Origin: Anastatus disparis
Lineage: Eukaryota > Arthropoda > Insecta > Hymenoptera > Eupelmidae
Direction of reading: 5' to 3'
NCBI GenBank assembly: GCA_017163975.1
Contig: JAFFSR010000301.1
Location: forward strand, 4,376,001 to 4,440,000
Length of the DNA stretch: 64,000 nucleotides
In this document: positions 1-64,000 of the stretch, piece by piece
Layout of the letters: each line of letters begins with the position of its first letter
How positions within the stretch are numbered: the stretch's first letter is position 1
The notes under the pieces: generated by a model
The model's input: only the letters and a program-made list of their open reading frames with translations
What the model was told of the DNA's origin: nothing
Databases searched by the model: none
Made by a program: the position numbers and the translations under genes

Positions 1-1806
1 TCTCTTTATAATTTTGCTGTATAAGTTAAAGAATAAAAAAAATATTATAGAAAAGATATTAAAATGATAAGTATTTTTAAATGAGTTTCAAATATAAAAT
101 TCCTTTTCTTTCCATTTATAATAATATTTAGGTTCAAAATATTAAAGATTTTATATTTTTAACAAAAATTAATGAAAATAAACAGGGAATATGAGTAATT
201 TTTAACTAGAATAATATTAGACAAAATTTTGAGATTAGAAATATTCACTTTTCAAAAAAATACTTCACACAATTACTTTAAATATAAAAAACTATCACAA
301 AAATCAATAAGAAATTGATAAAATTTTACTTGTTTTCAATACTTACCTCATTTTTTTCGAAATATTTGCTAATTATTACACAAAAATTTTTCTTTTCTTC
401 ATTACGTGATTAGGTGCATGCAGGTTGATAAAAGATAAAAAGCCGGTGGCTTGATATCGATTCAGTATCGATTATGATCTACGCTCGACTAATCGTCTAA
501 ACTTTTTATATAAAATAATCTAAAATGTAAACTGATTGCTTTAACTAAGTTCTAAATTATTTATATATTGTGTAAATACCTTATGTCATTTAAAAAAGCT
601 AAAATTTTTCTTATTAATAGCTTAAGATTAGAACTGTTTTTTTAAAACTTATGCTTGACAGATAACATATATGTCTGAGTTTCCACTTGACTATCGCACT
701 TTATTTATTTTTTTGTCGTTATTTAAAATCATTTAATATAAATTAAGTATTTCAATACTTATACTAGAATAGCTATAATTTTTAAATTGATGTGTAAATC
801 TTTATTAATTAAACTAGAATTCTTAAATAAATATAAAATTCACATCAGTGGCCATATATCTGTACGTGGTTAGTCAATGGGACTCCCACCCCATTATAAT
901 TTTTTTTAAAGAATTTTTAGACTTCCTTGAATTTTTAATAATTATAATCGTACTTGTTCATACCCGTCATTTTATCTAATAACAGAATAGATAATACGTT
1001 ATTTTTTTCTTATTTGTCAAATCGTCACATTTACACGATTTTTGACATGGTGATAAGTGGTATACGGATGAGGCTTTGCATTTCTATTTAATTATTAAGG
1101 AAACAGAATCCTCTCAACAGAACAATATACGATTCTCAATATATGTTTTGCAAAAATATGAATAAAAAATAAAAATCTCTTAATAATTATCTTGAAAATG
1201 TTTAAAGTTAAACTTCATCAAACTCCACAGTATTATTTACTTTGCATTTTAGTTTACTAATTAACTGAACAAGGTAATGATAAGTGAAGGTAATGATGTT
1301 AAAGATAAGTGCAATGTCATAAGATTTGTTTCAAAATTTCTTTATTTGTTTGTTGATGACTTTATTTAAACAATCATTATTATAAGATTAATTTTAATTT
1401 TAATTTTTAAATTAGTGATATGCATGAATTACATTAAAAAAATTTACAGACAAATATTTTTAAAAACGTATAAATCAATCAGTTCATGTATTCGGTACGC
1501 AAATTTTATATAAGAAAATTTTGTCCAGATTGAAAAAGTTTTATTTTATTATTATTATTATTACTCTTTACCGATTTGACTTTTATAATTTTATATTCAC
1601 TGAGAGTCCCATTTTATATTTTCTTCTTCTTAACATAATACCTTTAAAAATTTTCAGAACTATTTTAAATTATTACTAACAATCCGGCGGCAACGCGATT
1701 TTAGGATTTTTCTAGGATGAATGTCAAACTATACGGCTCGTTGAATCCCCCGAAGTAAAAACAACATTTGGCGGGGGTTCCAACCAAATTACATTCGTCT
1801 TTATTT
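1..1806. other. AT-rich sequence without recognisable genes
   Basis: This stretch is strongly AT-rich and has no long open frame or conserved protein-like segment on either strand. It holds homopolymer runs and a short ATT/TTA microsatellite near 1547-1564. A slightly GC-richer patch at about 1680-1800 leads into the LTR relic that follows. Confidence 0.6.
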
Positions 1807-1841
1807 GGGCGCCAGTGTTACGTGCCCCCCCCCCCCCCCGC
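1807..1841 (-). other. relic primer-binding-site/LTR junction and poly-C run
   Basis: On the minus strand this reads as an LTR end (CACGTAACA), one base, then TGGCGCCC. It nearly matches the junction at 21559-21588 of the gag-only LTR element, where the LTR end is GCCACGTAACA and a TGGCGCCC primer-binding site follows. The match suggests the end of a related, decayed LTR retrotransposon whose 5' LTR would run towards higher coordinates. A run of about 17 C follows at 1825-1841. I could not find the far end of the LTR or any coding part. Confidence 0.4.
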
Positions 1842-2318
1842 CTCCATCGCCAAGACGGGGGTACGTAATATTTTATTAATTAAACTTAGAGAATAGATGA
1901 AAGAGAATTTTTAGAAGGCATCATTAAAATTTATTTAGTAGGAATATGAAAATGAGAGATTATGAGGCCAAGTCATGACTGTGTTATTTTAAATTTCTTA
2001 TCAATTTATCTAATTCACCAAAGTCTTAGAATCATCTCAATTAGAAAACCAATCATTTTTTCTTCAAACTAATTATTACACTTGTTAATTCATTTTTATT
2101 AAAGTTTTTTAAATAAAAGGAAACAATTACTAGTTTATTATTATACATTTACACTTACCTGTATGGGCGCTGCTCCGTCGCTCTTCTCGGCAAGTCAACT
2201 CTACAGCTAAATCGTTCTGTCATATCTAATGCTCTGTTAGCTGAGCTGTCCGGGCCCTTAGCTTCCCTCGTGTAAGGCGTGCGCTTGATTTAGTCATTCA
2301 AACTTTAAAAGTCTAATG

Positions 2319-2698
2319 GCAGGCCGGAGTAGAACCTGATACCGACCGAGTAACAATTGAGTTGTTTGTTATTTACTCAAGTATTAATCGGTGTATCTTC
2401 AAACTAAAGGTTGAGTGCAATAGATATTATTATTATGGACATCTACGCACAAGAAAAAAAAATCTACCGCTTTGTTTTTGAGAAAAGTAAGTAACGCCAA
2501 AGTAAAATTTTATGTTTATAATATTTTCGCGTTACTTACTTTTCTCAAAAGCAAAGCCATAGATTTTTTTCTTCTTGTGCATAAATATTTGTAATAATAA
2601 TATCTATTGCGCTTAACCTTCAATTTGCAGATACACCGATTAATACTTGAGTAAATAACAAAAATTTCAATTAGACAAGGACAGCGAATCCGGCCTGC
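2319..2698. mobile_element. palindromic MITE (GCAGGCCGGA ends), copy 1
   Basis: The ends are inverted: GCAGGCCGGA at 2319 and TCCGGCCTGC at 2698. Almost the whole element folds on itself, with its centre near 2510 around a repeated TAAGTAACGC block. It has no ORF. A second, truncated copy in the opposite orientation lies at 58660-58920, which confirms a repeat family. No clear target-site duplication is visible. This is a non-autonomous DNA element; the superfamily is not determined. Confidence 0.75.
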
Positions 2699-4505
2699 TC
2701 ATTCCGGCATTCATATATAAATAGTTCTCACCAACTCACTTCACTATTTAAACTAAAACTATCATTCGAGTTCTATTATAACAAGCTAAAACGTTCACTT
2801 TAATTGTTGATTTTATTCAAATGAAATTGTCAGTTATGTTTGTATTACACGCACTAAGAAAAAAAAATTTTAATAAAAAGAAATATAATTCAATTATTAC
2901 TTATGATAAAAATGAATTTCGCGGGGACCGAAGGTCTGTGAAGGGACCCACCAGTCTGCTCTAAAACACCGCCCGACGCGGAGTGGTCATACGTAACTCT
3001 CTTTTCTCTCTACGCTCTCCTCGAGCGTTTAAAAAAGAGGAGAGAGCTTTTTCAGCTCTTCTTCAAATAATTAGCAGAGAGAGTTGTGTAAATTTATGCA
3101 GTTTCTCCCTCCAACCCATTGCTTGAAGTTGCACTTTTCCTGTTCTCACGCTAGTTGGTCTGACGTAGTAACCACCCATTAAAGTTATTGCATTACTAAA
3201 TGAATTTTAACTTTTTAAAATAATCTCTATCTTTCTTTAATTGAGAGATAAACTACAACTTCAGCAAAAAAAATAAACGTTCTATGAGAAAGTTTTGGCG
3301 CGTTTTATACTGAAATTAATTTTAATGAAGTAAAAATGAAAAATAAAAATTTTAAATAATTAGGTTACGCAACATTGTCCTAATTACTGAATTAACCACG
3401 AAAAACATGCGTTTTTGACATAAAAATCACAATAACATAAAAATAAAAATTTTAGAAGAAAATGTTTTTACTAAACTTGTAGATTTTTTTAAAATACAAC
3501 TTATTTATTTTTAAGTTATTTGCAAAGGCTTTTTGGACTTTATGTCTACAGAAATCATTAAAAAAAAATCTTTTAGCATAAAAATATATAATACATTATT
3601 ACAAAACTTTTTTACTTAAAACACTTCTTGCTAAAAAATTGTCCTTATAGCATGATAAAAAAAACAATTCTTCAACGCTTCCCTAACGCTTTTTTGCCAT
3701 AACTCAAGAACAGCTACTTATAATATAACTTTCTTATTCAAAAAGTTTTAATTTAAAGTAAGTTTTTATTTCAAATGACTGTATAAAAATGTTTAGAATA
3801 ATTGTTTATTGACATTGGTTTAGAAGAAAATAATCTTAAATAAAAAATTTTTGAAAAGAAAATGTATAAGGCAGTATTATGAGACTTTTTTGTTTTAAAT
3901 ATTTCGTGTTAAATATTTTTACTATTACAATATTGCTCATAAAAAGATTTTACACGTTTATGTAAGACAATTTAATTAAATCCGTAGATTACAAATAAAG
4001 CAAAAAAATATATCTACCCATATAATTAAATTTATATAATCTAGGCATAAACGCGCATGCACTATGAGTACTGTTTGCTACAGTGATGTAATTTTTTTTC
4101 ATAAAAAAAACTTTTAAAATCACATTACCTAGACCTTTAAAAGCTACCCTAAAACACTAAGACGGTATGGGTGAACTGCAACATCACGGGAGTCAAGTTG
4201 AAAGAAAAACAGTAAACAACTAATCCATAAATTCTTGCTGTTCTTACAATTTAATATTCTTGATTTCAAACTCTTGATATATAATATAATTCTGTCTTCT
4301 ATTCTGTAATATTGTGAACAGCTTGTTGACAAATCTAGAAAACTGAACAATTTATTAATGTAATTATAATTTTATAGAAATATAAATGTTATAAAATAAT
4401 TTTATGAAAATCAATTTATATTGATTAAAATGAAAGTTTTCCTCTAATATAAAAAAAATAATTTGATACTCTTACGTAATTAGATCAAAATGATTGAACT
4501 GAATT
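2699..4505. other. AT-rich sequence with a GC-richer block
   Basis: At about 2925-3180 there is a GC-richer block containing a small inverted repeat around CTCTCCTCGAG/GAGGAGAGAG. This could be the far part of the LTR relic whose end lies at 1.81 kb. From 3200 to 4500 the sequence is AT-rich, and no supported gene or repeat was seen. Confidence 0.4.
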
Positions 4506-4840
4506 CCTACACAGCATGAAATGTTTCTGAAATATTTCAGAAACGTTTCGAGTTTATCTTTGAAAAATTTCAGAAACATTTTGTGATATATTAATGAAAT
4601 AGAGATATGCGCGCGAAAAAGACGTGTAAAAACATTTCATGAAATATTTTTTAGAAATACTTCAAAAACATTTCAAGAAATATTATTTAGAAACATTTCA
4701 CAAACGTTTCAGAAATGTTTCAAAAGTTGTTTTTATTACTCAGAAAACATTTCAAGAAACCTTTTAGAAATAATTCAGTAATAAATCACGAAATATATTT
4801 CTGAAACATCGCTAAATCATTCCTTAAAAAGGTTGCAAAA

Positions 4841-5690
4841 ACATTTCATGAAATATTTCTTGAAACATTTCCGAAATATTACGGAGAAATATTTTATGAA
4901 ATGTTTTGTAAATGTTTTGAAAATATTTTTTGAACTGGTTCTATGATGCTTCCAAATAAATCCACATGACATATTAAAAATATTTCACAAATATAAAAAG
5001 TAATGTTTCCAGAAACATTGATCAAATTTATTTAAGAAATATTTCATAAAATGTTTCTGAATAGTTTTTAAAATGTTGCAAGAAAGATTTATAAAATTCA
5101 CAAATATATTTCAAGAAATCTTTCTTTAATGTTTCGCAAACATTTCATGAAATATTTCTTGAAACATTTCCGAAATATTACAGAGAAATATTTTATGAAA
5201 TGTATTGTAAATGTTTTTTAAATATTTTTTGAACCGGTTCTATGATGCTTCCAAATAAATCCACATGACATATTAAAAATATTTCACAAATATATGAAGT
5301 AATGTTCCCAGAAACATTGATCAAATTTATTTAAGAAATATTACATAAAATTTTTCTGAATAGTTTTTAAAATGTTGCAAGAACGATTTATAAAATTCCC
5401 AAATATATTTCAAGAAATCTTTCTTTAATGTTTCCCAAACATTTCATAAAATATTTCTTCAAACATTTACAAAATATTACAAAGAAATATTTTATGAAAT
5501 GTTTTGTAAATGTTTTGGAAATATTTTTTTAAATATTTCTATGATGCTTCCAAGTAATTCCACACAACATATTAAAAATATTTCACAAATATATTAAGAA
5601 ATGTTTCAAGAAACATTACTGATATTTATTTAGAAATATTTCATGAAATGTTTCTGAATAGTTTTGTAAATATTTCTGGAAATATTTCAG
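4841..5690. repeat. 299-bp tandem repeat, about 2.8 copies
   Basis: Copies start at 4841, 5140 and 5439, an exact 299-bp spacing; the third copy is partial and more diverged. Each unit contains the same landmarks: CATTTCATGAAATATTTCTT, TCTATGATGCTTCCAA, ATATTAAAAATATTTCACAA and AATGTTGCAAGAA. At a finer scale the unit is made of degenerate palindromes of the AAATATTTC/GAAATGTTTC type, which also extend outside the array (4520-4840 and 23193-23270). Confidence 0.9.
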
Positions 5691-5981
5691 ATTTTGATTC
5701 TAAAATATTTTTTTTATACATTTAGGATATGTTTACAAAACATTTCAAGAAACCATTTATTGAAATTGTTACGTGGCTAATTCCCCGGACCTCTGAGTGG
5801 ATCCCCGAAGCCACGAACTTACCTGGGTTCACAAATTTATAGTTAATTTTAATTAAACGCCAGTGAACCCTGCTCAGCTAGCTTGGTAGAGCAACTGCAA
5901 AGGAGGTCAATACTTACTGGCCTACCTCGGGTTGTAGGCTAATTCTATAACGATCAAAGTAGTCAATGTAATTTATGATTT

Positions 5982-6421
5982 ACCAGGAGAGTGTCTGAGT
6001 TGCGGGTCACAGATCTTGATGAAACTTTGGGACAAGTATTTAGGTACTAAAATATGAGTAAAGCCACAGCGGTGCGGTCTAACGCTTCGAAAAACTGAAG
6101 TTATGGACGATTATAGTCTTATTTTCAGAATAATATGAAAAAAGAACTCCTAATTGAAGTGTAAATAATTCTGTCTTAAAATGTCTTCAATAAATCCACA
6201 ATAACTAAAATGAAAGCAGAGAAAGCAAGCTTTAATTTGCTGGTTTCCGAATTAAAAATTTTTTTTCATATTTTTCTAAAAATAAGACTATAATCGTCCA
6301 TAACTTCAGTTTTTTGAAACGTAAGACCGTACTGCTGTGGCTTTACTCATATTTTGGTACCTAAATACTAATCCCAAAGTTTGATTAAGATCTGTGACTC
6401 GCAACTCAGACACTCTCCTGG
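5982..6421. mobile_element. MITE with TTA target-site duplication (PIF/Harbinger-like)
   Basis: Its ends are CCAGGAGAGTGTCTGAGTTG and the inverse CAACTCAGACACTCTCCTGG; the inverted repeats run about 150 bp. It is flanked by TTA at 5979-5981 and 6422-6424. The homologous point of the other LTR (about 21803) has a single TTA and no insertion, which proves the boundaries. A 3-bp TTA/TAA duplication is typical of PIF/Harbinger elements; the assignment rests on that alone. There is no ORF. Confidence 0.88.
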
Positions 6422-6934
6422 TTAGTAAAAAAAATAAGAAGTTAAAAAGAGATAGATAGATATAGATAGATATTTATTTATTTTGTAATAGTTTACAAAA
6501 AGTGTGAAACAAACAAAAATATAATATTCAATACATAATAAGATACAGAAATGAGATAATGTAATTATTGCACTCATGATATCACAGTCGATTTCCTAAA
6601 ACTAATAATACTACAAAAGTAAGTCACTTTTCAGAGTGATATCACAGATCATTACAATAATAAAATACACACAAAATAATCAATAAAATAACAATAAACA
6701 AATACGTCGAATTAATATCTATCAGTCAAACTAGTAAAAACAATTTAAAAATAAAATATAATAAAATCAAACGAGTCAAATAGTCAAAAAAAAAAAAAAT
6801 AATGCATTCACTCTCAACCATGCGCTCATCATCCATACTATAAATACAAGCACACCTTAAATCTATATACGGGACTACACATGATAATAAATTTACATAA
6901 AGGGACTATAAATATAACATAAAGAGAATATCCA

Positions 6935-8047
6935 TTATTCAAGGTCAAGCAGGTACCCCCTCACTGCTGTCTTAAACCTGCTGATAGATGGAAGATACTC
7001 AATTTCAGCAGGTAGGGAATTCCAAAAATGCACACCTTGAACTTGGAAGGAATTCCTTCCAGTCTCAGTTCGCATAAAGGGCACCGCAAGATCCTTAGTC
7101 TCTCCCCTAGTAGCCGCCCTAGGTACACATCTAGTGAAGATACTCACTAGATGCTCCGGAGTATTCATGCGCACGATTTTGTACATGAGCACAGCCAAAA
7201 AATACTGTCTCCTCGAATCAGTACGCAGCCAACCCAACGCGGTTCTATAAGGAGAGACATGATCACCCATTCTCAAACCCATTACATATCTCACACAGGA
7301 ATTTAGTAATCTCTGTATTCGTCTTCTCAATTCCTGAAAAGCATCGAACAGAACTACTGAACAATAGTCAAGATGTGGAAACAGCAGGGCAGTTGCGAGC
7401 TGTTTACGCAGAGTCTCCGTAGTGTACCGACGGAAAAACCGCAGGGCATACAAAACTCTATTAAACTTTTTTGTAATCATATCAACGTGCGGTACCCATG
7501 AAAGTTTAGGGTCAAGCACAACACCAAGACTCGTCACGGAGTCAGGGAAAGGTATACTAATGCCTCCCTCAAGATCAATCGTACGTGACCTATCAGCATA
7601 AAAAGAATTTACAAAACGACTATTGCCAAAGACGATTGCCTTGGTTTTATTAGAATTTAAAGTGAGAGAGACACCAGCAGCCCACTCCGACACCGCTTTG
7701 GCCGTCCTCTGTAGAGTGAGAATACCCTCTTCCACATTCTCGTGAAGCACCTGCGTGTAAATTTGCAGGTCGTCTGCATAGAGTAGGTGCTCGACGCAAT
7801 CAGAGTCAAGAGCGCCATGTACGTCATTAATGTAAAGACAAAACAACAGAGGCCCCAGTACCGAACCCTGTGGAACTCCATGGTTGGTTGTTAGCTAAAT
7901 CGATTCCTCGTTTAAATGCGTGGCAACTATTTGTTTCCTTCCTGATATATAGGAGTTAATCCACAAGAGAGCAGCCCTGGAAAGACCCATCGATCTAAGC
8001 CTAGTAAGTAACTTGAAGGGAGAGATCGTGTCGAATGCCTTACTGAA
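6935..8047 (-). pseudogene. LINE reverse transcriptase, C-terminal part
   Basis: This encodes the palm/thumb and C-terminal part of a LINE reverse transcriptase, used in target-primed reverse transcription. Motifs in order on the minus strand: AFDTISPFKL (motif A region), then GVPQGSVLGPLLF (motif B), YADDLQIY (catalytic motif C), and the C-terminal FWNSLP block before the stop at 6935. The longest intact stretch is 303 codons (6935-7846). Upstream the frame continues but is broken by a TAG near 7893, and by a frameshift near 8035 in the segment before motif A. The family resembles Jockey/CR1-group LINEs; I cannot place the clade more exactly. No endonuclease or ORF1 is present because of the 5' truncation. 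Confidence 0.88.
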
Positions 8048-8912
8048 TAGTCCAGTAGAATTAGCTCGAAAAACCTTTAAATTTGACTCAATTAGTAACA
8101 GGCAACTGAAGTGAAAAATGAGTTCATTAGGTCAAAAGATATTAAAATTTAGAAAGACCCTCACAATTTGGGCTGGCATATTTTTTTAAACAACGTTTTT
8201 ATGTAAAAAATTGTGAAAAATCGATGTTTTTTGGATCTAGCTCTTTTCGTTTTTTAATAGGGTATATGAAATTAATATTACTTATAAGGGTCTTCAAGAC
8301 GAATAGTTTAAGCTCCATTACATTAAATTTCGTTAATAATTTATTTAAATAATCGCAAAAATATAGTCAAAAATCGTTAAATTTTCAATAATTTTTTATT
8401 CCATAAAAAAAGGGCTATATGCTCGTAATTTTGTAAAAGTTGCCTTCTATTACCCTTAAGTTCCCATAATTTTTTTAGCAAGAAATATTAATTTGTTTAT
8501 GAGATATTCAATTTGTTCACTAAAAAGAGATAAAATGTAGGCCTCAAATTGACCCTATTGCGGTCATTTTAGAAAGAAATGACCATTGTCATTTATGCTC
8601 TTTGACACTTATATTTAGTGAAAATAAAAAGTTTGATTGACATTTTTATTATTTTCGCTGTTTAAATGGCGATCGGAAAAAAAATTTTTTTTCTTAATTG
8701 TTTTTTAAATTTTTATATGAAAGAATGAAAATATTTAAATGCAACTTTTTTATTCTTGTTGCTTAAATTTTAACGCTTATTTAAAAAAAAAACGTTATTC
8801 TATGATAATTAGGAGTTAAGATAATTTTTTTTTTTAAATTCGCCATTTGTTTATTTACAAAGATTAAGCAATGAAATTTTAATGACAGATCCTTTAATAC
8901 TTGAACTTTGAT

Positions 8913-8954
8913 AAACAATCTTTTAAGGTTTTTTAAAACCTTAAAAGATTGTTT
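8913..8954. repeat. perfect 20-bp-arm hairpin in the left inverted repeat
   Basis: AAACAATCTTTTAAGGTTTT is followed by two bases and its exact inverse. The same hairpin is kept at 11821-11862 in the right arm, so it existed before the arms diverged or has been kept matched. Confidence 0.9.
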
Positions 8955-9696
8955 TGAAGTATGTATAGTTTCAATTCTTTTTGAAGAGGGGAGGAACGCG
9001 TCATCTTTCGGAAGTACAGAAAAAATTTTTTCGATTACTTCAAATTTGTCTTATGTGAAAAAATTTTCTATATCTCAGTGAAATATCAACCAATTTTGAT
9101 GTTTATTTTTTTAATCTGGGGTAGCGCGAGATAATATCAACAGTCGTTGTACTAGTTTAATAATATAAATAAATTAATTCGTTTTAAACAATAACAAAAA
9201 ATATATGCATATTTTTTTTTCATTTTTTATATACTTGTAATGTTTATTTTTATAATCTAATAAATAAGTTTCATTTATTTTATGAAAAAATTAGATTATT
9301 ATCATTTTTACACGCTAATAATTAATACAAACATTGCTCTTATCATAAAAATCCTGACATTATTAAAAAAGAGCTTCTGACCTTGAATATTCAACGAATT
9401 TAACGTTCCTTTTTTTGATCTGGGGTTGTGCGAGATAATATTAAGAACCGTCATTTTTGTTTTATGCAATAAACAAATGGATTAATTATAAATAATAAAA
9501 AAAATTTTATTATTTTTTACATATTATATTTTAAATAAATGTTTATTTATATAATTTTATGAATTTCTTTTATTTAAAAAAAATATTTATAATCTTTTTT
9601 TCGCACACATGAACACGTATTTGAAAAAATATTACATTTTTTTCGTATTTTCGCAATTAACATACAAAGTTGATTTTAATAAAATTTATTAAATAT

Positions 9697-9995
9697 TTAT
9701 GATAATTTTATTCGCTTGTTTAATGGCTCACCACAATCTTCATCAATGGAAACATTTCTCGAATCATCACAACATTCATCATTGGAACTATTTTCAATTT
9801 CAAACGGTAAGTTTGACATATTTTCACTGCTGCTGCAACTATGTTCATCAAACAGAAAATCTTGTACTAATACAGTCTCCTGGTTATCACAAGTTTCCCC
9901 GTGACAACCAGAACATAATTTAGAGCATTTTAATACACGTTTTCGATATCCACATCTATTATCATTGCAATCAATCATGAGCAACAAACAAGTAG
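9697..9995 (-). CDS. terminal exon of a cysteine-rich (CXC/tesmin-like) protein
   Basis: This open frame of about 98 codons lies in the unique middle of the long-TIR element. Its first third is cysteine-dense: DCNDNRCGYRKRVLKC, then SKLCSGCHGETCDN. The spacing (C-x4-C, C-x3-C-x2-C-x4-C) resembles the second half of a CRC/tesmin-TSO1-like CXC zinc-binding domain, which is often found near the C terminus of transposon-encoded proteins. The rest is acidic and Ser-rich and ends KRIKLS, a possible nuclear-localisation tail. A pyrimidine-rich acceptor (TATTTTTTACAG) directly precedes 9995 on the minus strand, so this is probably a 3' exon. No upstream exon was recognised. Family assignment is by pattern only. 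Confidence 0.5.
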
Positions 9996-10783
9996 CTGTA
10001 AAAAATAAACTGTTAATACGAATTTTTTGGAAGGATTAGATAAATCAAAATATAAGGAACATATTGTAATATGGTTAATTTTATTGTAATATATTCAAAA
10101 AGCTATTTTATAAAAAATACTAAATATTTCTTTAATTTTAAAAATTTTTAGAAAAAAAAACTTTTACAATAAAAATAAATATCTTAAATAAAAAATTTAT
10201 AATATTTTTTGACAAACACATCATGCAATTTATAATTAAATTAAGATTCAGTAAGTTATTAAAAAAAATTTTTCAGTAATAACCACAAAAATAAAAGAAA
10301 CTTATTTTTTACTCCCAAATTTATTGTATATTAACGAAATTGCAGAATGAACTGAACAATAACTTTTATTTAAAAAAGTAAAATATACACTATTATATTC
10401 AGAATGATTTTATTTCAGAACTATATGTAGAAACTTTGTACAATCAAAAGAAAACGCGTCCAATGATGTGACCTGTGCCACACACGTTGGTTTACTGAGT
10501 GCAAAGGACGCTCGAAATAAAATTGAACCCGCAATTTCATAATGACCTTGCTCTTGGGTTTCTTTTATACTTACGAACTTAAATAAATTTTATTTACTCG
10601 AAATAATAAAATTATAAATATAATATTTTTTTAAACTTATTATTATTTTAAGTAATAAATAATACTTTTGAAAAAAAATTGAATAAATAATTAAAATTAG
10701 AATAAAAATTACAATAAATTTCTTTTTGAAGTGTAGTTAATAATGTTTTTGTAAAAAGTTCTGAATAGTCAAGAAAAATATAA

Positions 10784-10786
<3 letters not shown>

Positions 10787-10865
<79 letters not shown>
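10787..10865. repeat. TA microsatellite
   Basis: About 39 uninterrupted TA/AT dinucleotides lie in the middle of the long-TIR element. No genes are nearby. Confidence 0.95.
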
Positions 10866-10868
<3 letters not shown>

Positions 10869-11820
10869 TAACAATTCAACGAACTTATATCTTAACAATC
10901 AAGAAGAAATAAAATACAAAATAAAATACTTACGAATTGAAAGTTTGAGCGTAAAGCAGGATTCAACGAAGTCATACAGTAACACATGCACTTTAATTAT
11001 ACTTCTCTTCTTTTAACGAATATAACATAGAAATACTTTACAACGAAATAGAAATACTTTTTAATTCTTTATAAAATAAATATTTATCTTAGGTATAAAT
11101 GACTATTAAAATAATAATAGTAATAATAAAAATAAAACTATTTTAGAAGTAAAAATACTGAAAGGCATTTAAAAATAATGTGAAGGCTTTCATGATAAGA
11201 GATATGTTTTTATTAATAATATTGTTTAAAAAAGAAAATAATTACATTTTTTTGAGAAAAAGATATTATTCATATATATTGTTTATAATAAATTAATTTG
11301 TTTTGTTAAATAAAACAAAAATGACGGTACTTAATATTATCTCGCACAACCCCAGATCAAAAAAAGAAACGTTAAATTCGTTGAATATTCAAGGTCAGAA
11401 GCTCTTTTTTAATAATGTCAGGATTTTTATGATAAGAGCAATGTTTGTATTAATTATTAGCGTGTAAAAATGATAATAATCTAATTTTTTCATAAAATAA
11501 ATGAAACTTATTTATTAGATTATAAAAATAAACATTACAAGTATATAAAAAATGAAAAAAAAATATGCATATATTTTTTGTTATTGTTTAAAACGAATTA
11601 ATTTATTTATATTATTAAACTAGTACAACGACTGTTGATATTATCTCGCGCTACCCCAGATTAAAAAAATAAACATCAAAATTGGTTGATATTTCACTGA
11701 GATATAGAAAATTTTTTCACATAAGACAACTTTGAAGTAATCGAAAAAATTTTTTCTGTACTTGCGAAAGATGACGCGTTCCTCCCCTCTTCAAAAAGAA
11801 TTGAAACTATACATACTTCA

Positions 11821-11862
11821 AAACAATCTTTTAAGGTTTTAAAAAACCTTAAAAGATTGTTT
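11821..11862. repeat. matching hairpin in the right inverted repeat
   Basis: Perfect 20-bp arms with a 2-base loop form the mirror copy of the hairpin at 8913-8954. The loop is AA here and TT on the left, as expected for inverted copies. Confidence 0.9.
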
Positions 11863-12719
11863 ATCAAAGTTCAAGTATTAAAGGATCTGTCATTAAAATT
11901 TCATTGCTTAATCTTTGTAAATAACCAAATGGCGAATTTAAAAAAAAAAATTATCTCAGCTCCTAATTATCATAGAATAACGTTTTTTTTTTAAATAAGC
12001 GTTAAAATTTAAGCAACAAGAATAAAAAAGTTGCATTTAAATATTTTCATTCTTTCATATAAAAATTTAAAAAACAATTAAGAAAAAAAATTTTTTTTTT
12101 CGATCGCCATTTAAACAGCGAAAATAATAAAAATGTCAATCAAACTTTTTATTTTCACTAAATATAAGTGTCAAAGAGCATAAATGACAATGGTCATTTC
12201 TTTCTAAAATGACCGCAATAGGGTCAATTTGAGGCCTACATTTTATCTCTTTTTAGTGAACAAATTGAATATCTCATAAACAAATTAATATTTCTTGCTA
12301 AAAAAATTATGGGAACTTAAGGGTAATAGAAGGCAACTTTTACAAAATTACGAGCATATAGCCCTTTTTTTATGAAATAAAAAATTATTGAAAATTTAAC
12401 GATTTTTGACTATATTTTTGCGATTATTTAAATAAATTATTAACGAAATTTAATGTAATGGAGCTTAAACTATTCGTCTTGAAGACCCTTATAAGTAATA
12501 TTAATTTCATATACCCTATTGAAAAACAAAAAGAGCTAGATCCAAAAAACATCGATTTTTCACAATTTTTCACATAAAAACGTTGTTTAAAAAAATATGC
12601 CAGCCCAAATTGTGAGGGTCTTTCTAAATTTTAATATCTTTTGACCTAATGAACTCATTTTTCACTTCAGTTGCCTGTTACTAATTAAGTCATGCAAAAA
12701 GTCTAATTCTACTGGACTA

Positions 12720-12899
12720 GAAGTCAAAAAGTAAAAGTAACGTTACGAGTATTTTGTCTAGACCAGATCTTATATCATCAGTTAATTTAAGAATAGCTGT
12801 TTGTGTCGAGCTGTGCTTTTTGAAGGCAGTCTGTATTGGGTCAAGTATTTTATTAGCATTAATGTACTCCTGCAATTGGTCACGGGCAATCTGTAATGT
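12720..12899 (-). pseudogene. LINE reverse transcriptase, N-terminal fingers fragment
   Basis: Minus-strand codons from about 12892 read through a typical LINE fingers segment, with LDPIQTAFKKHSSTQTAILK and then KLTDDIRSGLDK, up to the TA where the long-TIR element begins. This is the N-terminal continuation of the fragment at 6935-8047. Removing the insertion restores the order fingers, motif A, motif B, motif C. The coding region is truncated at the 5' end near 12899. Confidence 0.85.
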
Positions 12900-12974
12900 T
12901 TAATAGAAAAAAGCAATGTTTAATATTTGAAAGCAATTAAATTTTAACTTTATATAAAAAAAAAATACTATTAA

Positions 12975-13179
12975 GGCGACTACGGAAGTTCGGTTCGATT
13001 TCATTTTGTAGTTTACAAATTACTCTTTCAGTTTCTAAAATTTTTTGAATTTTTTAATTTTCCACCACTTATTATAATCCGTAGAATGGTGGAAAATTAA
13101 AAAATCTGAAAAATTTTACATATTGAAAGAGTAATTTGTAAACTCAAAAATAAAACCTAACCTAAAATCCGAAGTCGCC
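12975..13179. mobile_element. MITE with TTAA target-site duplication
   Basis: The ends are GGCGACT and AGTCGCC, and the element is almost fully palindromic around 13080. It is flanked by TTAA at 12971-12974 and 13180-13183. The matching place in the other LTR (about 21888) lacks the insertion. TTAA duplication is typical of piggyBac and Kolobok elements. No ORF. Confidence 0.87.
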
Positions 13180-15080
13180 TTAATATTGAATGACTTTAAT
13201 TATTCAAGGAAAATGAATGATATAATTAATTTTCTTTAACTTATAATTCTTGTCCTGAAAAGAGGAAGAGGAAAAATAAGCAGTTGATTCTCTATTTAAC
13301 TTTAATTTTAAACTTCTTATATTATTAATTCAAAAGAAACTTCGTTATACATCACAATAAAAAAAAAAAACAAGAAAGGAAACGCCGCTCTAATTGCTCT
13401 ACTACACTTAGGGTGTGCGCGTGTGCGGAAGACCAAGAATCTATAATTCCGTTACACGTGCAATCGATTGAATCACCTTTTAGGTTAACACCGTACAAAG
13501 AATAATTATTCATAACTTAGATTACGCGTCGCTCGATTTCCTTACCGCGCAGTCGCACAACTCAACACTTACACTTCGCACTTCAATAACTTTTTAAAGA
13601 ATCAATATCGATATCGCTCGCACTACTATATATAAAATAAATAAAAACTTTAGATTTTAATTAATAACGACGTAAAGCTATTTCGCTCGCACAATTTCAT
13701 GATGGCCGCCGCGTCGTCTATTTATTTCACTTTAACTAATTTTCGGTAATATAAATGCTAGCAATCAGAATATAATAAACGCAGATTTAATTAAATTTAA
13801 TAATTACGAATTTCGTGTTTAACACTGATTCTACTTTTAATCTACTCGCGATCAAAATCAAGAAAAACTCCATCGTAATAAGGTAATAACACAAAAATAT
13901 ATCTCTTAAGGAGTACCGAGAAAGGTGTCGAGGAAAACCAACAGAATTAGAAAATACTATTTCTTACTTGCTAACCCGCTGGTAGATTTCCATTTACAGT
14001 TGCTTTGCTGCAGATTTTCTCTCAGTAGTCGAAAGCGAAAAAAGAACGTGACGCTGGTCGAAGGAGAAGACAATGGCGTGGTCGAAAGAACGGAAACGAT
14101 GTTGGTTCCAAGAGATGGTCGCACCTGGTTGCCGAGTCGTCGTCTCTGGAGATGTTTCAGCGCAGCCTTCTCTCTTTCTCTTTACTTCTCCTTTTCCTTT
14201 TATCGAGCCCACGACTTCTCTGCTCTTGTTTCTCTTTTTACTCCTTAGCTTCACCGATAATATTCAACAAAAAAGATGAGTTTTAACTTTACTCGAGTGT
14301 ACTCAACGACTGCTGATCCCAGAATGATCTCTTTCAAGAAGAAGGAAATTACATTCCCTTTCGCTCTGTTGTCCATCTCTGTCGCACCTAGCTACTCTTC
14401 ATTTTCTATCCTTATTTCTCGCCGCGTCTTAGTTTCTACTTTGATCCCTTCAGTTATGAGCCGCCATCGACAGCTTAATCGACTCTTTGTCGCGGATCTT
14501 CTATCTCTATCACTCTAGTAAATTTTTATACTGTATTCAAAGTTGCTATGCTGCTTCACGCAGTAGAAACATCAATTATCGAAGATTTCTACTCATAGCT
14601 GTTCCTCATTGGTCGATTTTACATGTGTATGTCCAGCTACATGGCGCGGCGTGGAAATATCTAGTTATGCGTATACATACGCGTCGTGTTCTTGAAGCCT
14701 TTTTCATTTGTCGCATGCATGATCATAATCTTCTCTCTCTTTCTCACTTATGTGCATCATTACAGCTGATCCTTCTGTCTGTGCTTTTGTCTTTGCGTCT
14801 GCTGTTACTCTTAGTTTACGATGAATATTTTTTTCTATTTAAATACCTATTAATTACTTTATTTTTATTTCTGGTTTTCCCCTGTAGTTTTCTCGACTCT
14901 CCTTTACATCTGTCAATTTCTTACGCTTGAGAAAAATCATTTTAAAAAAATGTTGCAAAAATAAAACATAAGATTTATGAATTAAAAAATAAGTGCGCTC
15001 GCTTGTTATAATTTCGCTTTTTATACTTAATAACTAATCTATTTAAGTTTTACTCCTTGTGATGTATTTTATACATCACG

Positions 15081-15734
<654 letters not shown>

Positions 15735-16118
15735 ACAAATAAAAAATTTTTAACAAAAAAAAACCGACTTCAAAAAATGCACTAAAAAGTAACAAATAAT
15801 TTAATATCTTTAGAAATCATACAAATAATTGGTAAAATACAATTTTAGAAGTCGGCGTCTAGTTCTAAATCTGTGGTGCGTAAGCAGAACGACTTAGTCC
15901 ATTTTTTCAAAAATAACGTTCACATTCATTGTTCAAAAATAACGTTTACATTTATTGTTAAAAAATAACGTTTACATTCATTGAGGAATTAGACGCCGAC
16001 TTCTAAAATTGTATTTTACCAATTATTTGTATGATTTCTAAAGATAATAAATTATTTGTTACTTTTCAGTGCATTTTTTGAAGTCGGTTTTTTTTTTGTT
16101 AAAAATTTTTTATTTCCT
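15735..16118. mobile_element. fold-back element with a 26-bp triplication in its loop
   Basis: Inverted arms of about 125 bp (15741-15865 and 15987-16115) begin with AAAACCGACTTCAAAAAATG and end next to GAAGTCGGCGTCTA. The loop holds three tandem copies of a 26-bp unit, CAAAAATAACGTTTACATTC plus six bases, at about 15908-15985. A further partial arm-like piece (AACCGACTT) lies at 15657. Its right edge supplies the stop of the neighbouring Gag-region ORF. Confidence 0.75.
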
Positions 16119-16836
16119 TTCCGTTTATCTCTGTTTGACTCTTATTTTCTTTTTCTTTTGTTGTATTTGTTATTTTATTTCTCTGTATATTTGTTCTCTC
16201 TTTATCTTGACCATTGAGGAGTAAATCACCATGTGCAGAATTTTCATGGAATCCCAATCTTATAGTTCCGTTGATTTGCTCCGTGTTCTCTCCTTTCGTC
16301 TGATTTGTTATACAGTCGCTTTGATTATCTGCTTTTTCGTCAAATTTTAGAAAAGTGTCAACTATTAATTTGTTAACTATGTTTCTTACTTCATCTGGCG
16401 TCGCAAGTCTTACGTTTTCCAAAGCTTTCGTATTAATCGACGTTTGATCGAACTGAGTTATCGTTGGTTTTTCGATGTCTTTGCATTAGTCTCCTGCGCT
16501 TATTGGTAATTGCTCTAAGCTTGGCCATGCATACATCGATGGAGCGTCACTCTTTGCTTGCGATGAAATTGTTTGAGCATTTGCTCCTTTAATATTTGGC
16601 AATGTAGAACTAGTTACCCCCTCCCTAGCCTCTGTACTCACTCTTTTCCTTTTAAGTTCGCTCTTTATTTCTTTGTTCTCATACTCTTTCTCTAGTGTTT
16701 TATCTCTCTTATCTATTTGCTCTCTTGTTTCTTTACTCTTTTCTATTAACTTTTCACTGTTCCTTATTTGCTCTTTACTCTTAGGTATTGCTCCTCTATT
16801 GCCCTCTCTTATCTTAATTTGCTCGCCTTCTTTCAT
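16099..16836 (-). pseudogene. charged C-terminal ORF of the gag-only element
   Basis: Two in-frame open pieces (16486-16836 and 16099-16485) are separated by one TAA at 16486. The product is very Lys/Glu-rich (SKEQIRNSEKLIEKSKETRE) and probably coiled-coil, then contains an ordinary globular-looking patch (LATPDEVRNIVNKLIVDTFL). No protease or polymerase motif is present. The first ATG overlaps the stop of the zinc-knuckle ORF as ATGA, suggesting either a -1 relation in the parent element or a reinitiation site. The last codons and stop come from the fold-back element at 15735-16118, so the natural C terminus is lost. The function is not recognised; its position suits a post-Gag domain. Confidence 0.55.
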
Positions 16837-17792
16837 TGGCTCTGGGTCGCGGTGCTGTATGTCTGGGGGAACAGATCTTGATTCTGCTCCCCCGCTTGTT
16901 TGATTGACAAACTTGCTCTTAGCTGTGCACAGTTGTTACAGTTTTTGAATACTATACCTTGTTGTCCACACACCTGACAACTTATTTCGGTCATTTTATT
17001 TGGACACTCGTTTGCGCTATGACCTCTGACACCACACGAGTAGCATGTTCGTTGTGGACACTCTGACGCTCTATGTCCCATTCTTTGGCATGTGTAACAT
17101 GGTCCATAGAATGGTGAACCACTTGCTGATAGTACGCGTCTTTCCCCTTGTGGGCTTCTCGCTGATCTATTATTGCCCTATGGTCGCGGCGAATAGTTCC
17201 TATTTGCTGCATTATTATCCCACCTTCTTTGGATTGGAGGTGTATTTGGTCGATACTGTCTTTGATTCGACCAAGCTTGTGATGTCTGAGCCATTGGATA
17301 ATAATTTTGCCTATAAGCATTCTCCATTGCGTTCGGCGCTACATTATTTGCTGTTACTGTTGCAAAGGTCGTTTGAGGTCCTATAAATTGCTGGTCTGCT
17401 CTTGGTTGAATTGATTGTTCAGTGGGATTGCTCGCGTTAATCTCTGTTGCTTGTACTGCTGCTATAGATTCCTCCTTTACGCTTGTTTTCTTTGTTTTGT
17501 TTCTCGCTTTCTTTTGCTTGCCACCTTTCTTTACACTCTTATTTTCGATTTCTTCTTCGCTTTCACTCTCTTGTTTAACAGCAGCTATTTTATTCTGTCT
17601 TATTGAGCCTTTGTAAGCAGCACCAGGTATTTTTGAAGACTCTTTTGATGGTGGTGGTGTGTAGCGCTTATCCAAGTCCTTCTGTCGCTTAAATCGGTGT
17701 CCGTATTTCTTGATTGCGCCAAAGGAATCTAGTGTTTTATCTGCCATATGTTTTCTATATTCTGGCAGCAAATTACAATACACTACATCCAA
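16833..17792 (-). pseudogene. retrotransposon Gag: capsid end and CCHC zinc knuckles
   Basis: This is the nucleic-acid-binding half of a retrotransposon Gag. From 17792 it begins with a capsid-like segment (VVYCNLLPEYRKHM) and then a Lys/Glu-rich linker, followed by a Gln/Asn/Pro-rich stretch. A TAG at 17178 interrupts it. The same frame goes on to two CCHC knuckles: CYTCQRMGHRASEC, then CYSCGVRGHSANEC (C-x2-C-x4-H-x4-C). A third cysteine cluster (CQVCGQQGIVFKNCNNC) follows and lacks the histidine. It ends with TGA at 16833. The upstream frame at 17814-18506 joins it by a frameshift at about 17815. Zinc knuckles are diagnostic of Gag. Confidence 0.85.
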
Positions 17793-17813
17793 TTGACTTC
17801 TGAGCGACGGTGG

Positions 17814-18506
17814 TCACTTAAAGTGGCAAATTATTATTTTTACGCAATCGAGGCTGTTTAATCTATTTCTCTGCATCATCCTTAGTAAGTGCTCGTATGT
17901 TTCTTTCATCCCATTATCGGAGTGCAGTGATTCTTGTTGAGGTCGCTGTGGAGGTTGCTGATGTCCACTAGAGTGCGCTGTCTGCCTCGGTGGTGTTGTT
18001 TCTCTATTATGATGCTGTGTACCTTGGTTCTCGTTACGCACCTCTACCGCCTCTATTTGTTCATTATCCCTCGATGTTCCATCTTGACCTTCTACTCTTG
18101 GGTTACTAGAATCCGGCGATATCATACTGCTTTGTGGAGTGGTTGTGTATTGTGACGTCATTGCCACTTCAAAGTCTGCTCTCCTCAGAAATTTTTGTAA
18201 CCAAGGTATCATAGCCAACTTAGCCAGAGATGTTTTGAGGGTAACCGTTGCTCGTCCCAAGTTCGCTAAAGGTGTCACGTTCATTGGCAGAGATATTATT
18301 TGTCCTGCTGCGTTGGTGCTTGGGCTATAAATATCAGTAACTCCTTTCTCCGAAACATCAAGCTCACTTTGTGAACTGGTTTCCCACGCCTCCGATTCTG
18401 TAACCTTTTCTTTTGATGTTTTCTTAGGTGGTCGGCCTCTCATTTTCCTAACGTCCATTTCCGAAACTTCTTCCATTATATTCGGCGCTGCAGTGGTCGC
18501 TGGCAT
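17814..18506 (-). pseudogene. retrotransposon Gag, N-terminal part
   Basis: This 230-codon frame begins MPATTAAPNIMEEVSEMDVR and includes an AT-hook-like GRPPKK. A long low-complexity Gln/Pro/Ser/His region follows, then a helical end (HLLRMMQRN). It stops at 17814, and the capsid-like segment continues in another frame from about 17820, indicating a frameshift. The fold is not recognisable by eye; identification as Gag rests on its position between the primer-binding site and the zinc knuckles. Confidence 0.6.
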
Positions 18507-21500
18507 CTCTAATCCCCTTTCATCTATGAATGGATTCTATCCAACATCAATTTCTGGTTGACACTAGCTAATGTTGTACCTTATCAGTCTTTCTTTCAAC
18601 ATATCTATGTCTCCATGAGTACTAAGGTCCCTTTGGTCCAGCTGTTCTATTAACTCCTTTGGTTGCAGTGCTCTCATACACCTGGCTAATTTTCTCAGAT
18701 CCCTATTCTCTTTGAGGAGACCGTTCCAACCTTGATTCTTTTTGCTCGTGGTCGCGTCGATAGCAGCGCAACGTTTTATTTTGTTTTTAATTATTTTACA
18801 TTAATATAAGAACGAGAAAGAAAAAAAAACGGGTCGCTAACGAGCTATTTCGTGTCTCTAGATACTTCAAATAGAGACGAAAACGACACGAGCAAAGATG
18901 CACAACGATTTTAATTTTGGTGGCTTTAAGGGTCTGAATAGGGGTAACCGTGCTACCAATGATAAAAAAATAATTTGTATATGTGGGTAATTCTATTCGA
19001 ACGGGTCAAATTCAAATTTTGAAATAATAGAAAATAAAGGTGTTCATTTTAAAAATTTTACTCAGGTATTTTTATGGTTATATCTAATAGAACAATATCC
19101 CAAAGTAGCCAAGCTGTCCATAGGTTATTCCCAGAAAAACTGATAGATAATATACTGATATACTGATACAGAGAAATTACTTTTATTCCAGGGGAATTAC
19201 TTTTTTCATTACCATCACTTGATATATTATTTTCTAATAATATTTATGTCGAACAAAGATTCTAAACTATCTGGAATACTTTAGAATTAGCTATTACCAT
19301 ATATGGATGAATTTTTTAAAATAAAAAACGACGAGTTACAGCAAAAATATGTATTTTTAAACACTATTAAAAGAAAGTTAAAGAACAAATATATCCATAA
19401 TTGAGAAAGTTTGCTTTTTCAAAATATATAATAACATTATTTTTGTGTTTGGGAGTTGAGTTAAGTGTACTTGATGACAAAGGATTAGTAGGAAGTTCGC
19501 CACGTCCACGTGTAGAAACCATTTTATTACCAATACAATCTAAAATAATATATTATTAATTTATAGATTTTACAATGCAGATTTTTAAAAGACTTTCATT
19601 TCAATTCAAATAATTATATATTTACTTTGATATTAACGACAAACTCTTCATCAAGGCTAATGACAAACTGATATTTTTATTTTCTGAATACTACGATGTA
19701 ACCTTTGATTTCGCTTTATTTATTTGTAGTATATACGTAGTATGTAGTGTAGTATGTGAATATGACTACAGTGATTGTTTACAAAAAGATTTGAGAATGT
19801 GCTTACTTGGAAATTCTCCACAAATATATATATATTCAATTTTAAATATATAAAAATTATAAGCAGTATAATATGTATTAAATTTCAAGTGTACAAATAA
19901 TTTAACACTTCATGGTATGAAATTCATGAATAAAATTGTTGACTTTATTATTTAATTAGAATTTTGTGAGAGCATCTCAAAAAAGGCAGGGGAATTATAT
20001 GCCAGGGGAGATTATCTGATAATTTGAATGAAATTTTTACCGAGTAAACGTTCACCGACATTCACTGCTATACAAACTTTTTTAGTTGTACATTACTACT
20101 TTCTTAAATGTCTATTACGTATTTGAATATGCGCTTATATCATCTGTGACAGTTGAATGTTTAGAGCCAGGGGAATTATCGTAGAAAAGGTAACTTAGCT
20201 TTCATAAGTGAAATGATGTTTACACGTAAACAAAAATGTATTCTATGATCAACAAAGCAATTTTTTAGCGAAATAAACATATAATAACAATATTTCCATG
20301 TGATACGAATAGCTTATATTTTCATAAGATTCAAATATAACATTTTTTATTATTATTGCTTTTTATCTATGAAAAAATATACATCTTTTTTTATAATAAC
20401 AGAGGGTCAAAGAAAATATTTTTTTTTTTCAACCATTCTGCTGAAATGTATGTACGGATGGAAAAAAATATTTTTTGATCTTTCAGAAGTATTAATTCAT
20501 CTATCTTGTATCTCCACAACGTTTAAAAAAAATTTTATATATGATTACAGACAGGGGAGATTACTTTTTATACTTTCTAAGGGTCCCTACAAAAGCTACA
20601 TTGAAATTAGCGATTAAAAAGTCAACAGATCATAAAGTTACAAGCTGAAAGTATATAAAAAATTTGTGGTTAATAATATTTGAACCTTGTATTGATAGTT
20701 TATTAAACGATGACATGTGATTACCCGTTAGAATAGAATCACCCATATAGAAAAATATGATATAATAAATAAAACAATCGTAGGTAGGAATTTCGGAATA
20801 AGGTTTTAAATATAAAATTTTTTTCTTATTCTTATATTACAATACTTTGAATATCTCTTGACTCTTAAGTTATAATACTGTCTTGAACTATCTTTCTGAA
20901 AGAAATAACGCAGAGGAAATTCGAATTTCCAGCAAAATTATATATAGTAGCGCTGGTAGCAACGATTAAATGTAACTAAGGGTAACACCAGGACACCTCT
21001 TTTAAATTTTCAAGGAAAAAAACTATCACTTATGCAAATTACAGGATTTTTACAATAATTATATCTAGTAGAAATTAATATATTTTACTGATTATCTTGT
21101 AATTTGCTCACTTTGGGGACAAAATGGGTGCTCACACTTGTGATTTATAATCTTGCAAATTGCACATATATCTAATATCTCTTAACAATCTGAGTCTTTA
21201 GATATATGAGCAGAAGAGAGATAAATACTATTTATTTGATCTTTATATATGTTAAAATATTCAATAAATATGTTTGCGATTATCAATAACGCACACGCTA
21301 ACACCTTTTCTCAATACGCAATTTCTCTCACCGCTTTAAATGATTGCACTCCTTTTTTTTTAACTTTAATTCTATTTTTCTCTATAAATTTACACAGCAA
21401 TTTTAAATATTAATTTATACACAAACTAACTATTTATCAAACACTAAGCACAGGTCGTTCTGTTGGTTTTCTTTACGCAAAATCACAAAAATTGAAAATT

Positions 21501-21558
21501 TTTCGAACATAACTTCAAAATTGTGTCGCGTCGGACTACGCAATTTCGTATTTGATCG
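18507..21558. other. 3-kb leader of the gag-only element, no gene seen
   Basis: This lies between Gag and the primer-binding site and is unusually long for a leader. It is AT-rich. It contains a scattered motif CAGGGGAATTAY or CAGGGGAGATTAY at about 19189, 19987, 20002, 20168 and 20551. A 105-codon open frame at 20300-20617 is AT-driven and not supported. Insertions that I could not delimit may account for the length. Confidence 0.5.
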
Positions 21559-21575
21559 CCCCACGTTGGGCGCCA
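21559..21575 (-). promoter_or_regulatory. primer-binding site of the gag-only element
   Basis: On the minus strand this reads TGGCGCCCAACGTGGGG, three bases after the LTR end. TGG at the start is the complement of a tRNA 3' CCA end, so this is where minus-strand DNA synthesis would be primed. The exact tRNA was not identified. Confidence 0.8.
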
Positions 21576-21578
21576 GTT

Positions 21579-23190
21579 TGTTACGTGGCAAATTCCCCGG
21601 ACCTCCGAGTGAATCCCCGAAGCCACGAATTTACCTGGGTTCACAAATTTATAGTTAATTTCAATTAAGCGCCAGTGAACCCTGCTCAGCTAGCTGGGTA
21701 GAGCAACTGCAGAGGAGGTCAATACTTACTGGCCTACCTCGGGTTGTAGGCTGGTTCTATAACGATCAGAGTAGTCCAGAAAATTTCAATGTCATTAATG
21801 ATTTAGTAAAAAAAATAAGAAGTTGAAAAGAATAATGTTTAATATATAAAAGCAATTAAATTTTAACTTTATATAAAAAAAATACTATTGATATTGAATG
21901 ACTTTAATTATTCAAGAAAAATGAATGATATAATTAATTTTCTTTAACTTATAATTCTTGTCCTGAAAAGAGGAAGAGGAAAAATAAGCAGTTGATTCTC
22001 TATTTAACTTTAATTTTTAACTTCTTATATTATTAATTCAAAAGAAACTTCGTTATACATCACAATAAAAAAAAAAAAACAAGAAAGGAAACGCCGCTCT
22101 AATTGCTCTACTACACTTAGGGTGTGCGCGTGTGCGGGAGACCAAGAATCTATAATTCCGTTACACGTGCAATCGATTGAATCACTTTATAGGTTAACAC
22201 CGTACAAAGAATAATTATTCATAACTTAGATTACGCGTCGCTCTATTTCCTTACCGCGCAGTCGCACAACTCAACACTTACACTTCGCACTTCAATAACT
22301 TTTTAAAGAATCAATATCGATATCGCTCGCACTACTATATATAAAATAAATAAAAACTTTAGATTTTAATTAATAACTACGTAAAGCTATTTCGCTCGCA
22401 CAATTTCATGATGGCCGCCGCGTCGTCTATTTATTTCACTTTAACTAATTTTCGGTAATATAAATGTTAGCAATCAGAATATAATAAACGCAGATTTAAT
22501 TAAATTTAATAATTGCGAATTTCGTGTTTAACTTATAAAGCAAAATGGCGTCGCGTCGCCAAGCATAAACGCCTTCGCACATGGTTTTCTCTTTTCTCTT
22601 CTAATTTATATTTTTATTTTTAATGTCTTTATTCGTATTTTCACTAAACCGCACTGATTCTACTTTTAATCTACTCGCGATCGAAATCAAGAAAAACTCC
22701 ATCGTAATAAGGTAATAACACAAAAATATATCTCTTAAGGAGTACCGATAAAGGTGTCGAGGAAAACCAACAGAATTAGAAAATACTATTTCTTACTTGC
22801 TAACCCGCTGGTAGAATTCCATTTACAGTTGCTTTGTTGCAGATTCTTTCTAAGTAGTCGAAAGCGAAAAAAGAACGTGACGCTGGTCGAAGAAGAAGAC
22901 GATGGCGTGGTCGAAAGAACGGAAACGATGTTGGTTCCAAGAGATGGTCGCACCTGGTCGCCGAGTCGTCGTCTCTAGAGATGTTTCACCGCAGCCTTCT
23001 CTCTTTCCCTCTACTTCTCCTGTCAATTTCTTACGCTTGAGAAAAATCATTTAAAAAAAACGTTACAAAAATAAAATATAAGATTTATGAATTAAAAAAT
23101 AAGTGCGCTCGCTTGTTATAATTTCGCTTTTTATATTTAATAACTAATCTATTTAAGTTTTACTCCTTGTGATGTATTTTATACATCACA
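21579..23190 (-). repeat. 5' LTR of the gag-only element (1612 bp)
   Basis: It starts on the minus strand with TGTGATGTAT-AAA-ATACATCACA, a perfect 10-bp inverted repeat, and ends GCCACGTAACA. It has no internal insertions, so it is the empty-site reference for three insertions in the other LTR, but it lacks about 720 bp relative to that copy. A plus-strand tRNA-like D-arm (GCTCAGCTAGCTGGGTAGAGC) lies near 21685; the matching place in the other LTR (5877) also has it. Confidence 0.88.
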
Positions 23191-23293
23191 AAATATTTCT
23201 GAATCATTTTTGAAACCTCGAGAAAATGTTTCTGAAATATTTCATAAAAATATTTCATGAAATGTTTAAAAAAGATAAATCATGCTGTGTGGG

Positions 23294-23826
23294 TTAAAGA
23301 TGTAGAGTCCTGATATTGCAAAATTCTGAAACGGAGATGAATAGTTACTATATGATATACTCCCACCATTCCATCTACTTGCATAAATTTGTTGTCAATC
23401 ACTATATTTAAATCAATATAATTAATATTTATTGCATTTAATTATGATAAGTTTATAATAATAATATTATTGTTTGTTAACATATTATCCAAAATTAAAA
23501 TTGCTCAACAAAACAAATGTTAAACTATAAAAAGAATCAATTTCAGATAATTATATTGATACTCTTTACATATTATAAAATAAATTACAATTTTTCCAAT
23601 TTAAAACCATGAATAATAAATTGATTTTTATGTTTTCAATATTATGATGCAAACAAAAACGTTTAATATATTTGTATTGCATATTAAAATGTTTACATAC
23701 TCTTGAAAATTCTTCTCTTTTTGACTTCTATCTTTCTGGATGTTTTCATAGTTTTTTAGTATTACTATTTTCAATTTGTTTTTTGGTCCGTTGTGGTTAT
23801 AACTTTTCTTTATTTTTTTTACATTA
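23294..23826. other. AT-rich flank without genes
   Basis: AT-rich sequence between the outer TIR element and the first Helitron-like 3' end. The weak open frame at 23628-23861 runs into the Helitron hairpin and is not supported. Confidence 0.5.
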
Positions 23827-25456
23827 CTAGGGGGCAAGCCCCCTGCGCGCGAGCGCGCCAACCCCCACTTTTAAGTAAAACTATACAACATATTTAATAC
23901 TATTTTGAAATAATTTTACGAAGTATTTTTTTTTATATTAATAGTATTTTAATGAAAATAATTATTGTGCAAAGTCCAATAATGATTTTTATTGGATCCA
24001 TTTTATTATATTATGTATAACTACACTTTCTTAATTTAAAAACATGTATATTTTTTGTATTGATTGCATTTTATATTATTTATTTTATGTAATAACATTA
24101 ATTACAGATTTTATAAATTATGCTTATTGTGTAACCTACTTAAGTTCTTTTTAAATTCTTTTAAAGATTGTTGTCGATAATCCATCAAAGCACTTTTATA
24201 TGCAACTATAAAAAATAATACATCAATAAACTTTTATTTTTTTTTAATGAAAAGAAATACCTACCTCGTCTGTAACATTTTTGTAAGTTTTAAAATCTTT
24301 TTGTGTTTAATTTTTCATATATTCTTTATCAGCTGTATCAGGAATTATTTATCTATTTCTTAAAATAGTTTTATATAATTTTAAAACTTGTCCTCTATTA
24401 ACAAACTACAACATTAAAAAAATGATTTGAAAAAAAACAAGCAAATTTCAAAATAAACGTTATCATTTATTTTGTTTTAGACATATATATTAAAAATCTT
24501 TTTTGACATTGGATTTAACTAATTTGAAAATTTGTTTTAAAAAAATTTAGTTCATCTAAAAATAAAAAAAAAGTAAAAGAAAATTTATTTAAAAAAAAAA
24601 ATTTATAGTACAAGTTATGTAATAAAATTTTCAACTACCGAAAAAATTATCTAAGACATATGAAAGACCACTAATAAAATAAAATGTTCATGTATAATTT
24701 GTCAAAAACAATAAATGTTGAAAAATAAGGAGCCAAAAATAATAAGGATTTTTCAAATATCAAGACATATACAAACATATATATTATAATATAAAAATTT
24801 TTATGTAAATCATATAATAACAACATAATAAAAATTAAATTGACATTCTTTAAATAGTTTTTTTTAACAACTTATTTTGTCTTTAACTCATTTTAGCTTA
24901 ATTCTAACTAACTTTTAACTAATTTAGCTTAACTTTTGTCTTTGACTTATTTTAGCTTAATTCTAACTAACTTTCAACTAATTTAGCTGAATTCTAACTA
25001 ACTTTCAACTAATTTCAGCTAACTTTTAGCTGATTTGTAGCTATCTTTTTGCTAAATATTATCTGACTTTTAGATAAATTAATCTAAAGCTTTTATCTAA
25101 ATTCTAGCTATCTTTCAACTGATTTTAACTCAATTCTAGCTAACTTTCAACTATTTCATCTGAATTTTAGCTTGATTTCAGCTGAATTTTAAATAAAAAC
25201 TTTTAGCTAACTTCTAACTAACTTATAGGTAACTTTTTGCTGACTTTTAGCTTGCTTTCAGCTAAATTATAGCTAAATTCATCAAAATTTCAGCTGACAA
25301 TTAGCTGATTTTAGCTGAATTTTAGCTGAATTTTAGCTGGATTCCAGCTAAATTTTAAATAAAAATTAGGAGCCAAAAATGAGTGGCGTATTTCAGACGG
25401 CGACAGCGCCGACAGCGGCAATATATTTTTAATAATTTATTAAATTTAATATATTA
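23827..25456 (-). mobile_element. non-autonomous Helitron-like element, 5' end altered
   Basis: On the minus strand the 3' end is a GC-rich double hairpin (GCGCGCTCGCGCGC, then AGGGGGCTTGCCCCCT) finishing in CTAG before a T, which is the Helitron 3' signature. The 5' end, near 25440, keeps the family's conserved block (GCCGCTGTCGGCGCTGTCGC) but has lost the initial TCTCTC. The body contains degenerate AGCTAACTTTT repeats (24891-25360) and no Rep/helicase frame. It directly follows the 3' end of the next element, so the two are arranged head to tail. Confidence 0.6.
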
Positions 25457-27001
25457 CTAGGGGGCATGCCCCCTGCGCGCAAGCGCGCCAACCCCCATCT
25501 TGCTTTTATAATTTAAAAAAAATATCCAAGAATTTGCAATTTTGAAAGAAATATGTAGAAATATAATTGTAATAATCTTACTATGATTCAGCTAAGTAGA
25601 TACAGGCAGACAGTGAATAAGTACACTTGATTTAATAATTCAATTATAGAGATTTTATTTGATACTTTTATAATGAACTGAATATAGTGATAGTTTTATA
25701 TTCGACAGTTTTATAATGAACTAAAAATGGAAGTCAGTAATAGATATTTGAAACATTTATGGATTAAGAATAAAAAAATTGGAAAACTGTAATGTCGGTG
25801 TTTTTTTACAAAATTAAATAAAAATTAAATTTAATTTATAAAGACTATATTTAAGTGTTAGATATTGATTTTGACTTAACAAAATTTAAATCTTATCATT
25901 TGATTATTAAACTTCAATTTAGCTTTTTCAAAATGATATTTTCAACCCTATAGTTTAAATAAAATTGTAAAATTGATAATTATTTATATGATTAAACTTC
26001 ACGATGATTACAGGATAATTAGCTAATTGTAAAAATATATTGTAACCTATTTTTCATCTATTATAAATCTTAAACTTATATGTTATCATATATCGTTATA
26101 TACAAAATTTAAAATTAGCTATTACTTTTTTAAAATTAGCTTAAATCCAGCTAAATTTAACGCTGTAATATAGTTCTAAAAATGAGGGGCACATTTCTAA
26201 CGATAACAGCGATAACAGCGGTGTTATACTTTCAATAATATAGAGAGAATATAATATAATTAGATCTAAAATGCAGCTAAAATTCAGTTAAAAACAAATC
26301 AATATTTACCTGAAATTGCCTAAAATTACTATAAATTCTAGATAACTGTTAGCTAAATTTCAGCTAATTTCCAACTAAATTTTGTATGAATTTAGCTAAT
26401 TTTAACATTAAATTTAGCTAACTTTTGATTTAATGTAGCTAACTTTTGATTTAATGTAGCTAACTTTTGTTGAATGTAGATAACTTTTGATTGAATGTAG
26501 CTAACTTTTGATTAAATGTAGCTAACTTTAATTTAATTTTATCTGACTTCAGCTAACTTTGAGCTAACTTTTAGCTACCTTTTAGCTGATTTTTAACTAA
26601 CTTTTAGCGAAATTTCAGTTAGATTCTAGCTAAATTCTAGCTAACCAAGGACAAATCGAATTCTTACACACAGCGGCAACGGCGACGGCGTAATATGTTT
26701 ATAATATAGAGAGATATCGCTAGCTTTTAGCTAAATTACAGTTAAATATATCTAAATTTTAGCCAACTTTTAGCTGATTTTTAGCTAACTTTTAGCTAAC
26801 TTCTAACTAACTTATACGTAACTTTTTGCTGACTTTTAGCTTGCTTTCAGCTAAATTATAGCTAAATTCATCAAAATTTTAGCTGACTTTTAGCTGAATT
26901 TCAGCTGAATTTTAGCTAAATTTAGGAGCCAAAAATGAGCGGCGTATTTCAGACGGCGACAGCGGCGACAGCGGCGATATATTTTTAATAATATAGAGAG
27001 A
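25457..27001 (-). mobile_element. non-autonomous Helitron-like element with extra 5' ends
   Basis: On the minus strand it starts TCTCTCTATATTATT at 27001, preceded by A. It ends in GCGCGC hairpins and CTAG at 25457, followed by T, so it sits between A and T as Helitrons do, without target-site duplication. Two more TCTCTC starts with a similar GC-rich block lie inside at 26714 and 26248. The degenerate AGCTAACTTTT repeats fill 26110-26920. There is no coding sequence. Confidence 0.65.
26248..26714 (-). repeat. two internal Helitron-like 5' termini
   Basis: Minus-strand starts TCTCTCTATATTATA (26714, preceded by A) and TCTCTCTATATTATT (26248, preceded by T) are each followed within about 30 bases by a CGCCGTCGCC- or ACCGCTGTTATCGC-type block, as at 27001. 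No matching CTAG hairpin was found for them. Confidence 0.6.
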
Positions 27002-27085
27002 TATATTGATGCTTTTTGAATTTTGATTGCTTTATTAGCTGTTTTGATATTTTTACTTGTCACTTTATTTTTTCGTGTGCTCAAC

Positions 27086-28146
27086 TCAGGCTTTTAAAGT
27101 TGATCTTTTGATTTTTTTCTTGAATAAGCTATTTTCCCATGCATGTAGCTCTTCTTTATTCTTTTTTCTGAAGACTAAGAAGGTGTATAATTTTTTATAG
27201 GTTTTACGCAATGTTTATATGTTAAAGAGTCAGAAGCATTTTTAAAAACTATATTTTTTTGCAACTTGCATATGTTTGTTTAATTTGTTTCGGTGTTTTA
27301 CCATCGTCATTTATTTAAATTTTTTCATGGATCTCATCTTTTGTGAGTCCATGAGTAGTAAAATAATTTTTATTATGAGAGAAATTTACAATCTCTTCAT
27401 TTTCTGTGAATGCACATATCTTCGAGTCATTTTGACCCCCCTGGGCTTCGTTTATTTTATAATGAGTGTACTCGCTTTGCTTTCGCTCATTTTTTTTGTT
27501 TTTGCCCTGTCCTTATAAGCATTCTGAACATTTTTCGAGTATTTTTTTTATGATATATTCATTTATTGAATTTGGGGTTATCAAATATATACTTATTCTT
27601 CTTTCATCAAACTTTTTATTTAATATCTCATGTGCTTTGAATTTTTTAGTTTTACCTTTTATGTTGACAGTTGAGTTTTGGACTCTTAATTTTTTTAATT
27701 TTCGGAGTATGAATTTTCGTTGCATCTTTGACCGCTTCTTCATTAATTTGAGATACTACTTGATTTAGTTCTCCTGATCATTTTCAAGTTGATCATCGCT
27801 GTCTATTTTTAGTACAACTAATTGTTTAATACTTTGTTTTAGCATCTTTAGACTCACCGGAGCTTTAAATCTCTCTTGTGGTCTATTTTTTCTTTTATCT
27901 TTATTATCAAATACTTCAGTGCTATTTACTTGATTGTATTTGTTGTATTCTGGTTTTTGACCATAATTCATACTTTGTTTATTGTATGTATAATTTGTAG
28001 AAGGTTTATTTGTCGATCCTTCGTTCTGTTAATTTAACATCTCTCTTCGTTGAGTGTAATTTTCCTCTTCTTGATGCTGTTGGATGTGATCTTCCTGTTG
28101 AATTTTCTGTTTTTTATGTTTATTGTCATTGTCAGTATTCTTAATA
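27086..28146 (-). pseudogene. decayed retroelement coding region downstream of Gag
   Basis: Minus-strand frames of 68 and 76 codons (27765-27971 and 27513-27743) are Lys/Asn/Gln-rich with a little globular character (FKAPVSLKMLKQSIKQL). They lie directly downstream, on the same strand, of the clearer Gag capsid fragment at 28147-28455. Several stops and frameshifts break them. No DTG, reverse-transcriptase or zinc-knuckle motif was found. I infer that this is the rest of the same retroelement, with low certainty. Confidence 0.35.
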
Positions 28147-28455
28147 ATGTTGTTTTGTCCTTAGTTTAGGAGAATTGAGAAGTTTGTCTTATGCTTCTGT
28201 TAAATTGTTTGGCTAATTTTTGAACTATTTTTCCTTCTGAATAATTGAGGTTCAACTCTTTGGCATAACTAAATATTTGTGTAGCGTACAACACTCTAGA
28301 TAATCTTCTGCCCTCGTAATACTGTCTGAATCCTACTCTTTTTCTTGATGTTCTTTGTATGTCTTCGCTCCAAAATCTATCTATAAATAGATCTTTAAAT
28401 TCATTATAAGTCCTTACATCATCTTGGTGTATGTACCACCATGGTTTGCCTCCTT
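28147..28455 (-). pseudogene. Gag-like capsid fragment (C-terminal half)
   Basis: A minus-strand open frame reads a typical retrotransposon capsid pattern: KGGKPWWYIHQDDVRTYNEF, then KDLFIDRFWSEDIQRTSRKR, YYEGRRLSRVLYATQIF and LNLNYSEGKIVQKLAKQF. The WW...F...FW arrangement matches the Gag capsid family of LTR elements. It ends with TAA near 28167. Its N-terminal half lies at 29195-29425, separated by inserted DNA (28480-29195). Confidence 0.6.
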
Positions 28456-28479
28456 TTATAATACAGTTTGTAACAGCTC

Positions 28480-29194
28480 ATATCAATTCTGAATGATATT
28501 AATAAATTTCAGAGAAATAATTTAGATATAATTCAGAATTATTTAAAACATAAAATAATTTAAATTATCTTTTGTTAAAATAAATTGAATTATAATGAAA
28601 AATTAAAAAAATAGATTTAAATTTATCGATAGGGGTTGATAAGGAAGAAAATTTCTAAGATTTGTATATATAGATATAATAATTATTTATTCTTGATCCG
28701 ACTCTCTACACGGTAACATGTAGAGACCAGCTTACTATAAAATTCTAATTTTGTTTAATAGTATATTTCAATAAAATAATATATCTACTTGTAATTCATT
28801 TGAAACAGATTGATTATTTTAAATAGAGTTAATAATTTAAAATGAATAAAAAATGAATATAAATTTATTAAATTAAATGTCTTTTCAGATTATAAATTTA
28901 AAAAAGAAGCATCTTATTATAAAAGTACACATGATCGCACGTTTAATGGTAAAGCATCCAGCGAATGTCGTCGATTATTGTACTTTCATAAGTTGCATTT
29001 ATGACAAGGATATAATATCACACTTCCAATAGTAAAGCATCTGGCGGAAGTTGTCGATTACATATCCTTGCATTATTGTTAAAATACCAATTATCGCATC
29101 TTTGACACTAAAGCATCTAGAGGAGATCGTCGATTTTGATGTTTTAATTCTTCTTGCTGTAGAGATTATGTGACTAATGCAAGTCAAGAACTTA
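28480..29194. repeat. insertion in the Gag gene with ~80-bp tandem units
   Basis: This AT-rich piece divides the Gag fragments. It has three direct copies of about 80 bp anchored on TAAAGCATC at 28950, 29033 and 29109 (spacing 83, then 76). The limits of the insertion and its type are not resolved. Confidence 0.5.
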
Positions 29195-30500
29195 TTAATG
29201 TAAATCTAATCTACATTTTGGTAATTTACTATTAAAATTACCTGGCGACCGTGCATTCAGAAAAACGCGCCTGTTACAAGTTTGTAAGATTTGGAGCTTT
29301 TCTCTCTCATCTGATCTCTTTAGTGATATGTATTTCTCTAATTCATTTAAGAACTTCATGGGTCTTTCGCCTTTCAAGCCTTTGAATTTAGGTGTACACT
29401 GAAAGACATAGAGAGTTGCATTCACTCCCTATCAGCGTAAATCCAACTCTCAGTAGGGGAGTAGAGGGGTAGGAGTTAGAGTGACGCTGCCTTGGAGAGT
29501 AGGAGATACTCCCTAACTTTTAAAGTATGATTTACTTGAAATCAACGATGTGAGCTCAATTATTTTAGCTTGAAAAAGTTTACATAACGTAACACTACAA
29601 GCAGAATCTTTATTTAAGACTATTAATTAAATTATACTACACAAAATTTTGCGTGATTAAAAAATCCTAACCTTAAATTTCAGTGGCTTATATTAAGAAT
29701 AACAATCTATAAACAATCAATATATTGCTTGTTTGTAGATTACTTTTCACAATCATTCATCAATATAGTTTTGTAAATACATTATATACAAATTTCGCTC
29801 GTAAACTTACGTTTTGCATAATTTTCTAACCTAAAATACTTGTTTTTACATCGCGAATCGCAAGTGAATCATACTTTAAAAGTTGGGGAGTATCTCCTAC
29901 TCTCCAAGGCAGCGTTAATGTAACTCCTACCCCTCTACTCCTCTACTGAGAGTTGGATTTACGCCGATAGGGAGTGAATGCAACTCCCTAAGTCTTTCAG
30001 TGTAGGCATTTTGATTTTGTTTTGTGTTATTTCGTAGCATATACGATGTTTGTTTCTTATCTGTTCTTTTATCTCTTGTTTTTGATCATCCTCTTCGTTT
30101 GTTACATCATCAATTCTTATTGTTAAATTATTATATATTTGTTGAACTATTGCGTCGTTCTGGAACTCATTTTTTAATCCTTGCAATTTCTCGTTCAGTT
30201 GTTAATTTTTATTTTTCAATTCTTGATTTTCCAGTTGTACGTTTCTTAGTGCTTCTGTTAATATCTCAAGTTAATCTCTTATAGTTGAGTCTTTTATTTC
30301 ATTTTTGTTGATATTAATATTTACGAGTTTATTCCAATCTTTCGAGCTATTCATTTTGTTTTCTAAATTTTCGTTCTGCTCAAACAACGATTTTAATTCC
30401 TGTGATATAACCTGCATCCATTCTTGCAGCTTTGTTGTTATATTCTTATTTTCTTCATTTTCTGTGATTTCTTGCATTATAATGCCGAATGTTTTTCTTA
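29195..30500 (-). pseudogene. Gag-like N-terminal part, split by a MITE
   Basis: Frames at 30271-30477 and 29959-30186 encode a Glu/Asn/Lys-rich, probably coiled-coil segment (KLQEWMQVISQELKSLFEQN). After the MITE at 29397-30002 the same protein resumes with FKGLKGERPMKFLNELEKY, the start of a capsid domain. Removing the MITE and one TA keeps the codons in phase across the junction (KMP then TPKF), so the insertion hit a once-continuous gene. A frameshift or stop also separates the first two pieces. It belongs with the fragment at 28147-28455. Confidence 0.6.
29397..30002. mobile_element. MITE with TA target-site duplication
   Basis: The ends are CACTGAAAGAC and GTCTTTCAGTG, with inverted repeats of about 145 bp containing GGGAGTATCTCCTACTCTCC. 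It is flanked by TA at 29395-29396 and 30003-30004 and inserted in the Gag gene. The TA duplication suggests a Tc1/mariner-type source. No ORF. Confidence 0.87.
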
Positions 30501-30867
30501 TGCGTCATTTTTATTTTTTGTTTTAACGTAATAAGGTTTAACGGGGATTAACGCAAAGAAATAGTTATTTTAACTAAATCTTTTTGCCTCATCGTTGACG
30601 TCAATAATCACCAAAAGCATAAAATTTTAAGTTTGACTAATTTCGTAATATTAAAGCATTAAAAATAATTTATAAGCTAAATTATTGAAATCAACAAACT
30701 CAAAAAGTTTTGTACAAATTTATTGTTTTACGATATTGTTTTTTAATCTATTTAATTGTCTGTACTTATTGCAAGTATCTACTGTATGTAATATGTTTAA
30801 TATTTTCTTTGATTATTTGTGCAAAAAGTAAATTCAGAAGTGCATAATTAGTACTATTCGTTAAATC
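30500..30867. other. AT-rich stretch
   Basis: AT-rich and without a recognisable gene. It could include the start region of the Gag-like gene on the minus strand. Confidence 0.4.
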
Positions 30868-31592
30868 TTGACTGCGTACTGATTCGAGGAGACAGTATTT
30901 TTTGGCCGTACTTATGTACAAAATCGTACGCATGAATATTCCGGAGCATCTAGTGGGTCTCTTCACCAGATGTGCACCTAGGGAGAAATTAAGAAGCTAG
31001 CGGTGCCCTTTATGCGCACTGAAACTGGCAGGAATTCCTTCAGAGTTCAAAGTGTGCATTTTTGGAACTCCCTGCCTGCTGAGATGAAACATCTTCCATC
31101 TCTCAGCAGGTTTAAGTCAGCAGTGAGGGGGTACTTGCTCGACCTTGATTGAATTTAATATTTTTAATTCATATGTTAATTTATTTTTGTAATGTCCCAT
31201 TGTTATGTCCCTATTGTGTGACTGACAGCTGAATGATTTTATTTTATTGTATTGACTGCGTCGTATGCTTTTGCATACGCTTTTTATTGTTTTATTTTAT
31301 TTAAATATTGTTATATACTTTTAAACTTAAATTTTAACATTTTGACTGATAAATAAGGAATGACTGTTTTTAATTTATTGTATTATTGCGTGTATTTTTA
31401 TTATTTTAATCTTTGTTTTTATTATTCTGTGATATCGCTTTTTATAGTGACTTACTTTTTGAGTATCATTAGGATTAGCTATTTGACTGTGATATATGTA
31501 TTTAAGTGCAATATTTATAATTACGCATTGTGTTACACGCTTTTTTGTATATTTATACGAATAAATGCTTATCTATCTATCTATCTATCGAT
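30868..31592 (+). mobile_element. 5'-truncated LINE copy of the same family
   Basis: Plus-strand sequence matches the last ~100 codons and 3' end of the LINE at 6451-12905: LRTDSRRQYFLAVLMYKIVR-like, then PEHLV, FTRC, and a C-terminal GTP/FWNS block ending near 31150 at LLDLD. The frame is broken by a stop and a frameshift near 30995. The untranslated tail ends in the same TATC repeat (31573-31590). It is a typical 5' truncation. Confidence 0.85.
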
Positions 31593-32195
31593 AATGTTAG
31601 GAATATTGTGATTGAATTTTACGCGTATTTCATTTATTTTTTCAATATTAATTTTTTGTTTTTCATCTAATTTCTCTATTTTTGTTTCTAATGATTCTAT
31701 ACTCGTTCTATTTTTTTTATATTAATACGTATATAAGATCTATATCGATAGCTTGTGTTTCAAGTACTTCTTTGACTTTGTATAATATTTCAGCTAATTC
31801 TTTGTCTCTTAATACAACATAATCGTTCTTAGTATTGTCTTTGATTTTATTTTATAACTTTGCTTTTTTCTTTCTTATTAATTAATGATAATATTCATTG
31901 TAATTATTTTTTTTTATTGTGGATTTGAAAATGAAATCACTTACTTTCAATTCTCTCATTTATTTTGTTTTATTTGATAATGTGAGAGAGAAGAAAATTT
32001 ACTTTTATAATTATCGTTTTACTTTCAATTCTGGATTTTTCTTTTATTTATTTTATCTACTGAATTTACTAATGATTTCGTATTTTCTAATTATTTAATT
32101 TATAAGATTTTCACATTTCTGACATTTTTCCACTTATTAATTCTTATATAGCAAAAGAAAGAATTCACATTATGCGGCGTGTTACAGTTTAATCT
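31593..32195 (-). other. AT-rich stretch with a charged coding remnant
   Basis: At about 31630-31860 the minus strand can be read in two shifted frames as Lys/Glu/Asp-rich, coiled-coil-like sequence (ESLETKIEKLDEKQKIN, then VLRDKELAEILYKVKEVLE). It may be the N-terminal end of the Gag-like gene, separated from it by the LINE copy. The support is weak. Confidence 0.3.
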
Positions 32196-32203
32196 GCTTA
32201 GAA

Positions 32204-32444
32204 CTTCGAGCATATACTACTGGAGGAAGCCTCCGAATGGCAGAAAGCGTTACAAGGTGAAGAGAGAGAAAGCCTCTATTTTGGTACGTGCTGTCTCTCT
32301 CTAGCCTGATTTGATTGGCTGCTTCTGTTTCCCACTAAGAAAGTGAGAGAGGGATGGCACGCACCAAAATAGAGGCTTTTTCTCTCTTCGCCTTGTAACG
32401 TAGTTAATAGCTGGGAGGCTTCCTCCAGTAGTATATGCTCGAAG
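32204..32444. mobile_element. MITE with a perfect 8-bp target-site duplication
   Basis: The ends are CTTCGAGCATATACTACTGG and its inverse; the arms include GGAGGAAGCCTCC-type and AAAGCCTCTATTTTGGT segments. It is flanked by GCTTAGAA at 32196-32203 and again at 32445-32452. Eight-base duplications point to hAT, P or a similar superfamily; the TIR sequence does not decide between them. No ORF. Confidence 0.9.
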
Positions 32445-32452
32445 GCTTAGAA

Positions 32453-35209
32453 TTACCCCCCCCCCCTCTTTTTTTCTTTTACAAGAAATAGTACATTACG
32501 TTGGGTCGTAACGAGTTTCGTAAAAAAGCCTTTCCATACTAGTTGCGTAGTGTATTTTTCGCCATGAGAGCCAAATAAGAGCAGCGAAATTACGATTTTA
32601 GGGTTAGAATGGCGAAAAATATATTTTATTCTTTAATTTTAATTAAAAATTTTTTTCATTTCGTGAAGGTTTACCGTGGCCAAGTCGTGACGCCAGCTCA
32701 CACACTGGCTTTTGCACGGAGAAAAAAATTTCTTTATTTAAAATAATGCCTATATCACGTGAAATTGTTATTTTTATATTTTCAGCGGGTTTTAATAAAT
32801 GTTGCGCTAAAGCTGTATTTATGTTACGTATTACGACGCTTTACAAATATTAAATTGTGACGTGGTTACGAATTTTTATATTTTAATTTTTTCTCTTGCG
32901 CAAAACAAAAATCTTTTATATAATTTATATGCGGTTCAAGCCGGTGATCGCCAAAGTTGTGACATCAATAGATAAATTTAACTTTTATGATCAAAATTTT
33001 TAATCTATAATATATATTTTTTTTTAATACAAACTTTTTCTAAGACTGTTTCATTTCACATAGGCGAGTTATATGCCGTGGTGGGCGCCACGTTGAGCGT
33101 TAAAGTCGTGACATCACCAATTTCTGTGTTTCTAGGAGATGCTTTGAAATAAAAACATTTCCTTACTAGCTACTAAAATGGCCGTCGCTTTTATTTAAAG
33201 TTTAACGAGTGCTACTTCGCACTCGCACGAACTTGTGTTTTATTCAGTGAAGTTTAAAGTTGCTCGTCTAAACCGTACATCACCAGGATGCCATGCCCAG
33301 TGTATTCGAATTTTTATACCAAGCAAGTCACGAATTCCTGAAAATAGGATGCATAAAAGGAAGAAGGATAGAAGTCTTAGGAAAAGATTTACTTTGAGTA
33401 TCGCCTTCCTTTTGTGACTCTATGTACGCGCTGCACACTTGCAAACGTGGTTTCGAATTCAAGCCTTCGCCTTATCATCCTAGACACACGTCTGCAAGGC
33501 CTAGTTAAATGGACAAATTGCCTTTATTGCTACGAACAAGTTTATTGAAAAGGTAAACCCCAACACTTTCACTTGTAACATGGCAATTTGTACCATGTTA
33601 CGTGCATTTAAAAATCTTAAGATTTCGCGCCAAGTGCGATAGAAGGAAGTTAAACTTAGAAAGCAAGCACAAAACTGCCGAACCCAAATAACTTTCAACT
33701 TTAACTCGCCCAACACAGCGAAGTTCAGCTAAGCATGTTCTCTACCGCACTCGTACAGTATATTCTACGACTCTCGTAGTCAAGCTAGGGCCTCTAATTG
33801 CGCGCGCAGTGCGTACTACGAGAATATTACAGCAAGCGAGAAAGAAGGAAAGGCAGCCATTGCCTAGTCATTCCTTCTGTCGAAGCCATAACGAATAGTT
33901 GCATATTCAGGCAGCATATATTGCGAGCGGGACAACTACGTCTATCGTTTTTTTTTTTTTTGTTTCGGAGATTGCGTATGTGACAAGTGTGTAAGTGACG
34001 AAGAATCTGTTTGGATTCATTAGTCTATATTTTTTTCATGTTTGCTCAATTACGGAGTGTCCTATGCCTCCTTAGCGAAAATTCATCGTCCAGCGTGCGA
34101 GCGTGTGTTAGGCGACTGCATGTGCGATTCTTTTCCTCTCTGTAGTGCATTTTTTTCGTGCCTTTAGCTTCAAGTCCCTATAGCTGTATTTAGCTTCTTT
34201 TTTTGTGTCTTTCCTGCTTGCTTTAAATTTTTTTATATACATCAGAGTCGCGTCCGATAACGCGACTGGTGCCCTAAAACTTGTGTAATTTGTTCGACAT
34301 TCATCTTAAATAAATTGCTTACGTGTATGAATCTATCTCTTTTTAGTAATTATTCTTTCCCTTTTAGCTAATTAATAATCAGTTTGGTAACCTGATCCCC
34401 ATGACCATCACACACTAAATACAAACTTTATTAATTCGCGATAAAGAGCCATTCTCCGAGCAAGAATAAACGGGTATAGAGACCACACTTTCGGTGATCC
34501 CATTCGCCGTATTTTATGCTTGCTTGGAAAGAAGAGCACTATTGAACTTATGTTTAAGTTTAAAAGAAACTTTATTCTTCCGCTGGCAATATAAGAGTGC
34601 TGTCGCAACAGCAAGCGCTTCTTACTCGTATTGTAATAAGAAAGGAAATTTTTACCTAAGATCTATCATACATTGATATATCTTACGTTGATAACTTTAC
34701 ATTTATTGAGGTTTACGCGCGAGTATGCTTGGTTCAAAGGCGTACACCTGCGCGTACTTAAAAAGGCGTTTGGTGCTTTTCTATATCCCGTCTCATTCCA
34801 AGCTTTTCTTTTTTTTTTGTTGCACGCTCCAAATGGTGCGTCGCAACTCAGGTTGCGTTTTCTCACAAAACGTGCAGCAACTGCAAACAATTTTGAGTTT
34901 TGATAGTGATATTTCAATAATTAATTGAATAATATTTACTATTTGCATCTTAAGTACCAAAAGTTCCTTTTTATTTTTTTTAAAAACGTTTATCTACAAA
35001 ATTGCTTAATCTTTACTTTAAGTTGAGAGAAGATAACATCAATCAAGTATTTAAAAAAAAATCCTTCATTACAAGCACCTGAAGAAATACCTGTTTTCAA
35101 AACCTTCAGACATACGATCTAAGAATATTTCTCTTTTGGGATAAACGTCCTTTAATAAAAATAAGATATAGATTTTTTAAATATTAAAATATAGACACCA
35201 AGAATTTAA
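32453..35209. other. intergenic stretch with no recognised gene
   Basis: A C-run and T-run open it (32457-32480). Three loosely similar blocks carry a GTCGTGACATCA-like motif (about 32685, 32957 and 33106), each after a GCCGTGG/GCCGGTG-like piece, so a decayed repeat is possible. From 33130 to 34930 the sequence is less AT-rich and has only short open frames, none with a recognisable domain. A hairpin GTCGCG/CGCGAC lies at about 34246-34265, followed by TGGTGCCC, which could be an LTR end with a primer-binding site; I found no partner LTR. Confidence 0.4.
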
Positions 35210-37531
35210 AACAGTCAATAATTTTTATACATGCATTTAATGGTCACCTTTATTATTGTATCGATAAAAAAGAGGCCAATTCATTAAACAAAGTCATGGG
35301 AATTTGTTAAGTGAGATATCTTTAATTAGATGGGATTTTCCGCTCTTTAGGTTAGTTTCCGTAATCTCTATTAACATGATAATTTTGTCATACATGCACT
35401 TTAGTGTCACCTATGTTATTGCATCGATAACAAATGGCTAATTCATCTAACAAAGTTATGGGAATTTTTAAAAGTAAGATATCTTTTATTAGATGGCATT
35501 TTTCGCCAGTTAGATTAGGTGCCGTAGTCTCTATTAACATGATGATTTCTTTAAACGCGCATTTTAGTGTTGCTCCCCCATAGATTTGATAAAAAGAGGC
35601 TAATCTATCCAACAAAGTCATGGGAATTTTCGAAAGTAAGATATCTTTTATTAGATGGTATTTTTTTACCGGTTACATTAGGGTTCATAGTCTCCATTCA
35701 CATGATGAATTTTTTATACATGCATTTTAGTGTCGACTTTATTGTTACATGCGATAAAAATAGGCTAATCCATCAAATAAAGACATGGGAGTTTCTTGAA
35801 GTAAGATATCTTTAATTAGATTGCATTTTTCACTGGATAGGTTAGGTTTTCTCGTCTCTATTGACATGATGATTTCCTTTAACGCTCATTTTAGTGTTGC
35901 TTTCCTCATCGATTCAATAAAAAAGGCTAATCTATCTAACAAAGTCACGAGAATTTTTCAAAGTAAGATATCTTTAATAAGATGGGATTTTTCGCCGGTT
36001 AAATTAGGTTCCGTAGTCTCTATTCACTTGATGATTTTTATATTCATGCATTTTTGCGTGGCCTTTCTTGCCGTCTTAGATAAAAAGGCAAATCCATCAA
36101 GCAAAGTTATGGAAGTTTTGTAAAGTATGATATATTTTATTATATAGCATACTTCGCTGGTTAGGTTTAGTTACCTAGGCCCCATTGACATAATGATTTT
36201 TTTATATATGCGTTTTAGTGCCACATTTGTTATTGTATCGATAAAAAAGAGGCTAATTCATCGAACAAAGTCATAGGAATTTTTTAAAGTAACATATCTT
36301 TAATTAGATGGATGTTATTTCTAGTTAGGTTAAGCTCCGTAGTCTTGATAGACATAATGATTTTCTTACACATGTATTTTAGCGTTGCCTTTGTTATTGT
36401 ATCAACATAAAACAAGCTAATCCATTAAACAAAGGCAGGAGAAGCAGATAATATAAGATATTTTTAATTGGATGGGTTATTTACCATTTTGGTTAGATTC
36501 TCTAGTCTTGATTAACATGATAATTTTTTAATACATGCATTTTACTCCCGCCTTTCTTATCGCATTAGAAAAAGAAGGCGAATTCATTAAACAAAGTCAT
36601 GGGAATTTTTTAAAGTAAGATATATTTTATTAGATAGCATTGTTCGCCGGTCAGGTTACGTTCCGTAATCTCTATTCATATAATGATTCTTTAATACATG
36701 CATTTGAGTGTTGTCTTTGTTATTGCACCAATAAAAAAAGGCTACTCCAGTTAACAAAAACCTGGGGAAATTTCGTAGTAAGATATCATTAATTAGATTG
36801 CGTTTTTCGCCGGATTGGTTAGGTTCGCTAGACTAGATTGACATGATGATTTTTTCATACATGCATTTCAGTGTTGCCTTTGTTATTGGATCCATACAAA
36901 AAAGCTAATCCATCAAACAAAGGCATGGGAATCAGTTAAAATAAGATATCTTTAATTAGATTGCATTTTTCACCGGATAGGTTAGGTTTCCTCGTCTCTA
37001 TTAAGATGATGATTTCCTTAAACGCTCATTTTAGTGTTGCTTTCCTCATCAATTCAATAAAAAAAGGCTAATCTATCTAATAATCATGAGAATTTTTCAA
37101 AGTAAGATATCTTTTATTAGATGATATTTATCGCCGGTTAGGTTAGGTTCCGTCGTCTCTATTGATATAATAATTTTCTTACGCACGCACTTAAGCGTCG
37201 CCTTCCTTATCGCATCAAGAATGAAAAGCTAATACATCAAACAAAGTCATGGGAATTTTTTAAAGAAAGATATTAGATGGCATTTATAGCTGGTTAGGTT
37301 AGGGTCCGTAGACTCGATTTATATAATGATTTGTTTATACATGCATTTCAGTGTCGCTTTCGATATTGCATCTATAAAAAAGGCTTCAAGTGTTGCCTTT
37401 GTTATTGGATCGATAAAATATAATAAAATGGATGGCCCATCCATCAAACAAATTATGGGAATTTGTTAAAGTAAAATATCTTTAATTAGATTCCATTTTT
37501 CGCCGGATCGATTAGGTTCCCTAGTTTCTAT
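35210..37531. repeat. satellite-like array, ~163-bp unit, about 14 copies
   Basis: Landmarks recur every 160-165 bp: a CATGGGAATTTTTAAAGTAAG block (for example near 35297, 35457, 35620, 36600, 37246), then ATATCTTTAATTAGATGG, TTTTTCGCCGGTTAGGTTAGG, the CTCTATT-ACATGATGATTTTT block, and ACATGCATTTTAGTGTTGCC. Copies are moderately diverged (perhaps 75-90% alike by eye) and all in one orientation. Open frames across it (for example 35821-36123) are fortuitous. Confidence 0.9.
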
Positions 37532-37548
37532 TGCTGTTGGAATAGCTG

Positions 37549-38615
37549 TATTTTGCTGATGTTTGTGCTACACCTAAAGGATTTAGTGAATATGTCTTAT
37601 AGAGCAAAGAATGGCATGCTGAAGGATTTATTTAGTTTTACTCTTAAAAATAAAAATGATTTCAAACTTGATTTTCATGCTGGACCTTGTGGAACATTTT
37701 ATTTTTATCATAGTCCTAAAGAAGATGGTGATGCATATGATCCTGAAAATCAAAAATGAGACTTAGAGTTTTAGAGACTTGGTTACGAATAAAACAGATG
37801 AACAAGGACTTCATTTTGTGATGGCTAATGGAGAATTTTCAGTAGAGAGACAAGAAAATATTCAAGAAATCCTCTCTAAATAATTATATCTTTTTAAGTG
37901 TTTAGTTGTGTTGATGATTGTTTGACCTCGAGGACATTTTGTGACCAAGATGTTTGATTTATTTATATCATTTAGCACAGGACTTGTATATATAATGTAT
38001 CGTTACTTCAGTGATATAAGTGTATTTAAGCTGAATACTTCCAGATCAGCTAATTCTGAAAGATATTTAATATGTAAAAGAAAGAAGTCCGAGATGAATC
38101 ATGTAATTAATTATTGATATAAAACTAACAAAACTTTATTGAATGTTGATAAAATGAATGAAATTCTAGAATTACTTTCAGATAATCAATTTTTTAATTA
38201 CTTAAAAAATTCAAATGAAGCATTAGGTTGAAAACAAACAGTTGGCTTTAAGAAGATTGTTGCTTACACAGAAAATAAAAGTTCTTTTTGAACAAAAATA
38301 AAAAGTTATAAGAGAAAAAACGAATTTTCTGATCAAGCACGAACGTTATCATAACAAATGACTCCTATTCAAAAAGTACAAAGTTTTTAAAAGATTCATT
38401 AAGCGTATTAGAAAAAAGCTCCTACAAAGATGCTACTAAATTAGAAAAAGAGAATATATTTGAAACAGTTTTAGCTAATAAACATGATTGGTTTTGTTTA
38501 CCTTGTTCATCTGGAAAAGATTTCTTAAATAAAATAGAAGATGTATCACTAAAATTTATGTTAGTATGGGACGTTCACAAGTATACAAGTATGATAAAGG
38601 TTTTTAGAAGCAAGC
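37549..38615 (+). pseudogene. CMTR1-like cap 2'-O-methyltransferase pseudogene
   Basis: The three plus-strand frames together read through the FtsJ-type methyltransferase and following region of CMTR1, which methylates the first nucleotide of capped mRNA. In order: YFADVCATPKGFSEYV (SAM-binding motif of the family), NDFKLDFHAGPC, then [45 protein letters not shown], and DWFCLPCSSGKDF. At least four frameshifts and several stops (for example after SEYVL) show that it is dead. No introns interrupt over 1 kb, and it is truncated at both ends, so a retrocopy is likely. It begins directly after the satellite array. Confidence 0.8.
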
Positions 38616-38639
38616 AGCAAATTTAATACTTGAATAACA

Positions 38640-39390
38640 ATGAGATACCTTAGCATATCCAGAACTAGTAATGACAAGGAGAGAAAAAGATTACATTTAC
38701 ACGATGAATTACCAATCGTGTATGGTGAAGAACCAAATGTTAATTTTGATATTATGGAAGTTATTTTTATTGGTGATGATGTGATTATAAAATGTCTGTT
38801 ATGTGATAGGACTGTAGATAGCAATGAAAAATTAGCAGAACACTTAATATCTTCAAGACATTGTTGAAAAATTAGATATGATCTCTATCATGTCTAATAT
38901 ACGTTCATACGTGAAAGGAAAAACCATGAATGTTATATTGATAATTATAATCATTTACTCAAAGTTTTAATCTTTGAACATCACAAATTCAAAGTAAATA
39001 GGGAAAGCCGTAGCGCTAACTCGCCGTAAGGAGCGCTACCGCGCTCCCTAATAATTTGAATTTTATTTCTATCAAAAATTCTTTTACAACTTGTAATAAC
39101 ACAATAGTGAACCTGACTTGGATGAAATTGATCATTTTCAAAAAATTAAACCTGCACAAAATTAAATATTGAAAATGTATATCATTTGCATATTTTAATT
39201 AGTAAAAATATGGCTCCTTATAGATGTTTCTTGTGTAATAGGCTATATGCCACGTTAAAATTACTAATATTTTATTTCACATTGCGTGGTCATCTACGCA
39301 GTGTGAAAAATTTTCATGCAATCATTAAAGAAGAAGAAACCGTAAAACATAAATATGCTAATACTTAAGCATATGCATTTGATTCAAGGA
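38640..39390 (+). pseudogene. fragments with C2H2 zinc-finger-like segments
   Basis: A 75-codon frame (38640-38867) ends in CLLCDRTVDSNEKLAEHLIS followed by SRH, a C-x2-C-x12-H-x5-H finger. A second frame (39186-39368) has YRCFLCNRLYATLKLL followed by a histidine-containing tail. Between and after them are stops. The pieces may belong to one decayed zinc-finger gene or may continue the retrocopy upstream. A GC-rich patch with AGCGCT palindromes lies at 39005-39050. Function is not assigned. Confidence 0.4.
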
Positions 39391-42021
39391 ATTCATATTT
39401 AGGTTTCCCTGAAAGTGATGTAGATGTATTTCTATATTGTGAAAATAAATATAATAATATTAGAGTAAGAGAAGATGATTCAGTGACTCGTTGGTGAAAA
39501 TAAAATAATTAATTTTTTTTGATAAATTTGAAAATTTTGCTTTATTTAAAAATTTTAATATTTTTTGACAATAAATAATCTAGCATTTTTATAGAGTTAA
39601 TATTTATTAATGTGCAACGAGTCCGAATTGCATTTGAATTATTAAAATGAATAGAAAAATTTTTAATTAGATCCGGTCGGTAATGTAGAGCAATATTAAT
39701 ATATTTTGAAAAAAAATTTATATACAGTAATTAGAAAAATTTATTTTTTTTTTTTTTTTTTTTTTTTTTATAAAAAGCATTGAAAAATAGATAACGGAAT
39801 TTTCTATAAAAAGATTTTCAATAAAATATTAAATTTTTTAAATTGTAACAATAATTCAAATTTAAACGAAAAGCCCGCCGTTGGCCGGTCCGCGTGTTCG
39901 AATCTCATTCGCCGAGGGGCCAGGTGTGAAGCGCAGCGCTCTTTGTCTTTCATAATGAGTAAGAGAGAGAGGCAAAGAGACGCGACGCTAACGCGTGGAT
40001 ACGACATTACACTTGATTCAATTAATTTTTCGAATGTTTAAATCAATAAATAAGAGGGTTATTAAAGAAACAATTCATGATAAATATTATTTTTGGTTAT
40101 TAGAGAATTTTAAGAACTTAAATTAATTAATTTATAGCGTCATTATTACAAAAAATATACAATTTAAAATGATTTTGAATATATAGCGTAGACGGGGCTT
40201 GCATAATATCTAACTAATGACAAAGACTTTGAAACATGATTAATTAATTTAAATGATGAATTTTAATAAGGAAACAGGATAATTATATGATATAAATTTT
40301 TTTTAGACAGGATAATGCATGTTTTATGAACAAATTAACATTTAAAGAGAAGTTTCGTATAGACATTATCTAACATAATATGTAGATGGGGGTATCCATA
40401 TACACTAGGAACAAATGCAAAGAGGTCTCTGCGCATATCTCCATGACAGCCTAGATGAGTTAGATTATCTAGATAATCAATTGAAGAAGAGGGGATCAAT
40501 GGGCTCGGACTCACGGAGCGCGAGGATCTCGAGAGGCATTCTTATTCTTCTCACTCGGACCGCTTTAAGTGTGATTTTCAATAGACTCAGACTTAGTTTT
40601 TCTTTTGTTAATAAAGTAAGGAATAGAGATAATCTTTATCTGTGCTTTTATAATAAAGTTTTTTACTTTATTATATTGCTCTTACAATCATTCTGATTTG
40701 AGCAAGTATTAAACTATCAAAAGATTAACCAAGATTTTAAGGTTTATTTTTTTTTGATCGCGACAAAAATTGAACTCATATAAAATTTTTTTTTTATTTT
40801 TTCCAATAAGTAATCCTGCGTATAAAGTGTTTTTTTTGCAGGATTACTTGAGTTAATCAATAAAAATAGAATCAGCGTAAATATAGTGTATGAGTGTATA
40901 CTAACCAATACAATTAACAAAAATATATTTATTTTGTACTAATAAGGGGAAAGACTAGGCCTTCGGCCGAAAAGCCCCGAGTGGTGGTTTTATGATATCA
41001 TAGAACTGCTGCGCATTGCACAAAAGCCTGATGGTGATGGATGTAAAAGGGTGCTGAAAAGCTGCCCTTATCCAGTGGACACCACGAGCATTTTATGCCT
41101 GGTGATGCACCGGTTATCGTACACCAGGGATTAAGGCTATCTTTTTGTTACAGGTTATATCCACTGCAACAATAAGCACGACCTATTTATATTGTGATCT
41201 AGCGATATAGCCAATTAATCGTAAAGCCAAGAAAAATCGAGAGTGTCTTTTTTTTTTTAGTCTCCTCTCATGTAAATTTAAAGGATAGTAATTAGTAGTC
41301 AATTTTTCATTTTAAAAACTTTGATCATTTGTTTTTTTTATATTCAATTTTAATAGTCGATTTGAAATTTTGTTCGAGATATTCAATAAAGTTTATGTAA
41401 TAAATTTATTTTTAAATCAATAATATATAATTCTCTTTTTTGTTTTTGATTGATATATGCAAACATAGATAACGACGGATTTTGTAGTGATGTTAAATAA
41501 ATGAGAAATATTGTTTAAAAGACGTCATAACCATGACCATCTCAAAATAAAATAAAGTGTTGTTTATTTCATACACCGCCTTATGTCAATTTTATGTGGG
41601 TCTTAAATTAAATGTTATGTTGCATGCTAATATGTGCTGTCAAAAATATAAAGTTCTCAAAAGAAATTTTATGTAACTTCAAAAACGAACCCAACGGATA
41701 TTGCTGAGTGGTAAAGTCGGCGAGTACACTAACGTTACCAGAAGAAGGCAAGATTGGTCTCATTATTTTGCTGCTTACTTAAAATTTATTGTTTAAAGAA
41801 TAATCGTTATACATATATATATTCTAGTAAAAAAAGTAGTAAGGTAAGATTGATTAATAAAATAAAAATAAACTATAAAATTCAACTTTACCAATCTTGC
41901 TATTGAATTCTTAACATTTTGACGTTACAAATGTTAATATTGTATTTAATTATGATAAATTTATTTACACCAAAAAAATTTATATTAACATTTTATTTTT
42001 TCAATAATATATTAACTTTTT
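39391..42021. other. intergenic stretch with short GC-rich islands
   Basis: It holds a run of T at 39747-39769, a GC-richer patch at 39868-40000 with a GTGTTCGAATCTC motif that resembles a Pol III B box, a patch at 40420-40560, and a 250-bp GC-rich island at 40940-41200 containing AGGCCTTCGGCC. A segment at 41700-41760 (ATTGCTGAGTGGTAAAG and GCAAGATTGGTCTCA) resembles A and B boxes of a tRNA-derived SINE. None could be confirmed, and no gene is seen. Confidence 0.4.
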
Positions 42022-43631
42022 CAGGTAATTCAGGACAGAACAGAGATCAAGTTGTGCCTTCACAAAAACTGCTAATCGATTTATTACATCATATAGACTC
42101 CCACTTGCATCTAGAAAATCTAAAGTCTTAAGAATATTTTGACCCTTTACAAGTTGAAATGGTATTTGGTCGTTGTAGTGTATCGGTAGTTCTTTCTAGT
42201 GGATCCCAATTAATCGATATAAAAAAGTTACATTCATTTATAACAGAAGAATTATCTGTAACTCAGGGAAGTGCTACTGCTACTCAAAGGAAGCTTATGC
42301 AGCAAGAATTGCAATCAATTCTAGCTTATGCTTTGAAAAGAAATCAAAACTTTGTTATATGCAACTGTTAAATTTGTGGAAGGTTGGTGTCAAGCAACTG
42401 AAATTTATTTTTCATTGTAACAAATCAACAAATTCTTACTGCCCAAAAACAGAATATTCTCTTAAATCTTTCTCATGATTTATTACAAAAAATGACGTCA
42501 TGTGAAGCACTCAATGAAATTAAAATATTGGTATCTGGAACATTTAATACTTTTAGTAAATTTATGGGTTAGCTTTGTTTTACAATCAGTAGACGAATTT
42601 TCACTATTTTCGCCTTCAAATACAACTATGATGATAATTATTTCAAACCATATTTTTGAATGAGTTCTTAACTCTGAAGCTTCTTTTCAAAAAGTTTGAA
42701 CTCATCTTTATGGTACTCTTCTTTATTTTCACTGTGTCTTTGGTTCAGATAAATCAGGGGAAAAAGTAGGAACTTTACATACAACTTTGTTGATCAATTA
42801 TATAATTCATTATACAGAACGTTACCATTACAAGAACTTTCATATCAATATGCTACCAGTCCAGTGATAAATAATTTTGGAAATAAATTAATGGATATTA
42901 TTTGTCATAATTTTTCAAGTGGACATTATGTTTGCTTATGTTGGCTTTACTACAAAATTTCAACCAACACCTAAAGAACATTCAGATAGAATATATTCCT
43001 CATATGTGCAAATGCTGCTAATATTATGTTGTATGCTAGCAACCGAATGCAACATAGTTGTATGGATCAAAAACTAAGGAACATTCTCTTTGAACCTTAT
43101 TTAACGCAGAAGCCAGATAACCGTTATATAAGAATGTTTTTAATCAGTCCCACAAAGAGGTTATTTTTTCTATGATACTCAAAATGAACAAATCTAGTGT
43201 AGGAAAAGTAGCTAATATTAATACTGATAAAAATCTCAAAAATTTTCAAGGAAGGATTTTACTTTTTGATGGATTATTTGATTATTTGATTTTATTTGCG
43301 AAAAATTTATTCACATATACTTATCTGTAATAAAAAAATTCTTTCACAATGTGAATTACTTTTTCCTGACATTCGTTTGGAAACTTTATGCTTCACAATT
43401 TTAAAATTTGGATGTGACACTGATGATGCTGCTAAAAATGATTTAGAATGTGTTATAATTAGTGCACTGCCTCCAATTTCAACTGAAGGATTAAAAATTT
43501 AGGATATTTCTGATTCAATTGCGGAAACAAAATCAATAATTTAAGAATTTCAATCAACAAATAAAGAAATTCAATTATCAATAGTTAAAAAAAAACTGTA
43601 TGGTAGAATAAAAGAGATTAGCGAGTAGTTT
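42022..43631 (+). pseudogene. Nup205-like nucleoporin pseudogene
   Basis: Plus-strand frames read a segment that looks like the C-terminal part of Nup205/NUP192, an inner-ring scaffold protein of the nuclear pore. Recognisable pieces in order: KLLIDLLHHIDSHLHLENL, EYFDPLQVEMVFGRCSV, LIDIKKLHSFITEELSV, ATATQRKLMQQELQSILAYA, LLNLSHDLLQKM, then a broken THLYGTLLYFH, and near the end LFPDIRLETLCFTILKF. More than ten stops and frameshifts are present. It has no introns over 1.6 kb, and AATAAA lies at 43654, which favours a retrocopy. However, TTTTTCAG just before 42022 looks like a splice acceptor, so a genomic fragment is not excluded. The Nup205 call is from memory of conserved segments. Confidence 0.6.
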
Positions 43632-44162
43632 TAATATGTTGGTAAAGATACATAAATAAAGTTAATCTTATTTAGATTTAATCTGTTTCATTGAGATTCA
43701 TTTTATTTGTAACACCAAAGTTTTAAATCACTCATTGTTCCTTTATAGTCTAGGCGCCCAGAGGGTTCCGTATGAAGTTAAAGGTCCCACCAAGCAAGTG
43801 GGTGATTTTTATGTATTTTGAGCCGCTGAATCCGAATTCGCAACTTGCTTTTCGCACAGGTGGTCGAGTAATTTTTTATAAACAGATTAATTGTTTAAAT
43901 GGCTACAGTTTATGAACTACAATAGATGCAGTAATTTTCTCTGCGAAAACTTGTTCTTTAATGTAAAAACAAAAAAAAAATCGTTTTTGTTGCATGTCGA
44001 TTCGATAATTAGAACCAGAGATATGGCAAATATATTGCTAAAAAACATAGAGACGTAGCGCAAGGGCGGAACGCCCTGGTAAAAAACCTTATAACTCGAC
44101 AACTAATTAATATTTTTTAAAGTTTAACATGTGTTTGAAAAATGTCAGAGTCTCAGCTTTAA

Positions 44163-44543
44163 GAGGAGGTCACGTATCTCTGTCCTTTTCTAATCAAAAA
44201 ATTGAGTTTTTTACACAAATTAACAACTTTAGCAAAAAATAAAGAAAAAGCCGCATCTCGTAATAAAAAAAGCAATATTTTCTTTGATAAGAAAGAATTA
44301 ATTTTTTTGCTTCGTTTTCAAGAAAACCTTGAAGAACTTAAATCATAGAGGTTATGGTCGACAATTTGGTTTTTCAAGGTTTTCTTGAGAACGAAGAAAT
44401 AAAATTAATTTTTTCTTATCAAAGAAAATATTGCTTTTTTTGATACAAGATGCGGCTTTCTCTTCATTTTTTGATAAAGTTATTAGTTTTTGTAAAAAAA
44501 TCATTTCTTTGATTAGAAAAGGACAGAGATACGTGACCTCCTC
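44163..44543. mobile_element. MITE in the left arm of element B (TTAA)
   Basis: The ends are GAGGAGGTCACGTATCTCTG and its inverse, with long inverted arms. It is flanked by TTAA at 44159-44162 and 44544-44547. The right arm of element B at about 45790 has the single TTAA. The TTAA duplication suggests a piggyBac or Kolobok source. Confidence 0.88.
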
Positions 44544-45320
44544 TTAATGATAAATTGTTACATATTACTTTCAAATGTTGATAAATAAGCTAGAATGATT
44601 TGAAGCAGAAAAAATTTTCAATTTTTCAGAAATTTGTTTGTTTATAACGAAATAATATAAGTTAGCGAACAAAATATTTCTATATTTTTGATATACAATG
44701 ATAAGAAATTTCATCTAGTTTAAGAATCCGTCCAGTTTTTTAAATTTAAGTAAGTAGAACCTGAGATATCGCAAATTTAAGCTGTAGCGCCAACTCCTTG
44801 CAATACGACATATGTGTGCAATATGGCTATCGCTTTCCTTATAAAAAATTCTTTTATTATAAGGTAAGTAATTTCATTCTTTTGTAATAAAATTAATTTT
44901 AATTCTGTATTTGTTAATTAAATAAAAATTTAATAAAAAAGGATTCAGCTAAAAATAGATGACTCTAATAAATCGGAAACTTAAACAAATTTTTTGAATA
45001 AAATAGTTTGTTGTTTTTTTTGCAATTGCAAAAAAAAAAATAAATGTAAAAATACTCCATAAGTTGATTAAATTGTTTACTATTGTAGTAGAAAAATCAA
45101 TGATTATTTAAAACCCTAAATCTACTTCATCTCCATGTATTATACATCATTAATATTATGACAATAATATTATGACAAAGTTTATAAAATAGAGTCAAAA
45201 GTAATTTTATTGGAAAAGAATAAGATTACTTACCTTATAATAAAAGAATTTTTAATAAGGAAAGCGATCGCTATATTGCACACATATGCCATATTGCAAG
45301 GAGTTGGCGCTACAGCTTAA

Positions 45321-45553
45321 CCCTTTCAGTCACGAATTATTTTCGCAAAAACACGTATTTTCTATCATACATTAATTTTTTAGATTTATTTACAATCGTA
45401 TATTCAAAATATATCATATGATACTTATAAAATGAACACTCATTTATATGAAAATACAAAAAGAATAAAGATTAAACTTAAAGTTCGAATTAAACAATAA
45501 AGAAAAGAAAATGAGAAAGGGTGCCAATATAGTGGCTCCTGTGACTGATAGGG
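45321..45553. mobile_element. MITE in the right arm of element B (TTAA, CCCT ends)
   Basis: The ends are CCCTTTCAGTCAC and GTGACTGATAGGG, a 13-bp imperfect inverted repeat. It is flanked by TTAA at 45317-45320 and 45554-45557. The left arm of element B near 44785 has the uninterrupted TTAA. CCCT ends with TTAA duplication are the piggyBac pattern. Confidence 0.88.
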
Positions 45554-46436
45554 TTAAATTTGCGATATCTCAGGTTCTATTTACTTAAATTTAAAAAACC
45601 GGACAGATTCTTAAACTAGATAAAATTTCTTATCATTCTATATCAAAAATATACAAATATTTTGTTCGCTAACTTATATTATTTCGTTATAAACAAACAA
45701 ATTTCTGAAAAATTGAAAATTTTTTCTGCTTCAAATCATTCTAGCTTATTTATCAACATTTGAAAGTAATATATAACAATTTATCATTAAAGCTAAGACT
45801 CTGATATTTTCCAAACACATGTTGAACTTCAAAAAATATTAATTAGTTGTCGAGTTATAAGGTTTTTTACCAGGGCGTTCCGCCCTTGCGCCACGTCTCT
45901 ATGTTTTTTAGCAATATATTTGCCATATCTCTGATTCTAATTATCGAATCGACATAACAAATTACTCGACCACTTGCACGAAAAGCAAGTTGCAAATTCG
46001 GATTCAGCGGCTCAAAATACATAAAAATGACCTACTTGCTTGGTGGGACCTCTAACTTCATACGAAACCCTCTGGGCGCCTAGACTATTATTTATACTAA
46101 ATAATTTATACAAATTTTCATTCCCACCTTTTTAATAATTAATATTTTAATAAAGATCTGTAGCAAAAATGCGAATATTAATTGAAGTTTCCAACATGGC
46201 GGGCAAGCTAAAAGAGCCTCCTGACAAGCCCAAAGGCTATATTTATTAGTGTCATACAAAACAATCAGTGTCAGCAGTGATTTGTATAATTTGTGAAAGT
46301 GCTTACCATAGTAATGATTTTGATAAAATGAAAAATACACTCAATTCTCGCTATTACGAGCGTGAGAGGGGCCCCCACCACTCAAAAAATGCTATGTTTA
46401 GAATAATGAGCGAAACAATACCGAACGAATATAATA

Positions 46437-47395
46437 GTACAACAGGGGTAAACTACATAACTCGTGGCCGATCGAGGTCCTCGATTCTACCCAGGTTTTT
46501 TTTATGTATTTTGACCTGTTGAATCCGAATTTTTCGGGTGGAAAGTCTGAAAATGGCGCATTTAATAATTATTAACAATTTTTATAAACAAATTAGAAAA
46601 ATGCGTTAAAAAAAATGCTATCATATTCTTTAGGTCATTTTCAGCAGAAAAGGTTCTTATGAACAACTTGCTAAAATGCACCAAATGCACTAAAACATTG
46701 ACATTCCTATAAATTTTTTGTAGAACAAAAAATGCGGTTTTTAAAAATTTTGTTGATAATAATTGTTAATAATAATTAAAGGTGCCAATTTTATACTTTC
46801 TGCCCAACAAATTTGGATTCAGCCCATGAAAATACGGAAAAAAAGCTTTGGTAGAATCGAGGACATTAGTGAACTACGCCTTATTTATTTATATACAACT
46901 TACCCACGTACAGTCCCTGGCGTCGCAGGACGGCGTGCGGGCGCGCGTTAATAGTACTTTTTTGAGCGATGAATAGGTAATTTAATCATTATAAATACTT
47001 ACGCCAATCATTGTTATATTTAAGTTTACATTTTAAGGAACAATTCAAGCTATTGTGAATTAAAATTAAAGCAGTGGAAGCTGAGCTATAAGCTGTCAAA
47101 GTTTTGAAAAATCGCGTTTTTTCAAACTTTTCGATTTTTTTCTGTCGATTTAGTGCATTTAAGCAAAAAAGGTTCATGAGAACCTTTTTTGCTCAAAATG
47201 ACCTAAAAAATATGATGGCATTTTTTTTAACGCATTTTTCTAATTTGTTTATAAAAATTGTTAATAATTATTAAATGCGCCATTTTCAGACATTTTACCC
47301 AAAAAATTCGGATTCAGCAGGTCAAAATACATAAAAAAACCTGGGTAGAATCGAGGACCTCGATAGGCCACGACTTATGTTGTTTGCCCCTGTAC
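46437..47395. mobile_element. palindromic element C, TA target-site duplication
   Basis: The ends are GTACAACAGGGGTAAAC and GTTTGCCCCTGTAC, flanked by TA (46435-46436 and 47396-47397). The arms of about 250 bp carry ACCTCGATTCTACCCAGG and the block TATGTATTTTGACC...TGAATCCGAAT shared with element B. An additional diverged copy of the arm sequence sits inside at about 46745-46890. No ORF. Confidence 0.8.
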
Positions 47396-47397
47396 TA

Positions 47398-48591
47398 TAA
47401 ACAATAACTATATTGATTGTACGTGTGTAATCGTTTAATTTTCATTGAAATAAGATCGTTTATTTGATTTATTTATTTTTAGTTTCATTCTTCTAAAAAC
47501 GTACTTTGTATGGCCCAAACCATGCTTGATTGGAGTCAAGATGTAAATTAATTTCATATGCGGAAAGAGCAACGCTGATAAAAGCTCGAGATATTGCTCT
47601 TGACATTTTTTTCAAGAGCAATGAAAATAGCATTTACTTTTGAAATAAATTTTTTTTTTTAAAGCACATTAATTTGATGTTATGTAATTAAAATTTACAT
47701 GAAAAGTAATATAAATAAAAATGAATAATGATAAACATACATATATAATAATAAAAATATAGATATAGTAAAAGATTATATATTATTTAAATAGTGCACT
47801 ACACAAAATCATATATTATTTAAATAGTACATTAATGCGCGTCGATAGGGAGGGAACACCGATTTTCGTTGTGCGTATGTAAGAAGGGAGGTCGAATTTT
47901 CGAACAGGACATGAAGAAAAATAGATTGAGTAGTGGGGCAAGAAGGGGAAGCATTTTGCTCACGTTAGCGAGACAAAAATGCTCGCTATAGTGAAACTCA
48001 TTATAGCGAGATTTGAGTGTACTAAATATGTTGGTGATTATCTGGTAATATGTCATGAACATAATATGCGAGACATAAACTCAAAATCAAAAGAAGAGCA
48101 CATGTTAAACGACGTGGCAAAGAGCATAATCACTCATATTAACCTTAATAAATTAGAGGAAATTAAGGAAGATTTATTGCAAGAAATTCAGAACAAAACT
48201 GTAGAAAAACATAACTCTACAATCACAGATGAAAATAGTAATATAGACACAATAATAGCAGGAAATATATTACTGAAACGGTTAGTAACAGAATTACAGT
48301 ATAAAATACAGTATAAATGCGGGCAAACTGCTACATATGCATTTTGATAAAAAGAACAACACTACACGTCTATTACGCTGGCACAGCAACATTAAAACGC
48401 AACGATCAAATCTATATAATTAAGATATTTCAACGATTCGAACGGGATATTTTGTTGCTAATTTGTTACTGAAAGATGGCATATCGCTGGATTTCGAAAT
48501 ATTAATATTTGACTGAATAACAAACACCATACCTTAAAAAAATTTGATAACTGACTAAATTCAAGGGTGGAATAAAAATTAATAAAGGATA
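47398..48591 (+). other. intergenic stretch with a short coiled-coil ORF
   Basis: A plus-strand frame at 47979-48347 (122 codons) has a Lys/Glu-rich, helical middle (NLNKLEEIKEDLLQEIQNKT). Its upstream part is probably not coding. Beyond the stop, other frames have similar character up to about 48530. It may be a Gag or ORF1 remnant, but no diagnostic motif is visible. The element with LTRs begins at 48592. Confidence 0.3.
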
Positions 48592-48890
48592 TGTAGATTA
48601 AATATATTAAGGGGCTTTGTAAGCCAAGATAGTCGTTATAGTTAATCCTGGACTACAAACCAGGAACGTATTCAAGAAGAAATGGTGAAATATCTGCAGC
48701 AAAATATACGATTGAATTGAATTTATTATATGTTAACGGCCTCTACTACGGCATACAGGTAGACCCTATCACAGTGAGGTCTGAAGCTCGACTGGCTTGC
48801 TCGAGAGCTCGCAACGTTCTCTCTACTTACGAACCACTGAAGCGATGCCTATACAAAGTTAGCGCCTGCGTGGTACTGTACGTAGCCACA
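48592..48890 (-). repeat. 3' LTR of the 11.3-kb Gypsy element
   Basis: A direct repeat of 59631-59924 with small substitutions and indels. Its outer neighbour is GATA (48588-48591). A 97-codon open frame here lies in the LTR and is not a gene. Confidence 0.9.
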
Positions 48891-48901
48891 TACTCCCCCC
48901 T
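48891..48901 (-). promoter_or_regulatory. polypurine tract of the Gypsy element
   Basis: The minus strand reads AGGGGGGAGTA directly before the 3' LTR start TGTGGC. This is the plus-strand primer site for reverse transcription and proves that the DNA at its 5' side, including the kinase/LRR gene, is internal to the element. Confidence 0.85.
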
Positions 48902-49421
48902 AAATGTTAGTGCGGCATACAAAAACGACAATGCATTTAAGCTATTGTATTACAAGCTAGTGAATTATGGCAGTAATTATTATTTTTTTTTATTAATTGC
49001 AGGTAGATAATTTACCCTCCGAAAACAAAAGTTTTTTACTATTCAACGTGCTTCATGCACCCACTCATACCTGCAAACTTTACAAAAAGAACGTGCGTAA
49101 CACTCATTCCGCCACATCTATGCATGTATTCCTTAAATACATCAGCCTTGTTGCGTAAAATATGAGCACTTAGTGCTTTACAACCAATATTTGATATATG
49201 CGAGCTTAGAAATCTTTGTAACTCATTATGACACTCACTGATTGAACAACAATATAGATTCTATATAAAAAATACAGTCGTTAAAAAAAAAAAATTTTTT
49301 TTACATGAAAATACGCTTATAAAAAATATATCGCTTTTACAAACATATGTCGCCCTTACGCAAAAGTACAAATCCAATTATAATTAATCTTTCTACTACG
49401 CACAATGCGCGACCGGCCCGA
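48902..49421 (-). other. untranslated end of the cargo region
   Basis: About 500 bp between the last LRR frame and the polypurine tract. No gene recognised. Confidence 0.5.
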
Positions 49422-51174
49422 TTACGCCCTTTTCATGATAGTAAGTATTTCTCCTACTAGACTACCACAAATTTTATATCCACGTAAACGCGCCAAAATC
49501 TCTCTTACGCTATTAGTTTTGCATTTGATAAGTATCACAGTAAGATTGTCTGTGATGCTATATAACGCTGCGAGAAAATCCAATTTTAGGAATTTAGTTT
49601 TCTTTTTTCTTAGGATGTTTACTATTTTGACATACTTCATCTTCAAACCCATGATAGACAATAAAGTACCATTTAAGTTTGGACTATGGTCGATACTTAG
49701 CTTTTTAAAATTTACTAATTTTAAAAAATAGAGAGTATAATTAATTTTCAATCCGTTGATAATCAACTCCTCTAAACAAGGGATCACGCTTATAATATTG
49801 GCGACTCGCCCTATTAGATCGCAGTTATTGACTACGTTAATACTTTTGAGGGTTGATGACAATATTAAATTGGGATTATGAATCCATTCGATCAGCGGAT
49901 ATCTCTCGTTGATAAAACTAAGTTTCCACTTCTCTAATAAATTCTGTCCATTAAAGATGTGTTCAAGTAGCATGAAGTCATACACCTCCTTATCACAATT
50001 AAGCGCATCATGCAGCGATAACACTTTTAATGACGAATTGACCCTGATAAACTCTACAATCTGATGAATTTGTATTCTTTTACAGTTGGTTATAACTAAC
50101 ACTTTTAAATTGTCTAAAAGCGATCAATTTAAAAATTTTAAATTTACTTTATCGTTATTACTAATGTGCAATTCTTCTATATTATATAACTGGACCTGTC
50201 AGCCTATAGCAGATCTTGTCTTTCCTAAAATCAATTTTTAATACTGGGCCAGTTATCGAGGGTTTACAGGATCTTGTCTGTGACGTCAACGCTAGACACG
50301 TCAACTATCTCTAAGTGTCGTAATTTGCCCCGCTGGACATTGAGAATTTTACTTAACAAACTACTATTTACATTAGTTGTACTCGGACCAACCAGGATGT
50401 TCTTAAATCTAAAATTTGCTGCATCGTAGAGCATCAGTCAAAGCGGGTTATGGTGTTGATATCTCCTCATTAATGGAGAAAAATCGACTCTGAGGTCTAT
50501 GAAAAGTTCGGAGAAATGACAGGCCTTAAAGAAAGTGAAGAACTCATCAGTGCTAAGATACGCAACAATCATGTCCAGCAGGGCTTTATCACTCAATAAT
50601 ATGAGCATTTCTCTACTAAACAGCCAGCTATCAGTAATAGGCCACCTCACGGGGACACCCTGTGCACTTGAGTGCTCCTCGTGCGGCCTTATCCTTATCT
50701 TATATGACCTGCCGCTGTCGTACCTCCAACATAGATAACCCATGCCAGCCATGCATTGTATTTTTGCTGAAACTGCGATGTTGTTCCACAGTATGGTGGC
50801 TGAAGTTTTGCCTGCATGATGAGCTACATTCACAATCTCGTAACCATTGCAATCCGCCTCTCTTAATATTCCGTCTATATCTTCTCTAGATATAGTAACA
50901 AAGATGTTAAACATGAACAGCTTGGTTACCAACTGTCCATTAACTAAAAGGACTGGGTGCAAGGTCGTATGCTCTATGTATTCTTGAGCCACGTTCGAGC
51001 CAATATGGCGAGTGTTACGCCTCCTCCTCTGATCATCCTTAATCCTAAAATATCCTTTGTACTCTTCCATATGTAGGAGAGCCAAAAAGCAGTCTACCTT
51101 GATGGTATGACATTGCTGACTATCCTTGAACCGCTCGAATTCTACAATGGTTCGCTGGAGCACCTCCATGCTAT
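49422..51174 (-). pseudogene. cargo gene exon 2: F-box-like and leucine-rich repeats
   Basis: This is the second exon of the gene inside the Gypsy element. An acceptor (TTATTCTGCAG) precedes 51174, and splicing from 51305 keeps the frame. The first 243 codons contain an unrecognised domain, then a stretch resembling an F-box (KALLDMIVAYLSTDEFFTFF). A TGA at 50438 interrupts, but the same frame goes on with LRR-like units (LRHLEIVDVSSVDV). A TAA near 50271 and a frameshift follow, and then 226 codons (49422-50102) with repeats such as LKVLVITNCKRIQIHQIVEF and CLEELIINGLKI. F-box/LRR proteins usually select substrates for ubiquitin ligases; here the F-box call is weak and the LRR call moderate. 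The exon is dead as it stands. Confidence 0.6.
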
Positions 51175-51304
51175 CTGCAGAATAACATGGGATTAGGTAT
51201 TTGTTAATCTTATTAATAGCCTATATTACTATGCGTATTTCTATTTGCAGATGTTATAATACTAGCTAGATATACTATCACGATTTAAAATCTATTTTAT
51301 ATAC

Positions 51305-52112
51305 CATTCGAGTCATATCCTAAGCCAATATTTGGTAGATGGTTGCACTCCAACATGCCGTCGAAAAGTATGCTACCAACCTTGTCATAATCTACTGGCT
51401 TATTATGTCCGACATATGCTAAATCAGTCATATACTTGTTAAATGTTTTAGGAACGTGAGTTCCGTCAAAACAGGTCCGCAAAAATGCTGGAATGTCGTA
51501 AAATGCATAATTTTTGCGCGCTCGCAACAGTTGAACATTATTAAATAGCTTTGCCCATGGCAAAGAACCTGTTGCCCAAAACATCATATTAAATAAAAGT
51601 GACTCTAGGTCACCGCGTTGGGTACATAAACTATTGTGAGCGTCTCTGCTCCTAAAGAGTCCATCACCCCTTTGTGCACCGAGTGTAACGGGTCCATCGG
51701 ATCCAGTGTATATTGGTGCAACTTGGTGAAAACCTGACAGATAAACCTGTTCTGGATTATTCCTGTCAAGGAAAATACTTTTGAGTTTGATGTTGTTACA
51801 TGATTGACCTGTGCTATGCCCAAACTCTAGTACAAGGACCAACTGCCAAGCCACCGAGTAAACCTGTTCCAAAGGCAATATGCCATTATTGTCAGCCAAT
51901 ATATTACCCAGGTTTTTTTCGTATCGTTCGGTAGTCGAAAATCTATAATGATTCGAACCCACCATGAACTTGCCGTGTGCGAAAAATCTAGCAATGGATG
52001 ATGAGGGTAATTGTCGCTCCTCTATCCACTTGTTCAACTTTTCAAGGCTAGCTTTTCGTGGTGGCAAGTTAACCACTAATTTGCCACAAACTTCTACAAC
52101 AAACGTGCAACC
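51305..52112 (-). pseudogene. cargo gene exon 1: VRK-like pseudokinase
   Basis: This frame of about 269 codons resembles vaccinia-related kinases. Matching landmarks: KLNKWIEERQLPSSSIARFF (VRK N lobe), YRFSTTERYEKNLGNIL (hinge region), then NNIKLKSIFLDRNNPEQVYL where VRKs have the HGDIKxxN catalytic loop and YLVDYG. RDAHNSLCTQRGDLESLLFN corresponds to the VRK SxDAHNG...RRGDLEILGY block, followed by LPW. The catalytic aspartate is replaced by Asn, and the metal-binding DYG/DFG is replaced by SGF, so a kinase reaction is unlikely. The N-terminal ATP-binding loop is absent. A donor (AATG|GTATAT) ends it at 51305. The frame continues directly from Pol through one TAG at 52113. Confidence 0.72.
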
Positions 52113-53522
52113 CTAAGAGTCTTCGTATAGCATCTCTTCCAGTGACCATCTCTGGCCAGTAGTGTCAGAGATAATAGTTTCTCCAGGAATTATCTGACTG
52201 ACTTCTTGGTTAATGTGCTCACCAATGGCCGATGTATTTTGATCGATGTTGTGATCATCAATACTGTTATTAGCTTCTAAATCTGCATTATCCTCCTCAG
52301 AGTTTACACTTGCAGGATTCAGCTCAACATTTAATTCAGACTTAGCAATAAGATCACTGGGTGTATCTCTTGCCTTTTCTGCGTCAAAAGTATCCGTCAG
52401 CGTTTCGTTCGGCTCTATGTGTACCTGCACTCTAACTACAGTTTTACTGTTGCTTTTTTTTTGTGTTTTTGCAACTTCTTGTTGGTCTTCCTCTGGCTCA
52501 TTATTCATACCATGGGCTGGCTTAAGTAATTCAGCTGCAACGATTTTATTCCTTCCTTTAACCTCAATTACGAAGTTCTTACCATTATCTGAGCGGGAAA
52601 TCACTTTAAATGGACCAGCATAAGGTCTATCCAGGGTAGGTTTAATTGCCTTTACTCTCATAAATACATGTGAGAATTTATCTAGGTCTTTAAAAACGAA
52701 TATTTTGATGGAATTATTATGATTGGTTAGAACGGGTTTCAACTCTCTCATGTATGTTCTAAATTCGTCTAAAAATGTGGACTTACAAGGTTCTCGGTTT
52801 GATAAAGCGAAGAATTTTCCTGGAACTCGCAGACCGGTACCGTATACGAAATGAGCTGGGCAGGCGTGGGTATCTCTATGCACACACGTCCTGAGGCCCA
52901 AGAGAACTGTTAAGAGTGGGTTGACCTAATTTCCTTTTTCAGCATGGCATCTGAGAGCTGCTTTTAAGGCTTTATGCCATCTTTCCACCAGACCGTTAGC
53001 TTGCGGATGGTAAGTGGTTGTTCTTATTCTCATACAACCCAGAAACTGAATCAAGCATTTAAATAGCTCAGATTCAAACTGTGCTCCTTGGTCTGTGGTA
53101 ATAACCTCTGGTGCTCCAAATCTGGACAACCAGTTATTTATAAACGCTCTAGCTACTGTTGAAGCAGTGATGTCTTTAACTGGTATAGCCTCCGGCTATC
53201 TTGTATACCTGTCCACCATAGTGAGCAGATACTTCTATCCATCACAACTTGGTAATGGTCCAACAAGATATATGTGTATGTGAGAAAATTTCTCATTAAG
53301 TACCGTAAAATGTTCAGGCCAGAACTTATTATGGCGGGATACTTCACATTGCTGGCATTTTAAACATTCTTTTTATCATTTTGTAATATCACGGTGCATG
53401 TTTGGCCAGACAAATTTCTGCCTAATTAACCTATCAGTTATTCTCGCACCAGGATGCGAAATCTGATGGAACAGCGTAAAGGTTTCCTTTCTTGACGCCT
53501 GTGGCAGATATGGTCTACTAGT
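52113..53522 (-). pseudogene. Gypsy integrase with GPF-type C-terminal domain
   Basis: Integrase inserts the cDNA into the host genome. From the N terminus: an HHCC-like zinc domain (LFHQISHPGARITDRLIRQK, then CLKCQQC); a catalytic core in which the first aspartate position reads Tyr (HIHIYLVGPLP), the second is present in TTDQGAQFESELF, and the glutamate is present in HPQANGLVERWHK; then YGTGLRVPGKFF; and a GPF-type module (YAGPFKVISRSDNGKNFVIE) before an acidic 130-residue tail ending at the TAG at 52113. Stops occur near 53523 and 53378, with further breaks near 53203 and 52926. Not functional in this copy. Confidence 0.85.
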
Positions 53523-54774
53523 TTAACCAAAAACGTCACAATAAATAGGTATATCATTTACTCCCAGCGTGAGCTTTTCTAACTCAAGAGGGCGTTTCTT
53601 CTTCTTGAGAACACTGAGCAACCATTCGTCTTCAGATTGCTTTTTACTCAGCAGTGCTAACTCGAAAAGAGTGGGCATTTGAAAAGCTTCAACCCTAGCG
53701 CAGAACTCATTTGCTATAAGGCTGTCTGATTTTGCAAGCTCTTCTTTTTTACATAGTAACCACCTCAAAAATAGCCATGAGTTCGCGGTCACCTGTTGTA
53801 TGATTCAATTGTGCTGACGAGAACTTACGTGAGAAAAACGCAAGTGGCTTCCACGTGCCATCAATGAGCTGCTCTAACGCAGCACCCATTGCATAATTAG
53901 ATGCATCGGCAACGATTCTAGTATCAGCATCGTCACAAGGGTAAGCTAAATGGGTTACACTAGCCAAATCCCTCTTGCTTTGCTCAAATGCTTCCTCACT
54001 TTCAGCACCCCAGATAACAGGACGTTTATCCTTCTTATTAAAATTTATAAGGTGTTGATTTAACAATCTTTGGGTTTTAGCAACGTTAGGAATACAAAGT
54101 CTATAGAAGTTAATCATTCTAATATATCTGCGGAGTTGATCAATGTTCTGTGGCTTTGGGAAATCCACAATGACTTGGACTTTGCTCTGGGAAGGCTTAA
54201 AACCATCCTTACTTATATGATGTCCCAGAAACTTTAATTCATTAACCCCAAAGACACATTTTTCAAGATTTAGTAGTAAGTGCGATTCTTCTAATCGTTT
54301 CAGGATGATATTAAAATGCATTTCATACTCTTCTTGGTTAGATGAGGCGGTAAGTATGTCATCAATATAAACAAAAACACAGTCCAGGTCTCCTAAAACT
54401 CTGTTAACGTAGCACTGAAAGGTCTGCGCGTTATTACGCAGGCCGAATGTCATGACCTTGTACTCAAATAAACCGAAAGGAGTGATAACGGCTGTTTTAG
54501 GCCTATCACACTCTGCGACTGGTATTTGATAATACGCTGTCTGGAGGTCTAAAGAGGAAAAAATAGTCTTCCTACTTAGAAATGTTGGAAAATCGTGAAG
54601 GTGGTGCACTGGGTACCTGTCTGGTACTGAAACCTGGTTGAGTGCCCTATAATCTCCACAAATCCTCCAGGAACCGTGCTTTTTGGGCACCATATGAATA
54701 GGACTTGCCCACAGGCTGCTAGAAGGTTGACACTCGCCCGTTTCGCACAATGATTTAAACTCAGCTTTCGCCAC
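53523..54774 (-). pseudogene. Gypsy reverse transcriptase and partial RNase H
   Basis: Reverse transcriptase core: [44 protein letters not shown] (motif A aspartate), [17 protein letters not shown], catalytic [10 protein letters not shown], and [10 protein letters not shown]. The RNase H start is present ([12 protein letters not shown], then [12 protein letters not shown]). The frame breaks at 53749. The next frame (53523-53792) begins with the linker typical of the region after RNase H (ARVEAFQMPTLFELALLSKK), so the second half of RNase H, including the usual TDHKPL segment, is missing. I infer an internal deletion of some 70-80 codons. Confidence 0.9.
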
Positions 54775-54780
54775 TTGAAG

Positions 54781-55323
54781 TTAAACAGGACCGAATAGTC
54801 TTGCTCTTTGCGCGTTAGGAAGGCCTGTAGTCTTAATATAGTGTTCTACACCACGACCTTGTAGTGGTGCAGTTTGTTCCACTCCAAGTACCTTAGGGTA
54901 TTTATTGAGCAAATGAGAGTAATTAATATTTGGTTCAATAACCGACACTTTAAAATAACTTATTTCCTTCTCTATAGCATTAACTGATCTAAATGTCGTA
55001 CCGTCTATAAGCTTCCTTTGATTGAAGTCAGGCAAAAGATGGTAGAGTTTCAGTACATTACCTCCAATAATAGGATACGGCACATCAGCCACAATAAAAT
55101 TCCAGTTTATAGTTCTGGAGATGCTAAGATCAAGTTTGAGAAGTTCAGTGCCGTAAGTTTGTATTACGGTGTTATTTGCAGCATATAACTTAATATTAGG
55201 AGTTTTATCTAGTCTACGAGATCCTCTGGGGACTAAAGAGACCTCGGCGCTGGTATCTATTAAGAAAAGTTCACTACTATTTAAATCTCTCATATGGAGG
55301 CGAACCAATGTAGAGTTTTCCAC
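54781..55323 (-). pseudogene. Gypsy aspartic protease and RT leader
   Basis: Retropepsin-like domain that would process Gag-Pol: FLIDTSAEVSLVP occupies the active-site position (usual DTGA/DSGA, with Ser in place of Gly here), and IIGGNVL matches the second conserved IIG block. The remainder leads into the reverse transcriptase (HYIKTTGLPNAQRARLF). A TAA at 54781 separates it from the RT frame in this copy; in intact relatives the two are continuous. Confidence 0.82.
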
Positions 55324-55346
55324 TGATACCTCCTTTGCAGCGGAGT

Positions 55347-56687
55347 CTATTTGTTTCCCTGTGCTTTATTTTTGCTAGGGTTGCTGGATTCAAAACTGCT
55401 ATAATGCTTGCAGAATTCAAAGCATTTCATGGCTTTTTTTCGGTAATAAAAATAATACCAGCAAATTTCTTCTTTATTGCTCAATTCAATTGCCTTATTC
55501 CTCTGGTTTTTCTCGTGAACTTTATTTTTGCTACTTTTATTTTTCATATTTATTTTATTTTTGAAACTACCGCGCATTTGAGTTCTTTTTTCTAGTGCTT
55601 CAACTCTTGCTTCTATATCTGAAGCTGTGTCTGAACTGGTGGATGCTTGCTCAGCAACTGCGTTTACCGTATCCTTTTTATTCAACATGGTTTCCCATGT
55701 TTTATTAGCTGTTTCTATTTGAACGCTTTCAGACCAGGTATGTGAGTTCGGACCCATATGTAATAATAATTTGTTTGGGAGTTTTTCTCTCCGAACTTTT
55801 AATATCATTGACCTGGGAATACTATCCCCTGCCAGACATAATAATTTATGAAAGAAAAATGATGGGCATTTTTTACACATTCGTTGGATCGTAAATAGCT
55901 GTTCTAACTTTTTCCCAGGAGATTGAGAATACTTTTTCAGGATCGCTTCTTTTAACGCATGTTTAACTTTCTGCTCTGCGGTTTTAATGACGAGTGTCAG
56001 TCGTTGCACATCGTCTTTACCCAAGTTCTGCATGAGGTTTCAAAATTCATCCTTGTCTGATATTATGCTTTTTTTAGACATTTGGTTTTCAAACAAGGAA
56101 AACCATATTTCCACCTCTACTTTCCATAGAGTCTGGAATTTTATTTCAAACGCAGAGCCTAAGTTCGAATCTTCTTCAATAATGATGGTAGGTCTGTTCT
56201 GCAATGAAGCGGAAGCGACAACCGAAGACGCAGGGTTATTATTAAATATTACAGGTGGTTAATGTATTTGCGCATCCACCGTTATAGTATTATTACTATT
56301 AGACATACTCTAAGAAGCATTACTAGTAGACGTTGCTGCATCTATCGTTTGATCGTTATTACTCTCAGTTCTAGGAGTGTTAATGTCTCCCTTACTCTGT
56401 GTAAGTAATTTGAGTATCTCAGAAATGCTAGCTAGAGTTTCCTTGACCATCGTTAAACGACCATCCAAGATCGGTTTCTTATTTTTATCTTTGAGCGGTT
56501 TGGTTTTGGCGTTTGCGTTTACGTCGCTTGTTGCTAGACCCTGCAAACCTAAGTTACTTTCTACCTCATGTACCTCGACTGAATCATAGAAATTATCAGC
56601 ATCGTTCGGAGGAGCCATATTGTACACTGTCTTATTTCTAGTCATAGACTGAGTATTTGCAAGGGACGAATGTTCTACTCTCCGCAT
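55347..56687 (-). pseudogene. Gypsy Gag with CsRn1-type cysteine motif
   Basis: The N-terminal piece (56310-56687) is Asp/Asn/Thr-rich, with a likely initiator at MAPPNDADNFYDSVEV. Two stops (56310 and near 56264) separate it from a capsid-like segment (WFSLFENQMSKKSIISDKDE), then 228 codons (55347-56033) with capsid helices and LCLAGDSIP. The end carries CWYYFYYRKKAMKCFEFC, a decayed form of the CHCC motif (CWYH...C...C) that CsRn1-clade Gags have instead of the common CCHC knuckle; the His is Tyr here. The order and spacing fit a single ancestral gag. Confidence 0.78.
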
Positions 56688-59615
56688 ACATTAGCAACGC
56701 AACGCTCAAATTGATATACCTACGTCCAGAACCCACACTAACAAATGGTCTGGCACGCCACGCCACAATTCTCTCCACTCGAACGTGCACTCTCACTCTC
56801 ACACAAAGGGTTGAAACAGAGTCGTGGACTAAAATTAATCAACATAAATACAAATCCGTGCATAAAAGACTAGAAACTCATAAAATTTCTTTGCGAATGA
56901 CTGGTCTCCCAGAGTCATGAGCTGTCAACTCACAGATTCTAACAGGGATAGCACCCAAAATCTCTCCGTGGCCAACTATGGCATACGCCAGCACTCACAA
57001 GCTCTTAAGAAGAACAAATGTCGCACGTTAAAAAAAATGCACTCATACTGCACATTTAAAAACAAAGGTCCAGTTGTCTGCTAGCTCTATTCGAGCGCTT
57101 TATGGACTAAAATAATATGATTACAACTAGCTGACCTATAGACTAAACTAGCTAATGAAAATCGAATCAGGTCGGTCGTGCATATGTGTCACGTGAAAAG
57201 GCTGAAATCTATAGATTTATTTACATATGTTGAGAATTTATATAATGTTCACTATTACGAACTACTCTCAATGATCTCACTCCGTTCACGAGTGTTGTCT
57301 CGTGGTTACGGTTTAAATTTTTCATGCTCCTCATCGGAAAACAAAGAGAGAGCAACTTGACTGTAGCATCTATACGCTATTACTTATTATAATGTAAACC
57401 TTTCAATTTAAATAAAGTCAATTCTCTATGGTTCTTCCGGTGAAAACCCGAAAATGACGAACAAGAGAAAATTGAATTTAATTTTATTATGAATTTGATT
57501 AAAGAAAGAAATGAAAAATTTTAAATGTATATTTTGTTTTCGATTCCTGACTGGAAAGCGAGAGAAGAGTAACAGAGGATTTATACATGCTACTAAAGTA
57601 ACACTGAAATTAATTACAATGTAACGGTTAACCCCTTATTGCTAACTTAAATTAAGTGACGGGTGCAATAGGGGGGTCTGAACCTCCTTTGCCGGACGCT
57701 TCAGCGAATCCAGGGTCAGACTGGAGGAGGTGGAAAGGACGGACGATGGATAAGATAGGAAAGTGACCAGGTGTACACTTTAGTTTTATGCTAGGGAGTA
57801 CCGAAGCTCTATTAATCACAAACTTAAACTATTTACAACGACGAGTAAAAAATGTAATGTAACAAACAATAGAATTTTCGGACTTGAATGAAGTGTGCAA
57901 AGATATTATATTAACTGAGTTCCGCGGTATAATTAGATCTTGGTTTTTTACTAGTTAAACGCGCAGCTGCATCTAACTCGGTGCGGTATTAACAAGAATC
58001 TGAACAGAGGGTGGGCGGCACCCTTAACGCAGTTAATAATAATATGTGGGAGGACATCACCTTTCAGCCTAAGCTAAATGATTTACGGCGGCGGTGGTGA
58101 CAAAGAGGGAGACGGCCCTCTATACGGCGGCCCGTGGAGGAGCGCGGTCCTCTAGGTGGCTCAATTAAGAACCCGACGGCTTAATGACCGGGTAAGATTG
58201 TCATAGTATACAGAGCGCTGCATAATACGACAAAATACAGGTACTAACAGTAGTCTGTACTAACATTGGAGTGCCAATGTTAGTTGACAGCCACTGTAGC
58301 AGCCTCTACAAAAATAGTGGTCGTCGCCGATCCTCTCGGTAGCTGGCATCGAGTCTTATATGTTCTCTAGCTCGCTGTTCTTGTATAAGGAGCGCTTACG
58401 GCGAGGTGTCTCGTAGTGGCCGAGCGCGGTACTTGGTGGTGCTCGAGATTTGAAGTTGTTTTAGCGAGGATATGAATATTTGTCGCAACAAATAAACATC
58501 CTTTATACGCTCTAATTCACTACCATTCTCTCCAGGTATTCCAATCAGCAATCGAACGAAGAAAGATTTATTAAACAAAAATAATATCTAAAAGGTAGAA
58601 AATTTAAAAATTTTAAATATAATAAACTAAATTTCGATATTTGAATAAGCAATTTAAGAGCAGGCCGGATTCGCTGTCCTTGTCTAATTGGCATTTTTGT
58701 TATTTACTCAAGTTTTAATCGGTGCATCTTCAAATTAAAGGTCGAGCGCAATAGATATTATTATTATGAACATCTATGCACAAGAAAAAAAATATCTACC
58801 GGTTTGTTTTTGAGAAAAGTAAGTAACGCCAAAGTAAAAGTTTATGTTTATAATATTTTCGCGTTACTTACTTTTCTCAAAAACAAACCGGTAGATATTT
58901 TTTTTTGTGCATAGATGTACCACGCTTTCCTTTTACGTTTTATCTTTTTTGTTCAATTTTATATTTTATTATTTTTAATTTTTATCTAAATTTCTTCCTT
59001 CGTTGTTCAATTTTTATATTTCATTATTTTTACTTTTTATCTATTTAAATTTTTTTTTAAGAAAATTTCCTCCTTCTGCGTTTTGCAGCCGGCTTACCAA
59101 CTTGATTCTTGTGCCGATTCTTCTTACTTGCTGATTTTCTTGATTTTTTTAGTTTCACTTTTTATTTTTCATTAAACACGCAATTACGCAGAAAAAATGA
59201 TTTTTAGGAGCGAATTTTCCCGCGCGCACTGCACATGCCTCGTAAGAAAAAAAACGTTGAACTTGATGTTCTAGGTGTGCTGGATCGTTGCTGGATCGCT
59301 GCTTTGTCGCTGGCCCGTTGTAGCCGTTGAAAATACGCTAACAAGCGTGCTGCACAGTGGACCAAAAATGTTGCGTCAGCCGATGAGCGAAGTCACGCTA
59401 CGACGCAGATGCTATGTATCCAATATACGACGGAAAAGCCGTCAAACAACGATGCGATGATGTGTAGCGCTTGAAAAAGGCCACCTCCTGGCGGCTAATA
59501 ATCGTTGAAAAGGAACAGCTTGGCGTCGAGCCCTTGAATTGATGTAGAGAAAAACTTTTTGCCGAAACTCTGTAGAGCGTGATTTGATGAAAATCGCGGC
59601 ACTTTCTTCCTTCCT
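56688..59615 (-). other. long 5' leader of the Gypsy element with an inserted MITE
   Basis: Almost 3 kb separates gag from the primer-binding site, much longer than usual. It contains a MITE fragment (58660-58920). It also has a GC-rich 57.64-58.45 kb block that starts with an ATAGGGGGGTC purine/G run, possibly a second element's polypurine tract and LTR, and two tandem AT-rich units near 58950-59040. The part at 59200-59615 (next to the PBS) is GC-richer and probably the true leader. No gene is seen in it. Confidence 0.5.
58660..58920. mobile_element. truncated copy 2 of the GCAGGCCGGA palindromic MITE
   Basis: It begins GCAGGCCGGATTCGCTGTCC, the same as the right end of copy 1 (2319-2698) in reverse orientation. 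The central palindrome around TAAGTAACGC is perfect over about 50 bp per arm. The other outer arm is missing after 58920. Confidence 0.8.
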
Positions 59616-59630
59616 CACAGGAGTCACCAA
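59616..59630 (-). promoter_or_regulatory. primer-binding site of the Gypsy element
   Basis: The minus strand reads TTGGTGACTCCTGTG immediately after the LTR end CTACA. TGGTGAC-CC resembles the complement of the tRNA-Trp 3' end used by CsRn1-type elements, with substitutions. Confidence 0.75.
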
Positions 59631-59924
59631 TGTAGATTAAATATATTAAGGGGCTTGGTTAAGCCAAGATAGTCGTTATAGTTAATCCTGGATTACAAAC
59701 CAAGAACGTATTCAAGAAGGAAATGTGAAATAACTGCAACAAACGATACGGTTGAGTTAAATTTATATATAAATGGCCGCTACGGCGTACTGGTAGACCC
59801 TATCACCGTGAGGTCTGAAGCTCGACTTGCTTGCTCGAGAGCTCGCAATGTTCTCTCTACTTACGAACGGCTGAAGCGACGCCTATACTAAGTTAACGCC
59901 TGCGTGATACTGAACGTACCCACA
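59631..59924 (-). repeat. 5' LTR of the 11.3-kb Gypsy element (294 bp)
   Basis: A direct repeat of 48592-48890, TGTGGGTACG...AATCTACA on the minus strand. It is followed outside by GATA (59925-59928), the target-site duplication. Confidence 0.9.
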
Positions 59925-60510
59925 GATATTTTGTTGCTAATTTGTTGCTGACATTTCCGTTCGGAAACGATTTTGTTAATCTAGCCGTTTTCGAGAAATC
60001 ATGGCTGTGCTAGCATAAGTCGTACGCTAACACGACCACTGGAGTAACTTTTTTTCTAATGATTGAAGTTTTGATAATAGCGAATAAAAATTCAAAAATT
60101 ATATTTTTGTAAAATAAATATCGTAACATTTCATTTGCAATTAAAAAAAATTAATTCTTTAAAAATTCTAGATTTAAAATTATTTTGAAAATACAAAAAA
60201 TAGGGATAAAGATTGAATAAACTTTTCTGCCCTCTAGCCGGAAAACGACAACTTTTTGGTCGCTACCCAAAACAAAGTTGCCGCTTTCCGATGCCGTCGA
60301 GCAGAAAAATAGTATACAACCCTTGGCCAGTAAATAAGAAAGCCTGAGATCACATGTTAGTAAACCTCGGCTTCGCCTCGGTCAACAATTACATGTTATC
60401 TGAGACCTTTCTTACCTTTTTGGCCATAGGTCGTAATATCCTATTTATGAGTTTTATAATTTTCCTAGACAAGTTTCACATTCGTCAGCCAGTCCCAGAC
60501 TGATGCACCA
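59925..60510. other. flank with a small inverted repeat
   Basis: No gene is seen. At about 60332-60430 a short palindrome pairs GGCCAGTAAATAAGAAAG with CTTTCTTACCTTTTTGGCC around CCTCGGCTTCGCCTCGG, perhaps a small MITE. Confidence 0.5.
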
Positions 60511-60762
60511 GTTTTTTTTAAATGAAAGCTGGATTCAAATCCTTTTAAAATAGTAGTCACAGCATCTGAAAATTTTATTTTTTTCCAAATATATCGAGCA
60601 ATGAAAATTGGACCAAATTTTAGTATTTATTGTTAATAAATGTTATGAAGAGGAATTTAGGTCCAATTTTCACTGCTCTATATCTTTAGAAAAAAATAAT
60701 ATTTTTAGATGCTGTAACTACTATTGCGAAAGGATTTGAATCCGGCTTTTATTTAAAAAAAG
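60511..60762. mobile_element. palindromic MITE
   Basis: Inverted arms of over 100 bp: GCTGGATTCAAATCCTTT with AAAGGATTTGAATCCGGC, and TGAAAATTGGACC with GGTCCAATTTTCA, around an AT-rich loop near 60640. There is no ORF, and the target-site duplication is unclear. Confidence 0.75.
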
Positions 60763-61616
60763 TTCAAGCTTCTAGTTATTGATGTTAAAGAACCATAAGC
60801 GTGGAAAAATCTAGTAACATTTTATAGCTATAAATAAATATAAATATGTGCACAAATAACAAGTCATATGTAAAAAAGGAAATTAGAATAAAATGTGAAA
60901 AAATTATTTATATTTTCCAAACGCAAAAACAATTTGATCTTTTTGTTCTACGGATTAATTATAAATAAAAATTTGTTATTAATATCACGATTTTGGCATA
61001 TAAACAAGACAATATCACCTTTTGTACATTTTAAGTGAGCCCATTCCTTATATAATAAGTATTATACCGTATTAACAATGTTAATATTTATCCTGAAGGT
61101 TTGTTGATATTTGCCAGCCATTTTAAAAAAAAATATCATTAAAAATATATATGAACATGATGCATATAATATTTATGCGATTAAATAACTCATTTTTAAC
61201 GTGGATTAATATAAAATAATTTTAATATTAATTATAACAAAAGAAATCTAAAACAAATATTTGCGTATGCAGAAATTTTATATTACCTGTCAAAAAAGGC
61301 TGTATTTTACGTCTCTCCTCTGCGAATTCGTGTGCGGTACTAAATATGTTTACATTATAGAGGATGTTATAACTCACAAAAATAACTATGAAACCTCTAG
61401 GATTGTTCGTGTTATTATATATTGAGTGTTAATATTTACTCCTGTTACTTTTGACCCCGGTCTTTCCTACCATCAAGATTATTTAATTAAATTTAAAAAA
61501 AAATTCATTCATTAGTTTTTAAGAATTTACGATTTCTGGTACAAAATAGAAAATTTTTTATGTATAATATTGGAACGAAAAATTCTAAATAACAAATGAA
61601 TGAATTTATTTTGAAA
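60763..61616. other. AT-rich stretch without genes
   Basis: AT-rich; nothing recognisable on either strand. Confidence 0.5.
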
Positions 61617-62004
61617 GAAGGAGGGCCCATAAAGGCCGTTTTTTGGACACTAGTAAAAATAATACCCTTTTCTTTTCATTTTTGGTGTAAATCGATAAAG
61701 GGAACATTTTTTAAGTCAACTGCATTGGTTTGATGCGTACGCTGAACTTTTGTGTGTGTATGTGTCCATAAATGCATGCATACATGCATAGATGAATCGC
61801 GTATAATTTTTAAAATCACCCACTATGCCACCACGTTTTCTCAAACTTATGGAGACTCCCACATCCAGACAAAGTTCAGCGCACGCTACGAACCAGTGCA
61901 GTTGACCTTAAAAATGTTTCCTTTATCTATTTACACCAAAAATGATGGAAAAAAAGGGATATACTTTTTCTACGAGTGACCAGAAAACTTATGGACCCTC
62001 CTTC
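61617..62004. mobile_element. palindromic MITE (GAAGGAGGG ends)
   Basis: The ends are GAAGGAGGG and CCCTCCTTC, with inverted arms of about 150 bp that include TCATTTTTGGTGTAAAT and ATTTACACCAAAAATGA. The flanks do not show a clear duplication. Open frames inside (61752-61979) are not supported as genes. Confidence 0.78.
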
Positions 62005-62910
62005 TTAAATTGCATAATCTTCATGGTATATACTACGAGCTGCAATTACTTTCTTAAAATTTTGAAAAAAAACGAGAGATGGGCAATATCTAAAAGTACA
62101 GGTGCAGTGTCCATTTTAAATCCACTTAAATGGAAAAATTAGCAATTATGTGGCTTTTTTATTAGTAAAATACCATAATCGAAATTAAAAACTGTAGTAA
62201 TAATTATATATTACACTTACCTTGGCCTACGCGTTCAAGTCCCAGAGAAAATAGTCAAAAAAATCCAAAAATCTTTCCAACCTTCACGTCATTCGTTCGA
62301 TCAGATACCAATTTTTCGCGATTTAAGAAAAAAATTATAAGAGAAACATTAAATGAAATATACCGTTCCAATTAATGAGATATTTTCATTGGATAAAAAG
62401 TTACATTAGGGGTCGTACTGATGTTAAATTTACGCTAATAAAGCCATGGTTCCTCAAGAATAGCTTGAACAACAAAAATATTGATAAAAATATCAGCAAA
62501 AAATACGCAGAAAAATATCGATCACTAATTTTCTTTCTACCTCATCATTTACATAACATTAAAAATTTTCTGCAGTCTCGGTATCGGTAATTTATTCAAA
62601 AGTTAATATTTTTTTGACCATTTAAAAGGCGCCTATTTAAAAACGCTTCCAACGATTTTTTTCAAAATAGGAACGTTTACTTGTGTTATTATTTGAAACA
62701 ATTCCCCGTTCGAATCATTCAGATCGGATAAAAACTCGTCGAGAAAATTCATAAACTTGATTTCTCACACACATACATTTATACATACATTTTAAGGAAG
62801 CCTCGTAATAGTCTTATTTTGCTATAAAAATAAGTTTTTTATCATAAAATAACATATTTTGAAGGGTTACATTTTTCGCGATGTCGAAAATATAAGGCAC
62901 TTCCGTATAG
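62005..62910. other. intergenic stretch without recognised genes
   Basis: AT-rich with short open frames only; none has a recognisable motif. Confidence 0.45.
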
Positions 62911-63150
62911 CGGTCGTGCCTAAAAAGAAAAGTTACGAAAGATAATATTAAAATTGGAGAAATAGTATATATCAAGAATATAATCAAGAAAAATAAATTA
63001 ACACCAGAATTTAAGAAGTACCACATACAGTGATAGATAAAAATGGAAGTGACGTGATTTTATAAAATAATGAGACTGGTCAGCAGTATAGAAGAAATGT
63101 AGTTCATTATAAAAAAGTTAAAGAAAAATGGACACTCAATAATGATTAAG
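62911..63150 (+). pseudogene. retroelement integrase C-terminal remnant
   Basis: Plus-strand frames read KVTKDNIKIGEIVYIKNIIK, then after a shift IDKNGSDVIL, NETGQQYRRNVVH and a Lys-rich end stopping near 63148. The pattern (a 'GEIVYIKN' beta-strand, then 'NETGQQYRRNVVHLKK') is that of the C-terminal domain of an LTR-retrotransposon integrase. Two stops and a frameshift make it a remnant. The upstream Pol is not in this stretch. The family is not resolved. Confidence 0.5.
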
Positions 63151-63469
63151 AGAATAATTAATTATAGTTATTGTATTGAGTTAAATTAATATTATATTTG
63201 ATAACTAATGAAATAATTAAAATAATTATTGTTTAATATTAAAAAAAGGGACATATGTAGTGTATGAGTTTAAATAAAACATATTCTTGTATCAGTAGAG
63301 CCACCTAGAAGCCGATCCAGAAAAGTATATGAAAATAAACAAGAGAAAATCTATAAGATATACTTCCGAGGAAAGCTAAAGAGGAGTCAGTTCTGCTGAG
63401 ACAGGGAATAGATAAGATATAAATAAATTGGAGTTTCATTTAAATATTATTAATTTGTAAGACACTACA

Positions 63470-63961
63470 ATGGCTATAAATTCAATCATAGAGAATATAA
63501 AGCAAAAACACACTTTGCAAGAATTAGAAGAAATCATAATCATTTCGGATGGAGCCGCCAGTCATTTCAAAAATAGATACCAATTTTACGAGTTTAGAAA
63601 TTCAAAAGAAAAAAGAAAATGGTCATTTTCTGCAACCGGGCATGGAAAAGGTGCATGTGATGGAATAGGAGGTATAGTTAAACATTATACCACAGTGCAC
63701 AATTTGTCCAAGCAAAGTGCAGAATTTATTAGAAATGCAGAGGATTTCGCAATTCATGTGTCACTGTACACTCCATCTATCAACATTCTCCTTTTAAATA
63801 AAAAAGAATTAGAACATTTCCGACAAACGAAAAAAGTTGAATGGCAAGAAAAATCAAAAGAAGTCAAGGACATACAAAAAATTCACTGCTGGAAAGCTGA
63901 ACAAAATCTTGTGTTCACTTCTAGAACTTCATTGCATGAATGGGAAAATATAAATTTATAA
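63470..63961 (+). CDS. transposase-like C-terminal ORF (SDGAASHFKNR / HGKGACDG)
   Basis: This 163-codon intact frame starts at an ATG. Its first half carries IIISDGAASHFKNRYQFYEF and WSFSATGHGKGACDGIGGIV, a pair of motifs that recurs in a group of arthropod and cnidarian repeat-encoded proteins thought to be DDE-type transposases: the Asp of SDG and the HGKGxCDGxGG block are its hallmarks. The C-terminal third is Lys/Glu-rich and ends with TAA at 63959. Relatives are longer at the N terminus, so this may be a terminal exon or a 5'-truncated copy. The element's ends are not visible before the window stops. The superfamily is not assigned. Confidence 0.55.
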   Translation: MAINSIIENIKQKHTLQELEEIIIISDGAASHFKNRYQFYEFRNSKEKRKWSFSATGHGKGACDGIGGIVKHYTTVHNLSKQSAEFIRNAEDFAIHVSLYTPSINILLLNKKELEHFRQTKKVEWQEKSKEVKDIQKIHCWKAEQNLVFTSRTSLHEWENINL

Positions 63962-64000
63962 ATTCAAACTGAATAAATAATTATTTATTTTTAAACACAT

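What the first reader, a model, noticed from the sequence alone, without database searches (positions are those of the whole stretch)
48592..59924. Gypsy retrotransposon that carries a VRK-like pseudokinase/LRR gene in the env position
Between pol (ending at 52113) and the polypurine tract (48891-48901) lies a cellular-type gene on the same strand: VRK-like kinase fold, intron, unrecognised/F-box-like part, leucine-rich repeats. The matched LTRs, GATA duplication, PBS and an adjoining PPT show that the gene was inside the unit that moved. Gypsy elements often have env or small extra ORFs here; a kinase-LRR protein is, to my knowledge, not a known Gypsy cargo. It may be host-gene capture or a family-specific accessory protein.
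Basis: partly seen in the sequence, partly recalled or inferred. Interest (0 to 1): 0.92.

Follow-up and report, generated by a model that had tools for sequence, protein, structure and literature searches.

The report
Jumping gene with stolen host kinase
A family of virus-like jumping genes in this (probably wasp) genome carries a protein kinase, likely captured long ago from the host's own VRK1 gene, fused to the end of the polyprotein that copies and inserts the element, where it would probably act on host proteins that bind the element's DNA.

Summary
The element is real: 11.3 kb, minus strand, two ~295-nt LTRs (262 of 287 aligned positions identical), TATC target duplication, PBS and PPT. 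The VRK match is real (VRK1, E 8e-22). The reading changes in three ways. (1) The kinase is not a separate gene behind pol: it is the C-terminal domain of Pol. In the window an in-frame stop falls in its glycine loop; elsewhere, stop-free frames of 1438-1499 aa run protease-RT-RNaseH-integrase-kinase. (2) The F-box/LRR part is a separate ORF3 in the env position. (3) This is family cargo: 10 of 10 same-strand LTR pairs, the window's included, hold the kinase; ten LTR-to-LTR elements of three other families have 97.5-100% identical LTRs, 9 of 10 with 4-bp duplications. One family keeps every catalytic motif; the others, the window's included, are degenerate. The host VRK1 gene lies elsewhere, in pieces that indicate introns. 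Some sister elements have integrase and ORF3 but no kinase match, with the longest Pol frames ~300 aa shorter. The likely job, phosphorylating BAF or another DNA-bound host protein, is untested.

The parts
59925..59928 (.). target-site duplication TATC (minus strand), 5' side of the element
59631..59924 (-). 5' LTR, 294 nt, TGTG...TACA
59620..59629 (-). primer-binding site TGGTGACTCC, one base behind the LTR (tRNA not identified)
58658..58918 (.). hairpin repeat (MITE-like) lying inside the element's leader; 85-91% copies within 2365-2700
55347..56690 (-). gag region, broken into ORFs 56690-56310 and 56039-55347 (named by position; gag ORFs of L010, L013 and L017 match Pfam DUF7041, the window's do not)
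53749..55365 (-). protease (LIDTSAE motif, recalled), RT and RNase H, with a stop and a frameshift
52176..53195 (-). integrase core and C-terminal linker, broken by stops
51297..52175 (-). VRK-like kinase domain = C-terminal domain of Pol; an in-frame TAG at 52113-52115 lies in the glycine loop and about 21 codons are missing in the N-lobe; catalytic motifs degenerate (CNNIK for HxDxK, SGF for DFG)
51170..51296 (-). Pol-ORF3 spacer ending in TTATTCTGCAG, acceptor-like, just before the ORF3 ATG (not an intron inside one gene)
49422..51169 (-). ORF3 (env position): coiled coil, RRM-like, F-box and LRR predicted on a stop-free homologue; here broken by stops into 51220-50438 and 50123-49422
48891..48901 (-). 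polypurine tract AGGGGGGAGTA
48592..48890 (-). 3' LTR, 299 nt
48588..48591 (.). target-site duplication TATC (minus strand), 3' side

Best explanation
A group of Ty3/Gypsy-type LTR retrotransposons in this genome encodes a VRK1-type protein kinase as the C-terminal domain of Pol, directly behind integrase; it was likely captured once from a hymenopteran host VRK1 messenger RNA and would travel with integrase to the element's DNA, where it most likely phosphorylates, or in families with a dead active site binds, the host DNA-bridging protein BAF. Shown: the fused frames, the domain order, recent transposition of fused copies, purifying selection on the kinase domain in families C and D, a separate host VRK1 gene in exon-like pieces, and BAF-like sequences at three places. 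Inferred: descent from a hymenopteran VRK1 (tree support 99/96 for family C with Hymenoptera), RNA-level capture (element kinases are uninterrupted), a single capture (84/90). Predicted only: that the kinase is carried with integrase in the particle, that BAF is the target, and that the degenerate families (the window's among them) work by binding rather than catalysis. ORF3 is a separate protein, predicted RRM + F-box + LRR, that would bind RNA and recruit an SCF ubiquitin ligase.
Against: Catalysis cannot be the shared function: 11 of the 15 element copies tabulated (families A, B, D) lack one or more catalytic motifs, yet family D is constrained (dN/dS 0.113). No result here ties any of these proteins to BAF. 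In PMC12718190 (abstract) an earlier direct VRK1 fusion did not lower BAF clustering, and the linked version lowered reporter expression. BAF is also reported to help retroviral preintegration complexes (PMC7378220, passages), so removing it need not help. Elements without a kinase match persist beside these (32 of 76 integrase matches), so the kinase looks dispensable. dN/dS of close pairs is noisy: 0.849, 0.222 and 0.270 on 4, 11 and 4 changes. The single-origin branch is only 84/90, with long branches flagged. Pol-kinase fusions were not found in any other species, so there is no independent confirmation.
Confidence: 0.5

Rival explanations
1. Integration-site or chromatin module: the kinase domain stands where chromoviruses have a chromodomain and steers integrase to nucleosomes, by binding them or phosphorylating histones, as VRK1/NHK-1 does.
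For: Position directly behind integrase and linker; a purely binding role would explain degenerate but constrained domains; VRK1 binds nucleosomes and phosphorylates H2A and H3 (PMC11734890, passages).
Against: The basic Arg-rich tail that binds the nucleosome acidic patch in VRK1 is absent: Pol ends about 25 residues behind the VRK1 match in L013, with 0-3 R/K in the last 25 residues in 8 of 8 copies looked at. Target preference was not measured.
Confidence: 0.22
2. Self-regulation: the kinase phosphorylates the element's own Gag, integrase or ORF3 to time particle disassembly or nuclear entry; dead versions act as structural or regulatory domains.
For: Fusion would put it in the particle in fixed ratio to integrase (inferred); kept in at least four families.
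Against: No substrate evidence; elements without a kinase match have integrase and ORF3 in the same order.
Confidence: 0.18
3. Host gene inserted into one element after it landed (local rearrangement), as in the reader's refutation test.
For: The window copy is broken and old (LTR K2P 0.093).
Against: 10 of 10 LTR pairs of this family (nine besides the window's) and ten LTR-to-LTR elements of other families carry it behind integrase.
Confidence: 0.01
4. Passive passenger: captured sequence carried along without function.
For: Catalytic decay in three of four families; elements without a kinase match exist.
Against: Stop-free fused frames in recently moved copies and dN/dS about 0.1 over long separations in families C and D.
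Confidence: 0.05

Closest known systems
Ty3/Gypsy chromoviruses (chromodomain at the integrase C-terminus)
   Same: LTR element with an extra, host-type chromatin-related domain fused behind integrase (PMC3605345, abstract start in search listing).
   Different: The extra domain is a VRK kinase; no chromodomain found by Pfam at E <= 0.01 in the integrase pieces of L010, L013, L015 and L017.
Poxvirus B1 kinase / B12 pseudokinase (VRK relatives acting on BAF)
   Same: Virus-like agent with a VRK relative, in kinase and pseudokinase versions; B12 changes VRK1 and BAF regulation (PMC9175622, abstract and passages; that B1 and B12 are VRK relatives is recalled).
   Different: Retroelement, and the kinase is part of Pol; no BAF effect tested here.
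Errantiviruses / Gypsy elements with a third ORF
   Same: Third ORF between pol and the 3' LTR with an acceptor-like site before its ATG.
   Different: ORF3 is predicted RRM-F-box-LRR, no env family found; three of ten LTR-to-LTR elements (L015, L016, L018) have no room for ORF3.
Cellular VRK1 / NHK-1 (ballchen)
   Same: Sequence, fold and, in family C, all catalytic motifs.
   Different: Uninterrupted, no long basic C-terminal tail, fused to Pol.
FBXL F-box/LRR proteins
   Different: Extra N-terminal coiled coil and RRM-like fold; no Pfam F-box hit; SKP1 binding untested.
Plant and other LTR elements with additional ORFs or transduced host genes (e.g. Bs1)
   Same: Host sequence inside an LTR element.
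   Different: Per PMC7264820 (passages) aORFs explained by transduction are present in one or a few copies; here the gene is fused to Pol and kept in at least four families.

Membership tests
LTR retrotransposon | paired LTRs, target duplication, PBS, PPT | tested here: met
   window; ten further elements: (duplication in 9 of 10)
Ty3/Gypsy (Metaviridae) | Pol order protease-RT-RNaseH-integrase | tested here: met
   RT, RNase H and integrase in L010, L013, L015, L017; RVP reported in L013, L015, L017, below Pfam's cut-off in L017; in L010 only the motif
Ty3/Gypsy (Metaviridae) | RT groups with Gypsy references and not with another LTR superfamily | not tested
   no reference RT tree was built
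Chromovirus | chromodomain at integrase C-terminus | tested here: not met
   no Chromo hit at E <= 0.01 in integrase/linker pieces of L010, L013, L015, L017
Errantivirus / env-bearing Gypsy | third ORF encodes an envelope glycoprotein | tested here: not met
   no env family among the Pfam hits of three ORF3s; F-box/LRR fold for one. Signal peptide and membrane helices not tested
VRK kinase family | sequence and fold nearest VRK1 | tested here: met
VRK kinase family, active | glycine loop, VAIK Lys, HxD, DFG | tested here: met
   family C, 4 of 4 copies tabulated; activity itself not tested
VRK kinase family, active (window copy) | glycine loop, VAIK Lys, HxD, DFG | tested here: not met
   glycine loop interrupted, CNNIK and SGF
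VRK1/NHK-1, nucleosome-bound | basic Arg-rich C-terminal tail | tested here: not met
   0-3 R/K in the last 25 residues, 8 of 8 copies looked at
FBXL proteins | F-box followed by LRRs | tested here: inconclusive
   fold supports; no Pfam F-box; SKP1 binding not testable
NXF1/TAP-type RRM-LRR export factors | RRM followed by LRR | tested here: inconclusive
   Foldseek 1ft8 E 6e-4 with low TM

The most novel reading that the evidence does not exclude
Retroelements that carry a working host kinase inside their own integration machinery: a Ty3/Gypsy clade fused a captured VRK1 to integrase so that the kinase rides on the cDNA and strips the barrier protein BAF from it, with sister families that turned the kinase into a pseudokinase and others that have none. 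It would be a natural kinase-armed integrase, parallel to the poxvirus B1/B12 pair and to engineered VRK1-DNA carriers.
Probability: 0.33. Interest if true: 0.95.

Novelty: new variant of a known kind. Interest (0 to 1): 0.86.

Why it matters
I know of no LTR element with a protein kinase in Pol, and six full-text searches in the open library (listing 1 of 1, 20 of 31, 0, 2 of 2, 2 of 2 and 10 of 5,062 papers) showed none by title and abstract start; of those papers only PMC7264820 was opened, by passages. The library lacks most subscription papers. If the kinase acts on BAF, BAF as a barrier to incoming retroelement DNA in insects becomes directly testable with natural sets: active, degenerate and kinase-less elements in one genome. 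It would also be capture of a chromatin kinase by a retroelement in parallel with poxviruses.

Tried and rejected
Local insertion of a host gene: rejected. Intron between kinase and LRR part: donor not kept in L002 and L003. Single kinase-LRR gene: rejected by separate frames and by ORF3 in elements without a kinase match. Search for Pol-kinase fusions in other species: the protein search could return proteins of about 472-1503 aa; the 120 listed of 243 were 472-710 aa; the other 123 were not shown. An earlier search with the window's own kinase gave 2 hits only. ORF3 in the protein database: none at E <= 0.01 among the 7998 candidates scored. Viral contigs and genome contigs: no relatives confirmed. 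Chalcid origin of the kinase within Hymenoptera: neither shown nor rejected (p-AU 0.35). Gain against loss of the kinase in the kinase-less sisters could not be settled, because their sequence could not be fetched; they match family C integrase about as well as family D does. The census of flanks of all kinase matches (136 loci) was not done. Host species: not identified; genome size is like that of Anastatus wasps (about 950 Mb, PMC9613689: outline, sections 6 and 8 and passages seen; 'kinase' does not occur in its main text), which is no identification.

Row selection and caps: the genome tool scored 40 of 55, 142 of 233, 75 of 9870, 123 of 261, 84 of 372 and 74 of 795 candidates, so its counts are lower bounds and absences are soft. 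One search used a selection of rows typed (not all 125 and 88); I compared the omitted rows with the kinase-less loci by eye and found none near them. One search used all rows. Some of the 32 integrase matches without a kinase are fragments, and one (C135:28702988) has an integrase-ORF3 distance of 1329, nearer the 1381 expected with a kinase than the 658 without, so a kinase may have been missed there. L009 of ten shows no target duplication.
Full report
What is there. The window holds an 11.3-kb LTR element on the minus strand: LTRs 48592-48890 and 59631-59924, TATC duplicated on both sides, a PBS one base behind the 5' LTR and a PPT. The LTRs agree at 262 of 287 aligned positions (K2P 0.093), so this copy is fairly old, and it is broken throughout: gag and pol carry stops and a frameshift. 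The ORF 51297-52112 matches human VRK1 at E 8e-22 in the PDB set.

Family test. The window lies in a 939-Mb genome of 399 contigs. The 3' LTR has 41 matches there; all 10 same-strand pairs 5-14 kb apart, the window's included, hold a sense-strand kinase match between them, and 28 of 41 LTR matches have one within 11 kb. The kinase has 145 matches (136 loci after merging), many at 25-54% identity, in open frames up to 1499 aa. So the kinase is element cargo, and not in one family only.

The kinase is part of Pol. Of 20 stretches around selected kinase copies, 8 show one stop-free pol frame of 1438-1499 aa, and 6 a third ORF of 587-602 aa; the rest are broken to different degrees. Pieces of Pol from families B (L010), C (L013, L015) and D (L017) match RVT_1, RNase H, Integrase_H2C2 and rve; the protease profile is reported in L013, L015 and L017, below its cut-off in L017. 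The C-terminal 308-328 aa of six copies match Pfam Pkinase at 5e-19 to 5e-8. In the window, the last integrase ORF and the kinase ORF are in the same frame with one TAG between them, and comparison with family B and with copies L002, L003 and L005 of the window's own LTR family places that TAG inside the kinase's glycine loop.

Families. A is the window's; B1/B2 share 46-54%, C1/C2 32-34% and D1/D2 about 26-28% kinase identity with it. Only family C keeps all motifs (IGIGGFG, VIKVE, HNDIK, DFG; 4 of 4 copies); B1 has HTD but GFG for DFG; B2 has HAN and GFN; D has HTD and GLG; A (L001) has YNN and GFN (15 element copies, 11 of them lacking a motif). Kinase-domain dN/dS is 0.092 between C1 and C2 and 0.113 between D1 and D2, against 0.057 and 0.041 for PR-RT and 0.193 and 0.142 for gag; close pairs give 0.849, 0.222 and 0.270 on 4, 11 and 4 changes and say little. 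The degenerate D domain is thus constrained.

Recent movement. Ten LTR-to-LTR elements of families B, C and D have LTR identity of 100% (4), 98.3-99.7% (5) and 97.5% (1); 9 of 10 have a perfect 4-bp duplication, L009 none. Three of the ten (L015, L016, L018) reach the 3' LTR 0.8-1.0 kb after Pol, too soon for ORF3.

Kinase-less sisters. A family C integrase query gave 76 matches (75 of 9870 candidates scored); 44 have a kinase match downstream, 32 do not (by alone 40 and 36). Some of the 32 are fragments. Of the 32, 11 have ORF3 downstream. The four longest stop-free frames among the 32 are 1162, 1162, 1163 and 1188 aa, against 1438-1499 for the eight longest with a kinase (the next ones 1199-1367). 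The integrase-ORF3 distance is 384-388 or 757-781 bases in 10 of the 11 (by where the integrase match ends), against 1004-1157, 1453-1455 or 1584 in the 11 with a kinase; the eleventh, 1329, fits a kinase that was missed. So ORF3 does not depend on the kinase, and the kinase looks like an optional Pol module. Gain or loss is unresolved.

How it likely works. Shown parts: a VRK kinase at the end of Pol, behind integrase; BAF-like sequence in the genome (6 matches at three places). Literature: VRK1 phosphorylates BAF and impairs its DNA binding; BAF traps foreign DNA and, in retroviruses, is reported to prevent autointegration (PMC7378220, abstract start in listing and passages); VRK1 linked to a DNA carrier reduced BAF clusters, though an earlier direct fusion did not, and expression fell (PMC12718190, abstract); the vaccinia B12 pseudokinase alters VRK1 and BAF (PMC9175622, passages). 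Inference: the Pol kinase acts on BAF at the cDNA; where catalysis is lost, binding remains. Rivals are a chromatin-targeting module and self-phosphorylation; the missing basic tail speaks against VRK1's own nucleosome contact.

Limits. Host species unnamed; no reference RT tree; no expression data; candidate lists of the genome tool are capped, so counts are lower bounds and absences are soft.

Noticed in passing
58658-58918 (and 2365-2700): A hairpin, MITE-like repeat sits inside the element's leader, with 85-91% copies elsewhere in the window.
   Followed up: partly
35217-37533: A 2.3-kb array of direct repeats, about 66-82% alike in the self-comparison.
   Followed up: no
6935-7894: ORF with a non-LTR-type RT C-terminal part (NHGVPQGSVLGPLLF...YADDLQ), recalled motif; a diverged copy (73%) at 30868-31517.
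   Followed up: no
48446-48467 and 59925-59946 (minus strand): The 22-mer AACAAATTAGCAACAAAATATC occurs twice on this strand of the window: directly before the 5' LTR and about 120 bases beyond the 3' LTR, so the target was probably itself a repeat.
   Followed up: partly
G000 C227:2260168-2260520 and C224:2805651-2810496: BAF-like matches at three places, two of them side by side.
   Followed up: no
L015, L016, L018: LTR-to-LTR elements with near-identical LTRs and no room for ORF3, in families C and D separately.
   Followed up: partly
G000 C44:255688-257355: An ORF3 match inside an open frame of 1477 aa, possibly ORF3 fused to another frame.
   Followed up: no
17178-18536: Two ORFs of 211 and 240 aa that look like gag pieces of another element; no Pfam hit for the one tested.
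   Followed up: no
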